Shown here: positions 1 to 64,000 of the stretch, in pieces | Layout: each line of letters begins with the position of its first letter | Numbering within the stretch: the first letter of the stretch is position 1 | Assembly: GCF_900142915.1 (NCBI RefSeq) | Contig: NZ_FRCM01000001.1 | Coordinates: forward strand, 682,001 to 746,000 | Length of the DNA stretch: 64,000 nucleotides | Origin: Mucilaginibacter sp. OK098 | GTDB lineage: Bacteria > Bacteroidota > Bacteroidia > Sphingobacteriales > Sphingobacteriaceae | Direction: 5' to 3' | Program-made: the position numbers and the translations under genes | The notes under the pieces: generated by a model | Told to the model about the DNA's origin: nothing | Databases searched by the model: none | The model's input: the letters and a program-made list of their open reading frames with translations, nothing else

Positions 1-2
1 CC

Positions 3-152
3 AGGGTACCTCCTGCGGGTTGTAGTTGTTTTTGCTATATAGGTTCTGTAAAAGTAAGTCACTCTTGCACTACTTATTGCCCGGGTGATGTAATACCTGG
101 TATTGACCCTGGTTCGCCTTCAAATTGTGGCACTCCTCCTCCGTTGAATTAA
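3..152 (+). CDS. C-terminal end of a small Cys-rich protein (partial)
   Basis: An open frame runs in from the left edge and stops with TAA at 150-152, giving the last 49 residues. The fragment has six cysteines (a CSCFC cluster near its start, then three more) and many Gly/Pro, ending GTPPPLN. This resembles the tails of small exported Cys-rich peptides common in Bacteroidota, but I cannot name a family. The N-terminus and any signal peptide lie outside the window. An AT-rich stretch and a hairpin follow. Confidence 0.45.
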   Translation, partial: RVPPAGCSCFCYIGSVKVSHSCTTYCPGDVIPGIDPGSPSNCGTPPPLN

Positions 153-238
153 TATAATCTTACAAACAGAAAGCCTTTAGATTTTTTTTAAGGGCTTTTT
201 TTATGCTTTTTAAAAAACGATACTTCCCTTAAAACAAC

Positions 239-270
239 AAAGCCCGATCCGCTTTAACGGACCGGGCTTT
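239..270. terminator. Hairpin, probable bidirectional terminator
   Basis: Arms AAAGCCCGATCCG (239-251) and CGGACCGGGCTTT (258-270) pair over 13 positions with one G-T wobble around a 6-nt loop. A-rich and T-rich ends suit termination in either direction. The layout, hairpin then a short GTAC-starting segment, matches the two real tRNA-Leu loci in this window (39.4 and 55.35 kb), where the hairpin is the tRNA terminator. Confidence 0.55.
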
Positions 271-315
271 GTACTCTGAGTCGGAGAAAGGTCGAACAAA
301 TTTTTGGAAGATTTG
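263..315. repeat. Imperfect ~52-bp repeat, copy 1 (tRNA 3'-end-like relic)
   Basis: From CGGGCTTTGTACTC through GGTCGAAC and a T-run to ATTTG this matches 3048-3100 with scattered mismatches. GTAC..GAG.CGG..GGTCGAAC also resembles the discriminator and T-arm end of the minus-strand tRNA-Leu at 39410, but the T-stem is not paired. I read it as a degraded tRNA fragment behind its old terminator. The rest of 316-453 shows no gene. Confidence 0.3.
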
Positions 316-453
316 AAGAAGACAGCGGCTTTAAATTGTTTAGAAACACGCTCATCGCTGCTCTGTTATTAACATAAATGATACATAAAATTGTAGATTT
401 TTTTTATCAATTTTAAATATCACTTCCCCTGAACCAATTATAAACCAATTTTT

Positions 454-2049
454 ATGAAAAAAGATCAACCCTCAAACTCTCCTTTGGCCGTAAATGGCAA
501 ACCCGAGAAATCCGAAGAAAAAACAGGCATAGATCGCCGCCATTTTATTAAAACAGCCGGGATAGGCGCACTGGCATTCAGTATCGTTCCGCGGCACGTG
601 CTTGGCGGTACCGGTTTTATAGCGCCCAGCGATAAATTAACCCTCGCCTATGTAGGCTGCGGCACCCAGGGTATGCGCGAAATGCTGCCGATGCTGGCTG
701 TGCCCGAAATACAGATAATTGCCGTTTGCGATCCCAACCGGGATGCGGTGGGATATAGAGATTGGTCGAAGAACGGTCTTCGCGATGAGATCAGAAGGGC
801 CATCAATAAACCGGATTGGCAGCCGGGCGGTGAAAATATTGTACCCGGCGGCAGGGAAGTGGGAAAAAACGTTGTTGATAGTTTTTATGGCAATATCCGC
901 GCCAGCGACAATTTTAAAGCGTGCACTGCCTATGCAGATTATCGCGAATTGCTGGATAGAGAAAAAGACCTGGATGCAGTGAAGATCATGACGCCTGATC
1001 ACTTGCATGGTCTATTCGCGATCGCTGCATTGAAACGTAATAAACACGTACTTATGCATAAGCCGGTTTCGAACCGCTTACAGGAAGGTAAGGCGGTTAT
1101 TGAATTGGCTCGTCAGAAAACCAATATCGTTACCCACCTGGTGCCCTGGGATTCCAACGGATCGATGGACCAGGTAATGGCGTGGATCAATGACGGTAAG
1201 ATCGGCAAATTGAAGGAGATTCATAACTGGACCAATCGTCCTGTATGGCCGCAGTATCCGACCCTGCCAACTGATAATGTGCCCGTTCCTGACGGCCTTG
1301 ACTGGAACCTATGGCTTGGGCCGGAGGCAGACCGGCCATACTCACCTAATTATACAAATATGGTTTTCCGTGGCTGGTACGATTTCGGTGGCGGTTCCAT
1401 GGCCGATATGGGGCATTATAGTTTGTGGACCGTATTTAATGCGCTGCAATTGACTTCTCCTGAAGTGATCGTGCCGAATTTAACCCACTATGTCGGCATG
1501 GGTGACCACACCCCGAATTTCGTGCACAACGATTTCTCGTTCCCTACAGGGTGTACCGTTAAGTTCAAATACCCTGCTAACGGCGACAGGCCACCTGTTG
1601 ACCTGTTTTGGTGGGATGGGGGTATCCGGCCCACGGTGCCTGAAGAATTAATTGCGATAAACGAGGAAGATCTGCCTGCCGAGGGTATGATGTTCATCGG
1701 TTCAAAAGGCAAGATAATAGCCGGTTTCAATGTGCAGAATCCAAGATTGTTTTCGAAGAAAAAGAAGGAGGTGAAAGCCACTATTGCCCCCAATAACTCT
1801 TATGAGCATAACAAAATGGTGGATGCTTTATCGCTGTTTGCCAAAAGCTGCAAAGCCGGTACGCAGTATCCGGGTAGTTTCCCGGAAGCGGAGGGTCTGA
1901 CAGAAGCCGTAAACTTATATGCAGCATCACTTAGGTCGCAGAAGCTGTTAAAGTATGATGCCGCAACAAGGCAGATTACCAATGTGCCGGATGCAAACAA
2001 ATACCTTTCGAGGAATTATAGAACAGGCTGGGATCCGGCTACAATTTAG
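454..2049 (+). CDS. Tat-exported Gfo/Idh/MocA family oxidoreductase
   Basis: This 531-residue protein belongs to the NAD(P)-dependent Gfo/Idh/MocA dehydrogenases, which oxidise or epimerise sugars and inositols. A twin-arginine signal (RRHFIKTAG, Arg28-Arg29, then a hydrophobic stretch) precedes the Rossmann motif GCGTQG at about 68-73. The cofactor-side TPDHLHG follows at about 180-186, and HKPVSN at about 202-207 stands in place of the usual EKP motif. The mature part is long for the family because of a C-terminal extension typical of Bacteroidota secreted members. It is followed 84 bp downstream by an exported isomerase-like protein, so the two probably act on the same periplasmic sugar. 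The substrate cannot be read from sequence. Confidence 0.85.
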   Translation: MKKDQPSNSPLAVNGKPEKSEEKTGIDRRHFIKTAGIGALAFSIVPRHVLGGTGFIAPSDKLTLAYVGCGTQGMREMLPMLAVPEIQIIAVCDPNRDAVGYRDWSKNGLRDEIRRAINKPDWQPGGENIVPGGREVGKNVVDSFYGNIRASDNFKACTAYADYRELLDREKDLDAVKIMTPDHLHGLFAIAALKRNKHVLMHKPVSNRLQEGKAVIELARQKTNIVTHLVPWDSNGSMDQVMAWINDGKIGKLKEIHNWTNRPVWPQYPTLPTDNVPVPDGLDWNLWLGPEADRPYSPNYTNMVFRGWYDFGGGSMADMGHYSLWTVFNALQLTSPEVIVPNLTHYVGMGDHTPNFVHNDFSFPTGCTVKFKYPANGDRPPVDLFWWDGGIRPTVPEELIAINEEDLPAEGMMFIGSKGKIIAGFNVQNPRLFSKKKKEVKATIAPNNSYEHNKMVDALSLFAKSCKAGTQYPGSFPEAEGLTEAVNLYAASLRSQKLLKYDAATRQITNVPDANKYLSRNYRTGWDPATI

Positions 2050-2133
2050 CCTCACGCCAATCCGCTCCCCGCAGGCGAAGGGGCTAAACTTATTTGATAA
2101 GACAAAAATTCGAGATTAAAAGAATAAACGACA

Positions 2134-2976
2134 ATGGACAGAAGAAAATTTATTGGCCAGAGCGCCATAAGCGCAGGAGCGATGCTCCTGATACCCGGTT
2201 TCCTGCACGCGGCCGCTGCATACAAAACACCAATCGGTTTCCAGACTTACCCCATCCGGGATGTACTTGCAAAGGATTTCGCAGGCACGATGAAAATGAT
2301 GGCTGGCTTAGGGTATCAATATACCGAAATGTGTTACCCGAAGGGATATGCGGGCTCGGGTTTTGGACCCCTTGTTGATGTAAAAGCCACCGATATTAAA
2401 AAAATTATAGAAGATGCCGGCCTTCATTGCCCCAGTTGCCATATTGGTATTGGTAGTTTGAAAGATAATTTTGGAGAGTGTATGGACTTCGCCCACGGAC
2501 TGGGGCTGTCACAGATAGTTGCGCCTGGCCTGGATACTCCCGGGAAAACGATAGCTGATTATAAAATGGCAGCCGGCGATCTCAATAAAATAGCCGAAAA
2601 GATCAAAGCTGAAGGTATGGTTACAGGCTTGCACAATCACAGTGGCGAATTTAAGATGCTGGATGGTGAGCTGATTTACGATGCTATAATGGCTGCGCTT
2701 GACGGCAACCTGGTGAAAATGCAGTTTCAAACCGAAGTAATAACGCTGGGCTATAAAGGCCCGGCCTATTTCGAAAAGTATCCCGGCAGGTTCATCTCTT
2801 CCCACCTGTCAGATTGGACAACAGATAAAAAGCAGGTGCCTATTGGCAAAGGAATTATTGACTGGAAAGAATTTTTTGCCGCTGCTAAAACAGGCGGCGT
2901 TAAGAATTTCTTTGTCGAAATGAACATGGATACCTACAAGTACAGCGCGGAATATATTCATGGTTTGTTAAGTTAG
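2134..2976 (+). CDS. Secreted sugar phosphate isomerase/epimerase-like TIM-barrel protein
   Basis: This 280-residue protein carries a Tat-like leader (MDRRKFIGQSAISAGAMLL) and an AP-endonuclease-2/xylose-isomerase-like TIM barrel. Probable metal or acid-base ligands are Glu65, His103, the LHNHSGEF segment (His167, His169, Glu172), SSHLSD (His224) and FVEMN (Glu262). Family members isomerise or epimerise free or phosphorylated sugars. Export implies a non-phosphorylated substrate. It lies 84 bp after the Gfo/Idh/MocA gene on the same strand, a pairing often seen in Bacteroidota sugar catabolism. The exact reaction is unknown. Confidence 0.8.
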   Translation: MDRRKFIGQSAISAGAMLLIPGFLHAAAAYKTPIGFQTYPIRDVLAKDFAGTMKMMAGLGYQYTEMCYPKGYAGSGFGPLVDVKATDIKKIIEDAGLHCPSCHIGIGSLKDNFGECMDFAHGLGLSQIVAPGLDTPGKTIADYKMAAGDLNKIAEKIKAEGMVTGLHNHSGEFKMLDGELIYDAIMAALDGNLVKMQFQTEVITLGYKGPAYFEKYPGRFISSHLSDWTTDKKQVPIGKGIIDWKEFFAAAKTGGVKNFFVEMNMDTYKYSAEYIHGLLS

Positions 2977-3342
2977 TTCATAAAAATTTGCCATCAGGTT
3001 TTTTTTTGGAATCATATAAACAACAAAACCTTCCTTATAAAGAGGGTCGGGCTTTGTACTCCCGACCATAGAGAGGTCGAACCAATTTTTAAATAATTTG
3101 GTGAAATGTCCTCATTATCAGATATTAAAAAAATAAACATGAAGTAGTGGCTTGCCATGCTATTGATAAAGCTCTTAACGTCTGAGTTTAGATTTATTTT
3201 CCGCCCATTGTATCCTGAAACCTCGCGTACCTAAACCAAAGGAAAAATAAGACTTAAGTCCCCGATTTAAGCAGTCGCGTTTCAGCCCGGGCTATAAAAA
3301 AAGATTTTTACGTCAACAAAAATATCTACATTTACAAAAAAC
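2977..3342. other. Intergenic region with repeat copy 2 (3048-3100)
   Basis: No gene is apparent. Positions 3048-3100 carry the second copy of the ~52-bp repeat seen at 263-315 (GTACTC, then GAGAGGTCGAAC and a T-run). Just before the riboswitch, TACATTTA at 3327-3334 resembles the Bacteroidota -7 box TAnnTTTG and would start transcription near 3340. This is a weak promoter call. Confidence 0.35.
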
Positions 3343-3412
3343 TTTAGGGGTGCCTTGTGCTGAGAAATACCCTTTGAACCTGATGCAGTTAGTACTGCCG
3401 AAGGGAAAAGTA
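3343..3412 (+). promoter_or_regulatory. TPP riboswitch (THI box)
   Basis: The aptamer core is recognisable: AGGGGTGC from 3346, GCTGAGA at about 3359-3365, ACCCTTTGAACCTGAT, then a short variable hairpin (GCAGTTAGTACTGC) and GAAGGGAAAAG ending at about 3410. These match the conserved THI-box elements that bind thiamine pyrophosphate. It lies directly upstream of thiS. A small hairpin (AACAAC / GTTGTT, 3414-3431) follows, but no T-run terminator is seen, so control is more likely at translation of thiS. Confidence 0.95.
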
Positions 3413-3479
3413 GAACAACATTCTTGTTGTTTACCAATCCTCCAACGGGTCCATTCCTATCGTTTAAAAATTAAACACG

Positions 3480-3683
3480 ATGGAAATCACCGTAAATCAA
3501 CAAAGTTATTCCGTTTCAGATACTTGCTGTTTACAGCAAATGCTTGACACTGTTCTTTTGCAGCCGGCAAAAGGCATTGCCATAGCTGTCAACCAGGAAA
3601 TCATTGCTAAAAGCAACTGGCCAAACCATTTCCTGAAACCCGGCGATAACCTCACCATCATCAAAGCAACCCAAGGAGGATAA
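3480..3683 (+). CDS. thiS: Sulfur carrier protein ThiS
   Basis: This 67-residue ubiquitin-like protein ends in Gly-Gly, the site that ThiF adenylates and that is then thiocarboxylated to carry sulfur to ThiG. Length and the GDxLTIIKATQGG ending fit the family. It is the first gene after the TPP riboswitch and ends 18 bp before thiC. It belongs to the thiazole branch and acts with the ThiF and ThiG encoded downstream. Confidence 0.95.
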   Translation: MEITVNQQSYSVSDTCCLQQMLDTVLLQPAKGIAIAVNQEIIAKSNWPNHFLKPGDNLTIIKATQGG

Positions 3684-5585
<1,902 letters not shown>

Positions 5586-5586
5586 T

Positions 5587-6186
5587 ATGGAGCTGATCAT
5601 TATTTCAAACCCGATCCCTGTTGCTAATGAGCCTATGCTCATCAACAACCTGTTTATGGCGGGTTTGAAATGTTTTCATCTTCGGAAACCGGAAAGCGAT
5701 ATTCAATCGATAAAAGATTTATTGAATGGTATTGCATCACGTTTTTATGACCGGATCGCTTTACACCAGTATCATGAGATCGCGTCTGAATACGGGATTA
5801 AAAGATTGCATTATACAGAAAAGGCGCGGGAAGTATTAAGCGTTGAAAAGTGGCAAAATTACCTGGATGAGGGATTTATGTTAAGCACCTCTGTCCATGA
5901 TCTTTCGATACTTCCTTATTTAGGGCATTTTGATTATGTTTTTTATGGGCCGGTATTTAATAGCATATCTAAGCCCGGCCATCAAAGTAAATTAACCGGT
6001 GATTTTAGATTGGATAAAACCAATACCAAACCTCAAGTGATCGCTTTAGGTGGAGTGGAAGTATCCAATTTGCGCCATATCAAGCGAATGGGATTTGATG
6101 GAGCCGCCGTATTGGGGACGCTTTGGAACCAGCCGGATAAGGCGATATCGCGTTTTAATCAATTACAGGAAAATCTGCCAGATTAA
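5587..6186 (+). CDS. ThiE-family protein, probably TenI-like (thiazole tautomerase)
   Basis: I chose the ATG at 5587 (MELIIISNP), directly after the thiC stop. An upstream in-frame start would overlap thiC by over 100 bp. The 199-residue TIM barrel is related to ThiE but lacks its strict motifs: it has FHLRK for VQLRxK and LHYTEKA in place of NDHxxIA...GVHLG. It keeps SVHD, DYVFYGPVF and IALGGV, as in Bacillus TenI, which aromatises the ThiG product. A canonical ThiE follows directly, so the tautomerase role is the better inference. A second thiamine phosphate synthase remains possible. Confidence 0.8.
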   Translation: MELIIISNPIPVANEPMLINNLFMAGLKCFHLRKPESDIQSIKDLLNGIASRFYDRIALHQYHEIASEYGIKRLHYTEKAREVLSVEKWQNYLDEGFMLSTSVHDLSILPYLGHFDYVFYGPVFNSISKPGHQSKLTGDFRLDKTNTKPQVIALGGVEVSNLRHIKRMGFDGAAVLGTLWNQPDKAISRFNQLQENLPD

Positions 6187-6202
6187 ATATAACACGAATA
6201 CC

Positions 6203-6850
6203 ATGATCGATAAACTACATTATATTTCACAGCAACCCGAAAACGGGTCACACCTGACCGCCATTAGCCAGGCATTGGAAGCAGGCTGCAAATGGGTGCA
6301 ACTCCGGGTTAAGAACCAGCCCGCCGATATGATCCTGGAATACGCCATAGAAGCGAACAAGTTATGCAACCAGCATGGTGCGAAATTGATCGTGAATGAC
6401 CACCCTGAGATCGCACTAAAAGCGGGGGCTTATGGTGTACACCTGGGTTTGCAGGATATGTCTGTCACCCAGGCCAGGTGTATCGTGGGTCAAAAAATGA
6501 TCATCGGGGGAACGGCGAATACCTTTCAGCATGTTCAGCAAAGGGTGGCCGAAGGGGTTGACTATATTGGTTGCGGCCCTTACCGGTTCACGACAACCAA
6601 AGAAAAGCTAAGCCCGATTTTAGGTCTGGAAGGCTTTAAGGCCATCATAAAACAAATGCTTGCTGCAAACATGGCCGTTCCCGTTATCGGTATTGGCGGT
6701 GTATTGCCTGACGATATCACCTCGCTGATGGATGCCGGCCTCTATGGTGTTGCGATATCCGGCGCGATTACCAGGGCCGCAGACCCGAAAGCCATTGTTG
6801 ATTATAGCTATCAGCGGTTGAATACCCCGGAAATAAATGAACTTATTTAA
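6203..6850 (+). CDS. thiE: Thiamine phosphate synthase ThiE
   Basis: The protein has 215 residues from the ATG at 6203. The open frame extends upstream only as an overlap with the previous gene. It joins HMP-pyrophosphate to thiazole phosphate. All ThiE signatures are visible: [46 protein letters not shown] and GIGGV, for pyrophosphate, Mg and thiazole binding. It ends 10 bp before the preferred thiG start, or overlaps the alternative start. Confidence 0.93.
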
Positions 6851-6860
6851 GCAAAACCCC

Positions 6861-7628
6861 ATGTTAACCATAGCCGATAAAATCTTTAATTCCCGTTTAT
6901 TTACCGGAACCGGTAAATTCAGTTCTTCCATTCTGATGGAAGAAGCCCTGCTCGCTTCAGGCTCGGAACTGGTTACCGTTGCCCTCAAACGTGTGGATAT
7001 AAAAAACAATGACCAGGATGACCTGCTCAACCGGCTAAAATATCAGCATATTAATCTTTTACCCAATACGTCGGGTGTGCGTAACGCCAAAGAAGCAGTA
7101 TTTGCAGCACAACTGGCAAGGGAAGCATTAGAAACCAACTGGATAAAACTGGAAATACACCCCGATCCTAAGTACCTGATGCCTGACCCCATCGAAACCC
7201 TAAAAGCGACAGAAGAACTGGCCAAATTGGGCTTTATCGTATTACCTTATATCCACGCTGACCCGGTGCTGTGTAAACGGCTGGAAGATGCGGGCACTTC
7301 GGCAGTGATGCCGCTGGGTTCGCCGATAGGTAGCAATAAGGGTTTAAAAACTATCGATTTTTTAGAGATCATCATCAGCCAGAGCAATGTACCGGTGATT
7401 GTAGATGCAGGCATCGGCTCACCATCTGATGCGGCCTGGGCAATGGAGATCGGCGCCGATGCCGTTTTGGTGAATACCGCTATCGCGGTATCGGGCAACC
7501 CGGTACAAATGGCAAAAGCATTTAAAATGGCTGTAGAAGCCGGACGGCTGGCTTTTGAAGCTAAACTGGCGCTGCCGGTAACTCACGCAGTGGCAAGCAG
7601 CCCCTTAATCTCCTTTTTAGATGAATAA
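6861..7628 (+). CDS. thiG: Thiazole synthase ThiG
   Basis: ThiG forms the thiazole phosphate ring from deoxyxylulose phosphate, ThiS thiocarboxylate and the ThiH product. I chose the ATG at 6861 ([20 protein letters not shown]) because it matches the usual N-terminus and gives 255 residues, close to the family length. An ATG at 6837 would add eight residues and overlap thiE. Motifs include the Schiff-base region VKLE-like [24 protein letters not shown] and [12 protein letters not shown]. It overlaps thiH by 8 bp. Confidence 0.95.
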
Positions 7629-8736
7629 CTTTAGCGATATTTTCAACACCTATAATTGGGACGAAACCAAAGCGGGCATCTATGCCAAAACGGGGCAAGA
7701 TGTAGAACGGGCATTAGCTGCCAGTAAACGAACGTTGGAAGACTTTAAAGCCCTGGTATCCCCGGCGGCAGCGCCATACCTGGAGCAAATGGCGGCTATC
7801 AGCCAGCAATTGACCCAGAAGCGTTTTGGCAAAGTGATACAAATGTATGTACCGCTTTACCTATCAAATGAGTGTAAAAACATTTGCACCTATTGCGGTT
7901 TTAGCTATGATAATAAGGTAAAGCGCAAAACACTTTTGCCAATGGAGATCATGCAGGAGGTTAGCGTTATTAAAGCTATGGGCTATGACCATGTGCTCTT
8001 AGTGACCGGGGAAGATAACGAAACCGTTCATGTGGACTACTTCAAAAAGGTACTCGATCTGATCCGTCCGCATTTTGCACATATCTCTATGGAAGTGCAG
8101 CCGCTTGACCTGGAAGATTACCTGCAACTAACCCCTTATGGCTTGAACACGGTGCTGGTTTACCAGGAAACCTATCATCAGGAAGATTATAAAAAACACC
8201 ATCCCAAAGGGAAGAAATCCAACTTCAGGTATCGCCTGGAAACCCCTGACAGGCTGGGCCAGGCTGGAATTCACAAAATGGGTTTAGGCATATTGATCGG
8301 CCTGGAAGACTGGCGCACCGATTGTTTTTTCACGGCACTGCACCTTAATTACCTAGAGAAAAATTACTGGCAAACTAAATATAGCCTGTCCTTCCCCCGT
8401 TTGAGGCCATTTAGCGGGGGCTTAGAACCTAAAGTGGAAATGAGCGACCGCGAACTTGTACAGCTGATCTGTGCGTACAGGATATTTAACGAAGAGGTAG
8501 AACTCTCAATGTCCACACGGGAATCTGAAAACTTTCGGAACAATATTGTCAAGTTAGGTATAACCAATATCAGCGCAGGATCAAAAACCAATCCCGGCGG
8601 ATATGCCGTTGAACCGGAGTCGCTGGAACAATTTGAGATCAGCGACGAACGCAGCCCGGAACAAATTGCACAAGTCATCAGATCGCAAGGTTACGAACCG
8701 GTTTGGAAAGATTGGGATAACAGTTTAGCGCAATAG
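7621..8736 (+). CDS. thiH: 2-Iminoacetate synthase ThiH (tyrosine lyase)
   Basis: This 371-residue radical-SAM enzyme cleaves tyrosine to dehydroglycine and p-cresol for thiazole formation. The cluster motif CxxxCxxC is Cys85-Cys89-Cys92 (CKNICTYC). The BATS-type C-terminal region and length fit ThiH. It overlaps thiG by 8 bp, suggesting translational coupling with the partner it works with. The oxygen-dependent glycine oxidase ThiO is not encoded here. Confidence 0.96.
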
Positions 8737-8738
8737 GT

Positions 8739-9785
8739 ATGTTAAAAGGCGAAGAACTCAAACGGTATAGCAGGCAGATCATTTTACCTGAGATCGGAAT
8801 AACAGGGCAGGAAAAACTAAAGAACGCTAAAGTGCTGATGATCGGCGCTGGCGGTTTGGGCTGCCCTGTGTTGCAATACCTGGTTGCAGCCGGGGTCGGT
8901 GAGATCGGTATCGTAGATGCTGATATCGTGGATATCAGCAACCTGCACCGGCAGATCTTATACGGCCTGAATGATGTTGGTGGCTTAAAGGCGGTCCTTG
9001 CCAAAGAAAAACTCGAATTGCTCAATCCGCATACTTTTATTACGGCTTATCCGGTACGCTTTACATCAGTTAATGCGGAAGCTATTTGCGGGGTTTATGA
9101 CATGGTGATCGATGGCTCCGATAATTTTGAGACACGTTATCTGGTCAATGATACCTGTGTGGCTTTAAATAAGCCGCTTGTATTTGGTTCTATATTTAAG
9201 TTTGAAGGTCATGTATCTGTGTTTAATTATCAGGATGGACCCGATTACAGAGATGTATTTCCCGAAACACCGCCAGCTGATGAAGTTTCCAATTGTGCCG
9301 GGATCGGTGTGTTGGGTGTTTTGCCCGGCATCATAGGAACCTATATGGCAAATGAAGCTATCAAGATCATTTGCGGTATTGGCGAAACCCTGTCGGGTAA
9401 ATTGATGACCATGAGTGCGCTTGATAACACCACTAGTATTTTTAAAGTCGGGAAACTACAAAAACAGGTTCAGGTAAAAAACATCACCACAGTGGCGCCC
9501 GCACCTGCCGATGAGCTAACGATAGACGAACTGAATGCGTGGCTAAGCGAATCTGCAGATCAAATCTACCTGGTTGATGTGCGTGAAACGTATGAGTTTG
9601 AAGATTATAATATCGGTGGGATCAACATTCCTTTATACGAATTGAAAGAACATATTGATGAATTGCCGCAGGACAAAAAATTGATATTTTGTTGCCAGAC
9701 CGGTCAGCGCAGTAAGATGGCGATCCAACTATTAAAGCCTTTGTACAAAGGCGAAATGTACAGTTTAAAAAACGGGGTGATCTAA
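8739..9785 (+). CDS. thiF: ThiF/MoeB-type adenylyltransferase with C-terminal rhodanese domain
   Basis: The 348-residue protein has an N-terminal E1-like domain (about 1-240; nucleotide motif GAGGLGCP at 37-44, DGSDNFETR) and a C-terminal rhodanese domain (about 255-345) with loop CQTGQRS, catalytic Cys319. It should adenylate the ThiS Gly-Gly end and deliver sulfur itself. The two CxxC pairs that hold zinc in E. coli ThiF and MoeB are missing: the first is replaced by a YRDVFPE segment. Its place between thiH and thiD favours ThiF, though it may also serve MoaD. Confidence 0.88.
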   Translation: MLKGEELKRYSRQIILPEIGITGQEKLKNAKVLMIGAGGLGCPVLQYLVAAGVGEIGIVDADIVDISNLHRQILYGLNDVGGLKAVLAKEKLELLNPHTFITAYPVRFTSVNAEAICGVYDMVIDGSDNFETRYLVNDTCVALNKPLVFGSIFKFEGHVSVFNYQDGPDYRDVFPETPPADEVSNCAGIGVLGVLPGIIGTYMANEAIKIICGIGETLSGKLMTMSALDNTTSIFKVGKLQKQVQVKNITTVAPAPADELTIDELNAWLSESADQIYLVDVRETYEFEDYNIGGINIPLYELKEHIDELPQDKKLIFCCQTGQRSKMAIQLLKPLYKGEMYSLKNGVI

Positions 9786-9786
9786 G

Positions 9787-10620
9787 ATGAGCAAATATAA
9801 ATACCCGGTAGTACTGAGCATTGCCGGATCAGACAGTGGCGGAGGGGCCGGTATACAGGCCGATCTAAAAACGATAAGCGCCCTGGGTTGTTTTGCAACC
9901 ACGGCTATCACCGCGGTTACGGTACAAAATACCTTAGGTGTTAGTGGTATTCACCCTATTCCAGTCGAGTTTGTAAAAGCGCAGATCAAAGCGGTGATGG
10001 ATGATCTTAAACCCTCTGCGATTAAGATCGGGATGATGCACAGCGCCGAATTGGCTATTGGCATTGCCGAAGCCTTAAGTGGATATCCCAATGTCCCGGT
10101 TATTTTCGACCCGGTGATGGTGGCGTCCAGTGGCGACCGTTTGATCGCCGGGGATACTGTGGAAACTTTAAAAAAATACTTGTTCCCTATAGCCGCATTA
10201 GTGACTCCCAATTTAGATGAAGCGGCTATCCTTGCCGGAATGGACATCAAAACCCCCGGCGATATGAAAACGGCCGCTGCACGGATCATGGAATACGGTT
10301 GTCATGCAGTACTGATCAAAGGAGGACATCTAAAAGGCCCTGACCTGTTTGATGTTTACCTGGACAAAGAGGGTAATGAGCGTATTTTCAGATCTACAGC
10401 TATTGATACCGTTAATACACATGGAACAGGATGCAGCCTCTCATCTGCCATTGCTTCTTTTACAGCATTAGGAAACGATCTGAATATTTCCATATCAAAC
10501 AGTAAAAAATATATTCAACAGGCAATAGAGCAGGGCAGGGATGTAAAGACTGGAGAAGGTCACGGTCCGCTGAACCACTTTTTTGATCCCCAAAAATTAG
10601 TGAAATGTGAAATAGAGTGA
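9787..10620 (+). CDS. thiD: Hydroxymethylpyrimidine/phosphomethylpyrimidine kinase ThiD
   Basis: This 277-residue ribokinase-fold enzyme phosphorylates HMP and HMP-phosphate to HMP-pyrophosphate for ThiE. N-terminal IAGSDSGGGAGIQADLKT and the anion-hole motif NTHGTGCSLSSAIA are textbook. It starts 1 bp after the thiF stop and is the last gene of the operon. A perfect hairpin follows 38 bp downstream. Confidence 0.96.
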   Translation: MSKYKYPVVLSIAGSDSGGGAGIQADLKTISALGCFATTAITAVTVQNTLGVSGIHPIPVEFVKAQIKAVMDDLKPSAIKIGMMHSAELAIGIAEALSGYPNVPVIFDPVMVASSGDRLIAGDTVETLKKYLFPIAALVTPNLDEAAILAGMDIKTPGDMKTAAARIMEYGCHAVLIKGGHLKGPDLFDVYLDKEGNERIFRSTAIDTVNTHGTGCSLSSAIASFTALGNDLNISISNSKKYIQQAIEQGRDVKTGEGHGPLNHFFDPQKLVKCEIE

Positions 10621-10658
10621 GTCGGCTTGGCAGGAAGCTACCCCTGTTTATAGAAAAT

Positions 10659-10691
10659 ATTGTTGAGTTCTTTATGAAAGAACTCAACAAT
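10659..10691 (+). terminator. Perfect hairpin after the thi operon
   Basis: Arms ATTGTTGAGTTCTTT (10659-10673) and AAAGAACTCAACAAT (10677-10691) pair without mismatch around the loop ATG. There is no T-run after it, so it could stabilise the mRNA 3' end or terminate weakly rather than act as a classic intrinsic terminator. The remaining gap to 10905 shows nothing else. Confidence 0.6.
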
Positions 10692-10905
10692 GGGTGGATA
10701 CAGAAATTTTTTAGTTATTCTAAAGCAAAGGATTAAAGCATTAAGTTTATCTAAGAAAATGTTGCGATTATAGCTTGTAAGCCCCTGCGAATGAAACCCT
10801 ACTAAAATTGAGGTAAGCTAAAGTAAAAAGTTGACCCTTTACCTTAAGCAAAGGATAATTTATTAGATAAATGGCGGTTACTGCATCATTGAATTTAACA
10901 CCTGT

Positions 10906-12201
10906 TTAATTATGTTTTGCCCACTCTTTCAATTGATCTATAGCTTTTGCCAATACACCCGCTGAGCCTTTAAAAGCAGCGGAACCATTAGGCTTACCAT
11001 CGATGCCATACCATTCATAAAAACCTTTGTCTTTGATTGTTCTGTTAAGCATGGGTTGTAATTCTGTATACGCTTCTTTAATAAAGCCATGCCTTATTAG
11101 CTGCCGAATCATTCTTGCACCAAACCAGGTCCAGTCTCCTCCGTTTTGATATATATATGGTTTTGACGCTGAGGAGTTTTTATAAATATTCTCCGGATAG
11201 ATTGGGTAAAGTGTTAAGCCAATAGAAGGAGCGCCAGATAATTTAACATTGTGTAACATGTCCTGATTAACAAGCATAATTTCATTTTTTGATAAAATTC
11301 CTGCTTCAATAGCTATAGCCGTTCCGCCATGAAAATAGATTTTGTTTTCATCAAAACTTGCCGGGAATGGTGATTTATCAAGATACAAATGCGGAATGAA
11401 TTTATGTTTTTTTATATCCCAAAGATATTTCCTTATCGAGTTGATGGTATTAGCTTTTAGCTGCTGCCACTTTTTTCGGTCTGTTTCTGTTTTATAAAAA
11501 CCGGCCATATCATTAAGCGCTATAACAAACATGGCGTTATCATATATATCAATAGCCCAATGGGTGTTTTTATCAATATCAACTACCGCGCCGCCCTCTA
11601 TCTGAACATCTCCCCAGTCCTGTGTTGTAGCTCCGGTTAAAAGATGATATTTGCCTGAGTAACGGTTCTTTTGCAAATAAGCAATAGCCATTTCCAGGCG
11701 TTGTAACGCGGTTTTTCCCGCTATTATTTCCTGCAAAATTGAGCTGTCGCCAGTTATACGGATGTATTTACCTATAGCCTGTATCAGCGAAGTTTCCTGG
11801 TCTGTTTCAACTGTGTTTTTAAAACCCACATGGGAAACATCATTAGGAGAGGTGTAAATATTAGGGTCGTTCCAGGTTACATGGCCCTTCAATACATAGC
11901 CGTCCACAATTTCGCCGTTGGGTTGTTGAAGCCTGAGAAAAGTAAGCAGATTTGCCCGTATGCTGTCCCGGCTGTAAACTTTACAGGAAGTTTCAATAAA
12001 CGTATTAAAGTCACGTATCCAAACCTGGGGGTAACCATCACCAGCGTTAAAGCCTTTACTTAAAAGAGTTGTGGCTTTTGAGTATACTGTGTCCAACTTT
12101 TTATCTGCCATGATTTGTGCGGCCAGGTCCTGCTGTTGCTGAGCCAGTCCTTTTATAGAAATGCCAATTATTAAAACAGTAGTTATAAAGATGTTTTTCA
12201 T
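10906..12201 (-). CDS. Secreted (alpha/alpha)6-barrel glycosidase-like protein
   Basis: I set the start at the ATG ending at 12201 because MKNIFITTVLIIGISIKGLA is a clear signal peptide. A further start 18 bp upstream would only precede it. The 431-residue protein looks like a six-hairpin glycosidase: WIRDFNTFIE early, then HWAIDIYDNAMFVIALND, and GGDWTWFGARMI with a downstream YEWYGIDG. Asp and Glu in these segments are candidate catalytic acids. Similar proteins are annotated as amylo-alpha-1,6-glucosidase-like. It sits beside a mannose regulator and alpha-mannosidases, so a mannose-containing glycan is a reasonable but unproven substrate. Confidence 0.65.
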   Translation of the reverse strand: MKNIFITTVLIIGISIKGLAQQQQDLAAQIMADKKLDTVYSKATTLLSKGFNAGDGYPQVWIRDFNTFIETSCKVYSRDSIRANLLTFLRLQQPNGEIVDGYVLKGHVTWNDPNIYTSPNDVSHVGFKNTVETDQETSLIQAIGKYIRITGDSSILQEIIAGKTALQRLEMAIAYLQKNRYSGKYHLLTGATTQDWGDVQIEGGAVVDIDKNTHWAIDIYDNAMFVIALNDMAGFYKTETDRKKWQQLKANTINSIRKYLWDIKKHKFIPHLYLDKSPFPASFDENKIYFHGGTAIAIEAGILSKNEIMLVNQDMLHNVKLSGAPSIGLTLYPIYPENIYKNSSASKPYIYQNGGDWTWFGARMIRQLIRHGFIKEAYTELQPMLNRTIKDKGFYEWYGIDGKPNGSAAFKGSAGVLAKAIDQLKEWAKHN

Positions 12202-12489
12202 GTTCGTTCTTAATATCAATGGTTTTGATATTTTAAAATCAAAAAAAGTCTATAATGGTCTGTAAAAATGACAAATGTTTAGTGATTGTAATTTCTCGTA
12301 TTTGTCATATGATTAAGCGAAATTGGCAATATGCTTGTAGCATATATTAATCTTATCCCTCAAAGAAAAATTTGGAAAGAAGCAATGGTGTGTTAAAGGT
12401 TTTTTTAGAATCTGCGAATTAAATATTTATAAAGAAAAGCTTTATAAAAACAAGCTTCTACTTATGCTTGCGAATGGATTTTAACTTAC

Positions 12490-13218
12490 CTATCTTGAAC
12501 TTTCAACAGTATATACGAAACTATCTGCTTTATAATAACCCAGGTTAAATTCTATCGGCCGCTCCCCCTGGTCGAAAACAAACCGTTTTCGAAATAGTAC
12601 AGGGCTGTCGACCGCTATTTTAAGTTTAGCAGCAATAAATGTATCAGCAGCTTTTGCACTGATTTCTTCTTTTGACAAGGTGGCAATAACAGAGTGATCG
12701 TTTTCCAGCATTTCATATAATGGTTTTTTAAAATCCTCGTCACCTGTTAACCCAACACGTGGATGAAAGTACGAAACAAAATACACGAAAGGCTCATTCG
12801 GTTTACCTCTTACCCTTTCCATCTTCAATAGTTTACGATCGGTCTTTATTTCAAAGAAATTAGCAAGGGCTTCATCCGGGTATACCCATGTTACATGCAA
12901 CTCAAAGTTCTTGATCAGTATGCCCCTTAATTTCATTTCCTGCGAAAAGCTTAACCAATTATTTGATTTTGAGCTGACGGCGGCCTGGGCCACTTTTGTG
13001 CCGGTTCGTTTTTTCCGCACAAGCAAACCTTCAAAAACAAGCTTATTAATTGCTTGTCTTAATGTGGTACGGGATATGGCCAATTGTTTTGCCAGGTCCA
13101 CTTCATTAGGTAAAGTTTTACCATTTTTATATTCTTCCTCTGCAATTATATCTCTTAAAAGCATTTCTGTTTGTATATGCAGGGGAATAGGGCTTTTGTG
13201 GTCGATGGAATATTTCAT
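12490..13218 (-). CDS. GntR family regulator (HutC/UTRA type)
   Basis: The protein has 242 residues: a winged-helix DNA-binding domain (about 1-75; PNEVDLAKQLAISRTTLRQAINKL) and a UTRA ligand-binding domain (about 90-240). UTRA sensors typically bind phosphorylated sugars or similar metabolites and release the operator. It is divergent from the mannose-6-phosphate isomerase gene, with palindromes in the shared gap. This suggests it represses the isomerase-transporter operon, perhaps responding to mannose phosphate. Confidence 0.9.
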   Translation of the reverse strand: MKYSIDHKSPIPLHIQTEMLLRDIIAEEEYKNGKTLPNEVDLAKQLAISRTTLRQAINKLVFEGLLVRKKRTGTKVAQAAVSSKSNNWLSFSQEMKLRGILIKNFELHVTWVYPDEALANFFEIKTDRKLLKMERVRGKPNEPFVYFVSYFHPRVGLTGDEDFKKPLYEMLENDHSVIATLSKEEISAKAADTFIAAKLKIAVDSPVLFRKRFVFDQGERPIEFNLGYYKADSFVYTVESSR

Positions 13219-13259
13219 TTATATAAATATATTTACAATAATAAGCATTTTGAAAATTA

Positions 13260-13380
13260 GTTGATTTGTTTGTACATTAAACGCAACTGTAACATTATTA
13301 CAAACCCTGCAAATAAACTTTAAATAATTGTTTTTAATTTATATGTTTGTACATTATAACATATATCGTATATGTGTTAA
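13260..13380. promoter_or_regulatory. gntR-manA divergent control region with TGTACA-type palindromes
   Basis: TGTACA occurs at 13271-13276 and 13348-13353, and ACATATA-TCG-TATATGT (13359-13375) is a perfect inverted repeat. TATGTTTG at 13342-13349 fits the Bacteroidota -7 box for manA and touches the second TGTACA. This is what a repressor site over a promoter would look like. The same core motif recurs at the susC promoter. Confidence 0.5.
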
Positions 13381-13447
13381 TTATTGCAAATTAGTATAAT
13401 GCAAAGTTTTTGCTTGCTAAATATACCCATACATTACTATAACAAAT

Positions 13448-15265
13448 ATGACTTCTAACCAATTGAATAATCGAATTTTTGATCAAACGCCAGTAGAAAT
13501 AGCACTTCGTAAATCTTCACAATTTTTAATGCCCGTTAAATTGGAGCAGGATAATGCATTGGAAGGTATTTATAACATTTATCCGGCTTATTCACTTGGT
13601 GAAAATAAGATTTTCAATGGCTATGGTTCGCTTGCAAAATGGATTGTAGAACAAAAAACTGTTATTATAGATGGTTATGCAGGGGTGTTTTGGGATAAGA
13701 TTAAATCGGCACTTCAACAGCAAATGGCAGCTACAGGTTTAAAGGTAAACTGGATTGATACCGCAGCTTTTTTGAAGCCCGTTTCAGAAATTGAAACCAT
13801 TGTACAACCCTACCTGGGTGTACCGGAATCTGTATGGGGAACCAGGTGTTTGCTTGAACTTAAAGACCTTTATGTATTTGAGGACCTTGCCGCACAATTA
13901 CCGGACAATGGGTATGATATTAATATTGCAATTGGTACGGCCGCTTCATTAATAAATTGGGATTCTCCCATAATTTATATAGACCTTCCAAAAAATGAAT
14001 TACAATACCGGATGCGGGCTGGTTCAGTCACCAACATGGGTAATAACCAAATGGAAGAGCCTTTTCTGATGTATAAAAGATCTTATTTTGTGGATTGGGT
14101 TTTACTAAATCAGCATAAAAAAGCAATACTTGATAAAATAACTGTATTAGCAGATGGGCAATGGCCAACAGATATTAACTGGATGCTGGCAGCCGATTTT
14201 AAGGAAGGGCTAAACAAGATTTGTCATTCAACAATCCGGGTTAGGCCCTGGTTTGAGCCTGGGGCATGGGGCGGTCAGTGGATAAAACAACATATCCCCA
14301 ATATAAATGAAGATGTAGTCAATTATGCATGGTCGTTTGAATTGATAGTGCCTGAGAACGGGCTGGTTTTTGAAAGTGAGGGTTACTTATTGGAAGCTTC
14401 GTTTGATTTTTTGATGTTCCACAATCAGGAACAGGTACTAGGCAAACATGCAGCACAATTTGGCGATGAGTTCCCGATACGATTTGATTTTTTAGATACG
14501 TATGATGGCGGTAATCTATCTATCCAATGCCATCCAAAACTAAAATACATCCAGGAGACATTTGGAGAAACCATTACCCAGGATGAAACCTATTATATAT
14601 TGGATTGCGAAAAGGATGCCCATGTATATTTAGGTTTCCAGGAAAATATAGATCCTGAAGCTTTCAGGAATGAATTGGAGAAAAGCCAGGATGAAGGTTC
14701 CGAAGTAACAATTACCGATTATGTACAATCGCATTCCGCAAAAAAACACGATCTGTTTTTGATCCCTAATGGTACCGTTCATAGCGCTGGTGCCGGCAAC
14801 CTTGTACTTGAGATAAGCGCCACCCCATACATTTTTACCTTTAAAATGTATGACTGGCTCAGGCTTGATCTTGATGGCAACCCGCGGCCAATTAATATTG
14901 ATCATGCCTTTAATAATTTAAATTTTGAGCGTAAAGGAAATCGCGTACAGGAAGAGTTGATCTCAGCCCCCAAAGTTTTAGAAACTGGTAAAGATTGGGA
15001 ACTTATCCATTTGCCAACACATGCCGACCATTTTTATGATGTACACCGCATTGATTTTGACAGTGCGATAAAGATAGAAACTGATAATTGCTGCCATGTG
15101 ATGATGCTGGTTGAAGGTGAATCAATACTGATAGAAACAGCGGATGGATCAAGCCAAATATTCGCTTATGCCGAAACTTTTGTAGTCCCGGCGGCGGCAA
15201 ACAGCTATAAGATTACAAACCTTGGTAAAAGCAAAGCAAAAGTTATTAAAGCATTTTTAAAATAA
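13448..15265 (+). CDS. Class I mannose-6-phosphate isomerase with kinase-like N-terminal domain
   Basis: The 605-residue protein has two parts. Residues from about 300 on form a cupin-type phosphomannose isomerase with the zinc-site region LSIQCHPKLKY, later PNGTVHSAGAGNLVLEIS, and C-terminal cupin strands. It should interconvert mannose-6-P and fructose-6-P in the cytosol. Residues about 50-250 look like a P-loop-kinase fold (KTVIIDGYAGVFWDKI, later YIDLPKNELQYRMRAG), but the GKS/T of a working P-loop is absent. Standard isomerases are 300-400 residues, so this is about 200 longer. It is followed 4 bp later by the sugar porter gene. Confidence 0.82.
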   Translation: MTSNQLNNRIFDQTPVEIALRKSSQFLMPVKLEQDNALEGIYNIYPAYSLGENKIFNGYGSLAKWIVEQKTVIIDGYAGVFWDKIKSALQQQMAATGLKVNWIDTAAFLKPVSEIETIVQPYLGVPESVWGTRCLLELKDLYVFEDLAAQLPDNGYDINIAIGTAASLINWDSPIIYIDLPKNELQYRMRAGSVTNMGNNQMEEPFLMYKRSYFVDWVLLNQHKKAILDKITVLADGQWPTDINWMLAADFKEGLNKICHSTIRVRPWFEPGAWGGQWIKQHIPNINEDVVNYAWSFELIVPENGLVFESEGYLLEASFDFLMFHNQEQVLGKHAAQFGDEFPIRFDFLDTYDGGNLSIQCHPKLKYIQETFGETITQDETYYILDCEKDAHVYLGFQENIDPEAFRNELEKSQDEGSEVTITDYVQSHSAKKHDLFLIPNGTVHSAGAGNLVLEISATPYIFTFKMYDWLRLDLDGNPRPINIDHAFNNLNFERKGNRVQEELISAPKVLETGKDWELIHLPTHADHFYDVHRIDFDSAIKIETDNCCHVMMLVEGESILIETADGSSQIFAYAETFVVPAAANSYKITNLGKSKAKVIKAFLK

Positions 15266-15269
15266 CGCG

Positions 15270-16706
15270 ATGAGCACAGCAACAATAAAAACTTTAACAA
15301 AAAAGAGCAACACTTACCTGTACCTGGTTTGCCTGGTAGCGGCCCTTGGCGGGTTCCTATTCGGGTTTGATACAGCTGTAATTTCCGGCACAGTTAGCCT
15401 GGTAAAACACGATTTTAACCTTGATGCCAATTACGAAGGCTGGTTTGTAAGCTGTGCCTTACTGGGTTGTATTATAGGGGTAAGCATTTCTGGTAAACTA
15501 AGTGACAAATATGGTCGGAAAATAGTGCTGATCCTCTCCGCAGTTTTGTTTCTTGCTTCGGCATTGGGCTGTATGTTTTCCGGCTCGTTCACCGTATTGG
15601 TATTGTTCAGGCTGATTGGTGGTTTGGGGATCGGCGTAGCATCAATGGTATCGCCTTTATATATCTCTGAATTTTCACCTTCGCGTTTTCGCGGGATGAT
15701 GGTTTCGCTATACCAATTGGCTTTAACTATAGGAATAGTGCTTGCCTATTTCTCAAATGCTTATCTGCTTAACCACGCAGGTGGTTTCTTTGGCAGCGAT
15801 GGTATGAATAGGGTTTTTTCTACCGAAGTATGGCGGGCTATGCTTGGCCTTGGCGCTTTGCCTGCTGCTATATTCCTTATTTCATTATTCATGGTACCCG
15901 AATCACCAAGGTGGTTGCTGTTAAAGGGCGAAGAACAAAAAGCAAAAGACATTTTAATAAAGATTGACGGCGCTGATGCCGCAAAAAATGAAATAGCGGC
16001 CTTTAAAGCGTTAGGGGATGAGGATTCGCAAGGATCATTGAAAGAGTTATTTAAGCCGGTATATCACAAAGCCCTTTTGATTGGTTTGTTATTGCCATTT
16101 ATGTCGCAGGTATGTGGTATTAACGCGGTTATTTATTACGGGCCAAAAATACTGGAACAAGCGGGCTTTACACTCAATAATGCTTTGGGGGGCCAGGTAA
16201 CCATAGGGCTGGTTAATGTTGTGTTTACTTTTGTAGCCATTTTTACAATTGATAAATGGGGGCGCAGGCCGCTGTTGTTTGCCGGTATAGGTGGTGCCGT
16301 AATTGCGTTGATTGTCATCGGTGCGCTGTTTGCATTGGGCATCACATCTGGTCCGTGGATATTGATTTTCATTATAGCTTTTACTGCTTGCTTTTCTTTC
16401 TCATTCGGGCCGGTTTGCTGGGTGGTAGTAGGTGAAATATTTCCGAATGCCATCAGGGGGAAAGCCATGGCCCTGGCGACACTTTCATTATGGATAGGCA
16501 ATTTCTTGGTAGGGCAACTAACCCCGGTAATGCTGGAGGGGCTGGGCTCTTCATGGACATTCTGGCTATTTGCACTGTGTTGTTCACCGGCATTGTGGGT
16601 TACCTGGAAACTGATACCTGAAACCAAAGGTAAATCGCTGGAAATGATCGAAACCTTTTGGAAGACAGCTTATACCGATAATAAAAAAATAAGCAAAAGA
16701 CTTTAA
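15270..16706 (+). CDS. Sugar porter family MFS transporter
   Basis: This 478-residue, 12-helix permease is of the XylE/GlcP type. Hallmarks are GFDTAVISG in helix 1, DKYGRK after helix 2, PESPRWLL before the central loop, and PETKGKSLE at the C-terminus. It is in one operon with the mannose-6-phosphate isomerase (4-bp gap), so the cargo is probably mannose or a related hexose imported by proton symport. An intrinsic terminator follows at 16952. A truncated, diverged copy of its first 100 residues lies at 36796. Confidence 0.9.
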   Translation: MSTATIKTLTKKSNTYLYLVCLVAALGGFLFGFDTAVISGTVSLVKHDFNLDANYEGWFVSCALLGCIIGVSISGKLSDKYGRKIVLILSAVLFLASALGCMFSGSFTVLVLFRLIGGLGIGVASMVSPLYISEFSPSRFRGMMVSLYQLALTIGIVLAYFSNAYLLNHAGGFFGSDGMNRVFSTEVWRAMLGLGALPAAIFLISLFMVPESPRWLLLKGEEQKAKDILIKIDGADAAKNEIAAFKALGDEDSQGSLKELFKPVYHKALLIGLLLPFMSQVCGINAVIYYGPKILEQAGFTLNNALGGQVTIGLVNVVFTFVAIFTIDKWGRRPLLFAGIGGAVIALIVIGALFALGITSGPWILIFIIAFTACFSFSFGPVCWVVVGEIFPNAIRGKAMALATLSLWIGNFLVGQLTPVMLEGLGSSWTFWLFALCCSPALWVTWKLIPETKGKSLEMIETFWKTAYTDNKKISKRL

Positions 16707-16951
16707 AGTAAAATAATGATCATATATAAGTTCAATTTAAGGCGATCTGTCAGCATTCAAAATGCTGGGTACAGGCCTCAAACATGCAGCTTAATATACC
16801 GATAAAGATATGGCATACTATAATCAACTATCCATTTAAATCAATTGAAAATTACCTGTGAGGTTTTTCTAACAGAAATGGAAAAAATGTGGAATAGTGT
16901 TGCAGCCAAAAGTATTTCAGGGATGAGATCCTGAGGTTTAGTTGATTGGTA
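16707..16951. other. Intergenic region after the MFS gene
   Basis: No gene or clear motif is visible here before the terminator at 16952-16977. Beyond the terminator, 16978-17143 is AT-rich and presumably holds the promoter of the next gene. ATATGCCC occurs twice there, 16 bp apart. Confidence 0.3.
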
Positions 16952-16977
16952 GTCCCGGCTATGCCGGGACGTTTTTT
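16952..16977 (+). terminator. Intrinsic terminator of the manA-MFS operon
   Basis: GTCCCGGC (16952-16959), loop TAT and GCCGGGAC (16963-16970) form a perfect GC-rich stem followed by G and six T. This is a classic rho-independent terminator on the plus strand. Confidence 0.9.
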
Positions 16978-17143
16978 GAAGTGAAAACCGGGTAATGTTA
17001 ATAAATAGGCAATATCTATTTAAAAGGAAAACTGACCAAGCACCTTTAGACATAATTTATAAATTTTAGAACAATATATCATATAAAATATATATGCCCC
17101 TGATACATATGCCCGATTCTTTAATCCTGAAAATTATTTCATA

Positions 17144-19312
17144 ATGAAAAAACAAACTTATACCGCTTATTTCATTCTTATTTCTTCTATTCTCAGTGCA
17201 TTTTCAGCCTTTGCTTTAAAAAATCAACATAATACGGTTATCTCTGTTCCCCCTTCAAAGCGCGCTGTAGCGTTAGGTATCCCAACACTTGATAATTTGG
17301 CTGGCGATTGGATCCCGATGGCGCAGGTTGAAAATATGCCGGCTGTTCATAACTTCAATCATATGTTGGTGGTTAACCGCGATTTGACCTCCTATTTCTA
17401 TTATCCGGGTGGCATATATCCCTGGAAGAAAGGCCACCCCATAACTACATTGACCATTGATGGGCAGGAATATCCTGCGATGGAAACCAGGTGTTTTCCC
17501 TATAAAGCTCTCCGCCGAAACCAGTATTGCAATGGCACATCGGTAGAAACCGATACGCGCATGATCAATGAGTTAAGAAATGTAATGTGCCGGATCATTG
17601 CAACTAATACAACTATATTGCCGCGTCGCATCACCCTTGCACTCCATGTGCCGGGTAAACTTATGGCTGATGGTATTGGTGTTTCTAATAGCACACAGCG
17701 CCCAGGTGTGGTGTCCGTCGTACGTCCGGCACGCAAGCCGGATGCTGTATCTGTTGAAAAAGATACTGTTGTTTGGCGCTGGATGGTGGAACTCCCTAAA
17801 GGTGGTTCTACGCATATTGAATTTGCTGCTGGGGACGAAGCTTCTGAACAAAGTGCTCAAACCGATGCAAATGTTATCAAATGGGCTGCCGGGTTCAACT
17901 CTTATTTTGATGCTTGTAAAACAAACTGGGAGAATCGCTGGGCTGATGCTTTTACTCCCGGAAATAAGCATTTTTCCGGGCATCTACCCATTTTAAAGAG
18001 TAATGATGCGGCGCTGATGCGTAACTACTATGTGGGCGTATGGACAATGTTAGCTTTAGAACGTACCCAGTTTCCTGTCAATAAACGTTCTTTCATTACA
18101 AGTGGTGAGCGTGAAGATGGCACCCAGTTTTACTGGGATGCATCCATGCAGTCAACCGCATGGGCACTTCTGGAACCTGCCGGTATGAAGGCAACGCTGC
18201 GCCGCTGGTTGGTGCAGAACCCGCGGACTGGACAGGCCAGCGGATATGCGCTTGATTTGAGGAATGTTAAGGGATTTGATACGACTCATTACAATCGCAT
18301 CAATGGTTATGCCTTCAACGCATGCACTATTTTTAAAACGATTGACGAATATCTGCGTGTGACAAACGATCGTGCTTTTCTGGATGAAAAACTGGAAAAC
18401 GGCAAAAGCGTTATAGAAACCCTGGATGCGCTTGCTACTGATTGGGAAACCCTTCCAAAAGGGCATGATGGATTGGCCAATTACGGTGAGAATAACAACC
18501 TTCTTGAATGTGCACCGGCTTATATCAATTGCGTATCATCTTGTAACGCGCAGGATATTTGGATGATGCGGCAGACGGCCAAATGGTATTCGCTGCGTAA
18601 TAATAGTATGCGTGCTAAACAACTTGAGACAAAAGCTGCTGCTTTACTTCCCAAAGTAATGTCGCTTTACGAGCCGGGCGCCGGGGTTTGGAATGCCTGG
18701 CAGTTAAATGGCAAACGTGTGGAACTGCGTCACTGTGTAGACTTTATTTATACCGGTAACGCTTTGAAAAGAGATCTGTCGGGAAAGCAAAAGTCAGAGA
18801 TGGTCTCATTTGTTAAAAATGAACTGCTTACCCGTGATTGGATGCGTGCCATGAGTCTAAAGGATTCTGCAGCGGTGAATTCAGACCGGCCGGATCATGG
18901 ACCAATGGGAGCCTATGACGGTTGGGTTCCACTAACGGTTAATACCATGTGGAACCTGGGTGATCCCGAAGGCGCTTATAAATTCTATTGCAGTACGGTG
19001 GTGGTTACAAGCGAAGGCCCTTTTGCCCAGGCCCGTGAGTTTTTTGGCCCTAACCGTATGGAATATGATGCGCCCGTACGCATTGCAGCAAGGCAGGGTT
19101 GCATGAAGGAATGTATCAGTGGCGTGGCCTTTAGCGATGTTGTGATAACTACTTTCTTCGGCTTTGTTCCTGAAGCCGGTAATGGACGTATTTTGGCCGA
19201 CCCATCTACACCACGCCCTTTTTCGGGCGAGTTACGTAATGTCCATTTTGCCGGTAAGGAATTTACGCTTAAAGCAGGACACAAAGGCGTTAAAGTGATT
19301 TCGGAACATTGA
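17144..19312 (+). CDS. Secreted six-hairpin glycosidase-like protein
   Basis: The protein has 722 residues with a signal peptide (about 1-24, ...SAFSAFALK). The N-terminal third is a beta-rich domain and the rest looks like an (alpha/alpha)6 barrel: FYWDASMQSTAWALLEPAG, GYAFNACTIFKTIDEYLR, NNLLECAPAYINCVSS and PMGAYDGWVPLTVNTMWNLGD. This arrangement is found in glucosidase and alpha-L-rhamnosidase-like clans, but I cannot assign a family. It begins a plus-strand run ending in two GH38-type enzymes, so it probably trims a mannose-containing glycan. Confidence 0.6.
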   Translation: MKKQTYTAYFILISSILSAFSAFALKNQHNTVISVPPSKRAVALGIPTLDNLAGDWIPMAQVENMPAVHNFNHMLVVNRDLTSYFYYPGGIYPWKKGHPITTLTIDGQEYPAMETRCFPYKALRRNQYCNGTSVETDTRMINELRNVMCRIIATNTTILPRRITLALHVPGKLMADGIGVSNSTQRPGVVSVVRPARKPDAVSVEKDTVVWRWMVELPKGGSTHIEFAAGDEASEQSAQTDANVIKWAAGFNSYFDACKTNWENRWADAFTPGNKHFSGHLPILKSNDAALMRNYYVGVWTMLALERTQFPVNKRSFITSGEREDGTQFYWDASMQSTAWALLEPAGMKATLRRWLVQNPRTGQASGYALDLRNVKGFDTTHYNRINGYAFNACTIFKTIDEYLRVTNDRAFLDEKLENGKSVIETLDALATDWETLPKGHDGLANYGENNNLLECAPAYINCVSSCNAQDIWMMRQTAKWYSLRNNSMRAKQLETKAAALLPKVMSLYEPGAGVWNAWQLNGKRVELRHCVDFIYTGNALKRDLSGKQKSEMVSFVKNELLTRDWMRAMSLKDSAAVNSDRPDHGPMGAYDGWVPLTVNTMWNLGDPEGAYKFYCSTVVVTSEGPFAQAREFFGPNRMEYDAPVRIAARQGCMKECISGVAFSDVVITTFFGFVPEAGNGRILADPSTPRPFSGELRNVHFAGKEFTLKAGHKGVKVISEH

Positions 19313-19322
19313 AAAATCAAAA

Positions 19323-22300
19323 ATGAAAACATTAAATATTACCCTATCAATCAGTTTAGTTTTTGTGCTTATTGGCTTTAGTTGTTTAGCACAAAATACT
19401 ACGTTCAAAATAAGTAAGGATATTCGGGCAAGCGAAATTACCTCGTCGGCATCGAGCAGTTTCGGTCCAGACCAAAGTGTTAACCATTTAACAGACGGTT
19501 CTGGTATTCATAACAACCTGCATGATAATAACGGTAGCGCACTCACCATGTGGCATACAACGGAAAATCCTGTTGCCAGCATCCCTGCAAAAGGATTGCC
19601 TTTATGTAAGGCATGGGTGAGATTTGATTTTTCAACTCAAAAATCTTTTAATAAGATTTGGATATGGAACCATAATCAGGAGAACCTGACTAGCCGTGGA
19701 TTTCGTTTGATAAAAGTGTACGGAACAACAAATGAAATTGATTGGTTTGAGTTAACTACACTGGAATTACCTGATGCTAAAAACCTGAATGGAAAAGCAT
19801 CAGAAATAGTCGTTAATGAAAAAAAGGCATTAAAGTCAGTAATTATTGCTGCCGAATCTAATTGGGGAGGCAATGTTTATGGCCTGAGCGGAGTGAAATT
19901 TATAGCTGAGCTTGAAGTTAATGAGTCAGCATTACCATTTCCCAATGATTTTGAATGTGCACCAACAAGCATATACCGTTATTGTAAAGATGGCAAGCCA
20001 GGAAGAGAAGTAGTGCTCACCTTTAAGGGGGCTAATTTATATCAACCTTCAGAAATAGAAGTTACAGCAGATAGCCGGACAATAACCACCTCTGTTCCAT
20101 TTAGGAAGGATGGATTAGAAACGGCAACAATTATACTTCCATCTGGTGTTGGTGTTGAGAAAGAAATACAAATATTCGTTTCATTAAAAGCGGGAAGTAA
20201 AATCATAAGAAAATCATTTGTATTGCCTAAGCAAAGACAATGGACAGTATACATTTACCCACATGCACATGTTGATATAGGGTACACAAATACCCAGGCA
20301 AATGTCGAAATTATCCATAAGCGCAATCTTATTAACGGAATGAAGCTGGCAAAGGAAACGGCAAACTATCCGGAGGGGGCACGATATATTTGGAACCCCG
20401 AAGTTATGTGGCCTGTTGAGCGTTATTTAAAAAATGCGACACCAACCGAGAGGGAAGAATTATTGGATGCTATCAGAAAGGGATATATCCATCTTGATGC
20501 AGGGTATATTAATGATAATACGAGTGTTACGGCCGATGAGGAGTTTCCCGGGTTTTTTGGAGAAGCAAAGCGTCTGGAAAAGTTAACAGGTGTCCCGGTA
20601 AGTACGATCGACCAGACAGATGTTCCCGGTATGTCATGGGGAATCGTTCCGATGGCTGCTCAATTTGGAATTAAATACGTTTTCGCCCCGTTCAACGGTT
20701 CAGACCGCACCGGGTTAGCCGACAAATTCAATTTCAAACCATTCTGGTGGATTGGGCAGGATGGCGTTTCAAAAGTACTATTTCTTCAACCCGGCGATTA
20801 TACTCCCGGAGCAAGAGAAAAAGGATTTAAATACTGGCCTTTAATGGCTGGCCAAAAAGATCCAAATAAATTACTGCAAATCGTAAAAACAGATCATCCC
20901 CGTGAAAATTTCATCGATGGTTATTTATGGGAAAAACTTAAGCAGTTGGAGGGTAATAGCAGTTATCCCTACGATTTATTTCCAATGACATGGGCAATGG
21001 CAGATAATACACCAATAGATGCTGACCTGCCCGATGCAGTTAAAAGCTGGAACGAAGAATATGCATTTCCGCACCTGGTTATTGCAAGTTCAACAGATAT
21101 CATGTCGGCATTTGAGAAGAAATACGGAGATATAATCCCCTCATTCAGAGGTGATTTTACGGAATATTGGACAGATGGTTTGGGGGCTGCAGCTAAAGAG
21201 ACAGCTATGAACCGGAAGTCCAAAGAGCGCTTAATTCAAACAGACGTTCTTTGGTCAATGTTGCATCCGCGCGAAAAAGCACCCCGCCCAGAAATGAATG
21301 AAGCGTGGCGCAATGTACTCATGGGATCAGAACATACCTGGTGCTATATGAATCCTTACCAGGCCGATATGCAGGATGAAATATGGGGGGTAAAGCAAAA
21401 TTTCTTTAATACCGCTGAAAAAAGCAGCATTCAACTTCTTGCCAATGCGCTTAGCGCTGTATCGACTGATAAGTCAAATATTTTCTGTGTTTTTAACACT
21501 TTGTCCTGGGCACGCAATGGGTTGATCACAATTTCAAATGATCAAAGTGAAGGAGTTTTATCCGTACGGGATGAAAACAATAAACTGGTTGAGTCACAAC
21601 GGCTAAGTACAGGCGAATTAGTGTTTTTAGCATCTGATGTTCCCGCATTAGGGACAAAAAACTATACCCTGAGTACTGAAAGCGGGGGTAAATCTGGTGT
21701 GAAGATGGCTAAAGGGAATATCCTGGATAATGGGTTGGTTAAAATTTTGATTGACCCTGTTACTGGGGATATTACCAGTTTAAAAGATAAAACAGGTGTT
21801 GAATTTGTGAACCCCGGTGATGCCTGTAACATGAACAGTTTTAGGTATCTTCTTGGAAGCGGAAAACCGGCCTCAAGTGGCCCGCAATATGCGGCAAATG
21901 TAACAACACCCTTCAGTACCACTCTTCAGAAGCCTGTACATGCAACAGGACCAACAGAAGTACAAACTTTAATTAAAGAGAATGGGCCACTTCTTGCCGC
22001 TATTGAGGTGACTTCAAAAGCCGATGGTTGCAATAAGCTGACCCGTGAAGTTCGTGTTATAGCTGGCATGCCGGAAATTGAAATAAATAATTTAGTAGAT
22101 AAAATAGCCATAACGGAAAAGGAAGGGATTCATTTTGGGTTTTCATTTAACATTCCAAACGGACGAACACGTATTGATGTCCCATGGAGCGTGGTGGAAA
22201 TAGATGCAGATCAACTTCCTGCTGCAAACCGAAATTGGATTTGTTTTCAGCGCTGGCTTGATATATCAAATGAAGGCAAGGGGATAACCTGGTGCTCATT

Positions 22301-22832
22301 GGATGCGCCTACTTTCGAAAGTGGTAATATTACTGCTAATATTATTGGAGGAGCTTTTCATTCGCCTGAATGGATCCAACATTTGCCATTAAGTTCAACC
22401 ATATACTCTTGGGCGCTTAATAATCATTGGCATACAAATTTTCCGCTGTCGCAGGAGGGTAAATTGAGTTTTCGTTACAGGATATTACCTCATCAGTATG
22501 CTTATGATGCGGTTAAAGCTAATCGTTTTGGGCTTGAACAATCACAACCACTGATTGCTACTCCTGTTAAAGAAAAAATAAGCCTGAATACTTTAGTAAA
22601 AATAGATAATTTGAACGTTTTTATTTCGATCATCAAAACATCTGAAGATGGAAAGTCAATGATTATTCGTCTGCGATCATTATCTGATAAACCGGAAAAG
22701 GTAAATCTATCATTTCCTTCTTTTAAGCCACAATCTATACGAACATGCGTTGCTGATGAAACGCCGGGTGAAGAAGCAGGGAATTCAATTAATATGTTGC
22801 CACACGGAATTACTTCACTTATAATAGAATAG
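19323..22832 (+). CDS. Secreted GH38 alpha-mannosidase with N-terminal discoidin-like domain
   Basis: The protein has 1169 residues. A signal peptide (1-23) is followed by a F5/8 type C-like carbohydrate-binding domain (about 30-195), then the GH38 catalytic domain. HAHVDIGYT supplies the zinc ligands His316 and Asp318, and the Asp in QTDVPGMSWG (about 433) is the likely nucleophile. EYWTDGLGAAAKET and beta-sandwich C-terminal domains follow. It should remove terminal alpha-mannose in the periplasm or at the surface. It starts 10 bp after the preceding gene. Confidence 0.88.
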   Translation: MKTLNITLSISLVFVLIGFSCLAQNTTFKISKDIRASEITSSASSSFGPDQSVNHLTDGSGIHNNLHDNNGSALTMWHTTENPVASIPAKGLPLCKAWVRFDFSTQKSFNKIWIWNHNQENLTSRGFRLIKVYGTTNEIDWFELTTLELPDAKNLNGKASEIVVNEKKALKSVIIAAESNWGGNVYGLSGVKFIAELEVNESALPFPNDFECAPTSIYRYCKDGKPGREVVLTFKGANLYQPSEIEVTADSRTITTSVPFRKDGLETATIILPSGVGVEKEIQIFVSLKAGSKIIRKSFVLPKQRQWTVYIYPHAHVDIGYTNTQANVEIIHKRNLINGMKLAKETANYPEGARYIWNPEVMWPVERYLKNATPTEREELLDAIRKGYIHLDAGYINDNTSVTADEEFPGFFGEAKRLEKLTGVPVSTIDQTDVPGMSWGIVPMAAQFGIKYVFAPFNGSDRTGLADKFNFKPFWWIGQDGVSKVLFLQPGDYTPGAREKGFKYWPLMAGQKDPNKLLQIVKTDHPRENFIDGYLWEKLKQLEGNSSYPYDLFPMTWAMADNTPIDADLPDAVKSWNEEYAFPHLVIASSTDIMSAFEKKYGDIIPSFRGDFTEYWTDGLGAAAKETAMNRKSKERLIQTDVLWSMLHPREKAPRPEMNEAWRNVLMGSEHTWCYMNPYQADMQDEIWGVKQNFFNTAEKSSIQLLANALSAVSTDKSNIFCVFNTLSWARNGLITISNDQSEGVLSVRDENNKLVESQRLSTGELVFLASDVPALGTKNYTLSTESGGKSGVKMAKGNILDNGLVKILIDPVTGDITSLKDKTGVEFVNPGDACNMNSFRYLLGSGKPASSGPQYAANVTTPFSTTLQKPVHATGPTEVQTLIKENGPLLAAIEVTSKADGCNKLTREVRVIAGMPEIEINNLVDKIAITEKEGIHFGFSFNIPNGRTRIDVPWSVVEIDADQLPAANRNWICFQRWLDISNEGKGITWCSLDAPTFESGNITANIIGGAFHSPEWIQHLPLSSTIYSWALNNHWHTNFPLSQEGKLSFRYRILPHQYAYDAVKANRFGLEQSQPLIATPVKEKISLNTLVKIDNLNVFISIIKTSEDGKSMIIRLRSLSDKPEKVNLSFPSFKPQSIRTCVADETPGEEAGNSINMLPHGITSLIIE

Positions 22833-23052
22833 AAGTAGGTTTAGGAGGGAGCAATATGTTTAGGAGCCCCAGTTAGGTATATAAAAGGAAAAAGTATACC
22901 GATTGATAGATATGATCAATAGCAATAAATAGGATAACCTGGAGCAGATTAAGAAGATTAGGATAGGTTGAATAGTTGAGTTAGCCGACACTGGGACAGA
23001 TAGGAGGTTTATAAAACACAAAATATTTTTTTACAATAGAACTTTAATAATT
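22833..23052. other. Purine-rich spacer between the two GH38-type genes
   Basis: This 220-bp stretch is rich in AGG, TAG and GAT words on the plus strand with many stops in every frame. No terminator or recognised promoter is seen. It may be decayed coding sequence. Confidence 0.25.
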
Positions 23053-25761
23053 ATGAAACTAAAACTGGTGATTTTATATCTGATGATGGCGGTTGCAACA
23101 GGGGCATTTGCGCAGCCGAAGAAAGTCAATCATAAGGATGCACCAAAAGTAACCGATATATGGGTAGTATTTAAAACCCACTTTGACCTGGGTTTTACCG
23201 ATTTACCGGAGAATGTATTTGCGCGATATAGGGGAGAAATGATGGATAATGCGTTAAATGTTATAGAGAAAAACGCAACATTGCCCCAGGAAAAGCGCTT
23301 TGCCTGGACAGTACCCGGATGGCCCCTTTATGCTCAAATATTAGGGCCTTTGCAAACTCCTGAACGTAAAGCGAGGATAGAAAAAGCGATAAGAGACGGT
23401 TCAATAGTTGCTCATGGGCTGCCATTTACCATGCATACGGAGTCGTTGGATTATGAAGATTTGGTTCGCGGATTGGGTTACTCGTCAAATATTGCGCGTA
23501 AGTATGGACTGCCTTTGGCGATAAGCGCTAAAATGACCGATGTACCAAGTCATTCCTGGATTCTTCCAACATTATTAAACAATGCAGGTATAAAGTTTCT
23601 GCAATTAGGTTGTAATCCGGCAAGTCAGTACCCTCGATTTCCAGCACTATTCTGGTGGGAAGGTGCCGATGGTTCAAAGATTCTCTGCAACTATACTCCT
23701 TTGTATGGATCGGATATCAAGCCTATAAAAGATTGGCCTAGCAAGAATTATTTAGCAATGCAAATGACTGGTGATAATCATGGACCACCAAATGAGAAAG
23801 AGATAGCTAAATTGTTAGCTTACGCAAAAAAAGAATTGCCAGGTATAAAAATTCATTTTGGAACCCTTGATGATTTTGCCAAAGCTGTTTTAGCCGAGAA
23901 ACCTAACCTGCCTACTGTTAAAGGTGATTGTCCGGACACCTGGATTCACGGCTTGCTTTCAAATCCGCAGGAAACAAAGCTTGCGCGAAATATCCGCCCT
24001 TTAGAATCTGCGCTTGATGGGCTAAATACGCAAATGGGAATTTGGGGCACACCAGCCGGGTCTGTTTCGGCAAAACTGGCAAAAGCTTATGAGCAAAGCC
24101 TTTTGTATGCTGAACATACCTGGGGCATGAATGCCGAATACGGTCCGCGTTTTAGCTACGGCGATGATTGGAAGAAATGGATGGCAGAAGCTGAAGCAGA
24201 ACCTGTTCCTGAAAATGGTGATTATTCAAAACTTAAAAATAGTGATGCGGAAAACACAAAAGAAGGGAGTAAAAGAAAATGGCTGCATTCGTATGACGTA
24301 AAACGGCAATACATCCGTAATACAAACGATATTGTAAGTAATGAATTAAACACCCATCTTGATTTATTGGCAAAATCTGTAAACGTGGCGGGAAAACGTT
24401 TGGTAGTTTATAATCCGCTGCCATGGAAAAGATCGGGAATAGTTGCAAATCCATGGGAAAAAGAAAAAACTTTTTATGTGAAAGAAATTGCACCATCCGG
24501 TTACGTTACCTATTCTCAGAATGATTTAAAAGAATTAGCGGTTACCAATGATGAGCAACCTGTATTCAGCACCCCTAACTTTAAAATAGTTTTTGATTTA
24601 AGCAGGGGAGGGATATCTTCATTAACAGAAAAGACAACAGGGCGTGAATTAGTTGATAAATCCTCTAAATATGTTATTGGCCAGTTTTTGCATGAACGGT
24701 TCAGCACCAATGAGGTTGATAGATGGTGGAATGTTTATAGCCGGATAAAAGAGGGTTGGGGCCTGAATGATTTGGGAAAGCCCGGAATGATTAACGCTGA
24801 AAAAGCGCCATATGTAGCATTTACCCCAAATGATTGGAAAATATCTGTTTCGCATTCAGAGATTGCAGATATAGCTACTTTGACCTCACTTGCAACACAA
24901 GGTTTTGCAAAGAAATATACTTTAACGTTTACCTTTCCCCGAAATGATGCTCATGTTGATGTTGAATGGGCTGTAGAATCTAAAACAGCAGACAAACAGC
25001 CGGAAGGTGGATGGCTTTGTTTCCCTTTTTTAGTTAAGAACCCTAACTTCACAGTTGGCCGTTTGGGTGGCCCGATAAATCCTGTAACAGACATTGTTTC
25101 AGGTACTAACAGGTATCTGATGGCTGTAAATTCGGGCGTTTCAATTACTCAGGCAGATAAATCAGGAGCCGGGCTTACACCAATGGATTCCCCTTTGATT
25201 AGCTTAGGAGAACCCGGGTTGTGGGAGTTTGCACTAGAGCATACACCCACAATACCTTCTGTATTTGTAAACCTATATAATAACATGTGGAACACAAATT
25301 TCGCATTATGGCAAGACGGATCATGGAGTGAAAGAGTTCGGATCTGGCCTATTGATAAAAACACACCAACAGCCCCCAACCTGATTCAAAAATCGTGGGA
25401 AGCCCGCGTACCTTTATTAACAGGAACAGCTGAAGGCGCTGCAGGGAAATTAGCGGCGAAAAATACCGGTATATCTATTTCAAGAACCGGTGTGCTGGTA
25501 ACCGCTTTCGGCGAAAATCCTGATGGTAAGGGAACTGTTTTGCGTTTGTGGGAGCAGGGTGGTATATCGGGTAATATTACGGTTACATTGCCTAAAGGTT
25601 CAACTTACACTAAAATGATTCCCGTAAACCTTCGGGGGGAAGTAGCAGGGAAACCGATTTATGTTTCCAAAGATAAGGTAACGTTTTTCATACATGCTTA
25701 TGCGCCAGCAAGTTTTATCCTGACTATTTCTTCCATCGAACATAGAGCCGCTGCTCTGTGA
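23053..25761 (+). CDS. Secreted GH38-like DUF5054 protein
   Basis: The protein has 902 residues with signal peptide MKLKLVILYLMMAVATGAFA. THFDLGFTDLP (His43, Asp45) parallels the zinc-binding HxD of GH38, and KMTDVPSHSWILP sits where GH38 has its nucleophile Asp. EHTWGMN is also reminiscent of the family. These features match DUF5054, a GH38-related family without defined activity that I recall from Bacteroidota glycan loci. Next to a true GH38 enzyme it may be an alpha-mannosidase of different linkage preference. Confidence 0.75.
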   Translation: MKLKLVILYLMMAVATGAFAQPKKVNHKDAPKVTDIWVVFKTHFDLGFTDLPENVFARYRGEMMDNALNVIEKNATLPQEKRFAWTVPGWPLYAQILGPLQTPERKARIEKAIRDGSIVAHGLPFTMHTESLDYEDLVRGLGYSSNIARKYGLPLAISAKMTDVPSHSWILPTLLNNAGIKFLQLGCNPASQYPRFPALFWWEGADGSKILCNYTPLYGSDIKPIKDWPSKNYLAMQMTGDNHGPPNEKEIAKLLAYAKKELPGIKIHFGTLDDFAKAVLAEKPNLPTVKGDCPDTWIHGLLSNPQETKLARNIRPLESALDGLNTQMGIWGTPAGSVSAKLAKAYEQSLLYAEHTWGMNAEYGPRFSYGDDWKKWMAEAEAEPVPENGDYSKLKNSDAENTKEGSKRKWLHSYDVKRQYIRNTNDIVSNELNTHLDLLAKSVNVAGKRLVVYNPLPWKRSGIVANPWEKEKTFYVKEIAPSGYVTYSQNDLKELAVTNDEQPVFSTPNFKIVFDLSRGGISSLTEKTTGRELVDKSSKYVIGQFLHERFSTNEVDRWWNVYSRIKEGWGLNDLGKPGMINAEKAPYVAFTPNDWKISVSHSEIADIATLTSLATQGFAKKYTLTFTFPRNDAHVDVEWAVESKTADKQPEGGWLCFPFLVKNPNFTVGRLGGPINPVTDIVSGTNRYLMAVNSGVSITQADKSGAGLTPMDSPLISLGEPGLWEFALEHTPTIPSVFVNLYNNMWNTNFALWQDGSWSERVRIWPIDKNTPTAPNLIQKSWEARVPLLTGTAEGAAGKLAAKNTGISISRTGVLVTAFGENPDGKGTVLRLWEQGGISGNITVTLPKGSTYTKMIPVNLRGEVAGKPIYVSKDKVTFFIHAYAPASFILTISSIEHRAAAL

Positions 25762-26131
25762 CTGGGGCGTTGCATAAAGGGAAAAAGATCATCATTGTTA
25801 CTATGGCTACCAGCTTAACTGGCGGAGAATGGTGCTGGCCCGATGTTATGATAGGATATTCCGGAGGACTTGACCATATGATTCCGTTCTCCAAGTTTAT
25901 GTACTTGTGTTAGATGGATTACTAAATTGATTCTGCTCATAAAAGTATTAGCATTATCAAAGTGTTTAGGAATGATATTTTTGATATTCCAGAACGAGGT
26001 GGTCAAAGATCCCGGAATATCCAGCTTACACAAAATATTCCTTATATATATGAGGAATATTTTGTTTCCCATGAGTTGGCTTATTGGGAAGAACATATAT
26101 TTAAGACCTTAGTATTTTTTAATGAGCAATT
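25762..26131. other. Intergenic region with nested inverted repeats
   Basis: GGATATTCCGG (25854-25864) has its exact reverse complement at 26012-26022. A hairpin AAAATATTCCT / AGGAATATTTT (26032-26042 / 26053-26063) follows, so TATTCC words recur. A short open frame (IIIVTMATSLTGGEWCWPD...) ends near 25912 but has no recognisable homology. The promoter of the next gene probably lies here. Confidence 0.4.
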
Positions 26132-27124
26132 ATGAAAGACTTAAATTTAAAATCATCTCTTGATCTTGCAGATCATAGTAATCCGATCAGTAGCATGTTT
26201 GAACAACCAAAGAATGCAAAAGATTGGGAACAATATATACTGACAGAGGAGCAAATCTCCTCTTTTAAAAAGGATGGGTTTGTTCGTGGTATTAAGATAC
26301 TGTCAGAAGGGCAGGTGGATATACTAAATAAGGAACTTGTAAAGCTACAATCTTTAAGTGAAGCAGAGAAGGAATTGTTTTATCATTACGAAAGTAATGA
26401 ATCCGAAGATTCTGCAAAGGTGCTCTTTCACGCTATTGGAGCTTGGCGGGTTACCCCAGGGTTTCATGATTTGATCTGGTCCCCGGCGTACCGTATGGCG
26501 ACATATCAGTTGTTAGGACAATCATTCAGGCTTTTTCATGACCAGTTATTTTGTAAGCCCGCCAAACACGGTGGCGTTGTAGCCTGGCACCAGGATTATT
26601 CTTACTGGACTTTTACCAGGCCGATGCATCACCTTACCTGCTGGATAGGCCTTGACGATGCAAGCAAAGAAAACGGATGCCTTTATTTTATCCCCGGTAG
26701 TCATAAATGGGGGCTATTACCTGTTACCGGATTAGCGGGAGATATGAACGCCGTAAAAAAAGTTTTAAATGAAGAGCAACTGGATATTTTTGAACATAAA
26801 GTAGCAAATGAATTGCCAAGAGGCTATGCGAGCTTTCACCACCCCTTAACCATGCATGGATCGTATGAAAACTTTTCTGAACAACCGCGAAGAGCTGTGG
26901 TAATTAATGCTATGGATCATCGTACGTTGGGGAACACAGCTGGATATGACAGATTGGAAGCATTGAAAAGTTTTCCTGCCATGCCTCAGGATAAACTTCT
27001 GGATAGCCGATTTTTCCCTCTTTTGTTCGATGGGGATAAAGAATTGGAAGCTTTAGGTAGAGATATACCCAAAGTTAATGATAGTGAATTATATGATGAT
27101 CCTGCAATTTGTAAAAATAAATAG
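26132..27124 (+). CDS. Phytanoyl-CoA dioxygenase (PhyH) family protein
   Basis: This 330-residue Fe(II)/2-oxoglutarate oxygenase has the facial triad His153-x-Asp155 (WHQDYSYW) and a distal His242 (TMHGSYEN), with RRAVVINAM giving the 2-oxoglutarate-binding Arg. There is no signal peptide, so it is cytosolic. PhyH proteins hydroxylate diverse small molecules and the substrate is unknown. It ends 20 bp from the convergent FG-GAP gene. Its place in a glycan locus suggests a sugar- or lipid-related substrate, but this is a guess. Confidence 0.85.
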   Translation: MKDLNLKSSLDLADHSNPISSMFEQPKNAKDWEQYILTEEQISSFKKDGFVRGIKILSEGQVDILNKELVKLQSLSEAEKELFYHYESNESEDSAKVLFHAIGAWRVTPGFHDLIWSPAYRMATYQLLGQSFRLFHDQLFCKPAKHGGVVAWHQDYSYWTFTRPMHHLTCWIGLDDASKENGCLYFIPGSHKWGLLPVTGLAGDMNAVKKVLNEEQLDIFEHKVANELPRGYASFHHPLTMHGSYENFSEQPRRAVVINAMDHRTLGNTAGYDRLEALKSFPAMPQDKLLDSRFFPLLFDGDKELEALGRDIPKVNDSELYDDPAICKNK

Positions 27125-27144
27125 ATATAAAACGGTTTAATGGC

Positions 27145-30100
27145 TTAAAAAATCATTTTCCTTGTTTTGCCTTTACTATCGGAAATAATTACAGATGTAA
27201 CATTTTTAGCAATGCTCAAAAATCTTGCTGATTGTGACAAAAAAGAAAAGCCATAATAAAATTCCATCCTTTGTTTTTTACCATTTCTAAATGATATTTC
27301 AGCACTTATGTCATTGGGCTGCAAAGGTATATTGTTAGTATTTTTTTTAAGTTCAAATACTTTGAGGGGGCCCCGGTTTTGCCCGGCGGCCAGCAGATAT
27401 TTACCATTTTTACCCCTAAATTTTATTAATGCCTTGCCATTGCCCGGAATAAAAATGCCACTTTCAAGAATCGTTTGCGGAATAAAATTACCTTTACCAT
27501 CTCCTTTTAGCATCAACCCATTCAATGCATCGTAACGGCCAACGGTTACATCGGCTCCGTAATCATTTGTGTTGATTACCACATCCAGGTTACCATCACC
27601 ATCAAAATCGTCTACAGTCATTCCATTTAAAGTGGATAGTTGAGCCTGAAAAGGTAAGGGAATCAGGGTAAATTTACCATTACCGTCATTTCTACAATAG
27701 CAGGAATTGAAATTATTTGCTTTTAATATTAATGCGTCTTTTAATTGTTCTTTCGAAAACAGTTGATCCATTGTAGCAGTAGCGTACGATTTATAATTCT
27801 GAAATATTGAACGCATTCCTATCATTTGTTTTACAATGTCATCTCTTGTTTGTGCCGGAAATTCTTTTTTTGTCGGGTCTTCCTGGCTTGCAGGAAGGAA
27901 TAAAGAAGGGAAGGCATCGTAGCTCCCGTTGCTATCAAAATCTTTTGCATAAATTGATACTGGATACTGCTGGCTTGCTTTATAAAAAGAATTTTGTCCA
28001 AGGTTTCCTATTATATAATCAATATCTCCATCGTTATCAAAATCGCCTGCGGCGATACTATTCCACCATCCAATTTGATTTGACAGGCCCGTTTTTGGAG
28101 TTACATTTTTAAAAGTGCCTTTATCATTTTTCAAAAATGTAATGGGCATCCATTCTCCGGCCAAAACCAGATCAGGCCATCCATCATTATCAAAATCAGT
28201 AACCATTGCATCAGATACCAGGCCAATATTATTTAAGTCTTTTGCTACCTGGCTGGTAACATCGGTGAATTTTATTTTACCATTTTTGGAATCATTCCGG
28301 TAGATACAACTTGATACCGGTTTGGGGTAGCTCCAAGGTTCAACCCTTCCGGTAATTAAGAGATCAAGGTCTCCGTCTTTGTCATAGTCAATTGCCCTCA
28401 CACATGATTTACTTGTGAAATTTCGGGGCAGCGCTAAAGAATCAATTGAAAAATTTCCCTTTCCATCATTAATGTAAAGAATATCCTGATAAGCTTCTGA
28501 ATTAGGTTTGTTTTCATAACCACCACGGGCTATAAATATATCCAGGTCGCCATCGCCATCAGCATCAAATAGGGTCACACCTAAATCCTGCAACTGCAAT
28601 ATGCTTTTTTCAGACTGCTGTGGCAGCGCTTTCTTTATAAAAGTGCCATTAGCCTGCTGGAATAGGATAGTGGTCCCAAAGTCAGAATTTCCACTTACAA
28701 TAATATCATCCAATCCGTCGCCGTTCAGGTCACCGGCAGCTAGCGCTGGCCCATATTCTGAAAACTTATGCGGTAGTAATTTTTGAATAGTAAAATCAAT
28801 AAAATCTTTCTGGGAATGCGCATAGTGAATATTCAAAGAATCAGATACTTCTTTAAAAAGTGTGTTTGGCGCAATCATTGAATGGTCCCATGAATAATTG
28901 ATCTTTGCATTTGCATTTGAAACACTTATTGTTTGATTGGTGTGTACTTTTTGTAAAACCTGTTTTTTACCATTGGGCCATTTTACAACCATAGAGTCAA
29001 TAATGGAAACATTCCCCAGTCCAAAGTGAGGGTTTGACTGTATAGAAGATAAATAGCCACGATATGGTGTTTCCTCATAAGCCTGTTGCTTACCACCATA
29101 ATATAGCTCTATCCATGTTCCCAACCCATTCCTGTTCATAGAATCTCCTATAAGTTTAACATCTAAATAGTGTTCGTTTATCGGTTTAGAATCCATCGTT
29201 GTATTCTCATAAACTGAAGCCTCATCATTGATATTATTAATAATCATATCCAGATCGCCATCATTATCTAAGTCAGCATAAACAGCTCCGTTTGAAAAGG
29301 TAACGGCGGTTAGCCCCCAGTCTTTAGAAACATCGTCAAAGGTTAAATTTCCATTATTATGAAAAGCGTAATTGTGCAGCTTTACTTCCGGTATTTGCTT
29401 CAAAGTATAAGACATTGGGATAATGGGCGAAGCATCCTTCCGAAAAGTAATAAAATCGTGATCCGTTATATCTTTCGGAAAGCCGTTGGTAATAATTACA
29501 TCGCGAAAGCCGTCATTGTCAAAATCAGCAACTAATGGACTCCAGCTCCAATCCGTTGCTGACATACCTGAAAAGTACCCAACATCACTAAAAATCGGAT
29601 CGCCAATTGAATCGTTTGAATTTACTCTTGGGCCCTGGTTAATCTGTATGGTATTTCTTACATACTGGTATTGGTATTTAAAAAAATCGTTGAGTTGAAA
29701 TGCCTGATAGCTACTTGAACTCAGCATCATTTTTTTGCGATAATTATCTTCGGGGTTCATATCTAGTTCTATTACATCAGATAGGCCATCGTTATTAATA
29801 TCTATCACATCTTGCCCCATTCCATTTGCAGAAGTATGTTTAAAATAGGATGCCGCTTTTTCTGTAAAAGTTCCATCATGATTATTTATATAAAGTAGGT
29901 CGTTTGAGATAAAATCATTGGTCACAAAAATATCTTTCCATCCATCTTTATTAATGTCTGCAATAGTTACTCCATGGCCGTAACCTTCAATGGTAAGCCC
30001 AGCCTGCTTGGTAACATTTGTAAATACAGGATGTTTGAGCTTAGTATTCCAGTCATTTCTATATAACCGGCCCGTACTTGGAAAAGAGCCATCTGTAACT

Positions 30101-30726
30101 TTAGGTCTAAAAATTGATGGATTTACGTTTGGAGGGATCTGATTTACTACCAGGTACATATCCAAATCGCCATCGTTATCATAATCAAAAAAGGTGGCCA
30201 TGGTTGAATGCGTAGTATCATCTAATCCATATTCTGCAGCCATTTCTTTAAAATATGGCAGCCCGTTTTTATCCAGGCCCTGGTTAATGTAAAGAAGGTT
30301 TTTTCTCTTTTCCGGGTTTTTATCCATGGATGCGCAAACGTAGATATCCATCCATCCGTCATTATTAATATCTATAACAGTTACACCTTTGCACCATTTA
30401 CCATCCCCGCTTACCCCCGCACTTTTTGTAATATCCTCAAATTGCAAGTTCCCTTTGTTTAAATATAATTTATTAGATACTATGTTTCCGGTAAAGTAGA
30501 TGTCTTGTAAACCATCATTATTAAAATCACCTACACCTACACCGCCTCCGTTGTACATATTTGTTACATCAATAGGATTGATGGAATCACTCTCAACTAT
30601 CTTATTATTAAAATGAATTCCGGAATGCTCCGAAGATATTAATTGAAAAAGCTGAGGGTTTTGCTTGCAAGAGAAAAAAAACAAGGAAATGGTTGCAAAA
30701 AAAAGAATGTTAAGAACAGATTTCAT
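27145..30726 (-). CDS. Surface lipoprotein with FG-GAP/VCBS repeats and ASPIC/UnbV domain
   Basis: The protein has 1193 residues. The leader ends in FFFSCKQ (lipid Cys20). At least a dozen DxDxDG-type calcium loops (DFNNDGLQD, DYDNDGDLD, DLNGDGLDD and others) form FG-GAP beta-propeller blades in two blocks. An ASPIC/UnbV domain (about 530-605, GLGTWIELYYGGKQ...VKWPNGKKQ) lies between them. Such CRTAC1-like proteins are abundant beside SusCD loci and are thought to bind ligands at the cell surface. It is divergent from susC across a 745-bp gap. Confidence 0.85.
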   Translation of the reverse strand: MKSVLNILFFATISLFFFSCKQNPQLFQLISSEHSGIHFNNKIVESDSINPIDVTNMYNGGGVGVGDFNNDGLQDIYFTGNIVSNKLYLNKGNLQFEDITKSAGVSGDGKWCKGVTVIDINNDGWMDIYVCASMDKNPEKRKNLLYINQGLDKNGLPYFKEMAAEYGLDDTTHSTMATFFDYDNDGDLDMYLVVNQIPPNVNPSIFRPKVTDGSFPSTGRLYRNDWNTKLKHPVFTNVTKQAGLTIEGYGHGVTIADINKDGWKDIFVTNDFISNDLLYINNHDGTFTEKAASYFKHTSANGMGQDVIDINNDGLSDVIELDMNPEDNYRKKMMLSSSSYQAFQLNDFFKYQYQYVRNTIQINQGPRVNSNDSIGDPIFSDVGYFSGMSATDWSWSPLVADFDNDGFRDVIITNGFPKDITDHDFITFRKDASPIIPMSYTLKQIPEVKLHNYAFHNNGNLTFDDVSKDWGLTAVTFSNGAVYADLDNDGDLDMIINNINDEASVYENTTMDSKPINEHYLDVKLIGDSMNRNGLGTWIELYYGGKQQAYEETPYRGYLSSIQSNPHFGLGNVSIIDSMVVKWPNGKKQVLQKVHTNQTISVSNANAKINYSWDHSMIAPNTLFKEVSDSLNIHYAHSQKDFIDFTIQKLLPHKFSEYGPALAAGDLNGDGLDDIIVSGNSDFGTTILFQQANGTFIKKALPQQSEKSILQLQDLGVTLFDADGDGDLDIFIARGGYENKPNSEAYQDILYINDGKGNFSIDSLALPRNFTSKSCVRAIDYDKDGDLDLLITGRVEPWSYPKPVSSCIYRNDSKNGKIKFTDVTSQVAKDLNNIGLVSDAMVTDFDNDGWPDLVLAGEWMPITFLKNDKGTFKNVTPKTGLSNQIGWWNSIAAGDFDNDGDIDYIIGNLGQNSFYKASQQYPVSIYAKDFDSNGSYDAFPSLFLPASQEDPTKKEFPAQTRDDIVKQMIGMRSIFQNYKSYATATMDQLFSKEQLKDALILKANNFNSCYCRNDGNGKFTLIPLPFQAQLSTLNGMTVDDFDGDGNLDVVINTNDYGADVTVGRYDALNGLMLKGDGKGNFIPQTILESGIFIPGNGKALIKFRGKNGKYLLAAGQNRGPLKVFELKKNTNNIPLQPNDISAEISFRNGKKQRMEFYYGFSFLSQSARFLSIAKNVTSVIISDSKGKTRKMIF

Positions 30727-31020
30727 ATGCGTATCATTTTAAAATAAAGTATCGGAAAAAAATATCAGCACTATTGTGTTTTGTGCTACCTCTCATATTA
30801 TTTTTTATCTTAATACAAAAAAATAATATGAAGCTGCCAGCAGGTTTTATTATTTTGAAGCGGTTGCTGGTTTCAGTGAAACTGGCAAAACCCGAAAATA
30901 TTTTTTGTATTTTATATAAGTATTAATTGTTTTTTTTCAAAAAATTGAAAATCAGCATTTTATTAAATATAAAATATTCCTATTCCCCCTAATACATACC
31001 AAATTCCTGAATAAAAAAAA

Positions 31021-31053
31021 TTTGTGAGTTATAATTATTTTTTTTTACATTTG
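31021..31053 (+). promoter_or_regulatory. Bacteroidota-type promoter for susCD
   Basis: TTTG (31021-31024), a 21-bp spacer, then TACATTTG (31046-31053) matches the -33/-7 consensus TTTG...TAnnTTTG. The predicted start near 31059 is overlapped by the palindromes that follow, as expected for a repressed promoter. Confidence 0.55.
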
Positions 31054-31060
31054 ATATTAA

Positions 31061-31086
31061 TGTATGTACATAATTACATATGTACA
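31061..31086. promoter_or_regulatory. Tandem TGTACA operator-like sites
   Basis: TATGTACATA (31063-31072) is a perfect palindrome, and a second TGTACA lies at 31081-31086, 16 bp from the first. They directly follow the -7 box. The same TGTACA core appears in the gntR-manA gap, so the GntR/UTRA protein is the best candidate ligand. Confidence 0.45.
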
Positions 31087-31221
31087 AAATTACATTTATA
31101 TTTTAATTAAATTATTTTAGTTTTCAAAAACTGAAAATCAGATAATTATTAAGCCTTAAAATTTTTTCTTCTTTAGATATGCATCTCATGCCCCCAGAGG
31201 AGTAAAATTTTACTTTTATAT

Positions 31222-31239
31222 ATTATGTATATACATAAT
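31222..31239. promoter_or_regulatory. 18-bp perfect palindrome upstream of susC
   Basis: ATTATGTATATACATAAT is a perfect palindrome whose core GTATATAC fits the HutC-subfamily GntR pattern GTnTAnAC. It lies in the susC leader, about 230 bp before the start codon. Confidence 0.45.
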
Positions 31240-31471
31240 TACATTTAAATAATATTGCACCTATATTTTCAATAAACTATGTAGTTCCGTTTTTTATTGA
31301 AAAAAATAAACATTTAAATCTTGCTGGTTAGGCAGCAAACTAAAAATATGGAAAAAATAAACAGCCCTTAGAAAAGGATCAAACCTTTTATTTAAAGGTT
31401 CTTGTTGTGTGGGTCGCAACAAAGAATTATGGAACTCAAGTTTAATTTTTATCAACCATTAATTGCCAATT

Positions 31472-34400
31472 ATGAAATATAAATTACTACACTATATTAG
31501 GTATATAACTAAATTCACTATTTGTGGGTTTGTTTTAACCTGTTTTTTTTGCCCGGAAGTATGGGCAAATACTCCTCCTCCCCGAATAAATAATGCGGGA
31601 AAAGCCCTTGATATTAGTGAATATGGAACGAGCAATTTCCAAAGTATAACTATTACAGGAAAAATAACAGATGAAAATGGACTTGGGATTCCAGGGGCCA
31701 GTATTCTGGAAAAAGGTACTAAGAATGGTTCCATTAGCGATCATGATGGAAATTACACCATTAAAGTGAAGGATGAAAGCAGTATTCTGGTAGCTTCTTA
31801 TATCGGGTATTTGAACAAAGAAATAACAGTAGGTTCTTCATCTGTTATTAACATAAAGATGGAAGTAAATTTAAAAAAGCTTGACGAGGTAGTTGTTGTT
31901 GGGTATGGTACTCAAAAAAAATCGGAGCTTACCAATGCCGTTGTACAAACAACAGGTAAGGAGCTTACGAAATCAAACGAATTGTCCCTGTCTAATTCCT
32001 TATCGGGCAGATTGCCAGGATTATATGTAAATCAAACAAGCGCTGCCCCGGGTTTTGATGATGCACAAATTTTGGTTAGAGGATATAATACCTACCGGAA
32101 TAGCTCCGCATTAATAGTTATTGATGGGGTGGCAAATGCAGATCCTGATGGGCTTAACCGTTTGGATCCGCATGATATAGCATCTATTTCTGTGCTGAAA
32201 GACGCTTCTGCTGCTATTTATGGTGCACAGTCGGCGGGTGGCGTTATCTTAGTAACTACCAAACGGGGTAAAACCGGGAAGCCATCTTTTGATTTTAGCA
32301 CTAACTTTTCAGATCAATCCCCAACAATGAAAGTTAGGTCTGCCAATGCACTTGAATATATGAAAGTTCTTAATGATAGAAGAACATTAGAAGGCACACC
32401 TCCTGACTTTCCGGATGCATTGGTTCAGGCCTTTACTGATGGAACAAGAAGGGGAGAAAACTGGTGGAATGCATTGATTGGCCCCCCTGCCAATCAATCC
32501 AGGCAATCTCTAACAATGCGGGGCGGTTCTGAAAAAATAAAATATTTTACTTCAATTGGTACAGCTGCGCAAGGGGCGATTCTTCGTGGCGATAATAAAT
32601 CAAAACTTAATCAATACAATATTAGGAATAACCTGGACGTATCGGTTACAGATAATTTTGATGTAGGGCTCGATCTTGCATTAAGAGAAAAAGATACTCA
32701 GACCCCTCAAGGCGGCCCCGGCGGAGAAATTGGATACCTTGCAAATACCAGTCCATTACAAGAAGCTTATCTGGGTGGGGATTATCGTTATCCGGCCATA
32801 GGATGGTCGCAATTAAATCCGGCGGCAAGAATTCTAAGCCCGGGTTACCGTAAGTATCAAGCCGATGTTTACAGCGGCACGCTTAAGTTCAAATACAACA
32901 TGCCCTTTGTAAAAGGGTTGGCTTTAGATGGTTTTGCCTCTATGGATAAAACGATGAACTATAATAAAGCTTTTAACTATACATGGTTTTATTTTGAAAA
33001 AAACGCAGCAGGAGATATTGTAAAGGTACCATCAAGATCAGTAGAAGATATTGGATTGAGAGAGGATTTTGCTCAAAGTTTCAGAAGTACTGAAAACCTA
33101 AAACTTTCTTATAATACTACTATAAATGAAGACCATAAAATTAACGCATTTGTTTCCTATGAGCAAATGACGTATAAGGATAACAATTTCTATGCACAAC
33201 GCCTTGGATTCGATTCTCCGCTAATTGATCAACTTTTTGCCGGTAGCCCAACCCCTGCAAATGGAAGTAACAGTGGCAGCGCTACGGAATCTGCCAGGCA
33301 AAATTATTTTGGACGTGTAAATTATGCATATAAGAGTAAGTACCTCCTTGGATTCAGCGCCAGGTATGATGGTTCACCTATCTTCCCTCAGGCAACCCGG
33401 TTTGGGTTTTTCCCGCAGGCTTCTGCAGCATGGGTAATTAGCGAAGAATCATTTATGCCGAAGGATCTGTTTAGCAACTTAAAAATAAGGGCTTCATGGG
33501 GCAAGTTAGGTAACGACAGGGTAAACCCTTTCCAGTATATCGGTGCGTATGGTTATACTATTAAAGATCCACAGGGCAATGTCAGCACAGTTCCTGGATG
33601 GGTTGTTAACGGAGTAGATGCGCGGGGTATTGCGGCTACATCAACACCCAACCCTAACATTACCTGGGAAGTAAGTGAAAAAACGGATTTAGGTTTGGAA
33701 GCCGGGTTTTTACAGAATAGGTTAACCTTTGAAATAGATCTTTATAAAAGTGCAACTTCACATATCCTGGGTCAAAGACAAGCATCAATTCCGGGATATA
33801 CAGGATTGGTACTACCGGATGAGAACATCGGTAAAATGGAAAGCCATGGAATTGAATTTCAGGCAGGATACAGGCAGAGTATAGGGAAAGTGAATCTTAA
33901 TGTTAGCGGGAATGTGTCATTTAATGCAAATAAAGTGGTGTATTTCGACGAAACACCCCAATCAGAACCCTATCAGAAAGCAGAAGGACATCCCATTGGC
34001 TCTATTTTGGTATACAAGGCTATTGGTATCTACAGAACCGCAGCAGACCTGACTAGTAATACGAGCTACCCGGGTGCAACATTAGGCGGGTTGATTTTTG
34101 CAGATTTAAACCATGACGGTAAAATTGATGCAAATGACCAGTATAGGTATGACGCGGGTTCGATTCCTGCTGACCCTACTACTGGTCAAGGCAGAGTAGC
34201 GGTTCCTAAAATGCAATTTGGATTAAACATCGGATTAGATTACCAAAGCTTTGACTTGAGCATATTATTACAAGGACAAAGCGGCGCCAAATGGCGTTTA
34301 AGCAATGGATTTAATTCTGGTGCAGGTGGTAACGGGCTTGAATACGTAGCTAATAACAGTTATTCATTATCAAATCCTAATTCAGTACTTCCAAGGATTG

Positions 34401-34678
34401 AACCGGTAGGTACAGAAGGGGCGGATGCTGATTTTTACTACCATACTTCAACCTGGTTGCGTTTAAAGTCGCTTGAAATGGGGTACACCCTTCCAAAGAG
34501 TTTAGTTTCCAGGCTTAAAATTTCCTCGTTAAGATTTTATGTGTCAGGTAATAACTTGTTTATGCTGGTGAACAATCTTAAAAAATATGGCGCCGGCGAT
34601 CCAGAATTCTTATATGGAAATGGAGGAGGTTATCCAAATATGAAAATTTTTAATGCTGGACTTAATCTTACTTTCTAA
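31472..34678 (+). CDS. SusC/RagA-family TonB-dependent transporter
   Basis: The protein is 1068 residues from the ATG at 31472. A TTG nine bases upstream is less likely. After the signal peptide a carboxypeptidase-regulatory-like domain (GKITDENGLGIPGASIL..., about 50-125) leads to the plug (LDEVVVVGYGTQKKSELTNAV) and a 22-strand-type barrel ending in ...FNAGLNLTF. It imports oligosaccharides across the outer membrane with the SusD partner encoded 11 bp downstream. The surrounding mannosidases suggest mannose-containing glycans. Confidence 0.95.
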   Translation: MKYKLLHYIRYITKFTICGFVLTCFFCPEVWANTPPPRINNAGKALDISEYGTSNFQSITITGKITDENGLGIPGASILEKGTKNGSISDHDGNYTIKVKDESSILVASYIGYLNKEITVGSSSVINIKMEVNLKKLDEVVVVGYGTQKKSELTNAVVQTTGKELTKSNELSLSNSLSGRLPGLYVNQTSAAPGFDDAQILVRGYNTYRNSSALIVIDGVANADPDGLNRLDPHDIASISVLKDASAAIYGAQSAGGVILVTTKRGKTGKPSFDFSTNFSDQSPTMKVRSANALEYMKVLNDRRTLEGTPPDFPDALVQAFTDGTRRGENWWNALIGPPANQSRQSLTMRGGSEKIKYFTSIGTAAQGAILRGDNKSKLNQYNIRNNLDVSVTDNFDVGLDLALREKDTQTPQGGPGGEIGYLANTSPLQEAYLGGDYRYPAIGWSQLNPAARILSPGYRKYQADVYSGTLKFKYNMPFVKGLALDGFASMDKTMNYNKAFNYTWFYFEKNAAGDIVKVPSRSVEDIGLREDFAQSFRSTENLKLSYNTTINEDHKINAFVSYEQMTYKDNNFYAQRLGFDSPLIDQLFAGSPTPANGSNSGSATESARQNYFGRVNYAYKSKYLLGFSARYDGSPIFPQATRFGFFPQASAAWVISEESFMPKDLFSNLKIRASWGKLGNDRVNPFQYIGAYGYTIKDPQGNVSTVPGWVVNGVDARGIAATSTPNPNITWEVSEKTDLGLEAGFLQNRLTFEIDLYKSATSHILGQRQASIPGYTGLVLPDENIGKMESHGIEFQAGYRQSIGKVNLNVSGNVSFNANKVVYFDETPQSEPYQKAEGHPIGSILVYKAIGIYRTAADLTSNTSYPGATLGGLIFADLNHDGKIDANDQYRYDAGSIPADPTTGQGRVAVPKMQFGLNIGLDYQSFDLSILLQGQSGAKWRLSNGFNSGAGGNGLEYVANNSYSLSNPNSVLPRIEPVGTEGADADFYYHTSTWLRLKSLEMGYTLPKSLVSRLKISSLRFYVSGNNLFMLVNNLKKYGAGDPEFLYGNGGGYPNMKIFNAGLNLTF

Positions 34679-34689
34679 ATAAAAAACAT

Positions 34690-36531
34690 ATGAAATATTT
34701 AATATTTAATAATAAAATAGCTAAGAAAGGCTTTGTCATATTGATAATATCCTTTATAGCCGCTATCGCTTCGTGTAAAAAGCTATTGGATAAAAAGCCA
34801 TTAGATGCAATATCCGACGATGCCGTTTTTAACGACCCTACATTTCTTCAAAACTATGTGTATAATGTGTATAATGGCATAAAACCACCATGGAGCCCGG
34901 GAAGCGGTGGTTTTGAAACATTGACAGATGTCGCAGTTGATCAACCCGAAACACATGACAGAGCTGCGGGGGTTCGTGAATATTTGCAGGGAATTCTTTC
35001 TCCGGATAATGTTACAGATCTTACTAATATTTGGAATGAAGAATATGGCTATATCAGGAAAGCTAATATTTTCTTTGAAAAAACTGGCAATTCCGCTATT
35101 AGTCCTGATAAACTTAATCCAATGAAAGGAGAAGTACATTGTATACGGGCCTGGATGTATTTTGAATTGATGCGAACTTATGGAGGAGTGCCGATAATTA
35201 CAAGCAGCTTTGCATTAAATGATAAGAGTTTTGATAAGCCCAGAAATACCTATGATGAATGCGCAAAATTTGTATTAGATGAATGCGACCAATCAATTAG
35301 TTTATTGGATGGCATTACACCTTCTCCCGGAAAAATTAGCAAAGCGGTTGCTCTGGCTTTGAAAGCCAGAATGTTGCTGTATATGGCAAGTCCGTTGAAC
35401 AATCCTTCAAACGATAAATCAAAATGGCAGGCAGCTGAAGTAGCTACCAAAGCTGTAATTGATGCCGGATTTACCTTGCATCCTACGTTGGAAGACCTGT
35501 TTGTAAAACCAGTAAAAACGGATGAAATTATTTTTGGTAAATCTTTTACTCCCGGAAACAGGATACCCGATTGGGGCTATAATTACGATTATTGGCCTTG
35601 TGGGTTTGATGCCAGGCAACGGCTTGAGCCAACGCAGACATTAATTAATATGTTTCAACTTACAAATGGAAAATATCCTTACCAGGATGACGGCATAACC
35701 GTAAATTCTGCCTCAGGATATGACCCGCAAAATCCAAATGTTAATAGAGACCCACGATATTATACTGATATTATTTATCCTGGTTGTAAGCCAGTAACCA
35801 TCAATGATGGAGCTAAGAGTACCGTAAGGACTTATGAATATTGGGAAGATGCAAATCCTAATCCTGATAATGCCGCTCCTTACTTAAACCCTAATAAGGT
35901 AGATCCTCTTAATGGGCAAGATCTATTTGATTTTGGCAGGGATTCCAAAACATACTGGGTAAAAGGGTTAACACCGTTTCACTGGAGAGTTGAAACAGGA
36001 TATACTTTTAAAAAGCTAACTGATTTTAGTGGGCCTCGTGCCAGTTTTGATTATGACTACGCTCAAGTAGTTGCTTTCATGAGAGTATCAGAATTTTATT
36101 TAAACTATGCCGAAATCCAAATAGCTTTAGGTAATGAACCTTTGGCACGCCAGTATATTAATATGGTTAGGAAAAGGCCATCGGTTAATATGCCAGATAT
36201 AACAAGCTCTGGTGCGGATTTGGTTAAAGATTATAGAAACGAAAGGGCTATAGAATTACTCCTGGAAGATTCACGTTTCTTTGATCTTATGCGTTGGAAG
36301 GCAGCGCCTGGACATGTGGACATTCCAGTTATGGGGCTAACCAAAGTGACTATGGACTGGACAGGCGCTCATCCAGGAGATTTATTAGGAAAGCTAGCAT
36401 TTACTTTTGGCGTGATTCCTGAAGCTGAAGTAAGAACAGCATGGAAAGGGGATTATTATTACTTATTCCCTATTCCAAACGTTGAAATTAAAAAAAGCAA
36501 TAACGCTATAAAACAAAACCCTGGTTACTGA
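34690..36531 (+). CDS. SusD/RagB-family glycan-binding lipoprotein
   Basis: The protein has 613 residues. The leader ends IASCKK (lipid Cys29) and LLDKKPLDAISDDAVF is the classic SusD start. TPR-like helices follow, with the family's C-terminal NERAIELLLEDSRFFDLMRWK and FPIPNVEIKKSNNAIKQNPGY. It caps the SusC transporter and binds the glycan at the surface. A 17-bp-stem terminator follows. Confidence 0.95.
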   Translation: MKYLIFNNKIAKKGFVILIISFIAAIASCKKLLDKKPLDAISDDAVFNDPTFLQNYVYNVYNGIKPPWSPGSGGFETLTDVAVDQPETHDRAAGVREYLQGILSPDNVTDLTNIWNEEYGYIRKANIFFEKTGNSAISPDKLNPMKGEVHCIRAWMYFELMRTYGGVPIITSSFALNDKSFDKPRNTYDECAKFVLDECDQSISLLDGITPSPGKISKAVALALKARMLLYMASPLNNPSNDKSKWQAAEVATKAVIDAGFTLHPTLEDLFVKPVKTDEIIFGKSFTPGNRIPDWGYNYDYWPCGFDARQRLEPTQTLINMFQLTNGKYPYQDDGITVNSASGYDPQNPNVNRDPRYYTDIIYPGCKPVTINDGAKSTVRTYEYWEDANPNPDNAAPYLNPNKVDPLNGQDLFDFGRDSKTYWVKGLTPFHWRVETGYTFKKLTDFSGPRASFDYDYAQVVAFMRVSEFYLNYAEIQIALGNEPLARQYINMVRKRPSVNMPDITSSGADLVKDYRNERAIELLLEDSRFFDLMRWKAAPGHVDIPVMGLTKVTMDWTGAHPGDLLGKLAFTFGVIPEAEVRTAWKGDYYYLFPIPNVEIKKSNNAIKQNPGY

Positions 36532-36581
36532 CACCTTGTATTTTTAAGGTATTGCTAATTTGACCAATTTCATTTATAGTT

Positions 36582-36620
36582 AAAGTCAATGGCAGGAGCC
36601 CTCCTGCCATTGACTTTTTA
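36582..36620 (+). terminator. Strong intrinsic terminator after susD
   Basis: A perfect 17-bp stem (36582-36598 with 36601-36617, core GTCAATGGCAGGAG) around a two-base loop is followed by T residues. It closes the susCD operon. Confidence 0.88.
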
Positions 36621-36762
36621 GGGTAACTGCCTGAGGGTTAATAAATCAGGATCTAGTTAAAATAACCACAAAATAAACTTGTTTGGGCTAGTAACGCCAG
36701 GATTGCTAATTCTTCTAAAGCATTGCGTGAAACCAATGATATGGAATCTAAGAACAGACTGG

Positions 36763-37122
36763 CAAAAGTTATTAAAGCATTTTTAAAATAACCCGATGAG
36801 CACGGCAACAATAAATACTCTAACAAAAAAGAGCAATACTTACCTGTACCTGGTTTGCCTGGTAGCAGCGCTTGGCGGCTTTTTATTCGGGTTTGATACA
36901 GCCGTAATTTCAGGCACGGTTAGCCTGGTAAAACACGATTTTAACCTTGATGCAAATTACGAAGGCTGGTTTGTAAGCTGCGCCTTACTTGGCTGTATTA
37001 TAGGGGTAAGCATTTCTGGTAAATTAAGCGATAAATATGGCTGTAAAATAGTGCTTATCCTCTCCGCGGTTTTGTTTCTTGCTTCCGCATTTTATTGTGG
37101 TTTATCAAGGCAGATCTTTTGA
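36763..37122 (+). pseudogene. Truncated second copy of the manA-end/MFS-start junction
   Basis: Positions about 36763-37093 repeat about 15238-15563: the last codons of the isomerase gene (...AKVIKAFLK, stop), the 4-bp gap and the first ~99 codons of the sugar porter. From 36796 an open frame gives 108 residues, then sequence similarity stops abruptly and the frame runs into unrelated sequence. By hand I count about 25 differences in about 300 bases, nearly all at third positions. One exception changes the conserved DKYGRK to DKYGCK. This is a remnant of a diverged second operon copy, not a functional transporter. Confidence 0.85.
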
Positions 37123-37155
37123 TAGTTAAATTATTGATTATTAAGAAGATAGTGA

Positions 37156-37185
37156 TTGAACAAAACTTGAACAAACTTGAACAGG
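37156..37185. repeat. Short tandem repeat of TTGAACA words
   Basis: TTGAACA occurs three times at 10-11-bp spacing, about one helical turn. It lies between the truncated MFS copy and the esterase gene and could be a protein-binding array upstream of the latter. The rest of 37123-37318 shows no gene. Confidence 0.45.
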
Positions 37186-37318
37186 TTTTTGTCAGCACCG
37201 ATTTTATATTTGTTACCAAAGCCCTTTGTTGAACTCCGGTTAAAACATTAAAAATAATAACGGAGGGTTGAACTGTTTTTAAGGCAGCTGATATTTTTAC
37301 CAATAAACATTATCAATC

Positions 37319-38875
37319 ATGATGAAAAATAAAATAATTCTTCTTCTCTCCACCGTGATCTGTGTATTACTGCTCTGCTATAAATCCCGGGCACAGGACA
37401 CGTTGATCCGCCACGATACTCTTTATTCCAAGATACTGCAGGAAAAAAGACCTCTGCAGGTAATTTTTCCTGGCGATTACCTCCCCGGCTCATCGGAACA
37501 ATATGAGATCATCTATGTGCTGGACGGTACCAGCACCTTTATACAAATGGAGTGGAACTTTTTGCAGGGGGAAGGATTTATCCCCAAAAATATGATCATG
37601 ATCGGCGTGGAAGACACCTTTCATGGCGATGTGAATCTCCGCGACCGGGATTTCACTCCGACCCGTACCAACCCCGTTTCCGGCGGTGCTAAAAATTTCC
37701 TCGCTTTTTTTAAGGAGGAGCTGATGCCTTATATATCCGTCAAATACCATGCAAAGCCGGGAGGCCATACGCTTTATGGGGGATCATTAGGGGGGCTGTT
37801 TGTTATGTATGCTTTTTTAAACGAACCGATGCTTTTTACCTCTTATGTTGCCGTTGACCCAAGCCTGTGGTGGGACAACTTTTACATGCATAAACTTGCC
37901 GTAACGAAACTGGATAGTGTTAAAAATTTTCATAACACCCTGTGGATTGCCGGGCGTCAGGGTAACCCTTATCATTTCATGGGAACCTTCGGGATGGATT
38001 CCCTTCTCCAGGAGAAGACTCCGGTTGGGTTGGACTGGAAATGCACGGCTTATCCCAATGAAAGTCACTACTCCACCAATTTTAAAGGTTTTTATGAGGG
38101 GATGAAATATTCGTACGGCGGATTTTACGCCTCAACGGGGGGCTATAACACATCCAGAACTATTTTTATTAAGCCCCGCTATGGTCGGGTCATTAAGGAT
38201 AAACCGTTTCAACTACTTTGCTTTAATTTAGTGCCTGAGCTTTACATACATTATACTGTTGATGGTTCAGCTCCGGTTCGTTCTTCCCCTAAACTGGCAG
38301 GGGAAATCACTCTGCTAAGTTTGAGCGACAATACTAAACTCCGGGTTAAATCTTTTGGTATGCGCGATGAATATAATAAGACGGACAGTGGATATTTCCT
38401 TACCGGGGAGATTTTACCAGCCATGGCGAGACCTAAAAATGTTCAGCCGGGTGGTTTACAATACACTTATTATGAAGGGGAATGGGACAAGTTGCCTGAC
38501 CTTAAGAAATTAAGACCAACTCAAGCCGGGTTTGCCGGCAAAGACTTTGATGTCAACCATTTCGGCAAGCAAAAGAGTTTTGTTTGTGTGCTGGATGGAC
38601 ACCTGGAAATAACCAGGAATGGTTATCATATCTTTGAAATGGGGGATGGAAATGAGTACTCGAAAGTATTTATTGGGGATACTCAATTGCTCGGTGAACA
38701 TTTTGTACCCGAAAACGGAGAATTTTATCTATTGCCTTTACAAAAAGGCTTTTACCCATTCCGGATCGTCTACGTCTACAAAAAGGGCGGCGGCGATCTG
38801 GTGCCGATTTATTTAAAGCCTGAAGGCATAGATGACTTTCCGATAGCTGGCAAAATGTTATATAGCCGCCATTAG
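37319..38875 (+). CDS. Secreted alpha/beta-hydrolase esterase with C-terminal beta domains
   Basis: The protein has 518 residues. A signal peptide (1-25, ...CYKSRAQ) precedes an esterase D/enterochelin-esterase-like domain with nucleophile elbow GGSLGG (Ser156) and a later NESHYST carrying the probable catalytic His. From about residue 285, YTVDGSAPVRSSPK resembles a chitobiase C-terminal domain, and from about 380, GLQYTYYEGEWDKLPDL resembles PA14. Such enzymes de-esterify glycans or siderophores. Its place just after a glycan locus favours a carbohydrate esterase. Confidence 0.78.
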   Translation: MMKNKIILLLSTVICVLLLCYKSRAQDTLIRHDTLYSKILQEKRPLQVIFPGDYLPGSSEQYEIIYVLDGTSTFIQMEWNFLQGEGFIPKNMIMIGVEDTFHGDVNLRDRDFTPTRTNPVSGGAKNFLAFFKEELMPYISVKYHAKPGGHTLYGGSLGGLFVMYAFLNEPMLFTSYVAVDPSLWWDNFYMHKLAVTKLDSVKNFHNTLWIAGRQGNPYHFMGTFGMDSLLQEKTPVGLDWKCTAYPNESHYSTNFKGFYEGMKYSYGGFYASTGGYNTSRTIFIKPRYGRVIKDKPFQLLCFNLVPELYIHYTVDGSAPVRSSPKLAGEITLLSLSDNTKLRVKSFGMRDEYNKTDSGYFLTGEILPAMARPKNVQPGGLQYTYYEGEWDKLPDLKKLRPTQAGFAGKDFDVNHFGKQKSFVCVLDGHLEITRNGYHIFEMGDGNEYSKVFIGDTQLLGEHFVPENGEFYLLPLQKGFYPFRIVYVYKKGGGDLVPIYLKPEGIDDFPIAGKMLYSRH

Positions 38876-39332
38876 ATGGTCTTATAGGAAAAATGAAGTC
38901 ATGGGGGTGCTAAATGCCTGTGTGGTGGACCACGATACGCCGCTCCATAGGACTTCTTGTACAATTAAACTCCAGACCTTTTCGATAAACACGTTTGACC
39001 ATTAAATTTACCTCTTTTGCATAGTAGAGAATGTTCTGTTCTCAATGATGATGAAATACATAAGCTTGTAGAGAATTGTAGATTCTTTATGTGTTAATCT
39101 ATATATTATTGATAACCCATTAGTTGGTAATAAGTATTACTTACTGGCAGAGTTTATATAAAATCCTTCATTTTAATTTTTAAAATAATTGATAAGTAGT
39201 TAGTTAATCTGAGAACCTTATATAACAAACTAAGGCATATCCTTTGCCCGAATAGCTCTTGTATAATGGAATAGAGAACATCAAATTTCATTAAAAAAAG
39301 ATACTATCCCTCAAATCAAACAACTTCAAACA
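38876..39332. other. Intergenic region, no gene recognised
   Basis: About 450 bp between the esterase gene and the tRNA-Leu terminator. It is AT-rich toward the right with stops in all frames. No hairpin, repeat or promoter stands out. Confidence 0.3.
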
Positions 39333-39368
39333 AAAAACCCTCTCTACTTAACCGTAAAGAGGGTTTTT
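39333..39368. terminator. Terminator of tRNA-Leu(CAA), likely bidirectional
   Basis: AAAAACCCTCT (39333-39343) pairs with AGAGGGTTTTT (39358-39368). Read on the minus strand the stem ends in a T-run, as expected behind the minus-strand tRNA. Confidence 0.8.
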
Positions 39369-39409
39369 AATTATTACAGTAAAGTTAGGTAGTACCTAAA
39401 CTTTTCCTG

Positions 39410-39493
39410 TACCCAGAGCCGGGGTCGAACCGGCACGGCCTTGCGACCACAGGTGTTTGAGACCAGCGCGTCTACCGATTCCGCCATCTGGGC
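39410..39493 (-). tRNA. tRNA-Leu (anticodon CAA)
   Basis: An 84-nt cloverleaf on the minus strand. The acceptor GCCCAGA pairs with TCTGGGT followed by A73, the T-arm is CCGGTTCGACCCCGG, and a long variable arm of class II type is present. The anticodon loop CTCAAAC gives CAA. The 3' CCA is not encoded. Confidence 0.93.
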
Positions 39494-39525
39494 ATTTTTT
39501 AAGACATGAACGGTGGATTAGTCGT

Positions 39526-40050
39526 TCAGAATCGGGATGCAAATGTATTCAAACTCTCTTTAATACGCAACAGATATTTTTGTCTAAAATAACAATCTGC
39601 TATTTTATTTAAACGGTCTTCCTTTGCGGTATCATCCAATTGCTCATAACCGGCAGTAAACCCTGCAATACTTTCGTCAATATCTCCCTCAATAGCAAGC
39701 ACTTCTGCGGTGATGTGGCCAAGCTCATTGGCGTCGTCCACTTCCATCAGCCGCTCGTTAAGATCCATCATTTCCATTAAAAAATCTGAAGGAAGCTGTG
39801 GTTTTGCACCATCTTCCAACAAATTATGGGTACGTAAAATGTATTCGAGCCGCTTATAGGGGTCTGAAAGCGTTTGATGGGCCTTGTTATTTAGGGTGGA
39901 AAGCTCTAAGATCTCCTGTTGTTTTTCATCACTCTCGTTGGCATGAAAATCGGGGTGATATTTTTTGCTTAGCTCATAAAATTTCTTCTTTAGCAAAGCA
40001 ACATCTGGTGTAAACGATTCAGGAATACCGTAAAACTCAAAGTAATTCAT
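39526..40050 (-). CDS. hscB: Fe-S cluster co-chaperone HscB
   Basis: The protein has 174 residues: an N-terminal J-domain (MNYFEFYGIPESF..., HPD motif His32-Pro33-Asp34) and a C-terminal helical HSCB domain (DANELGHITAEVLAIEGDIDESIAGF). HscB brings the IscU scaffold to an Hsp70 for cluster transfer. The Bacteroidota version lacks the N-terminal zinc finger, as here. It is divergent from kdsA across a repeat-bearing gap. Confidence 0.85.
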   Translation of the reverse strand: MNYFEFYGIPESFTPDVALLKKKFYELSKKYHPDFHANESDEKQQEILELSTLNNKAHQTLSDPYKRLEYILRTHNLLEDGAKPQLPSDFLMEMMDLNERLMEVDDANELGHITAEVLAIEGDIDESIAGFTAGYEQLDDTAKEDRLNKIADCYFRQKYLLRIKESLNTFASRF

Positions 40051-40061
40051 GGGGTAAAGTT

Positions 40062-40184
40062 AGTCCGAAAGTCCGGAAGTCGGAAAGTCCGGAAGCAGAA
40101 AAGGTGAATTTTATACGAATTTTACATCCGGCAGAACTAATTGCAGCGTCTTTCGGGACTTCCGGACTTTCCGACTTTCGGACT
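40062..40184. repeat. Inverted repeat built from AGTCCGGAA words
   Basis: The left arm (40062-40095) and right arm (40156-40184) are reverse complements over about 28 bp. The left arm carries one extra 8-bp CGGAAGTC tandem unit. The 60-bp loop separates the divergent hscB and kdsA. See findings for related word-type inverted repeats. Confidence 0.8.
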
Positions 40185-40223
40185 AAAAAAAAGAATTATC
40201 TTTGGCAATTATATTCCAAGTTT

Positions 40224-41000
40224 ATGTTATTTGACCAAATGCGGCAGAAGCCGTTCTTTATACTGGGCCCATGCGTAATGGAAAACCAGGAGCTTTTATA
40301 CACCGTGGCCGAAAAGGTTGCCGAAGCAGGGCAGAAGTATAATGTGCCTGTTGTTTTTAAATCATCGTTTGATAAGGCAAATCGTACCTCTATTCATTCA
40401 TACCGCGGGCCGGGACTTGAAAAAGGTATGGAAATGCTGTTGAAAGTAAAGGAACGTTTTGGTTTGCCGCTTATAACTGACATTCATGAAAGCTACCAGG
40501 CCGCTATTGTAGGCGAGGTGGTTGACATACTACAGATCCCGGCGTTTTTATGCCGTCAAACTGATCTGCTGGTGGCTGCTGCTAAAACCGGGAAGATAGT
40601 TAATATAAAAAAAGCGCAATTTCTGTCGGGACAGGATATGTTTTACCCGGCTCAAAAGGTTATTGAGGCCGGCAATACACAGGTAATATTAACCGAGCGT
40701 GGCAACATGTATGGCTATAATAACCTGGCGGTTGATTTCAGGAATATTTATGATATGAAAAAAATCGGCCATCCGGTTTGCATGGATTGTACACATTCGG
40801 TACAGCGGCCGGGCGGCGCAGGTGGCAAAACCGGTGGCGACCGTACTTTTGTACCTATGATGGCCCTTGCGGCAAAAGCCTTTGGCGCTGACGGCTATTT
40901 TATGGAGATCCACCCAGACCCGGACAACGCGTTGAGCGATGGGCCTAACATGGTAAAATTACAGGATTTGGATAAAGTAATGGCGCCTCTTGTAAGTTAA
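40224..41000 (+). CDS. kdsA: 3-Deoxy-8-phosphooctulonate synthase KdsA
   Basis: I chose the ATG at 40224 (MLFDQMRQKPFFILGPCVMEN), giving 258 residues. The frame extends 40 codons upstream, but that part runs through the inverted repeat and has no family match. The enzyme condenses arabinose-5-P and PEP to Kdo-8-P for lipopolysaccharide. Signatures are KSSFDKANRTSIHSYRGPGLEKG, ITDIHE, LPAFL-like IPAFLCRQTDL and EIHPDPDNALSDGP. It is followed by the arabinose-5-P isomerase gene after 2 bp. Confidence 0.95.
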   Translation: MLFDQMRQKPFFILGPCVMENQELLYTVAEKVAEAGQKYNVPVVFKSSFDKANRTSIHSYRGPGLEKGMEMLLKVKERFGLPLITDIHESYQAAIVGEVVDILQIPAFLCRQTDLLVAAAKTGKIVNIKKAQFLSGQDMFYPAQKVIEAGNTQVILTERGNMYGYNNLAVDFRNIYDMKKIGHPVCMDCTHSVQRPGGAGGKTGGDRTFVPMMALAAKAFGADGYFMEIHPDPDNALSDGPNMVKLQDLDKVMAPLVS

Positions 41001-41002
41001 GT

Positions 41003-41938
41003 ATGAAAGATATTGCCAAAAGAGTTTTTGATACCGAGATAGCTTCACTGCAATTTGTTGCTGATTCCATTGATGACGAGTTTACCAGGGTGGTTGAGGC
41101 GATATTGAAAAACGCGGGTAAGCTTATTGTTATCGGCATTGGTAAATCGGGGATCATCGGGAAAAAGATAGCGGCTACTTTTGCCAGCACAGGCACGCCC
41201 AGCTTTTTTTTGCATCCTGGGGAGGCTTTTCATGGTGATTTAGGGATGGTGGGCACCGATGATATGGTGATCCTGATCTCGTACTCGGGGGAGACAGACG
41301 AGGTATTAAAGCTGATCCCTTTTTTGGAGTGGAATAAAAATACCATTATTGCTATAACGGGTAATCCTAAATCAACGGTTGCAAAAAACAGCCACTATCA
41401 CCTTAATATTTGTATCAAGCAGGAGGCTTGTCCATTGGCGCTGGCGCCAACATCATCAACCACGGCCGCACTGGTTATGGGTGATGCACTGGCGGTTGCC
41501 TTGATGGAATCGCGCCAGTTTCAGCATGAAGATTTTGCACGTTTTCATCCTGGCGGCAGCCTTGGGCGTAAATTGCTGATAAGGGTTAAGGACCTGATGC
41601 GGACCGATAAATTACCTTTTATAACCGTTGATGCATCATTTACCGAGTTATTGCTCAAAATGTCAGAAGGACGTTTAGGGATGGTTATAGTAGGAGATGC
41701 CAATAATGTAAATGGAATAGTTACCGATGGCGACTTAAGGCGCGCCTTATTTAAAAACCCGGATACCGCGCAGCTTACCATTGAAGGCATGATGACCAAA
41801 ACCCCTGTGTTTATTCATGAAGATGAGTTTATAAACCAGGCCGAGCAGTTAATGATAGAAAAAAAGATCACAACGGTACTGGTCGGATCATCAGATGATA
41901 GGTTTGTGAGCGGGGTTTATCAGATCTATAATAGTTGA
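41003..41938 (+). CDS. kdsD: Arabinose-5-phosphate isomerase (KdsD/KpsF/GutQ family)
   Basis: The protein has 311 residues: a SIS domain (about 35-165; IGIGKSGIIGKKIAATFASTGTPSFFLHPGEA, LISYSGETDEV) plus two CBS domains (about 205-311). It converts ribulose-5-P to arabinose-5-P, the substrate of KdsA encoded 2 bp upstream, so the pair makes Kdo-8-P. Confidence 0.93.
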   Translation: MKDIAKRVFDTEIASLQFVADSIDDEFTRVVEAILKNAGKLIVIGIGKSGIIGKKIAATFASTGTPSFFLHPGEAFHGDLGMVGTDDMVILISYSGETDEVLKLIPFLEWNKNTIIAITGNPKSTVAKNSHYHLNICIKQEACPLALAPTSSTTAALVMGDALAVALMESRQFQHEDFARFHPGGSLGRKLLIRVKDLMRTDKLPFITVDASFTELLLKMSEGRLGMVIVGDANNVNGIVTDGDLRRALFKNPDTAQLTIEGMMTKTPVFIHEDEFINQAEQLMIEKKITTVLVGSSDDRFVSGVYQIYNS

Positions 41939-42068
41939 TTGAGTTGAGTGAGTTGGATTAGGTTGATTAAGTTGTTGCAAGGTTGGAACGTTTTAAAAAA
42001 CTAAGATGTGCTATTTTTAACTCAATCTAACCCAATCCAACTTAATGAACTTAATCTAACTCAATCAA
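41934..42068. repeat. Inverted repeat built from GAGTTG/GATTAAG words
   Basis: 41934-41973 is rich in TTGATTGAGTTG-type words. 42019-42068 carries their reverse complements, ending in CTCAATCAA. The arms are imperfect but could form a long hairpin covering the kdsD stop and the leader of the next gene. Confidence 0.7.
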
Positions 42069-42076
42069 TCCAAAAA

Positions 42077-42859
42077 ATGCCTGTATTTTACGATCAGCTC
42101 AATAGGGGAGTAAACCTGCCATCGGTACCAAAAAGAATAATTTCAGTGGTGCCGTCGCAAACGGAATTGCTGTTTTATTTAGGGTTGGATGAGGAAATTA
42201 TTGGCATAACCAAATTTTGTATCCATCCTGCTGATAAATTTAAATCGACCACAAAGATTGGCGGCACCAAACAGCTGGATATTGCCAAAATTATTTCTTT
42301 AAAACCCGACCTTATCATCGCCAATAAAGAAGAGAATGAACGCAGCCAGTTGGAAGAGCTGATGCAGCATTTCCCGGTTTGGATAAGCGATATAAGTGAT
42401 CTTGACGGAGCGCTTCAAATGATAGCGGGGGTGGGCGCATTAGTTGGTAAGCACAAGGAAGCTTTAGCGCTTAATAATAACATCAGCCTCAAATTTAATG
42501 AGTTAAAACTTGCACCATTAGATCTGCATGTAGCCTATTTTATATGGCGAAAACCTTACATGGTTGCAGGGAAAAATACTTTTATTGATGATATGCTGCA
42601 AAAATGCGGGTTAGTAAATGCATTTGAAAAGGAAAGATATCCTGAAATTGATGCTTTATTATTGCGTGAAGCTAAACCGGATGTTATCCTGCTTTCATCA
42701 GAGCCTTATCCTTTTAAAGAAAAACACATAGTGGAGCTTAAAGCAATAATACCAAATGCAGTAATTAAGCTGGTTGATGGTGAAATGTTTTCATGGTATG
42801 GCAGCAGGTTATTGGATACACCTGCTTATTTTAATACTTTAATTAGTGAATTAATTTAG
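42077..42859 (+). CDS. BtuF-like helical-backbone metal-receptor protein
   Basis: The protein has 260 residues from the ATG at 42077 (MPVFYDQLNRGVNL). An in-frame upstream start at 42008 would encode the inverted repeat and is rejected. The fold is that of ABC-transporter substrate-binding proteins for B12 or siderophores (PKRIISVVPSQTELLFYLGL, then KPDLIIANKEEN). No signal peptide or lipobox is seen, which is odd for a periplasmic binding protein. No permease or ATPase gene is adjacent. It may be a cytosolic relative. Confidence 0.75.
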   Translation: MPVFYDQLNRGVNLPSVPKRIISVVPSQTELLFYLGLDEEIIGITKFCIHPADKFKSTTKIGGTKQLDIAKIISLKPDLIIANKEENERSQLEELMQHFPVWISDISDLDGALQMIAGVGALVGKHKEALALNNNISLKFNELKLAPLDLHVAYFIWRKPYMVAGKNTFIDDMLQKCGLVNAFEKERYPEIDALLLREAKPDVILLSSEPYPFKEKHIVELKAIIPNAVIKLVDGEMFSWYGSRLLDTPAYFNTLISELI

Positions 42860-42903
42860 ATTTACTAAATTTAGTAAGTAAATAAAGCGGTTTCCTTATT
42901 GCC

Positions 42904-43344
42904 ATGAAAATATTAAAGATCACATTCAGTATACTTGTTGTATTTCTTTTTTCATCATGCCTTTCGGGGATTAAAAAAGGTGCAGATATTTCCAGGAATC
43001 ATATTGATTATATCAAATCGCTTGGGATTTTACCAGGTGATGAACGAATTGTGCTTTTTGTTTCGCAGGGCAGAATGAAGGTATCAGGGAATTTTTTTAC
43101 CGATAAAAGGATTGCTGCTTACTGGATTGACGGAAAGCATAAAGAAAACTCCTTTATTAAGTTTGCTTTTTATAAAGAAATAGATTCTATAGTTCCCCAT
43201 TTAATAAAAGAGGCAAACCATTCTTCCTACCTGGAAGTTTATAAAAACAATGGCCAGAAGTTTAAAGTTTATGTTGATGCCAGTAGCGAGGAAACTCAAT
43301 ATTTTTTTGAAAAGGCAATTGCCGAATGGAAGAAAAATAAATAA
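42904..43344 (+). CDS. Putative lipoprotein of unknown function
   Basis: The protein has 146 residues. MKILKITFSILVVFLFSSC is a lipoprotein leader with Cys19. The mature part is a mixed alpha/beta domain with a YFFEKAIAEWKKNK end and no recognised family. It lies 44 bp after the BtuF-like gene and ends 8 bp from the convergent HxlR gene. Confidence 0.7.
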   Translation: MKILKITFSILVVFLFSSCLSGIKKGADISRNHIDYIKSLGILPGDERIVLFVSQGRMKVSGNFFTDKRIAAYWIDGKHKENSFIKFAFYKEIDSIVPHLIKEANHSSYLEVYKNNGQKFKVYVDASSEETQYFFEKAIAEWKKNK

Positions 43345-43352
43345 AAAGTAGT

Positions 43353-43700
43353 TTATCTGGCTTCCATAACATACTCCCTGCTCCAACCCACTAAAAGGTC
43401 CATTATCCCGTTAAGTGCCCTGCCTTTTTCTGTTAAGGTATATTCAACCCTTGGTGGAACTTCCGGATAGGCTTTCCGGGTAATAACGCCATCAGCTTCC
43501 AGTTCTTTTAAATGCCTTGATAAAACCTTTAAGGCAATGCCCGGGATAGATTTATGCAACTCGCCGAACCGCCTTGACCCAGTCATCAAAATCCAGATAA
43601 TGATAGGTTTCCACTTGCCCCCAATAACATTAACGGCTGCAGTTATGGGGCAGTCGCAGGCCTGTTCATATTTTTTTCCAATTATTTCTGTTTCTATCAT
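43353..43700 (-). CDS. HxlR family transcriptional regulator
   Basis: The protein has 115 residues from the ATG at 43700. A TTG 12 bp upstream is an alternative. Winged-helix MarR/HxlR features are CPITAAVNVIGGKWKPIIIWIL, GSRRFGELHKSIPGIALKVLSRHLKELEADG and EYTLTEKGRAL. A Cys pair near the N-terminus (ACDC) could act as a redox sensor as in some family members. It is divergent from a decarboxylase-like/SDR pair it probably controls. Confidence 0.9.
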   Translation of the reverse strand: MIETEIIGKKYEQACDCPITAAVNVIGGKWKPIIIWILMTGSRRFGELHKSIPGIALKVLSRHLKELEADGVITRKAYPEVPPRVEYTLTEKGRALNGIMDLLVGWSREYVMEAR

Positions 43701-43728
43701 GCTGATATTCAATAATTATTACTTTTCT

Positions 43729-43741
43729 GTCAATACTTGAC
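43729..43741. promoter_or_regulatory. Operator-like inverted repeat in the hxlR divergent gap
   Basis: GTCAA-TAC-TTGAC is a perfect inverted repeat in the 98-bp gap. Related TTGATAAAAG and TTTGTCAA words follow. This suits a site for the HxlR protein. Confidence 0.4.
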
Positions 43742-43798
43742 AAAAAGGTAATTACTTGATAAAAGTAAAGTATTGATTTATGTTTGTCAAAAAAAGCT

Positions 43799-44188
43799 AT
43801 GGAAAATCATAAAACAGAAACTTATCAAAAAGGCCTTGCGCTTCTAAATCAACTGCATGGCGGACAAGCAGGTGAACAATTGGTTAATAATTTGAAAGAT
43901 ATTTGTCCGGACTTTGTAGATATGACCATTGAGTGGGCCATGCAGGGGATAATGGCCCGTCCGGGGCTTGATCTGCTAACCCGCGAGTACTTGCTTATTG
44001 CATCATGCACCACGCTTGGCCATACCGTGCCGCAATTAAAAGCACATATTGACGCTGCGGTGAAACTTGGCGCTAGCAAACAACAAATTGTTGAAGTAAT
44101 TTTACAGATGACCTTTTATGCAGGCGGAGCTGCTGTAAGCAATGCACTAGCCCATGCAAAGGAAGTATTTGAACAGCATAAAAATTAA
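43799..44188 (+). CDS. Carboxymuconolactone decarboxylase family protein
   Basis: The protein has 129 residues from the ATG at 43799. An upstream TTG at 43784 is less likely. The all-helical CMD fold shows LLTREYLLIASCTTLGHTVPQLKAHIDAAVKLGASKQQIVEVILQM. The CxxC of peroxidatic AhpD is absent. Only one Cys (in IASCTTLG) and the following His are in the matching region, so it resembles decarboxylase-type members. It is followed 11 bp later by an SDR gene. Confidence 0.85.
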   Translation: MENHKTETYQKGLALLNQLHGGQAGEQLVNNLKDICPDFVDMTIEWAMQGIMARPGLDLLTREYLLIASCTTLGHTVPQLKAHIDAAVKLGASKQQIVEVILQMTFYAGGAAVSNALAHAKEVFEQHKN

Positions 44189-44199
44189 ACCCAATATAA

Positions 44200-44796
44200 A
44201 TGAAAATAATCATCATCGGCGCAACAGGCACCATCGGAAAGCATATAACCAAGGCATTACAGAAAGACCATGAAGTAATAAAGGCAGGCTCAAAAAGCGG
44301 TGATTTGCAGGTTGATATTACCTCCCCGGATTCCATTGAGCGTTTTTTTGAACAAACCGGCAAATTTGACGCCCTGGTTAGCGCAACCGGAAGCGCACAT
44401 TTTGGCCCTTTAAATACCATGAAGGATGCTGATTTCAGGAAAGGAATAGATAGTAAGCTGATGGGGCAGATCAATCTGGTTTTAATCGGTCAGCATCATA
44501 TAAACCCTAAAGGATCATTTACTTTAACATCAGGCATATTGAGTGAAGACCCTATTGTGCTAGGGGCTAATTTAAGCGCGGTTAACGGGGCCATTAATGC
44601 TTTTGTTAAAGCCGCAGCGATTGAACTTGATAATAGTGTGCGGATCAATGCGATAAGTCCCGGAGTTTTTGAAGAATCGCCCGATTACTTCCCGTATTTT
44701 GCAGGTCATATCCCGGTTAAGATGGATAGGGTAGCGCAGGCGTATATCAAAAGTGTTTTAGGGGCCCTTACCGGAGAGGTTATTAAGGTTTTTTGA
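44200..44796 (+). CDS. Short-chain dehydrogenase/reductase
   Basis: The protein is 198 residues, short for the family but complete at both ends. The Rossmann motif is GATGTIGKH. ATGSAHFG follows, but the usual catalytic YxxxK is not obvious: NLSAVNGAINAFVKAAAIEL has Ser/Asn where Tyr is expected. Such short SDRs reduce small ketones or quinones. It is cotranscribed with the CMD gene under the HxlR regulator. Confidence 0.85.
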   Translation: MKIIIIGATGTIGKHITKALQKDHEVIKAGSKSGDLQVDITSPDSIERFFEQTGKFDALVSATGSAHFGPLNTMKDADFRKGIDSKLMGQINLVLIGQHHINPKGSFTLTSGILSEDPIVLGANLSAVNGAINAFVKAAAIELDNSVRINAISPGVFEESPDYFPYFAGHIPVKMDRVAQAYIKSVLGALTGEVIKVF

Positions 44797-44933
44797 AAGG
44801 ACTTAAACAAATTGCAACTTTTTTATATAGAATAAGCAAGAATATTTTAGGTTTGAGGTAGTTACCATTTAGAAATTAATGGTAATATGTTCCCTGGTCT
44901 TAGTTTAATTGTATAATCTTATAAAAAAGTTGA

Positions 44934-45524
44934 ATGTATTGGTACGAAGAGGAGATTAAGCGTCTTGAAAAAGATTATACGAAAACAGCGAATGAAGTCG
45001 AAACGGTTTTTTATGGCAGCTCTTCAATTCGTTTATGGACAAGCCTTAATGAAGATTTTAAAGAGCTGAAACCTGTTAACCTGGGTTTTGGAGGTTCAAC
45101 ACTGGCGGCATGTGTATGGTTTTTTGAAAGGGTGATGATCCCTTATCACCCAAAAAGAATTATAATTTATGCCGGCGATAATGACTTAGGCGATGGGAGA
45201 CACCCCGAAGAAGTTTTTATTTTTTTTCAGCAGCTGGTTGTAAAAATAAATAAACGCTTTGGCGACCTGCCTTGTTATTTTGTTTCATTGAAACCAAGTA
45301 TTAGTCGCTGGCAAATGGTTGATCAATTTAAATACACCAATAATTTAATTGAAACGGAGATTATTACGCGTAACGATAATTGGCATTTTATTAATGTGTT
45401 TAAAGAAATGATTGATCCTGCAGGTCGTTTGAAAAAAGAATATTTTCTGAATGATGGTTTGCATTTAAGTGAAAATGGATACAAATTATGGAAAGAAATT
45501 ATAAAGAAACATATTAACTATTAA
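44934..45524 (+). CDS. SGNH/GDSL hydrolase
   Basis: The protein has 196 residues. Block I is FYGSSSIRLW (nucleophile Ser30), block II is NLGFGGSTL, block III is IIYAGDNDL, and block V is NDGLHLSENGY with the catalytic Asp/His. There is no signal peptide. These are esterases or acyl hydrolases acting on small esters. No operon partner is clear, and an esterase gene follows 62 bp downstream. Confidence 0.85.
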   Translation: MYWYEEEIKRLEKDYTKTANEVETVFYGSSSIRLWTSLNEDFKELKPVNLGFGGSTLAACVWFFERVMIPYHPKRIIIYAGDNDLGDGRHPEEVFIFFQQLVVKINKRFGDLPCYFVSLKPSISRWQMVDQFKYTNNLIETEIITRNDNWHFINVFKEMIDPAGRLKKEYFLNDGLHLSENGYKLWKEIIKKHINY

Positions 45525-45586
45525 TTATTTGTTTATATTCAATTCACATAGTCTATAGATCTTTCCAACATGAACACTATGCCGAA

Positions 45587-46315
45587 ATGAATAGAGAATA
45601 TCATAAATGGTATAGTGCCAATTTACAGCGCGACATGGAGCTGTTAGTTTTTGGACACTCCGGCCGGGCGGTATTGTTTTTCCCAACCCGCATGGCCCGT
45701 TTTTATGACTACGAAAACTGGGGGATTGTAAGTGCCCTGCGGGACAAGATCTATAATGGTGAGTTGCAGCTATTTTGTGTAGACAGCATTGATGCAGAAA
45801 GTTTTTATAACCTGTGGGCAGATCCATCAACCCGTATTAATCGTCATTTGCAATATGAGCAGTATGTTTTGCATGAGGTATTGCCCTTTATGCGACTCAA
45901 AAACAGTGGAGATTTTTTTGAAGTTGCAGGTTGCAGCATGGGCGCATATCATGCGGTAAACCTTGCAATGAAATATCCCATACTCTTTAAAAAGGTGATA
46001 TGTATGAGCGGGAGGTACGACCTTACCCGGCAGATAGCGGATTTCAAAGATCTTTTTGATGGCTATCATGATGAAAATGTTTATTTCAACATGCCCCAGC
46101 AATTTATTGCGAACCTTGATGCCCCCAATATTTTAGAGGCTATCCGTAATATTGAAATTATAATAGCAATAGGTGAAACCGACCCGTTTTTATCAAATAA
46201 CCTTGAATTTAGCAATGTGCTTTGGAACAAGGGGGTGCCCAATCAATTATTCATCTGGGATAATTATGCCCACCGGCCCCGTTATTGGAAACAGATGGTT
46301 CAGCTTTATTTGTAA
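45587..46315 (+). CDS. Alpha/beta-hydrolase, esterase family
   Basis: The protein has 242 residues without a signal peptide. The nucleophile elbow is GCSMGAYHA, a later GETDPF supplies the acid, and AHRPRYW supplies the likely His. It resembles the esterase D/FGH-like group. It follows the SGNH hydrolase gene on the same strand, and both may act on acyl esters. Confidence 0.8.
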   Translation: MNREYHKWYSANLQRDMELLVFGHSGRAVLFFPTRMARFYDYENWGIVSALRDKIYNGELQLFCVDSIDAESFYNLWADPSTRINRHLQYEQYVLHEVLPFMRLKNSGDFFEVAGCSMGAYHAVNLAMKYPILFKKVICMSGRYDLTRQIADFKDLFDGYHDENVYFNMPQQFIANLDAPNILEAIRNIEIIIAIGETDPFLSNNLEFSNVLWNKGVPNQLFIWDNYAHRPRYWKQMVQLYL

Positions 46316-46406
46316 CAGCGGATAATAAAAAAGAAGCTGTATCAAAAATCTTAAATCTAAAAAAAACACTCAAAATAATATTTGATCTCTGTGATCTTCG
46401 CGCCTT

Positions 46407-46451
46407 CTTTGTGCGCTCTGCGGTTTATTTTTAACCACAGAGCGCACAAAG
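46407..46451. repeat. Hairpin-type repeat with GCGCTCTG words
   Basis: Arms of 19 bp (46407-46425 and 46433-46451) pair with one mismatch around a T-rich 7-nt loop. Related GTGCGCTCTG and TTGTGGTT/AACCACAA sequence recurs at 59706-59753. Confidence 0.75.
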
Positions 46452-46547
46452 TAAGCTCAGAGAAACACGGAGCTTTTATTATCCAAAATTTAATTTTGTT
46501 TAGTATCTTATGATTTTACTTTTGATACAGCCTTTTGTTGGAGATTT

Positions 46548-47072
46548 CTAATACCTGTCCCAAAAAGCAGGCGGCTCAATCCCTAACGACCGTAGGTAAA
46601 CATAACCTTGTGCCCTGTGATGAATTTCGTTATCAATCCAGTAAAGAATGATATCAGATGTTACTCCTTCGTATGCGCCGAAAGCCAGCATCACCTCCTG
46701 GAAACGCTCTTGCGGGATCAGTGGCCAAAGCGTGTCGATCTTGTGCGTTACATCATCCCATAAATTTAAGATCTCTTCTTTTGTGCAGGCCATGGCAGTG
46801 CCAGAGTTTTTACTGATCTCGTCTACGGGCGTAGGTTCATCCTGGAAGAGTTCCTGGAGGCCGGCATCTGCAATGCCTATGATCTCCTTTAACATCATCC
46901 CAAAAGTTCGCATGCCGCCAATTGAATATTCAAATAGCTTATCTTCCGGGAAAGCTTCAATAACCTTTCTTGTTAACTTGCGGTGACCTTGCCAATGTTT
47001 TAATATGGCATCAGAAGAAGTAAATCCTTCAATCGCACTGTTTGTTTGTTGTTTGATTTGATTGTTTTCCAT
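46548..47072 (-). CDS. DinB family protein
   Basis: I set the start at the ATG ending at 47072 (MENNQIKQQTNSA, 174 residues). An ATG at 47099 is possible, but a promoter-like TTCTTTG sits directly before it. The four-helix DinB fold shows HWQGHRKLTRKVIEAFPED, the metal His in later IDNEIHHRAQGYVYLRSLG, and Pro-Pro-Phe-Trp near the end. DinB-type proteins are metal-dependent thiol transferases or hydrolases. The substrate is unknown. Confidence 0.78.
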   Translation of the reverse strand: MENNQIKQQTNSAIEGFTSSDAILKHWQGHRKLTRKVIEAFPEDKLFEYSIGGMRTFGMMLKEIIGIADAGLQELFQDEPTPVDEISKNSGTAMACTKEEILNLWDDVTHKIDTLWPLIPQERFQEVMLAFGAYEGVTSDIILYWIDNEIHHRAQGYVYLRSLGIEPPAFWDRY

Positions 47073-47229
47073 TGTTGTGTTAGTTTTAATTGTTTTCATA
47101 ACAAAGAAAAGCAGGGGCAGTGACAACCCTATGTCAGTAGAGAGAAATATGTTTTGAGAAATAAAATGACCTAACAATAAAAAAGTCACCAACTATTTCA
47201 GTTAAGGCTTTGTGGGAAACCTGTGTGCT

Positions 47230-47260
47230 CCTTCAAAATATCTTCAAGATATTTTGAAGG
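47230..47260. terminator. Perfect 15-bp hairpin
   Basis: CCTTCAAAATATCTT (47230-47244), centre C, and AAGATATTTTGAAGG (47246-47260) form a perfect inverted repeat. It lies between the DinB gene and the methyltransferase stop, both minus strand, so it may end the methyltransferase message. It is one of several such near-perfect palindromes here. Confidence 0.5.
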
Positions 47261-47307
47261 TTGTTAAAGAAATATTGGCTTCAACATTGCGCCAAAATAA
47301 CTAGATG

Positions 47308-48252
47308 CTATTTTTTAACCATCCAAAATGCACCTGGTTCACGTCCTGACTGTTTAGCAAAAATTGGGCACTTATCCGAAAACTCTTTATTATAATTATG
47401 TGCTAAATAATTCAAAGAACCTATTATTTTATATTTTTCGTTAAAGGTTAAAAACGCTTCCAATAAATATTGTTCATTCCATAAAACATGATTATAAACC
47501 CACTCATCCAGGTAGTCCTTAGGCATAAAAATATCATGTATATGAACAATAACACCAGGGTTTAAAATGGGCAAAATTTCCAGGTATTCAAAAAGCACAT
47601 CACCTTGTGGCCTGATAATGTGTGAAGAATCAATAAATAATATATCATTGTGACCAAGAGTTTGAAAAAAAGATTTATTTACAGTTTCTACCCGCTTTCT
47701 AACCACTTCTACACCTAATTTCTCAAGCCCGGAAAATTCATAAGGCTCTATACAAGCATGATTGCATTGATAACTGGCGTCATCGATTTTATTTTGTGAT
47801 ATAGCATTTTGCGCCATAAATGTAGAGTGTCCGCTTCCTATTTCAATTACGCGTTTCGGTTTAAAATATCTAATAATATTGTATAAATATTCAGCATCAC
47901 CTGATGCATATGAACTATTATTATAAAAGTATGTCAATTCTCCACTTTTCTCAAGTGGAAATTTATTTAACTCATCATTATAGTTGAATTTATCTAATAA
48001 CTCTAACTGCTCTTCAGTATTAAAATCAATTCCTGGTAGTTCTCTATCACTTCTTAACGATTTTATCAGCTGTTTTTTAGGGTTTATTAAAGGCTGATAG
48101 TACTGATCATGAATAGGTAAAATACCTGTTGTCATAAAAATTTTCTCTTCAAAATACCCGATTCCGACTGATCGAATAAATTTTAACCATAAAGCTGAAA
48201 GAAAAGTAAAAGGCAGGCCAAGGTGTGATAAAAATTTAAAGGCTTTTTTCAT
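47308..48252 (-). CDS. Class I SAM-dependent methyltransferase-like protein
   Basis: The protein has 314 residues. KRVIEIGSGHSTFMAQNAI is the SAM-binding motif I and HNDILFIDSSHIIRPQGD is the acidic loop of Methyltransf_24-type enzymes. LNPGVIVHIHDIFMPKDY follows. A basic, hydrophobic N-terminus (FKFLSHLGLPFTFLSALWLKF) may attach it to the membrane. It could modify a surface polysaccharide or lipid. Confidence 0.75.
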   Translation of the reverse strand: MKKAFKFLSHLGLPFTFLSALWLKFIRSVGIGYFEEKIFMTTGILPIHDQYYQPLINPKKQLIKSLRSDRELPGIDFNTEEQLELLDKFNYNDELNKFPLEKSGELTYFYNNSSYASGDAEYLYNIIRYFKPKRVIEIGSGHSTFMAQNAISQNKIDDASYQCNHACIEPYEFSGLEKLGVEVVRKRVETVNKSFFQTLGHNDILFIDSSHIIRPQGDVLFEYLEILPILNPGVIVHIHDIFMPKDYLDEWVYNHVLWNEQYLLEAFLTFNEKYKIIGSLNYLAHNYNKEFSDKCPIFAKQSGREPGAFWMVKK

Positions 48253-48412
48253 AGAAACAAATATAAATTTATTCTCTAAAAATACTTAGAATCATTTAAG
48301 TACCTGATGTTAAACACATATATACCTGTTTATAATCTAATATTAAAGTTTCCTTGCTTTAATACTAGTTGTGCAAATCTGTTCAAAAGAGAAAACCCTC
48401 TTCAAATTGTTT

Positions 48413-48498
48413 TAAATTGGGCTTTCTTATTTTGTTTGGAACCTTGCAGGAGTTAGAACACCTTGAAGAAATTTTATTGCTCATCAAAATATACTTAA
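48413..48498 (+). repeat. Dispersed repeat, copy C (partial)
   Basis: TTAGAACACCTTGAAGAAAT and the following A/T-rich part match the right half of copies A (48949-49064) and B (54519-54636). The left half is more diverged. It lies just upstream of the NTF2-like gene, in the in-frame region rejected as an N-terminal extension. Confidence 0.55.
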
Positions 48499-48509
48499 CA
48501 AATAAAAAC

Positions 48510-48926
48510 ATGAACGAAAAGACCAAATCAACAGAGCGTTCCATGGAAGAAGAACAAATTCGTGAAGCCCTGGATGCGCACTGGCAGGCGTCGGCAGCCG
48601 GTGATGAAAACGTGGAACATGATATTTACGATGATGATGCCATTTGTGATTATCCACAGTCGGGCGAGAGAATCCTCGGACGAAGCAATTTACAGGCCTT
48701 GCGGAGTCATCATCCGGGTAAGCCGTCGGGTTTCAATATCAAACGAATTCTCGGAAAAGGTGATCTATGGATCACGGAATACACAATCACCTATCAGGAG
48801 CAACCAGCATACACAGTGAGTATTATGGAGTTTAGCTACGGTAAGGTGGTGCACGAGACACAGTATTTCGCAGATCCCTTTGTGGCGCCGGCCTGGCGAA
48901 GTCAATGGGTTCAGCAGATCGTGTGA
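48510..48926 (+). CDS. NTF2/SnoaL-like domain protein
   Basis: The protein has 138 residues from the ATG at 48510. A longer in-frame extension to 48369 would encode the dispersed repeat. It is a cone-shaped NTF2-like fold: EALDAHWQASAAGDENVEHDIYDDDAICDYPQSGERILGRSNLQALRSHHP. Such proteins are small-molecule isomerases, hydrolases or binding proteins. The gene is flanked by repeat copies C and A. Confidence 0.78.
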   Translation: MNEKTKSTERSMEEEQIREALDAHWQASAAGDENVEHDIYDDDAICDYPQSGERILGRSNLQALRSHHPGKPSGFNIKRILGKGDLWITEYTITYQEQPAYTVSIMEFSYGKVVHETQYFADPFVAPAWRSQWVQQIV

Positions 48927-48948
48927 TGCAGTATTTAGCCTATGGCCG

Positions 48949-49064
48949 GTGTTTTCACTGCACCATTTTAAACTTAAAAACTCAGCCAAATTGACCGGGT
49001 TTGATTCGGTGCAGAACCTATGCATGAATTAGAATACATTGGATGTATTTTACTGATAATTAAG
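48949..49064 (+). repeat. Dispersed ~115-bp repeat, copy A
   Basis: This runs from TTTTCACTGCA through CAGCCAAATTGACCGGGTTT and TTAGAATAC to AATTAAG, collinear with copy B at 54519-54636. It lies between the NTF2-like gene and chrA. Confidence 0.75.
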
Positions 49065-49112
49065 TCGATATATCGGTATGGAAAATGAAATTATTTTAGG
49101 TGCTTTTCGGGA

Positions 49113-50270
49113 TTATAGAACTTTTATCAGGGCTCCGATGATAGCGGCAATTCCAATGATGTAAGGTTCTTGTAGTTTTTTGACATAGATAAGTGCCAGC
49201 ACCGTGACTATACCAATTAATGCTGTAGGAATATCTATTATAGAACGCAACCCAATAATAATAACTGAGCCAACCAAGGCCCCGATAACTGATGCGGTAA
49301 TACCCTCTACAAATGCTTTGATGCTGTTATTTTTAGCGATCTTTTTAAAGGATGGCGCTAAGGCCGTGGTAAACAAATAACAAGGCAGAAAAGTAGCTAT
49401 TGCAGCGACAGCAGCGCCGGGAAAGCCCGCCACTAAATAACCGATAAAGCCAACGGTGATGACCACCGGCCCCGGCGTAATCATGGCCACTGCTACCGCA
49501 TCCACAAACTGCTTTTCGTTCAGCCAGCCAAACTCCTTAACTACCCCGCCATGCAGGAAAGGCACAATAGCCAACCCGCTGCCGAATACAAATGCCCCGG
49601 CTTTTAAAAAGAACCAGCCGATCTCCTGCAAGGTCTTGCCGTTATAATTCCAGAAACCAACACTCAACAAAATTTCGGCAGGAACAATTGTTGGTTTTTT
49701 TATCCATTGAGGCGGTGCTTTGATCAACATATATAAAATACCACAAGACAGAAATAATAAAATTTCTTCTTTTTGGGTAATGACTGTGATGGCGATCCCA
49801 ACGCTATAAAACAGCCATAACAACCATTTGGATTTCATAGCAGACAGTTTAAACTTACTGATGGATTTTACGGTCAGTTTGTAGGCACTCATCCCGATAA
49901 TACCAATCACAGCGGCACCTACACCATAGAATACTGCCTGCATCCAGGCCAGCCCGCCGTAAAGCTGATAAGCCATCCCTAATAAGACCACCATGATAAA
50001 GGACGGCAATACAAAAGCCAGCCCCGCTAGTGTCGCACCGATCAGCCTATAATGTACAAAGCCGATATAAATACCCAATTGCGCGGCCAGAGGCCCCGGT
50101 GCGAGTTGCGCCAATGCCAAACCCTCTTTGTATTCTTCATCGGTCAGCCAGCCTTTATCTTCCACCAGGTCACGGTACATATAACCCACCAAAGCAACCG
50201 GCCCGCCAAAACCCCAGGCGCCGAGTTTCAGGAAATACATTACCAGGTCTTTGAGACGGTAACGTTCCAT
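49113..50270 (-). CDS. chrA: Chromate efflux transporter ChrA (CHR family)
   Basis: The protein has 385 residues from the ATG at 50270. A GTG at 50273 is an alternative. It holds two homologous CHR halves. The first is LGAWGFGGPVALVGYM...LAQLAPGPLAAQLGIYIG and the second is LKAGAFVFGSGLAIVPFLHGGVV...VAMITPGPVVITVGFIGY, with about ten membrane helices. It exports chromate. Its start overlaps the DUF1259 stop by one base. Together with the upstream ChrB-AraC gene this forms a chromate-resistance cluster. Confidence 0.92.
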   Translation of the reverse strand: MERYRLKDLVMYFLKLGAWGFGGPVALVGYMYRDLVEDKGWLTDEEYKEGLALAQLAPGPLAAQLGIYIGFVHYRLIGATLAGLAFVLPSFIMVVLLGMAYQLYGGLAWMQAVFYGVGAAVIGIIGMSAYKLTVKSISKFKLSAMKSKWLLWLFYSVGIAITVITQKEEILLFLSCGILYMLIKAPPQWIKKPTIVPAEILLSVGFWNYNGKTLQEIGWFFLKAGAFVFGSGLAIVPFLHGGVVKEFGWLNEKQFVDAVAVAMITPGPVVITVGFIGYLVAGFPGAAVAAIATFLPCYLFTTALAPSFKKIAKNNSIKAFVEGITASVIGALVGSVIIIGLRSIIDIPTALIGIVTVLALIYVKKLQEPYIIGIAAIIGALIKVL

Positions 50271-51253
50271 CACATTTTCATTTTGTTTATTGGCTCTTTG
50301 CCCAATACATCCAACGCAGCGCGGAAGCCCTGGGCTAAGTCAACTGCTTTTCCGCGTCCATAATAATGCAGAAAGATCATGTGAGGGTCATCGCCGAGCA
50401 TGTGGTTGTGTACGGCCACTATCTCCAAGTTATGCGCCCTTAAAGTTTTGATCACGCTATTCACCTCGCTTTGCAGCATGGCAATATCACCCGCGATATG
50501 CGCATCGTCCTGCTTGCCTGCAAAAGATGCCCAAGTGTTTAACCCTATATTGGTAGTCATTTCCACACCCATTGTAATTACTTTCAGGTCAGCCCGGCCA
50601 ATGGTGTATTTGTAGGTCGGGCCGTTTACTGTGCCTGTATATTTTACAATGGCATCGAGTGCGGGCAGATCAAAGTTTTCCTTTCCTGTAATTGCTGGCG
50701 GTGCAGATTGTGCAGGCTGGTTGGCTGGGAATATTTTGCTGTCGCGAATTGTGTCGGCATATTTCTTAGCTAATTCTTCAACGGTTCCCATACCATGAAT
50801 GTGCATATAGAATATGCGTGGCTCTTCATAAAAGAAGTGGTTATGTATAGCGGCTATCTCCAAGCCGTTGGCGTGCGCTGCAGATATTAGCGGATTTACT
50901 TCTTCCATTAGCAATACATTATCGCTCATAGCCATCGCAGATTTGCCGTCCAAGGTCTTTTTGAACGAAACCCAACCACCAAAGCCAAAGGGTATAGGTA
51001 CCGGCTCTCCTTTGATCTTCATTTTTAGATCGTTCCTGGGCAATGGTGTGGTATAAACAGATTCAGCATCTTTATAGCTACCTTTCTTGCCTAAAGCGGC
51101 GTCAATGGCGGCCATTTCATCAGCCGTTATAGCCGGAGTTTTGGCGATTAATAATGAAGCCGCCTGTAATTTTTGTAAGGGTAGTATTAGGGTAGTACCC
51201 AATACTACGGTTGCCTGCAAAGCTTGCCTGCGGGTGAATTTGTGTTTTTCCAT
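50270..51253 (-). CDS. Exported DUF1259 (LppY/LpqO-like) protein
   Basis: The protein has 327 residues from the ATG at 51253 (MEKHKFTRRQALQATVVLGTTL, a Tat-type leader). A TTG 27 bp upstream is less likely. Two similar DUF1259 units are visible: LEIAAIHNHFFYEEPRIFYMHIHGMG (first) and LEIVAVHNHMLGDDPHMIFLHYYGRG (second). The repeated HNH and H-x-H clusters could bind metal. Genes of this type are commonly found with chrA, suggesting a periplasmic role in chromate handling. Confidence 0.85.
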   Translation of the reverse strand: MEKHKFTRRQALQATVVLGTTLILPLQKLQAASLLIAKTPAITADEMAAIDAALGKKGSYKDAESVYTTPLPRNDLKMKIKGEPVPIPFGFGGWVSFKKTLDGKSAMAMSDNVLLMEEVNPLISAAHANGLEIAAIHNHFFYEEPRIFYMHIHGMGTVEELAKKYADTIRDSKIFPANQPAQSAPPAITGKENFDLPALDAIVKYTGTVNGPTYKYTIGRADLKVITMGVEMTTNIGLNTWASFAGKQDDAHIAGDIAMLQSEVNSVIKTLRAHNLEIVAVHNHMLGDDPHMIFLHYYGRGKAVDLAQGFRAALDVLGKEPINKMKM

Positions 51254-51316
51254 AATGATAGTTTGCGTTAACGAAAGCAATACTACCCATATACAAATTC
51301 CTAAAATTGTATGGAT

Positions 51317-52174
51317 TTAACTATTTGTATCCTTTTTACTTTTCAAGCTGTTTTTTTTATAAATCGACGGGTTTTGCCCGGTCTGTTTTTTAAAGATCCG
51401 GTTAAAGTGGCTTTGATCGGAAAATCCTGTGAGGTAGGCGATCTCCGTTAATGAGTAGGTAGTGCTATCTATCAGGTTGATAGCTTTTTCTATTCGTAGT
51501 TTGCGGATATAATCTCCAAAGGATAAATTTTCAAAGTATTTTGAAAACTCTCTTGAAAGATAAGCTGGGTTGATCTCGAGCTCACTCGATACTTGTTGCA
51601 GGCTCAAAGTAATGTTCGTATCTAATTGATCCTGGATCATCTCCTTGAGTTCTCTTGCCCATTCCGGCGCTTTTTTAGCGCTTCCCTGCTTCAAATACTT
51701 ATGATAAACTTCTAATAGTAATTGTTCGACAGGGGCTTGTGTATGTTTTTGCTGATGCAGGTATTTTGCCCAGGTATAAAGCCCGTCGTAAACTTTCATA
51801 CCCAATTCCAGCAGTTCGTGGTCATCCGGGATATTCTTTGATAGCCCTAAAAATATAGCTGATAAGCCTGAAGCCTGGGGTGCAAAATCATGACGGTCAG
51901 TGTCTGCCCCCCTGATAACAGCCGCCATCCTGTCAAGCGCAACGTCTTTGATATGGTGCTTTTTAAGAAAATAATCAAACGTGCATTGGTCTTCATAATG
52001 TGTGTATTCAACTCCCGGAAGATCAAATGGAACTGCATTTATTTCTGTTGCCTTTGTTATAACCTGGTCAAAAGGGACATAGATAATTTCGGCGTCGGCA
52101 TCAATAAACCGTTTAATTAGCCAGGGACAAGCGATACGATCAATCTTCGGATGTTCACGGGTGATCCATTTCAT
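51317..52174 (-). CDS. ChrB-domain protein fused to an AraC-type DNA-binding domain
   Basis: The protein has 285 residues from the ATG at 52174. Residues 1-about 130 match the C-terminal domain of ChrB (KWITREHPKIDRIACPWLIKRFID..., CTFDYFLKKH, DRHDFAPQASGL), a chromate sensor or reductase module. From about 185 a double helix-turn-helix of AraC type follows (LSLQQVSSELEINPAYLSREFSKYF, YSLTEIAYLTGFSDQSHFNRIFKKQTGQNPSIYKK). It probably senses chromate and activates the downstream DUF1259-chrA genes. Confidence 0.85.
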   Translation of the reverse strand: MKWITREHPKIDRIACPWLIKRFIDADAEIIYVPFDQVITKATEINAVPFDLPGVEYTHYEDQCTFDYFLKKHHIKDVALDRMAAVIRGADTDRHDFAPQASGLSAIFLGLSKNIPDDHELLELGMKVYDGLYTWAKYLHQQKHTQAPVEQLLLEVYHKYLKQGSAKKAPEWARELKEMIQDQLDTNITLSLQQVSSELEINPAYLSREFSKYFENLSFGDYIRKLRIEKAINLIDSTTYSLTEIAYLTGFSDQSHFNRIFKKQTGQNPSIYKKNSLKSKKDTNS

Positions 52175-52262
52175 TTTGTAAATATAAAGACACTTTGATA
52201 TATCATTACTACGCTTAATGCAGGCTAATCCTGTCATCAAGTGCTACAACGATTCCGGCTCT

Positions 52263-54287
52263 CTACGCTTTTACTTTTAACAGACTTGCATTGATAGCAA
52301 CCACCACAGTACTCACTGTCATCAATACAGCCCCAGTTGCCGGGCTTAATATAATCCCCTGATTATACAGCACGCCTGCCGCAAGTGGTAAAGCAATTAC
52401 ATTATAACCAGTGGCCCAGACCAGGTTTTGGATCATCTTTCGGTAGGTCGCTTTGCCAAATAAGATCAGGCTAACAATATCCTTAGGGTTACTATTCACC
52501 AATACTATACCCGCCGTTTCTGCTGCTATGTCGCTTCCCGAACCCACCGCGATACCAATATCCGCTTGTGCTAATGCAGGCGCGTCGTTCACACCATCCC
52601 CCGTCATAGCCACAAACTCACCCTGTGTTTGCAGTTCTTTGATCTTCTCCAGCTTTTGATGTGGCAATACCTCGGCAATGAAACTATCCATACCTAACGT
52701 TTTGCTCACGCTGGCCGCAACTTTATGGTTATCACCCGTAAGCAGTATAGATTTGATATTTTCTTCTTTCAGGGTTTTTATTGCTTCTGCTGATTCGGGT
52801 CTTAGCTTATCTGACAAAGCAATGTATCCGGCTAATTCTCCATCGATAATCACAAAAACAATCGTTTCTGTATCATTGGTGGTAAAGCCATCTGGAACAG
52901 TTAATTTATTTTCCTTTAAATAACCCGGACTCACTACCAAGATCTTTTTACCCTCCACAATGGCTTCAACACCCCGACCTGTGATTGCCTTAAAGTTTTC
53001 AGCTTTTGGAATAGTCAACTTTAAGTCTTTTACTTTTTGCAGGATGCCTGTCGCAATTGGATGCTCAGATTCTTGTTCTAATGCTGATGTCAAGCGGATG
53101 AGCTCCTTTTCATTCATCCCTTTTTGTAATGAGATCACTTTGGATACTTCAAACCTACCCACGGTAAGTGTGCCCGTTTTATCGAATACAACGGTGGTGA
53201 TTTTTCTTGCATTCTCAAATGCTGTGCGGTTCTTTATCAATAGGCCATGTTTCGCAGATAAGGCTGTTGACCTGGCAACAACCAACGGCACAGCCAGGCC
53301 CAAAGCATGAGGACAGCAAATAACAATAACTGTCACCATTCTTTCCATTGCGAACGCTAAAGGCTGGCCTGTTAAATACCAATATAAAAATGTGCCGATT
53401 CCTGTTACTAAAGCAATTATAGTTAGCCACCTTGCCGCTGTATCTGCTAAAAGTTGGGTTTGTGATTTTGATTTTTGCGCATCATCCACAAGTTTAACTA
53501 CCTGAGACAGGTAAGAGTCTTTGGCCGCATGGGATACAGTAACTTTAAATGAGCCATTACCGTTAATTGAGCCGGCGATTACCTTGTCACCTTTTACTTT
53601 TTGTACCGGTTTTGATTCCCCGGTCAGCATCGATTCATTAACGTAACTTTCGCCCTCTAATATGATCCCGTCTGCCGCGACTTTTTCGCCGGGCTTAACC
53701 AGGATAATATCGTTCTTTTTCAGGGTATCCGTTTTTACATCATGGATCATGTCTTTCATAACCATGTGCGCATCAGCGGGCATTAACTGAACCAACAACT
53801 CCAGTTCATTTGAAGCCCCCATCACAGACCGCATTTCTATCCAATGCCCCAACAGCATGATCAGGATAAGTGTATCCAGTTCCCAAAAGAAATCCATTCC
53901 TTTTAAGCCAAAGACAATGGCTACACTGTAACTATAAGCAACACTTATCGCAAAACCGATCAGGAACATCATGCCAGGGTTCTTTGTCTTTACTTCGCTG
54001 GCCAACCCTGTTAAAAATGGCCAGCCGCCATAAACAAACACCACCGACGATAAGGCAAACAAAATATAGGATGAGCCTGTAAATTGCCAGCTTACGCCCA
54101 TAAAATGCTGGATCATGGTTGATAACAGCATAATTGGAATAGTAAGCACCAATACAACATAAAACCGTTTTTTAAAATCAGCGACCATCATCGTATGGTG
54201 GTCATGCTCTGACATGCCCATATGCGGGTTATGGCCTTTATGCATATTACTGTGATCAATGCCTGCGTGCATTTTATCCATATCCAT
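52263..54287 (-). CDS. copB: CopB-type copper-translocating P-type ATPase
   Basis: The protein has 674 residues. The N-terminus is rich in His and Met (MHAGIDHSNMHKGHNPHMGMSEHDHH), as in CopB, with no CxxC metal-binding domain. The membrane motif is CPH (325-327), typical of the CopB subgroup that exports Cu or Ag. TGES (222-225), DKTGT with the phosphorylated Asp369, and MTGDGVND are intact. It lies 89 bp upstream of the ChrB-AraC gene on the same strand. Confidence 0.9.
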   Translation of the reverse strand: MDMDKMHAGIDHSNMHKGHNPHMGMSEHDHHTMMVADFKKRFYVVLVLTIPIMLLSTMIQHFMGVSWQFTGSSYILFALSSVVFVYGGWPFLTGLASEVKTKNPGMMFLIGFAISVAYSYSVAIVFGLKGMDFFWELDTLILIMLLGHWIEMRSVMGASNELELLVQLMPADAHMVMKDMIHDVKTDTLKKNDIILVKPGEKVAADGIILEGESYVNESMLTGESKPVQKVKGDKVIAGSINGNGSFKVTVSHAAKDSYLSQVVKLVDDAQKSKSQTQLLADTAARWLTIIALVTGIGTFLYWYLTGQPLAFAMERMVTVIVICCPHALGLAVPLVVARSTALSAKHGLLIKNRTAFENARKITTVVFDKTGTLTVGRFEVSKVISLQKGMNEKELIRLTSALEQESEHPIATGILQKVKDLKLTIPKAENFKAITGRGVEAIVEGKKILVVSPGYLKENKLTVPDGFTTNDTETIVFVIIDGELAGYIALSDKLRPESAEAIKTLKEENIKSILLTGDNHKVAASVSKTLGMDSFIAEVLPHQKLEKIKELQTQGEFVAMTGDGVNDAPALAQADIGIAVGSGSDIAAETAGIVLVNSNPKDIVSLILFGKATYRKMIQNLVWATGYNVIALPLAAGVLYNQGIILSPATGAVLMTVSTVVVAINASLLKVKA

Positions 54288-54703
54288 TTTAAGTGAGTTA
54301 AAACAATATTTGTTTCAGGATCTTATTTTTGTGCTTTTGCAAAGTTGCAAATTGTTGGATACCAATTAAATGATGCTAATCATATTGTTAATTGTTCCCA
54401 AATACATTAATCATGTTATAATTGATTAACAATGAAATAATAAAGGCGTCCATTTGTTTTATACTCCAAAAGAAATAGACATTTAAAATAGACCAGTAAG
54501 GGCATTTAGTCTATTGTTGGTATTTTCACCGCAGTATTTTTAAACTAAAACCCCAGCCAAATTTGACCGGGTTTAATTTTGTACGGAAGAAGGGGCGATG
54601 TTAGAATACCTTGAAGATATTTTTAACATAATTAAGTATATTGTGGGGGTGTAATGTTCTATCTAATGCATCATAATTAAATAGCCTAATAAAAATTCAT
54701 ACT
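54288..54703. other. Intergenic region holding repeat copy B
   Basis: About 415 bp between copB and the DUF4375 gene, which point away from each other, so both promoters should lie here. Apart from repeat copy B (54519-54636) I see no gene. The copB leader side is AT-rich. Confidence 0.4.
54519..54636 (+). repeat. Dispersed ~115-bp repeat, copy B
   Basis: Collinear with copy A (48949-49064): TTTTCACCGCA, then CCAGCCAAATTTGACCGGGT, TTAGAATACCTTGAAGA and AATTAAG. The right half could encode LEYLEDIFNIIKYIV after an in-frame stop. Copies A and B bracket the chrA-copB block. Confidence 0.75.
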
Positions 54704-55315
54704 ATGTTTACATCATTGTTCAAATGGCTTGGTCTTTTCCAAAAGAAGAATGATCAATCAAAAAACGATTTAACTGAACAGATAACCCAACCTGTAGAAA
54801 GCTTCAAAAATAGAAACATATACAAAAAGCTAACTTCTGAAATTATTAATAATAGTAATGACGACCAGTTACTTCAAATTGTATTCGATAATTTATCAGG
54901 GAAACTCTCTGATGATTACACAGAAGAGTATGAAGCAGTATTAACTTTTTCAAAAGCACAGCAAGCAATTTACATTATTTGGTGTTTAGAGGCAGAAGTA
55001 AATAATGGAGGCTTTAATCAATATTATTTTAACTCAAGTGGACAATTTGCCTCATTAACACCTGATGCCTTGCAACTTGTCGGGGCTCATAAATTTTCTG
55101 CTCTGACAGCTATGGCAAATAATATTTATGAAACTGAATATTCAAATATTACAAAGTATCAGGATGGAACTCTGGAGGGTTTCAGCAAATCGTATAATGA
55201 TAATCCATTAAATGAATTTGATAATGAATTCTATGAGCTTTATAAAGTTGAGAATTTACAACAATTGCAGATTGACTTCATTAGAAGGAATTTATTCAAT
55301 TTTATTGAAGAATAA
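54704..55315 (+). CDS. DUF4375 domain protein
   Basis: The protein has 203 residues. The domain (about 60-195) shows AQQAIYIIWCLEAEVNNGGFNQYYFNSSGQFASLTPDALQLVGA, typical of DUF4375 (DMP19-like). The function is unknown. It is cytosolic, preceded by a charged, Lys/Asn-rich linker. It ends at a terminator shared with the convergent tRNA-Leu. Confidence 0.82.
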   Translation: MFTSLFKWLGLFQKKNDQSKNDLTEQITQPVESFKNRNIYKKLTSEIINNSNDDQLLQIVFDNLSGKLSDDYTEEYEAVLTFSKAQQAIYIIWCLEAEVNNGGFNQYYFNSSGQFASLTPDALQLVGAHKFSALTAMANNIYETEYSNITKYQDGTLEGFSKSYNDNPLNEFDNEFYELYKVENLQQLQIDFIRRNLFNFIEE

Positions 55316-55350
55316 AAAAGCCGCTAACTTATTCAGTTAACGGCTTTTTT
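55314..55350. terminator. Bidirectional terminator between DUF4375 gene and tRNA-Leu
   Basis: AAAAAAGCCG...TAACT pairs with AGTTA...CGGCTTTTTT with a single internal C-A mismatch. A-run and T-run ends allow use from both sides. Confidence 0.88.
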
Positions 55351-55351
55351 G

Positions 55352-55433
55352 TGCGGAAGAAGGGACTCGAACCCCCACGCCGTGAAGCGCCAGATCCTAA
55401 GTCTGGTGCGGCTACCAATTACGCCACTTCCGC
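55352..55433 (-). tRNA. tRNA-Leu (anticodon TAG)
   Basis: An 82-nt class II cloverleaf on the minus strand. The acceptor GCGGAAG pairs with CTTCCGC plus A73, the anticodon stem CCAGA/TCTGG has loop CTTAGGA (anticodon TAG), a long variable arm is present, and the T-arm contains GGTTCGAGTCC. CCA is not encoded. Confidence 0.94.
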
Positions 55434-55583
55434 AGTTAGGATTTTTATGAGGTCGCAAAGATAGCTTAAAATAGTAGATTATAAAATATTTTTTGCTTTT
55501 AGCTGTAGTGGCCTATTACACAATGTTTTATTTTTTAGTCGGGAAGACGGAAGAAGCTTCAAGGGGCTAGCTGGATAATATCA

Positions 55584-55614
55584 GACTTACGAAGTTTTCA
55601 AAACTTCGTAAGTC
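55584..55614. repeat. Perfect palindrome with GACTTACGAAG arms
   Basis: GACTTACGAAGTTTT (55584-55598), centre C, and AAAACTTCGTAAGTC (55600-55614) form a perfect 15-bp inverted repeat. It lies downstream of the minus-strand NTF2-like gene and could terminate it, but there is no T-run. Confidence 0.6.
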
Positions 55615-55646
55615 TTAGGAAATATAAGTCTTTGAAATTATATATT

Positions 55647-55997
55647 CTAAAGCAAAGGCCGGGGATCAAAAATCACTCTAATGGTGCTGATCTTTCCGTC
55701 TTTCATATGGTACCACCCGGAGCTTAAAATAGGGATCCCCCTCATGGTTACATCAAACAGCAGGCATGCATCATCATCTTCCGCAACAAGTTTTTTAACG
55801 TTGTATTTTAGCTTCATCCGTTCCATGTCGCTAAAATACAGGTCGGCCCCCTCGCGCGAGCCCAAAACGCCCTCAAACTTCATATCATCACATACATATT
55901 CCCTCGCGGTTTTAAAATCTTCCTGGTTAAGGGCATTTACAAAAGCAAGCAATACATCCCTGGTAACACTTGCAGGTGAATGAATTTCTGTTTTCAT
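55647..55997 (-). CDS. NTF2/SnoaL-like domain protein
   Basis: The protein has 116 residues. TRDVLLAFVNALNQEDFKTAREYVCDDMKFEGVLGSREGADLYFSDMER is the typical start of a SnoaL-like polyketide-cyclase-type fold, and HMKDGKISTIRVIFDPRPLL its end. Role unknown. It is a single-gene unit bounded by palindromic repeats on both sides. Confidence 0.82.
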   Translation of the reverse strand: MKTEIHSPASVTRDVLLAFVNALNQEDFKTAREYVCDDMKFEGVLGSREGADLYFSDMERMKLKYNVKKLVAEDDDACLLFDVTMRGIPILSSGWYHMKDGKISTIRVIFDPRPLL

Positions 55998-56081
55998 TTT
56001 GGTTTATTGGTTTTGTTAAATAAAGATAAAAGATTTAGGAGACTTCCTAAACCTTTTATCTAAGGAAATCACTTTTAGAAT

Positions 56082-56199
56082 CGCAGGCCTTCGACCTGCG
56101 CTATTATATGTTGCCCCTTCAGGGCTTAATGTGTTGGTTTTACTACAATGTTAAAGGCCTGAAAGGTCGTAATGCGTTAGCACAGGTCGAAGGCCTGCG
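56082..56199. repeat. Long inverted repeat with GGCCTTCGACCTG arms
   Basis: CGCAGGCCTTCGACCTG (56082-56098) and its exact reverse complement (56183-56199) enclose 84 bp. That segment itself contains the partly complementary CCCCTTCAGGGCTT and AAAGGCCTGAAAGG. The whole could fold into a cruciform or long structured RNA. Confidence 0.8.
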
Positions 56200-56240
56200 G
56201 GAGAATTTTATCCTGATTATTACTCTTTTAAGCTCGTTTT

Positions 56241-56681
56241 TTATAATAGAACAGGCTCCAGTTTAGTACTTACCCCAATCCTGTTCCAGGCGTTAATGGT
56301 GATGATGGCCATGATTAGCTGGGCAAGATAAGCCTTATCAAACATGGCTGCAGCAGCGTTATAGGTTTCGTCGGATACTTTATTGCTGATCAGTGTAACT
56401 TCTTCGGTAAGGGCGAGTATGGCGCGTTCCTGTTCGTCAAAATATGGGGTTTCGCGCCATGAGGTAAGGCTGTAAATGCGTTGTTCTGTTTCGCCTGCTT
56501 TGCGTGCATCGCGGGTGTGGATGTCAATACAATAGGTACACCCGTTTATTTGTGAGGCGCGGATTTTTATCAGGTCCTTATGTTTGGTTGTTAAACCGGT
56601 GCTTTCAATGTAATTCTCCATGGCTAGTATAGCTTTGTATGCTGCCGGATCTGCTACGTTAATTTTTGTTCTGTTGCTCAT
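56241..56681 (-). CDS. AhpD-like carboxymuconolactone decarboxylase family protein
   Basis: The protein has 146 residues from the ATG at 56681. The upstream extension has no family match. INGCTYCIDIHTRDARKAGE carries the AhpD-type CxxC followed by His, the peroxidatic motif. EQRIYSLTSWRETPYFDEQERAILALTEEVT is the standard CMD region. It probably reduces peroxides or acts as a thiol oxidoreductase. A Crp/Fnr-type gene lies upstream on the same strand. Confidence 0.88.
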   Translation of the reverse strand: MSNRTKINVADPAAYKAILAMENYIESTGLTTKHKDLIKIRASQINGCTYCIDIHTRDARKAGETEQRIYSLTSWRETPYFDEQERAILALTEEVTLISNKVSDETYNAAAAMFDKAYLAQLIMAIITINAWNRIGVSTKLEPVLL

Positions 56682-56790
56682 GATCTTGTTGTTTTGATAA
56701 AGCAAAGTTGCGCAACAAAAGCCCCTCAAAAAATGAACTACAGTTAAGAAATTAACGTATTCTTCATGAAGTCTGGCAGTATGGTAATTG

Positions 56791-56845
56791 ATTATCAGAT
56801 ACTTACAGCTATTTAATTCTTTAATAAATTCAACTATCTGATAAT
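56791..56845. repeat. 11-bp inverted repeat in a 57-bp segment
   Basis: ATTATCAGATA (56791-56801) and TATCTGATAAT (56835-56845) are exact reverse complements with a 33-bp AT-rich loop, between the AhpD-like and Crp/Fnr genes. The rest of 56730-56987 shows no gene. Confidence 0.55.
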
Positions 56846-56987
56846 GAGGATGTTTTACAGTGTTCCATATGTTTCACTGTGAAAATGGAACGCTTGTTTG
56901 CATACACAAACTTGCGCTTCTCTTCAACGCGGTTGGATAAAGGCTTGGGGTGAGGTGACCGTTTGCTCATGTCGACCACACGTTAAA

Positions 56988-57560
56988 CTAAATCTTTTTT
57001 GCCCTGAGCCGGCTTAAAAACTGTGGAGTAAAACCAAGATACGATGCCAGCATATATTGCGGCACCCGCTGCAAAAAATCGGGAAAGCGGCTTGAAAAAT
57101 GGATGTACCGCTCTTCTTCAGTCAGGTTAAAAATGTAACCGATCCGGCGTTGAGAGGCTACATAGGCCTTTTGCATCATTATCCTGAAATATGTTTCCAA
57201 ACACGGGATCTGCTCAAAAAGTATTGCTTGGTTCTTTTCACTTAACAGCAACACCTCCGATGGCTCAACTGCCTGGATATAGCAGGTTGATGGTTGTTTG
57301 CTCGTCAGCCCGTCGTAGTCGGTGATCCACCAGTTCTCTATCCCAAACTGGATAATTTGCTCGTTAAGCTTATTGTTTACAAAATACAGCCTTAAACATC
57401 CTTTTACCACAAAGTAATTGCCGTGGCAGTGTTTGCCGGCTTCAAGCAAAAATGCTTTCTTCTTTAGTGTTTTTGGCTCAAGCTTTTCACAAAGCAACTG
57501 TTCTTCGGCAGCTGTTAGCTGTACATATCTTTTTATGTGGGCGAGGAGTTCGGGATACAT
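56988..57560 (-). CDS. Crp/Fnr family transcriptional regulator
   Basis: The protein has 190 residues. The N-terminal cyclic-nucleotide-binding-type beta-roll (about 25-120; KKKAFLLEAGKHCHGNYFVVKGCLRLYFVNNK) is followed by a C-terminal helix-turn-helix (about 145-190; QYMLASYLGFTPQFLSRLRAKK). No Fe-S cysteine set is present. Such short versions are frequent in Bacteroidota and often control the adjacent AhpD-like gene. Confidence 0.85.
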   Translation of the reverse strand: MYPELLAHIKRYVQLTAAEEQLLCEKLEPKTLKKKAFLLEAGKHCHGNYFVVKGCLRLYFVNNKLNEQIIQFGIENWWITDYDGLTSKQPSTCYIQAVEPSEVLLLSEKNQAILFEQIPCLETYFRIMMQKAYVASQRRIGYIFNLTEEERYIHFSSRFPDFLQRVPQYMLASYLGFTPQFLSRLRAKKI

Positions 57561-57569
57561 AGGCAGTTA

Positions 57570-57710
57570 GAATTAAGAACCAAGATACAAGAAATAAGAG
57601 TCAAGATACAAGAGTGAGGAGAGAAGAAATAGGGTGTTATCATATTCGTTGTATTTTAGTTTTATTTCCTTTTTATCTTGATTCTTGCGTCTTAATTCTT
57701 GCTTCTCAAC
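57570..57710. repeat. Inverted repeat built from AAGAATTAAG/AAGATACAAG words
   Basis: The left part (57570-57613) is rich in AAGAA, CAAGATACAAGA and AAGAGTC words. The right part (57676-57710) holds their complements (TCTTGATTCTTG, CTTAATTCTTG). It lies between the divergent Crp/Fnr and oxidoreductase genes. Confidence 0.65.
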
Positions 57711-57724
57711 ACTATCTTAGCAAC

Positions 57725-58720
57725 ATGAAAACTATCAAATGGGGAATTTTAGGCGCCGGGCGCATAGCCGGTAAGTTTGCGGGCGACCTTAAACTGGTTA
57801 CCGATGCAGAATTAATAGCCGTAGGCTCACGTACACAGCAATCTGCTGATGAATTTGGGAAGGAATTCAATATAAAATACCGACATGCCAGTTATGAAGC
57901 ATTGGTTAAAGACCCTGAGGTTGATGTAATTTATATTGCAACACCGCATAACCTGCATTATGAAAATACCCTGCTTTGTTTGCAGCATAACAAGGCTGTG
58001 CTTTGCGAAAAGCCATTTGCCATGAATGCCAGGCAAACTAAAGAAATGATTAACCTGGCAACGGAAAAGAAAGTTTTTTTAATGGAAGCGCTATGGACAA
58101 AATTTCACCCGCATTATAAAAAAATGCAGGAAATGATAGGGCAGGGGTTACTGGGCGAAGTATGCTCTGTATTGATAAACTTTGGCTTTAAGCCTGCACC
58201 GCCTATCCCGGCAAGGCTTTTTGACCCTGCGCTTGGTGGAGGTACCTTAATGGATATAGGTATTTACAATGTTTTTATGGCGATGAGCATATTAGGGAAA
58301 CCGGATGCTATTGAAGCAAGTATGACCCCGGCTTCCACAGGTGTGGATGAGCAATGTGCCATCCTGTTCAAATACAAAAATGGAGCTATGGCACAGCTGT
58401 TTTCAACCTTCTCCTCAAACCTTGCAACCGAGGCTGATATCAGTGGAACCGAAGGCCGGATAAGGCTTACCTCCCGGTTTTACGAGCCATCGGCGACAAT
58501 AGAATACTACCCCAAATACCCTGACAGCAGGGAGATTATTCCTGTTGAAAGGGAAGCGGGCTTTGGTTACCAGTACGAAGCTCGACATGTAAATGATTGT
58601 TTAAGAAGAGGACTTACTGAAAGTGATGTTATTTCGTTTGCTGACACTTTGCTGCTGATGGAAACTTTGGATATGATAAGAAGTATTGCAGGGATCCATT
58701 ACGCAGTTGATGGAAATTAA
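57725..58720 (+). CDS. Gfo/Idh/MocA family oxidoreductase (cytosolic)
   Basis: The protein has 331 residues from the ATG at 57725 (MKTIKWGILGAGRIAGKFAGDL). The 37-codon upstream extension encodes the repeat and is rejected. The Rossmann motif is GAGRIAG and CEKPFAMN is the family EKP motif. GGTLMDIGIYNVFMAMSILG carries the catalytic Asp region. It is likely a dihydrodiol- or sugar-type NAD(P) dehydrogenase. Unlike the protein at 454 it has no export signal. Confidence 0.9.
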   Translation: MKTIKWGILGAGRIAGKFAGDLKLVTDAELIAVGSRTQQSADEFGKEFNIKYRHASYEALVKDPEVDVIYIATPHNLHYENTLLCLQHNKAVLCEKPFAMNARQTKEMINLATEKKVFLMEALWTKFHPHYKKMQEMIGQGLLGEVCSVLINFGFKPAPPIPARLFDPALGGGTLMDIGIYNVFMAMSILGKPDAIEASMTPASTGVDEQCAILFKYKNGAMAQLFSTFSSNLATEADISGTEGRIRLTSRFYEPSATIEYYPKYPDSREIIPVEREAGFGYQYEARHVNDCLRRGLTESDVISFADTLLLMETLDMIRSIAGIHYAVDGN

Positions 58721-58811
58721 TAAGTAGGGTGGTATATTAGCTGCAACACAATGCAATTAAAACGTGTCAATAAATAAACCAATTATCAGCAGCCAGGCTG
58801 TTAATGAACAA

Positions 58812-59459
58812 TCAATGTGGGAGAAAAGTAAATGTAAAAAACATTGTGCCGCAAATAAGCATTGCAAAACAAATAAACCATTTAATATCACCTATTGATC
58901 TGCCTGGTTTTAAAATAAGTTGCCTGAACGGATCACTCAGCAGCATGCCCAACCCGACCAGGAAAATAAAGCCTGTTGCAAACTGAACTCCAATCCACAT
59001 CGGTAGACTGCTATGCCAACCCGGTACGAAATTAAGAAAACTGAAGAGGATAAATATATTCCAAATAGCCACTATGGCTATAACCGCAGGTCTTTTTAAA
59101 GGAAAAGCCCCGCTTGATTGTAATTCAAGAATTTCGTTTTTCTCCAGGAATGACAGAGGTGTTTTGTTGTTTAAAAAGCCAATTTGTTCAATCCTGTTAA
59201 TTAGGGAAGCAGCGCTTTCTGAAGACGTGAAAATAACCTTTGAATTATAATTATCTACCCGGTGGTTAATTTTTATCCCTCGTTTAGCAAATAATCCATA
59301 AGGCTCAATGGAAATAATATCCGCAGGGGCGAAAACAAGGTTACCAAGTATTGAGGCATTGAGTTGCAATTTATTACTAGTTACGGTCAATGTTACAAAC
59401 GGCCAGGTAGCATTTGCACGCCCTATTTGAGCACCACCGGTTTCTTTTAATTCAATCAT
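58812..59459 (-). CDS. Membrane protein of unknown function, co-encoded with a Phd-like antitoxin
   Basis: The protein has 215 residues. The N-terminal about 110 residues form a soluble beta-rich domain (LTVTSNKLQLNASILGNLVFAPADIISIEPYG...) resembling a bacterial PH-like domain. Three membrane helices follow (PAVIAIVAIWNIFILFSFLNF, MWIGVQFATGFIFLVGLGMLL, KWFICFAMLICGTMFFTFTFL). Its start overlaps the Phd-like stop by four bases (ATGA), so the two are translationally coupled. No known toxin motif is seen. Confidence 0.65.
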   Translation of the reverse strand: MIELKETGGAQIGRANATWPFVTLTVTSNKLQLNASILGNLVFAPADIISIEPYGLFAKRGIKINHRVDNYNSKVIFTSSESAASLINRIEQIGFLNNKTPLSFLEKNEILELQSSGAFPLKRPAVIAIVAIWNIFILFSFLNFVPGWHSSLPMWIGVQFATGFIFLVGLGMLLSDPFRQLILKPGRSIGDIKWFICFAMLICGTMFFTFTFLPH

Positions 59460-59692
59460 GATAAGTTTAAAAATTCATTTTCAGTCATTTCAAAATCACT
59501 TCCGAATGTGAATGCTGCCTTGCCTTCTAACAAGCCTAATTTACGTTTTTTCGGTTTAAATATCTGCTTAACGAAATAACCTATAGCTTCGCTTTTATTG
59601 TCTTCAGTTATAGCAAATTCTTCTCCGGCTTTTACCTGTTTAATTATTTCTGAAAAACTATTCTTAAACTCAATGACTGAAATTGATCTCAT
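59456..59692 (-). CDS. Phd/YefM-like antitoxin
   Basis: The protein has 78 residues. MRSISVIEFKNSFSEIIKQVKAGEEFAITEDNKSEAIGYFV matches the N-terminal DNA-binding fold of Phd/YefM antitoxins. The Lys-rich centre and acidic tail (GSDFEMTENEFLNLS) would be the partner-binding part. Normally a PIN, Doc or RelE toxin gene follows. Here the overlapping gene encodes a membrane protein instead. Confidence 0.8.
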   Translation of the reverse strand: MRSISVIEFKNSFSEIIKQVKAGEEFAITEDNKSEAIGYFVKQIFKPKKRKLGLLEGKAAFTFGSDFEMTENEFLNLS

Positions 59693-59705
59693 GATTTTTA
59701 ATTTA

Positions 59706-59753
59706 GTGCGCTCTGTTTATTTTCAATACCTTGTGGTTGATTTTTAACCACAA
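59706..59753. repeat. Hairpin-type repeat related to 46407-46451
   Basis: GTGCGCTCTG near 59706 recalls the 46.4-kb repeat. TTGTGGTT (59731-59738), loop GATTTTT, and AACCACAA (59746-59753) form a perfect 8-bp stem with the same T-rich loop. It lies between the carboxylesterase stop and the Phd-like start on the minus strand. Confidence 0.55.
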
Positions 59754-59776
59754 AGGCAACAAATTTCATTGAAATT

Positions 59777-61363
59777 TTATTTCAAATACAACTTGTCCAA
59801 AAATAAATACCTTCCCCGCTCACTTTCAGCTTCCAGTTTTGTGTTTACATCAATGTTCATGAACTTTACTTTACTGCCATTGGTATTTGGCTCCCATTTG
59901 GGTAAGCCTTTGCCATTGGGGTTACCTGTTTTTATAAAATTAGCAAAGTAGTTTTCCATCAATGCTGATACCTTGTAGTTGTCTGGTGTCCAGGCATAAA
60001 CTTTATTGGATTCAAGGTTGCCCATTGCAAACTCAATCTCCGATGCGTGTGATGCGCCAACCAATGCTTTTGGCATTTTATTGGCATTCGCATTATCAGT
60101 TGGTTTTACCTCAGGTGGGCGTGGGCTTGAGAATACATAACGGTAAACAGGTTTTTCACCGGTTTTACTTTGCAAATCGGCCCATTTCCAGGTGCTGTAG
60201 ACGATAAACCTGTCGCTGGCCAATGCGGTTGCTGATTTGATCACCTCGTCCTGTGTTGTGCCGGGATACAGTTTTAAAACCTCGTCGGCGTTATCGGGAA
60301 ACTGTTGTTTTAGCTTTTTTGCATAGTTTTCAGTTGTTGGCATATCGCCGCCTGTAAATGCCTGGTAAGGGATCTCGGCAGAATTCCATCCAACCAGTAA
60401 CGGAACATGCGCCTGTTCTCCGGCTTCAAAAATTTCAACAGGAGATTTTGGGAGGAAATAGCCATCAACAGTAGCTGACAATCTCCATACACCGGGCTTT
60501 GAGGCAGCATCAAGTAGCTGAGCAGCTGGTATGGCACGTAGTTCGGCCAGTGTTTTAGTTCCATTCTTTTCAGCAAAACTTACACCGTTCTTTTCTCCTT
60601 CGGCAAGCGGGATAGCGGGCAGGGTCGGCTTTATCATAGCGCCGCTTTCGCCAATAGCTCCGGCAATAAGGTCTTTTGATAATGGCGATACCACCTGCGC
60701 ACAAACTGAAATGGATCCTGCTGATTCGCCGGCAATGGTTACTCTTTTTGGATCGCCGCCAAATGCTTCAATATTTGCCTGTACCCATTTTAATGCAGCG
60801 TTTTGATCAAGTAATCCATAATTTCCGGAAGCATGGTGAGCTGATTCTGCTGTAAGTTCCGGGTGCGAGAAAAAGCCGAATATTCCCAGCCTGTAGTTGA
60901 TAGTTATAGTAACAATCCCTTTTTGAGCCATACTTTCACCATCATAGCGGGATTCTGATCCATCCCCGCCTACAAATCCTCCACCGTAAAAATATACCAG
61001 CACGGGCAATTTCTCTTTTGGCGATTTTGCAGGTGTCCATACATTAAGGTACAGGCAATCCTCGCTCATGGTATCGGCACGAAAGATCATATCAGCGAAT
61101 ACTCTTTTTTGCATCGGCATATGGCTAAAATGATCAGCTTTACGCACACCGTCCCAGTTTGCCGGTGGTTGCGGCTCTTTCCAGCGCAGGTCGCCGATGG
61201 GGGGCAGGGCATAAGGGATACCTTTAAAGCTCCGGATCCTTATTGTTTGGTTAAAAGTGCCTTCGAGTGTGCCGTTGCTTATTTTAAGCTGGTTTGTGAT
61301 AGACTGTGAAAAGGCCGTTGTGAAAAATAACAGCGCGCAGAGCAGCGAAAAAGGAGTTTTCAT
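59777..61363 (-). CDS. Secreted type-B carboxylesterase
   Basis: The protein has 528 residues with signal peptide MKTPFSLLCALLFFTTAFS. The oxyanion segment YGGGFVGG is at about 126-133, the nucleophile elbow GESAGS has Ser214, and GASHASEIEFA carries the catalytic His. EDCLYLNVWTP is the family signature. It hydrolyses carboxylic esters, perhaps acylated glycans, in the periplasm. It is divergent from a NrtR-like regulator with a clear operator between them. Confidence 0.92.
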   Translation of the reverse strand: MKTPFSLLCALLFFTTAFSQSITNQLKISNGTLEGTFNQTIRIRSFKGIPYALPPIGDLRWKEPQPPANWDGVRKADHFSHMPMQKRVFADMIFRADTMSEDCLYLNVWTPAKSPKEKLPVLVYFYGGGFVGGDGSESRYDGESMAQKGIVTITINYRLGIFGFFSHPELTAESAHHASGNYGLLDQNAALKWVQANIEAFGGDPKRVTIAGESAGSISVCAQVVSPLSKDLIAGAIGESGAMIKPTLPAIPLAEGEKNGVSFAEKNGTKTLAELRAIPAAQLLDAASKPGVWRLSATVDGYFLPKSPVEIFEAGEQAHVPLLVGWNSAEIPYQAFTGGDMPTTENYAKKLKQQFPDNADEVLKLYPGTTQDEVIKSATALASDRFIVYSTWKWADLQSKTGEKPVYRYVFSSPRPPEVKPTDNANANKMPKALVGASHASEIEFAMGNLESNKVYAWTPDNYKVSALMENYFANFIKTGNPNGKGLPKWEPNTNGSKVKFMNIDVNTKLEAESERGRYLFLDKLYLK

Positions 61364-61421
61364 AATAAACAGGTTAAATGGATGAATGATTTAATTTAGG
61401 GATAGAAAAATAAACTTTTCT

Positions 61422-61442
61422 ATTGTAACATAATGATACAAT
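61422..61442. promoter_or_regulatory. 21-bp palindromic operator, probable NrtR-type site
   Basis: The half-sites ATTGTA and TACAAT lie at the ends of a 21-bp imperfect palindrome with centre CATAATG. The only mismatched pair is the A/A next to the half-sites. It sits midway in the 142-bp gap between the divergent carboxylesterase and NUDIX-type regulator genes, so it may control both. Confidence 0.6.
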
Positions 61443-61505
61443 AATAATTGCTTATTTTGAGATTATCAATTTATTTTGTTTTTTTAAAGATAAATTCTTT
61501 TGTAG

Positions 61506-62249
61506 ATGACCAAAGTCCATTCAGCCAGCGAGATCGATGAAAAAGGGGAGGGCTTTTTAAAAAACATCGCCATTGATGCGGTTATATTTGGTTTTCATGA
61601 CAATCAGCTAAAAGTTTTGCTGATTGAGTATAAAGGAACCGGGTTGTTTGCCCTGCCCGGAGGGTTTATAAAAACTGAAGAAGATTTAAATAGTGCTGCC
61701 TTAAGAGTTGTTAGCGAGCGGATTGGGCTTGAAGATATTTTCCTGGAGCAATTTTATGTATTTGGTGACTATTCCCGATACAACCCGACACAATTTAAAA
61801 TCATTATGAGCGCTAACGGGGATGTGCCACCAGATGATCATTGGCTGTTAAAAAGATTTATTTCGATAGGTTATTATGCCCTGGTTGATTTTACCCAGGC
61901 CAAACCGATGCCTGCCGCAATATTTGACAGCTGCAATTGGTATGACCTTACCGCCATGCCCAAACTGATCCAGGATCATACCCGGATAGTTGAAAAGGCG
62001 CTGGATACGCTTCGTTCAAACCTTGACCAGAAACTTATCGGATTTAACCTGCTGCCACAGGATTTTACGATGGGCGACCTGCAAAAGCTTTATGAAACCA
62101 TATTGGATAAAAAGCTGCTCCGCCCGGCCTTTCAGCGTAAAATACTTGCTTTGGGCATATTGGAAAGGGTAGCCAAAAAATGGACAGGGGGGGCGCACAA
62201 AGCACCATATTTATACAGGTTTAGATCCGCTAAGCGTGTTTCAGAATAA
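61506..62249 (+). CDS. NrtR-like regulator (NUDIX domain plus winged helix)
   Basis: The protein has 247 residues. An N-terminal NUDIX fold (about 20-150) has a broken Nudix box: GGFIKTEEDLNSAALRVVSERIG lacks the REUxEE catalytic core, so hydrolysis is unlikely. The C-terminal winged helix (about 160-245; FTMGDLQKLYETILDKKLLRPAFQRKILALGIL) is typical of NrtR/AraR-type regulators that sense sugar or ADP-ribose ligands. It probably regulates the divergent carboxylesterase through the 61422 palindrome. Confidence 0.88.
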   Translation: MTKVHSASEIDEKGEGFLKNIAIDAVIFGFHDNQLKVLLIEYKGTGLFALPGGFIKTEEDLNSAALRVVSERIGLEDIFLEQFYVFGDYSRYNPTQFKIIMSANGDVPPDDHWLLKRFISIGYYALVDFTQAKPMPAAIFDSCNWYDLTAMPKLIQDHTRIVEKALDTLRSNLDQKLIGFNLLPQDFTMGDLQKLYETILDKKLLRPAFQRKILALGILERVAKKWTGGAHKAPYLYRFRSAKRVSE

Positions 62250-62260
62250 AACGCAGATTA

Positions 62261-62293
62261 GCTTTGACAACTTTAAAAAAGTTGTCAAAGCTT
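62261..62293 (+). terminator. Perfect hairpin after the NUDIX-regulator gene
   Basis: AGCTTTGACAACTT (62261-62274) and AAGTTGTCAAAGCT (62280-62293) pair perfectly around TAAAA. It lies between convergent genes and can act as a terminator for either, though a T-run is lacking. Confidence 0.6.
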
Positions 62294-62311
62294 TACGAGC
62301 AGATCAATTGT

Positions 62312-63499
62312 TCACATCACCTTCAATAAAAATTTATTGGTAATGCTTGCTTTAGCTGCATCTGTGGCTGTAATATTTATTTCATAGTTCCCGGCAAGGG
62401 GTTGGCCGGTAATTGTTTTAGCTGCGGCATCAAACTTTAACCCCGCAGGTAATTGGCCAGCCGAAAAGGTTAATGTATTGTTCCCGTCATCATCAAAAAA
62501 AGCATCACCTGGGATTTGAAACGAAAAGGCACTGCCCGCTTTAGCAACCTGATCCTTAAGCGGATTTTTAACATATGGTTCAAAATTGGTATGCTTTAAT
62601 TTTTCAAACAGGGTGTCAAATCTCACCCAAAAAATAAAACAATCTTTTTCGCTGTGACCATGGGTATAAAACAGGTATTTACCATCCGGACTAACATACT
62701 CGCCCCAGCGGTGGGCCAGGCCGTTATTAATGAGCGGTCCCAGGCTTTTGGGATTTGTCCAGGTATCATCAGGTTTATGGTAGCTAATGTAGAGCTCACA
62801 TTCAAAATCAGGGTGTTCTTTTGTACTGATGATCATATACGATTCATCTTTTGCCACAAAGAAATCGCCATTGAAGCCGGGTGAATTTAATGGTACGCCC
62901 AGGCTTTTAATAGCAGTATCGCCTTTTGAAGCATCAGTTCTTGAAAATTTACAGTTTTGCCAATCCCTGGTGCCCCAGTTACCATTGCTGCCTGCATAAA
63001 TATTGCCGCTTATGGTAGGCATAAAATCGTAAAGCCGGTAAGATTTATGCATGTATTCAGTCGGAGCTGTCCAGCCCGTGCCTGTTCTGTGTGCCTGCCA
63101 AACAAAATCTTTCCCCGGTATTTTATTGGGGCCGCCAATAAAATACATTGTTTTTCCATCCGGCGAAAAGGCAGGCGCATAATACTTTTTAGTTAGTACA
63201 TAGGGGCCATTCCATTTGCCATTTGCGTATTTTAAGTATTTTAGCTTATGGTTTTTACTGTCAAACCATGTGGTATTGTGGCTGTAGTAAAATTCCTTCC
63301 CATCGTTTGAGAAAGCAACCCTGTCGCCGGCCCAGGCGCCTTCTTCGGCCAGTATGCCAGGGGCGAATACCTTCGGCGTATCAGATGGGAGAGTTTGCCC
63401 TAAATATGCATCAGGACTATCCCAAAGCGTGGCAGGTTCCTGTTTGCAGGCGTAAAACGCCGATATTATGATGAGTAGTATAAAAGTTAATTTATTCAT
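62312..63499 (-). CDS. Lipoprotein with PD40/TolB-like propeller and putative Ig domain
   Basis: The protein has 395 residues. The leader ends FYACKQ (lipid Cys18). About 40-300 shows beta-propeller motifs (RVAFSNDGKEFYYSH, PAFSPDGKTMYFIGG, YVSPDGKYLFYTHGHSEKDC) like PD40/TolB. The C-terminus (about 310-395; LKDQVAKAGSAFSFQIPGDAF...LTFSAGQLPAGLKFDAAAKTITGQPLAG) is a putative Ig/He_PIG domain. It probably binds a surface ligand. It ends a minus-strand unit starting with the beta-helix gene. Confidence 0.82.
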   Translation of the reverse strand: MNKLTFILLIIISAFYACKQEPATLWDSPDAYLGQTLPSDTPKVFAPGILAEEGAWAGDRVAFSNDGKEFYYSHNTTWFDSKNHKLKYLKYANGKWNGPYVLTKKYYAPAFSPDGKTMYFIGGPNKIPGKDFVWQAHRTGTGWTAPTEYMHKSYRLYDFMPTISGNIYAGSNGNWGTRDWQNCKFSRTDASKGDTAIKSLGVPLNSPGFNGDFFVAKDESYMIISTKEHPDFECELYISYHKPDDTWTNPKSLGPLINNGLAHRWGEYVSPDGKYLFYTHGHSEKDCFIFWVRFDTLFEKLKHTNFEPYVKNPLKDQVAKAGSAFSFQIPGDAFFDDDGNNTLTFSAGQLPAGLKFDAAAKTITGQPLAGNYEINITATDAAKASITNKFLLKVM

Positions 63500-63511
63500 G
63501 ATCGTACAGGT

Positions 63512-64000
63512 TTATTTATTTTTAAAGATGCCGGCATGCAGTTCATTGCCTGCTGACTCGGGCGAAAGATTTAAATAGTTGTGTGGAATACCTTTGGCCG
63601 TAACCTCATTTAACAGCACATTTCCGGTTTTGCTGATGTTCACTTCAATAGGCGTGTTTTTTATATCAGGGCCTTCAATCTCCATTCCGTTAAGGCCCAT
63701 GAAATATTTGTTATTGGTTATAAGAGAGTTACTGAAGGTATAATGGTGAGTATGCTCTTTATCGCTCACCCAGAAATAGTTACCGTTAGCAATTATGTTA
63801 TTGCTGAAGGTAAATGGTGCGTTTGAACTTTCTCCATAACCATACCATATGGCAGCTTCATAAGCGCCATAAATAATGGAATGGGTAAGCGAAAAATTCT
63901 TTAAACCGAGGAAAACTAAAACCGCGTTTTTACAGTTATAAAATATGCAGTGGTCTATATTTATATCTGCACCCTGCCCGAAAAGAGCGCCTTGTATAGC
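63512..64000 (-). CDS. Right-handed parallel beta-helix protein, 3' part (partial)
   Basis: The frame is open on the minus strand from the right edge to the stop at 63512-63514, giving the last 162 residues. Repeated short strands with Asn ladders (INIDHCIFYNCKNAVLVF, FTFSNNIIANGNYFW, YTFSNSLITNNKYFMGL) are typical of pectate-lyase-like or polysaccharide-degrading beta-helices. It ends 12 bp before the PD40 lipoprotein gene, so the two form a unit. The N-terminus is outside the window. Confidence 0.8.
   Translation of the reverse strand, partial: AIQGALFGQGADINIDHCIFYNCKNAVLVFLGLKNFSLTHSIIYGAYEAAIWYGYGESSNAPFTFSNNIIANGNYFWVSDKEHTHHYTFSNSLITNNKYFMGLNGMEIEGPDIKNTPIEVNISKTGNVLLNEVTAKGIPHNYLNLSPESAGNELHAGIFKNK

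What the first reader, a model, noticed from the sequence alone, without database searches (positions are those of the whole stretch)
48413..54636. Unrecognised ~115-bp repeat in three same-orientation copies bracketing a metal-resistance block
Copies A (48949-49064) and B (54519-54636) are collinear over about 115 bp with strong patches (CAGCCAAATTTGACCGGGT, TTAGAATAC, AATTAAG). Copy C (48413-48498) shares the right half. C and A flank the NTF2-like gene; A and B flank chrA, DUF1259, ChrB-AraC and copB. The right ends could encode similar peptides (LEYLEDIFNIIKYIV, LEHLEEILLLIKIYL), with a stop in the middle of A and B, so this may be a decayed mobile element or a recurring gene-end module. 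Same-orientation copies would allow loss or amplification of the block by recombination.
Basis: partly seen in the sequence, partly recalled or inferred. Interest (0 to 1): 0.72.

Follow-up and report, generated by a model that had tools for sequence, protein, structure and literature searches.

The report
Split-recombinase scars stacked at a tRNA
The repeats beside the metal-resistance genes match the tail end of a gene for a DNA-inserting enzyme and are stacked behind one tRNA gene; in relatives the whole enzyme gene runs straight into tRNA genes and carries a predicted stop signal for the tRNA inside its own code, so new genes were likely added here one block at a time without harming the tRNA.

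Summary
The repeat is real: A and B are 73% identical over 134 nt (E 3e-13 across the genome), C is weaker, and there is a fourth copy, D (47212-47276). Its left part is a terminator plus the 3' end of tRNA-Leu(UAG), whose gene is at 55351-55433. Its right part is the last ~20 codons (LEHLEDILLIIK) of a large serine recombinase (LSR). In Sphingobacteriaceae relatives 38 of 43 distinct full-length LSR genes end antisense inside a tRNA or tmRNA, and the missing tail can lie kilobases away at the element's other end. So attP sits inside the LSR gene and integration likely splits it. Next to the tRNA the LSR coding sequence holds a predicted terminator for the tRNA (34 of 38 beyond synonymous shuffles; controls 6 of 195). 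In the genus, 50 of 54 tails with any tRNA in reach face Leu(UAG) or Ser tRNAs; 31 more had none in reach. The window's blocks (methyltransferase; SnoaL-like; chrA-DUF1259-chrB/araC-P-ATPase; DMP19) are read as stacked insertions; no LSR of this family was found in its genome. Closest known: Dehalococcoides ssrA islands and CIME accretion. Recombinase activity, and how LSR-less blocks move, are untested.

The parts
47212..47276 (+). Copy D: fourth, decayed scar (terminator-like sequence to its left, tRNA-end remnant, LSR tail with a frame slip)
   Evidence: E 5e-4 with R1; 1e-5 with an independent model
47308..48252 (-). Cargo of unit D-C: methyltransferase (Methyltransf_24)
48434..48500 (+). 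Copy C: tRNA-end remnant plus LSR tail (LQELEHLEEILLLIKIYL)
48510..48926 (+). Cargo of unit C-A: SnoaL/NTF2-like gene
   Evidence: SnoaL_2 E 3e-4, below the curated cut-off
48933..49008 (.). Left half of copy A: old tRNA-Leu(UAG) 3' flank with terminator hairpin, displaced; a like sequence lies directly on the tRNA in L050-L052
49009..49088 (+). Right half of copy A: tRNA-end remnant plus LSR tail (ELEYIGCILLIIKSIYRYGK, stop)
49113..50273 (-). Cargo of unit A-B: chromate transporter ChrA
50270..51280 (-). Cargo of unit A-B: DUF1259 protein
51317..52240 (-). Cargo of unit A-B: ChrB_C-AraC fusion regulator
52263..54287 (-). Cargo of unit A-B: P-type (E1-E2) ATPase; absent from the same block in L049
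54504..54580 (.). Left half of copy B: tRNA-Leu flank with terminator (CCCGGTCAAATTTGGCTGGG on the tRNA strand)
54581..54654 (+). Right half of copy B: tRNA-end remnant (CGGAAGAAGGG) plus LSR tail (LEYLEDIFNIIKYIVGV, stop)
54704..55315 (+). Cargo of newest unit: DMP19-like gene
55314..55350 (-). Present terminator-like hairpin of the tRNA (GCCGTTAACT..AGTTAGCGGC then T-run on the tRNA strand)
   Evidence: I17; not listed by the simple scan, perhaps because the A/T flanks extend the stem
55351..55433 (-). tRNA-Leu(UAG), intact: the anchor (attB side)

Best explanation
The repeats are junctions at the 3' end of tRNA-Leu(UAG): each joins a displaced tRNA 3' end and terminator to the last ~20 codons of a large serine recombinase (LSR) gene, and each was likely left when an LSR element inserted there. 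SHOWN by sequence: in relatives the LSR gene ends antisense inside a tRNA/tmRNA; its C-terminal tail is found at the far end of the element, or still joined to the body in unsplit copies; and the LSR coding sequence next to the tRNA holds a hairpin plus T-run oriented to terminate the tRNA. INFERRED: attP lies inside the LSR gene (a tRNA 3'-end mimic ~25-30 codons before its stop); recombination with the tRNA 3' end splits the gene, leaving the tail behind the old terminator and fusing the body to the tRNA, so the tRNA stays intact and gets a new terminator. Repeated insertion at the same tRNA stacks blocks, the newest next to the tRNA. Afterwards the LSR body is lost, or LSR-less blocks are moved in trans, while a terminator is kept, giving the window's order D-methyltransferase-C-SnoaL-A-chrA/DUF1259/chrB-araC/P-ATPase-B-DMP19-tRNA.
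For: Empty sites: in L050, L051 and L052 the sequence left of copy A runs straight into intact tRNA-Leu(UAG), so A marks an insertion. In close relative L049 the chrA block starts at the same scar but after another block. Tail identity: unsplit LSR C-termini contain the tail (L209/L231, L256, L105); tail columns vary like codons (14 Ser-type rows, positions 1/2/3 = 0.33/0.14/0.59). LSR family: PF00239 and PF07508 in 4 of 4, PF13408 in 3 of 4; matches solved A118 integrase, E 2.4e-7. 38 of 43 distinct full-length LSRs end antisense in a tRNA (33) or tmRNA (5), one of them in tRNA-Leu(UAG), L297; one more stops 55 nt short of a tRNA. Of 85 tails examined, 54 had a tRNA in reach and 50 of those face Leu(UAG) or Ser tRNAs; 47 of 47 within 10 kb do. 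Of the 10 tails with E<=1.3e-5, 8 lie upstream of an LSR on the same contig and strand, 5-97 kb away (G387, G162, G351, G380, G202, G389, G023, G203; LSR places). Terminators: 34 of 38 with z below -2 against synonymous shuffles; repeat run 33 of 38 against 6 of 195 windows elsewhere in the genes. Same layout in the window's genome at Ser(GGA), Ser(UGA), Ser(GCU).
Against: The window's genome has no match to this LSR family at E 1e-8 or 1e-20, and no LSR body trace is seen in the window, so the link there rests on tails and position only. 31 of 85 tails had no tRNA in the 0-38 kb searched, and 4 of 54 first met another tRNA, over 12 kb away. Scar cores mostly match the tRNA imperfectly. Four full-length LSRs have no tRNA/tmRNA found (L262, L291, L295, L303). 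Two of the 10 best tails are not paired (G354, G391's best); of the 8 pairs, the G162 LSR has a stop and the G351 LSR is cut short with no tRNA found. Four of 38 terminators are weak (L259, L304, L305, L310), and the simple terminator scan of the window finds no more sites than shuffles (11 against 8.1, sd 2.6). The 60 nt left of the terminator shared by A and B is not explained by simple insertion. No circle, activity or transcript was observed.
Confidence: 0.86

Rival explanations
1. Ordinary tRNA-targeted genomic islands of tyrosine integrases; the repeats are their att direct repeats and the peptide likeness is chance.
For: tRNA-Leu is a classic target (recalled); a tyrosine-integrase element with a 17-nt tRNA repeat does occur at tRNA-Ser(GCU) in L207, and plain tRNA-Leu 3' fragments of about 25-64 nt occur in L055, L056, L058, L059, L060, L070.
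Against: The window's genome has three Phage_integrase matches, all outside the window. The tail is codon-periodic and is part of unsplit LSR genes.
Confidence: 0.04
2. The copies are a dispersed terminator/gene-end module duplicated by homologous recombination, not insertion scars.
For: A and B share 60 nt upstream of the terminator that are not known recombinase sequence; terminators recur among loci.
Against: The right halves belong to another gene, point to the tRNA and start at the insertion junction.
Confidence: 0.05
3. Same elements, different history: each window block is a whole LSR element that decayed in place (CIME-type), rather than a small LSR-less cassette mobilised in trans.
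For: Broken LSRs next to tRNAs occur (L247, L266; truncated L264); decay then accretion is described for ICE/IME tandems (PMC5704250, passages read).
Against: The C-A block is only 575 bp with one gene and keeps no LSR body trace; the chrA block keeps its exact left end in a different context in L049.
Confidence: 0.5

Closest known systems
Dehalococcoides ssrA genomic islands with serine recombinase DsiB (PMC3146451; passages plus section 11 read)
   Same: Serine recombinase ~540 aa; its 3' end overlaps the RNA-gene att site; tandem islands stacked downstream of one RNA gene with fragments between them; the authors suggested DsiB might be fully functional only on the circle or next to an island holding the 'requisite 3' gene fragment'.
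   Different: Target is tmRNA, in Dehalococcoides; no conserved tail or in-gene terminator is described in the passages read. Here the 3' fragment is identified, many tRNA isoacceptors (and tmRNA) are targets, and a predicted terminator is encoded inside the recombinase gene.
SSV-type 'suicidal' integrases of archaea (PMC8371274, passages read)
   Same: Attachment site inside the recombinase's own gene; gene split on integration.
   Different: Those are tyrosine recombinases, split so that the catalytic part is separated; the review says such recombinases are found exclusively in archaea. Here it is a bacterial serine recombinase losing only its C-terminal tail.
CIME accretion at tRNA genes (PMC5704250, passages read)
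   Same: Elements without integrase, bounded by att sites, stacked by site-specific integration.
   Different: Described there for ICE/IME relatives; here units can be a single gene and the junctions carry a recombinase-gene tail.
Islander tDNA islands (PMC4383910, passages read)
   Same: Element restores the tRNA and leaves a displaced fragment.

Membership tests
Large serine recombinase (LSR) | Resolvase (PF00239), Recombinase (PF07508) and zinc-ribbon (PF13408) domains in ~500 aa | tested here: met
   four relatives' LSRs, PF00239 and PF07508 in 4 of 4; PF13408 in 3 of 4, above its cut-off in 1. The window itself holds only tails.
Large serine recombinase (LSR) | Recombination activity, catalytic serine | not tested
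   no experiment; residues not inspected
Dehalococcoides ssrA-GI (DsiB) | Serine recombinase gene overlapping att at its 3' end against an RNA gene, tandem islands | tested here: met
   (tmRNA in 5, tRNA in 33 of 43 distinct full-length LSRs); stacked tails in window, L049, L062, L107
Dehalococcoides ssrA-GI (DsiB) | Conserved six-gene integration module with DsiA | not tested
   modules around LSRs were not annotated
SSV-type suicidal integrase | att site within the recombinase gene, gene split on integration | tested here: met
   split and unsplit forms; inferred from sequence only
SSV-type suicidal integrase | Tyrosine recombinase | tested here: not met
   serine recombinase domains
CIME | att-bounded unit without its own recombinase | tested here: met
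   window units
CIME | Mobilised in cis with an ICE/IME | not testable with these tools
   needs transfer assays
Integron cassette array | IntI integrase and attC sites | tested here: not met
   no Phage_integrase match in the window; the sites are tRNA ends plus an LSR tail. attC itself was compared by eye only
Tyrosine-integrase tRNA island | Integrase gene and perfect tRNA 3' repeat | tested here: not met
   no integrase match in the window and no further tRNA-Leu 3' repeat listed there

The most novel reading that the evidence does not exclude
A bacterial family of tRNA-targeting serine integrases that recombine inside their own gene: integration swaps off the C-terminal tail (a built-in direction switch), hands the tRNA a terminator written into the recombinase's own codons, and, when elements stack, rebuilds a chimeric recombinase at each junction that mobilises recombinase-less single-gene cassettes. 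Tails and tRNA genes together form an integron-like gene-accumulation system anchored at Leu and Ser tRNAs.
Probability: 0.42. Interest if true: 0.86.

Novelty: new variant of a known kind. Interest (0 to 1): 0.72.

Why it matters
A 2014 paper states that serine integrases are not known to target tRNA genes (PMC4383910), and a 2021 review that self-splitting recombinases are archaeal only (PMC8371274). A split-on-integration serine integrase with an in-gene tRNA terminator would explain how elements can keep landing on essential tRNA genes without harm, gives a sequence tag (the tail) for finding stacked, recombinase-less gene blocks, and makes testable the 2011 question of whether a serine recombinase needs its displaced 3' fragment. 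It also accounts for the metal-resistance block here. tRNA-directed serine integrases could become insertion tools.

Tried and rejected
Rfam: nothing in the repeat at gathering scores. Small-peptide gene or leader: rejected because the same peptide is an LSR C-terminus. Integron attC, Xer/IMEX-type site, group II intron start (GTGCG) and REP-type palindrome were considered by eye from the sequence and dropped once the LSR appeared; they rest on recall. Tyrosine integrase in the units: none in the window; among the other loci held, a search with a few integrase queries hit L134, L136, L138, L147, L207 and the query loci. Viral contigs: 0 hits to a degenerate tail pattern; named genomes: 4 hits, all Mucilaginibacter; plasmids: 2 weak, unrelated hits. 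Class-wide peptide search at E<=0.01: only the window's own genome of 395, so that search is insensitive. L043/L072 match is phosphoglycerate kinase by eye, a chance look-alike. A 562-aa frame in G066 (E 0.47) was taken as chance. Among 120 database relatives my pattern called 1 tail-like (P0049), 47 tRNA-antisense-like and 72 other, many of which end just at the core. The 30-97 kb elements could not be fetched whole, so ICE or prophage nature is unknown.

Literature: nine searches answered. Apart from PMC3146451, no listed title or abstract named an LSR split by integration at an RNA gene in bacteria; subscription papers are not held, so this is not proof of absence. PMC10083194: a find gave 0 uses of 'tRNA'. 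PMC13023037 (passages) describes displacement of a tRNA terminator by ICEs. PMC12424338: passages read.

Dropped rows: one search used 85 hits (those with E up to 9.6e-7), typed by hand; the longer list of weaker hits was not used. Searches gave 60 LSR loci; 59 had an LSR frame, 48 were full length, 43 distinct. One search tested 38 of 39 distinct segments (L315 dropped for a stop codon).
Full report
WHAT WAS CHECKED. Copies A and B are alike far beyond chance: 73% over 134 nt, E 3.2e-13, with the next match in the 7.2-Mb genome at E 0.28; 0 of 1000 shuffles reach the A-B score. C shares the right half. A fourth copy, D, lies at 47212-47276. With a model built from 31 arms, excluding the window and its nearest relatives, B, C, A and D score E 2.6e-10, 1.8e-7, 8.8e-6 and 1.0e-5 and nothing else in the window falls below 0.05.

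LEFT HALF. A search of 149 relatives found matches in 24, the window's own genome included. Aligned, the left half of A and B is the 3' flank of tRNA-Leu(UAG): a terminator hairpin (AAACCCGGTCAAATTTGGCTGGGTTT on the tRNA strand) followed by the tRNA 3' end, read antisense (GTGCGGAAGAAGGG). The window's own tRNA-Leu(UAG) is at 55351-55433, with a different hairpin next to it. In L050, L051 and L052 the SnoaL-like gene and this terminator run directly into an intact tRNA; in the window a like terminator is followed by copy A and 6.3 kb of other genes before the tRNA. So copy A is an insertion junction at the tRNA 3' end. Close relative L049 has scar-SnoaL-scar-1144-aa gene-scar-chrA-DUF1259-AraC-tRNA: the chrA block begins at the same scar but behind another block, and the 20 kb held lack the P-ATPase and DMP19.

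RIGHT HALF. The right half (TTAGAACACCTTGAAGATATTTTATTGATAATCAA) recurs in relatives. A model from 14 copies at the tRNA-Leu locus found it in 74 of 399 family genomes at E<=0.01, where many of the weakest outside the genus are likely chance; a broader 36-copy model found it in 55 of 149 genus genomes at E<=0.001. Of 85 hits (E up to 9.6e-7), 54 have a tRNA in the DNA held downstream; 50 of these are Leu(UAG) (27), Ser-UGA (8), Ser-GCU (7), Ser-GGA (7) or Ser-CGA (1), 50 of 50 with the tRNA 3' end facing the arm; the four others (Met twice, Cys, Asn) are over 12 kb away; 31 had none in the 0-38 kb searched, several at contig ends. The window's genome has the same layout at Ser(GGA), Ser(UGA) and Ser(GCU).

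WHAT THE RIGHT HALF IS. It varies like codons and in most copies reads as a C-terminal peptide with a stop soon after. The open-frame column led to G461, where the peptide ends a longer frame with a coiled-coil-like stretch and FRTPW..N and EQP motifs (no Pfam hit for that fragment). Searching with it found matches in 66 of 301 family genomes, many in open frames over 500 aa; four of those examined carry Resolvase and Recombinase domains, three of four also a zinc ribbon: large serine recombinases, related to solved A118 integrase. Database relatives include proteins named recombinase family protein in Mucilaginibacter, Pedobacter, Sphingobacterium and Chitinophaga; one, P0049, keeps a contiguous LLEHLQGLF tail.

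THE SPLIT. These genes end inside a tRNA read backwards: for example ...KGLLFVEQPSADSDRIPCC-AEEGTRTPTPRGARS, the last part encoded antisense in tRNA-Leu(UAG) (L297/L318). The loci give 59 LSR frames, 48 full length, 43 distinct; 38 of the 43 end antisense in a tRNA (33) or tmRNA (5), one more (L315) stops 55 nt before a tRNA, and four have none. The RNA genes are Ser, Leu, Met, Glu, His, Arg, Asp, Pro and tmRNA. In one search, run on 24 genomes with LSRs, 10 tails have E<=1.3e-5; 8 of them lie upstream of an LSR on the same contig and strand: G387 44.5 kb, G162 5.4, G351 9, G380 31, G202 54, G389 97, G023 54, G203 53 (LSR places). Of these, the G162 LSR has a stop and the G351 LSR is cut short with no tRNA found. 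The other two (G354, and the best of G391) are unpaired. Further same-strand pairs are G029 (tail E 1e-12), G804, and, with weak tails, G391, G363 and G428. Unsplit body-plus-tail forms occur in G461, G363 and G431, as expected for an unintegrated attP or for the junction of two stacked elements.

THE TERMINATOR. Just before the tRNA, LSR codons such as KGLLEIEQP spell GGGTTGCTCGAAATCGAGCAACCC (L254); on the tRNA strand this is a hairpin followed by T's. Folding the 75 nt next to the RNA gene in 38 distinct loci against 300 synonymous-codon shuffles gave median z -3.4, 34 of 38 below -2, 29 of 38 at rank 3 or better of 300; the weakest were L259, L304, L305 and L310. A repeat with 100 shuffles gave 33 of 38, against 6 of 195 windows at five positions elsewhere in the same genes; a hairpin with T-run was seen in 32 of 38 against 7 of 195. 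More distant LSRs use other codons for their hairpin (tmRNA, Asp, His and Met loci), which suggests selection for the terminator and not for the peptide.

HOW IT LIKELY WORKS. attP is inside the 3' end of the LSR gene, where the codons mimic a tRNA 3' end. Recombination with the tRNA leaves the old terminator plus the tail at the far end and joins the LSR body, with its hidden terminator, to the tRNA. The next element inserts between. In the window four such events are visible as tails, and no LSR body is found. Either the LSR bodies decayed, or the blocks were moved by an LSR acting from elsewhere; the 575-bp SnoaL block and the relocated chrA block favour the second, but this is open. The tail may control direction, as McMurdie et al. 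speculated for DsiB (PMC3146451, section read).

NOT EXPLAINED. B's left flank shares 60 nt with the SnoaL-side flank of A, so the A-B block arrived with, or later gained, that older tRNA flank. The boundary between AraC (52240) and the P-ATPase shows no scar. The consensus terminator scan of the window finds no more sites than shuffles, though it lists the hairpins of A and B.

TAXON. G431 contig C1 and NZ_JACHBY010000001.1 (Mucilaginibacter sp. X5P1) have the same length, 1,479,737, and G431 is listed as the window's genus, so the window is inferred to be Mucilaginibacter.

The LSR count was 44 of 48 loci with duplicates; recounted as 38 of 43 distinct. Pairing is now given as 8 of 10.

Noticed in passing
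L319 (G162:C97:9000-17500), 1062-7204: A 6-kb tail-to-LSR element at tRNA-Ser(GGA) carries what looks like a CBASS-type set (patatin-like 346 aa, nucleotidyltransferase-like 331 aa, 584-aa and JAB-like 152-aa genes; names by eye, no call); its LSR has a stop.
   Followed up: partly
L207 (G428:C29), 14342-19428: A tyrosine-integrase-like (405 aa) element with a 17-nt tRNA-Ser(GCU) 3' repeat sits between the tRNA and an older serine-recombinase tail: two recombinase classes seem to use the same tRNA.
   Followed up: partly
L055, L056, L058, L059, L060, L070: Plain tRNA-Leu(UAG) 3' fragments of about 25-64 nt without the tail, perhaps from other insertion types at the same hotspot.
   Followed up: no
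L296, L301, L302, L304-L306: LSRs of the same wider family end in the tmRNA gene (ssrA), as in Dehalococcoides; in L301 and L304-L306 the hairpin sits almost at the RNA end.
   Followed up: partly
L106 (G431:C1:756000-775999), 7130-17887: A kdp potassium-transport operon (by eye) lies between two tails in the same orientation, 10.7 kb apart; similar genes are near the tail in L109.
   Followed up: no
window 56082-56126: Acido-Lenti-1 RNA match just above its gathering score (37.6 against 37), near the tRNA-Leu locus.
   Followed up: no
window 3336-3423: TPP riboswitch (72.2 bits).
   Followed up: no
L049 10345-13779, L059 10581-14204, L067 3272-6895: A 1144-1207-aa gene, membrane-sensor-like by eye, recurs near the tRNA-Leu locus as cargo.
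   Followed up: no
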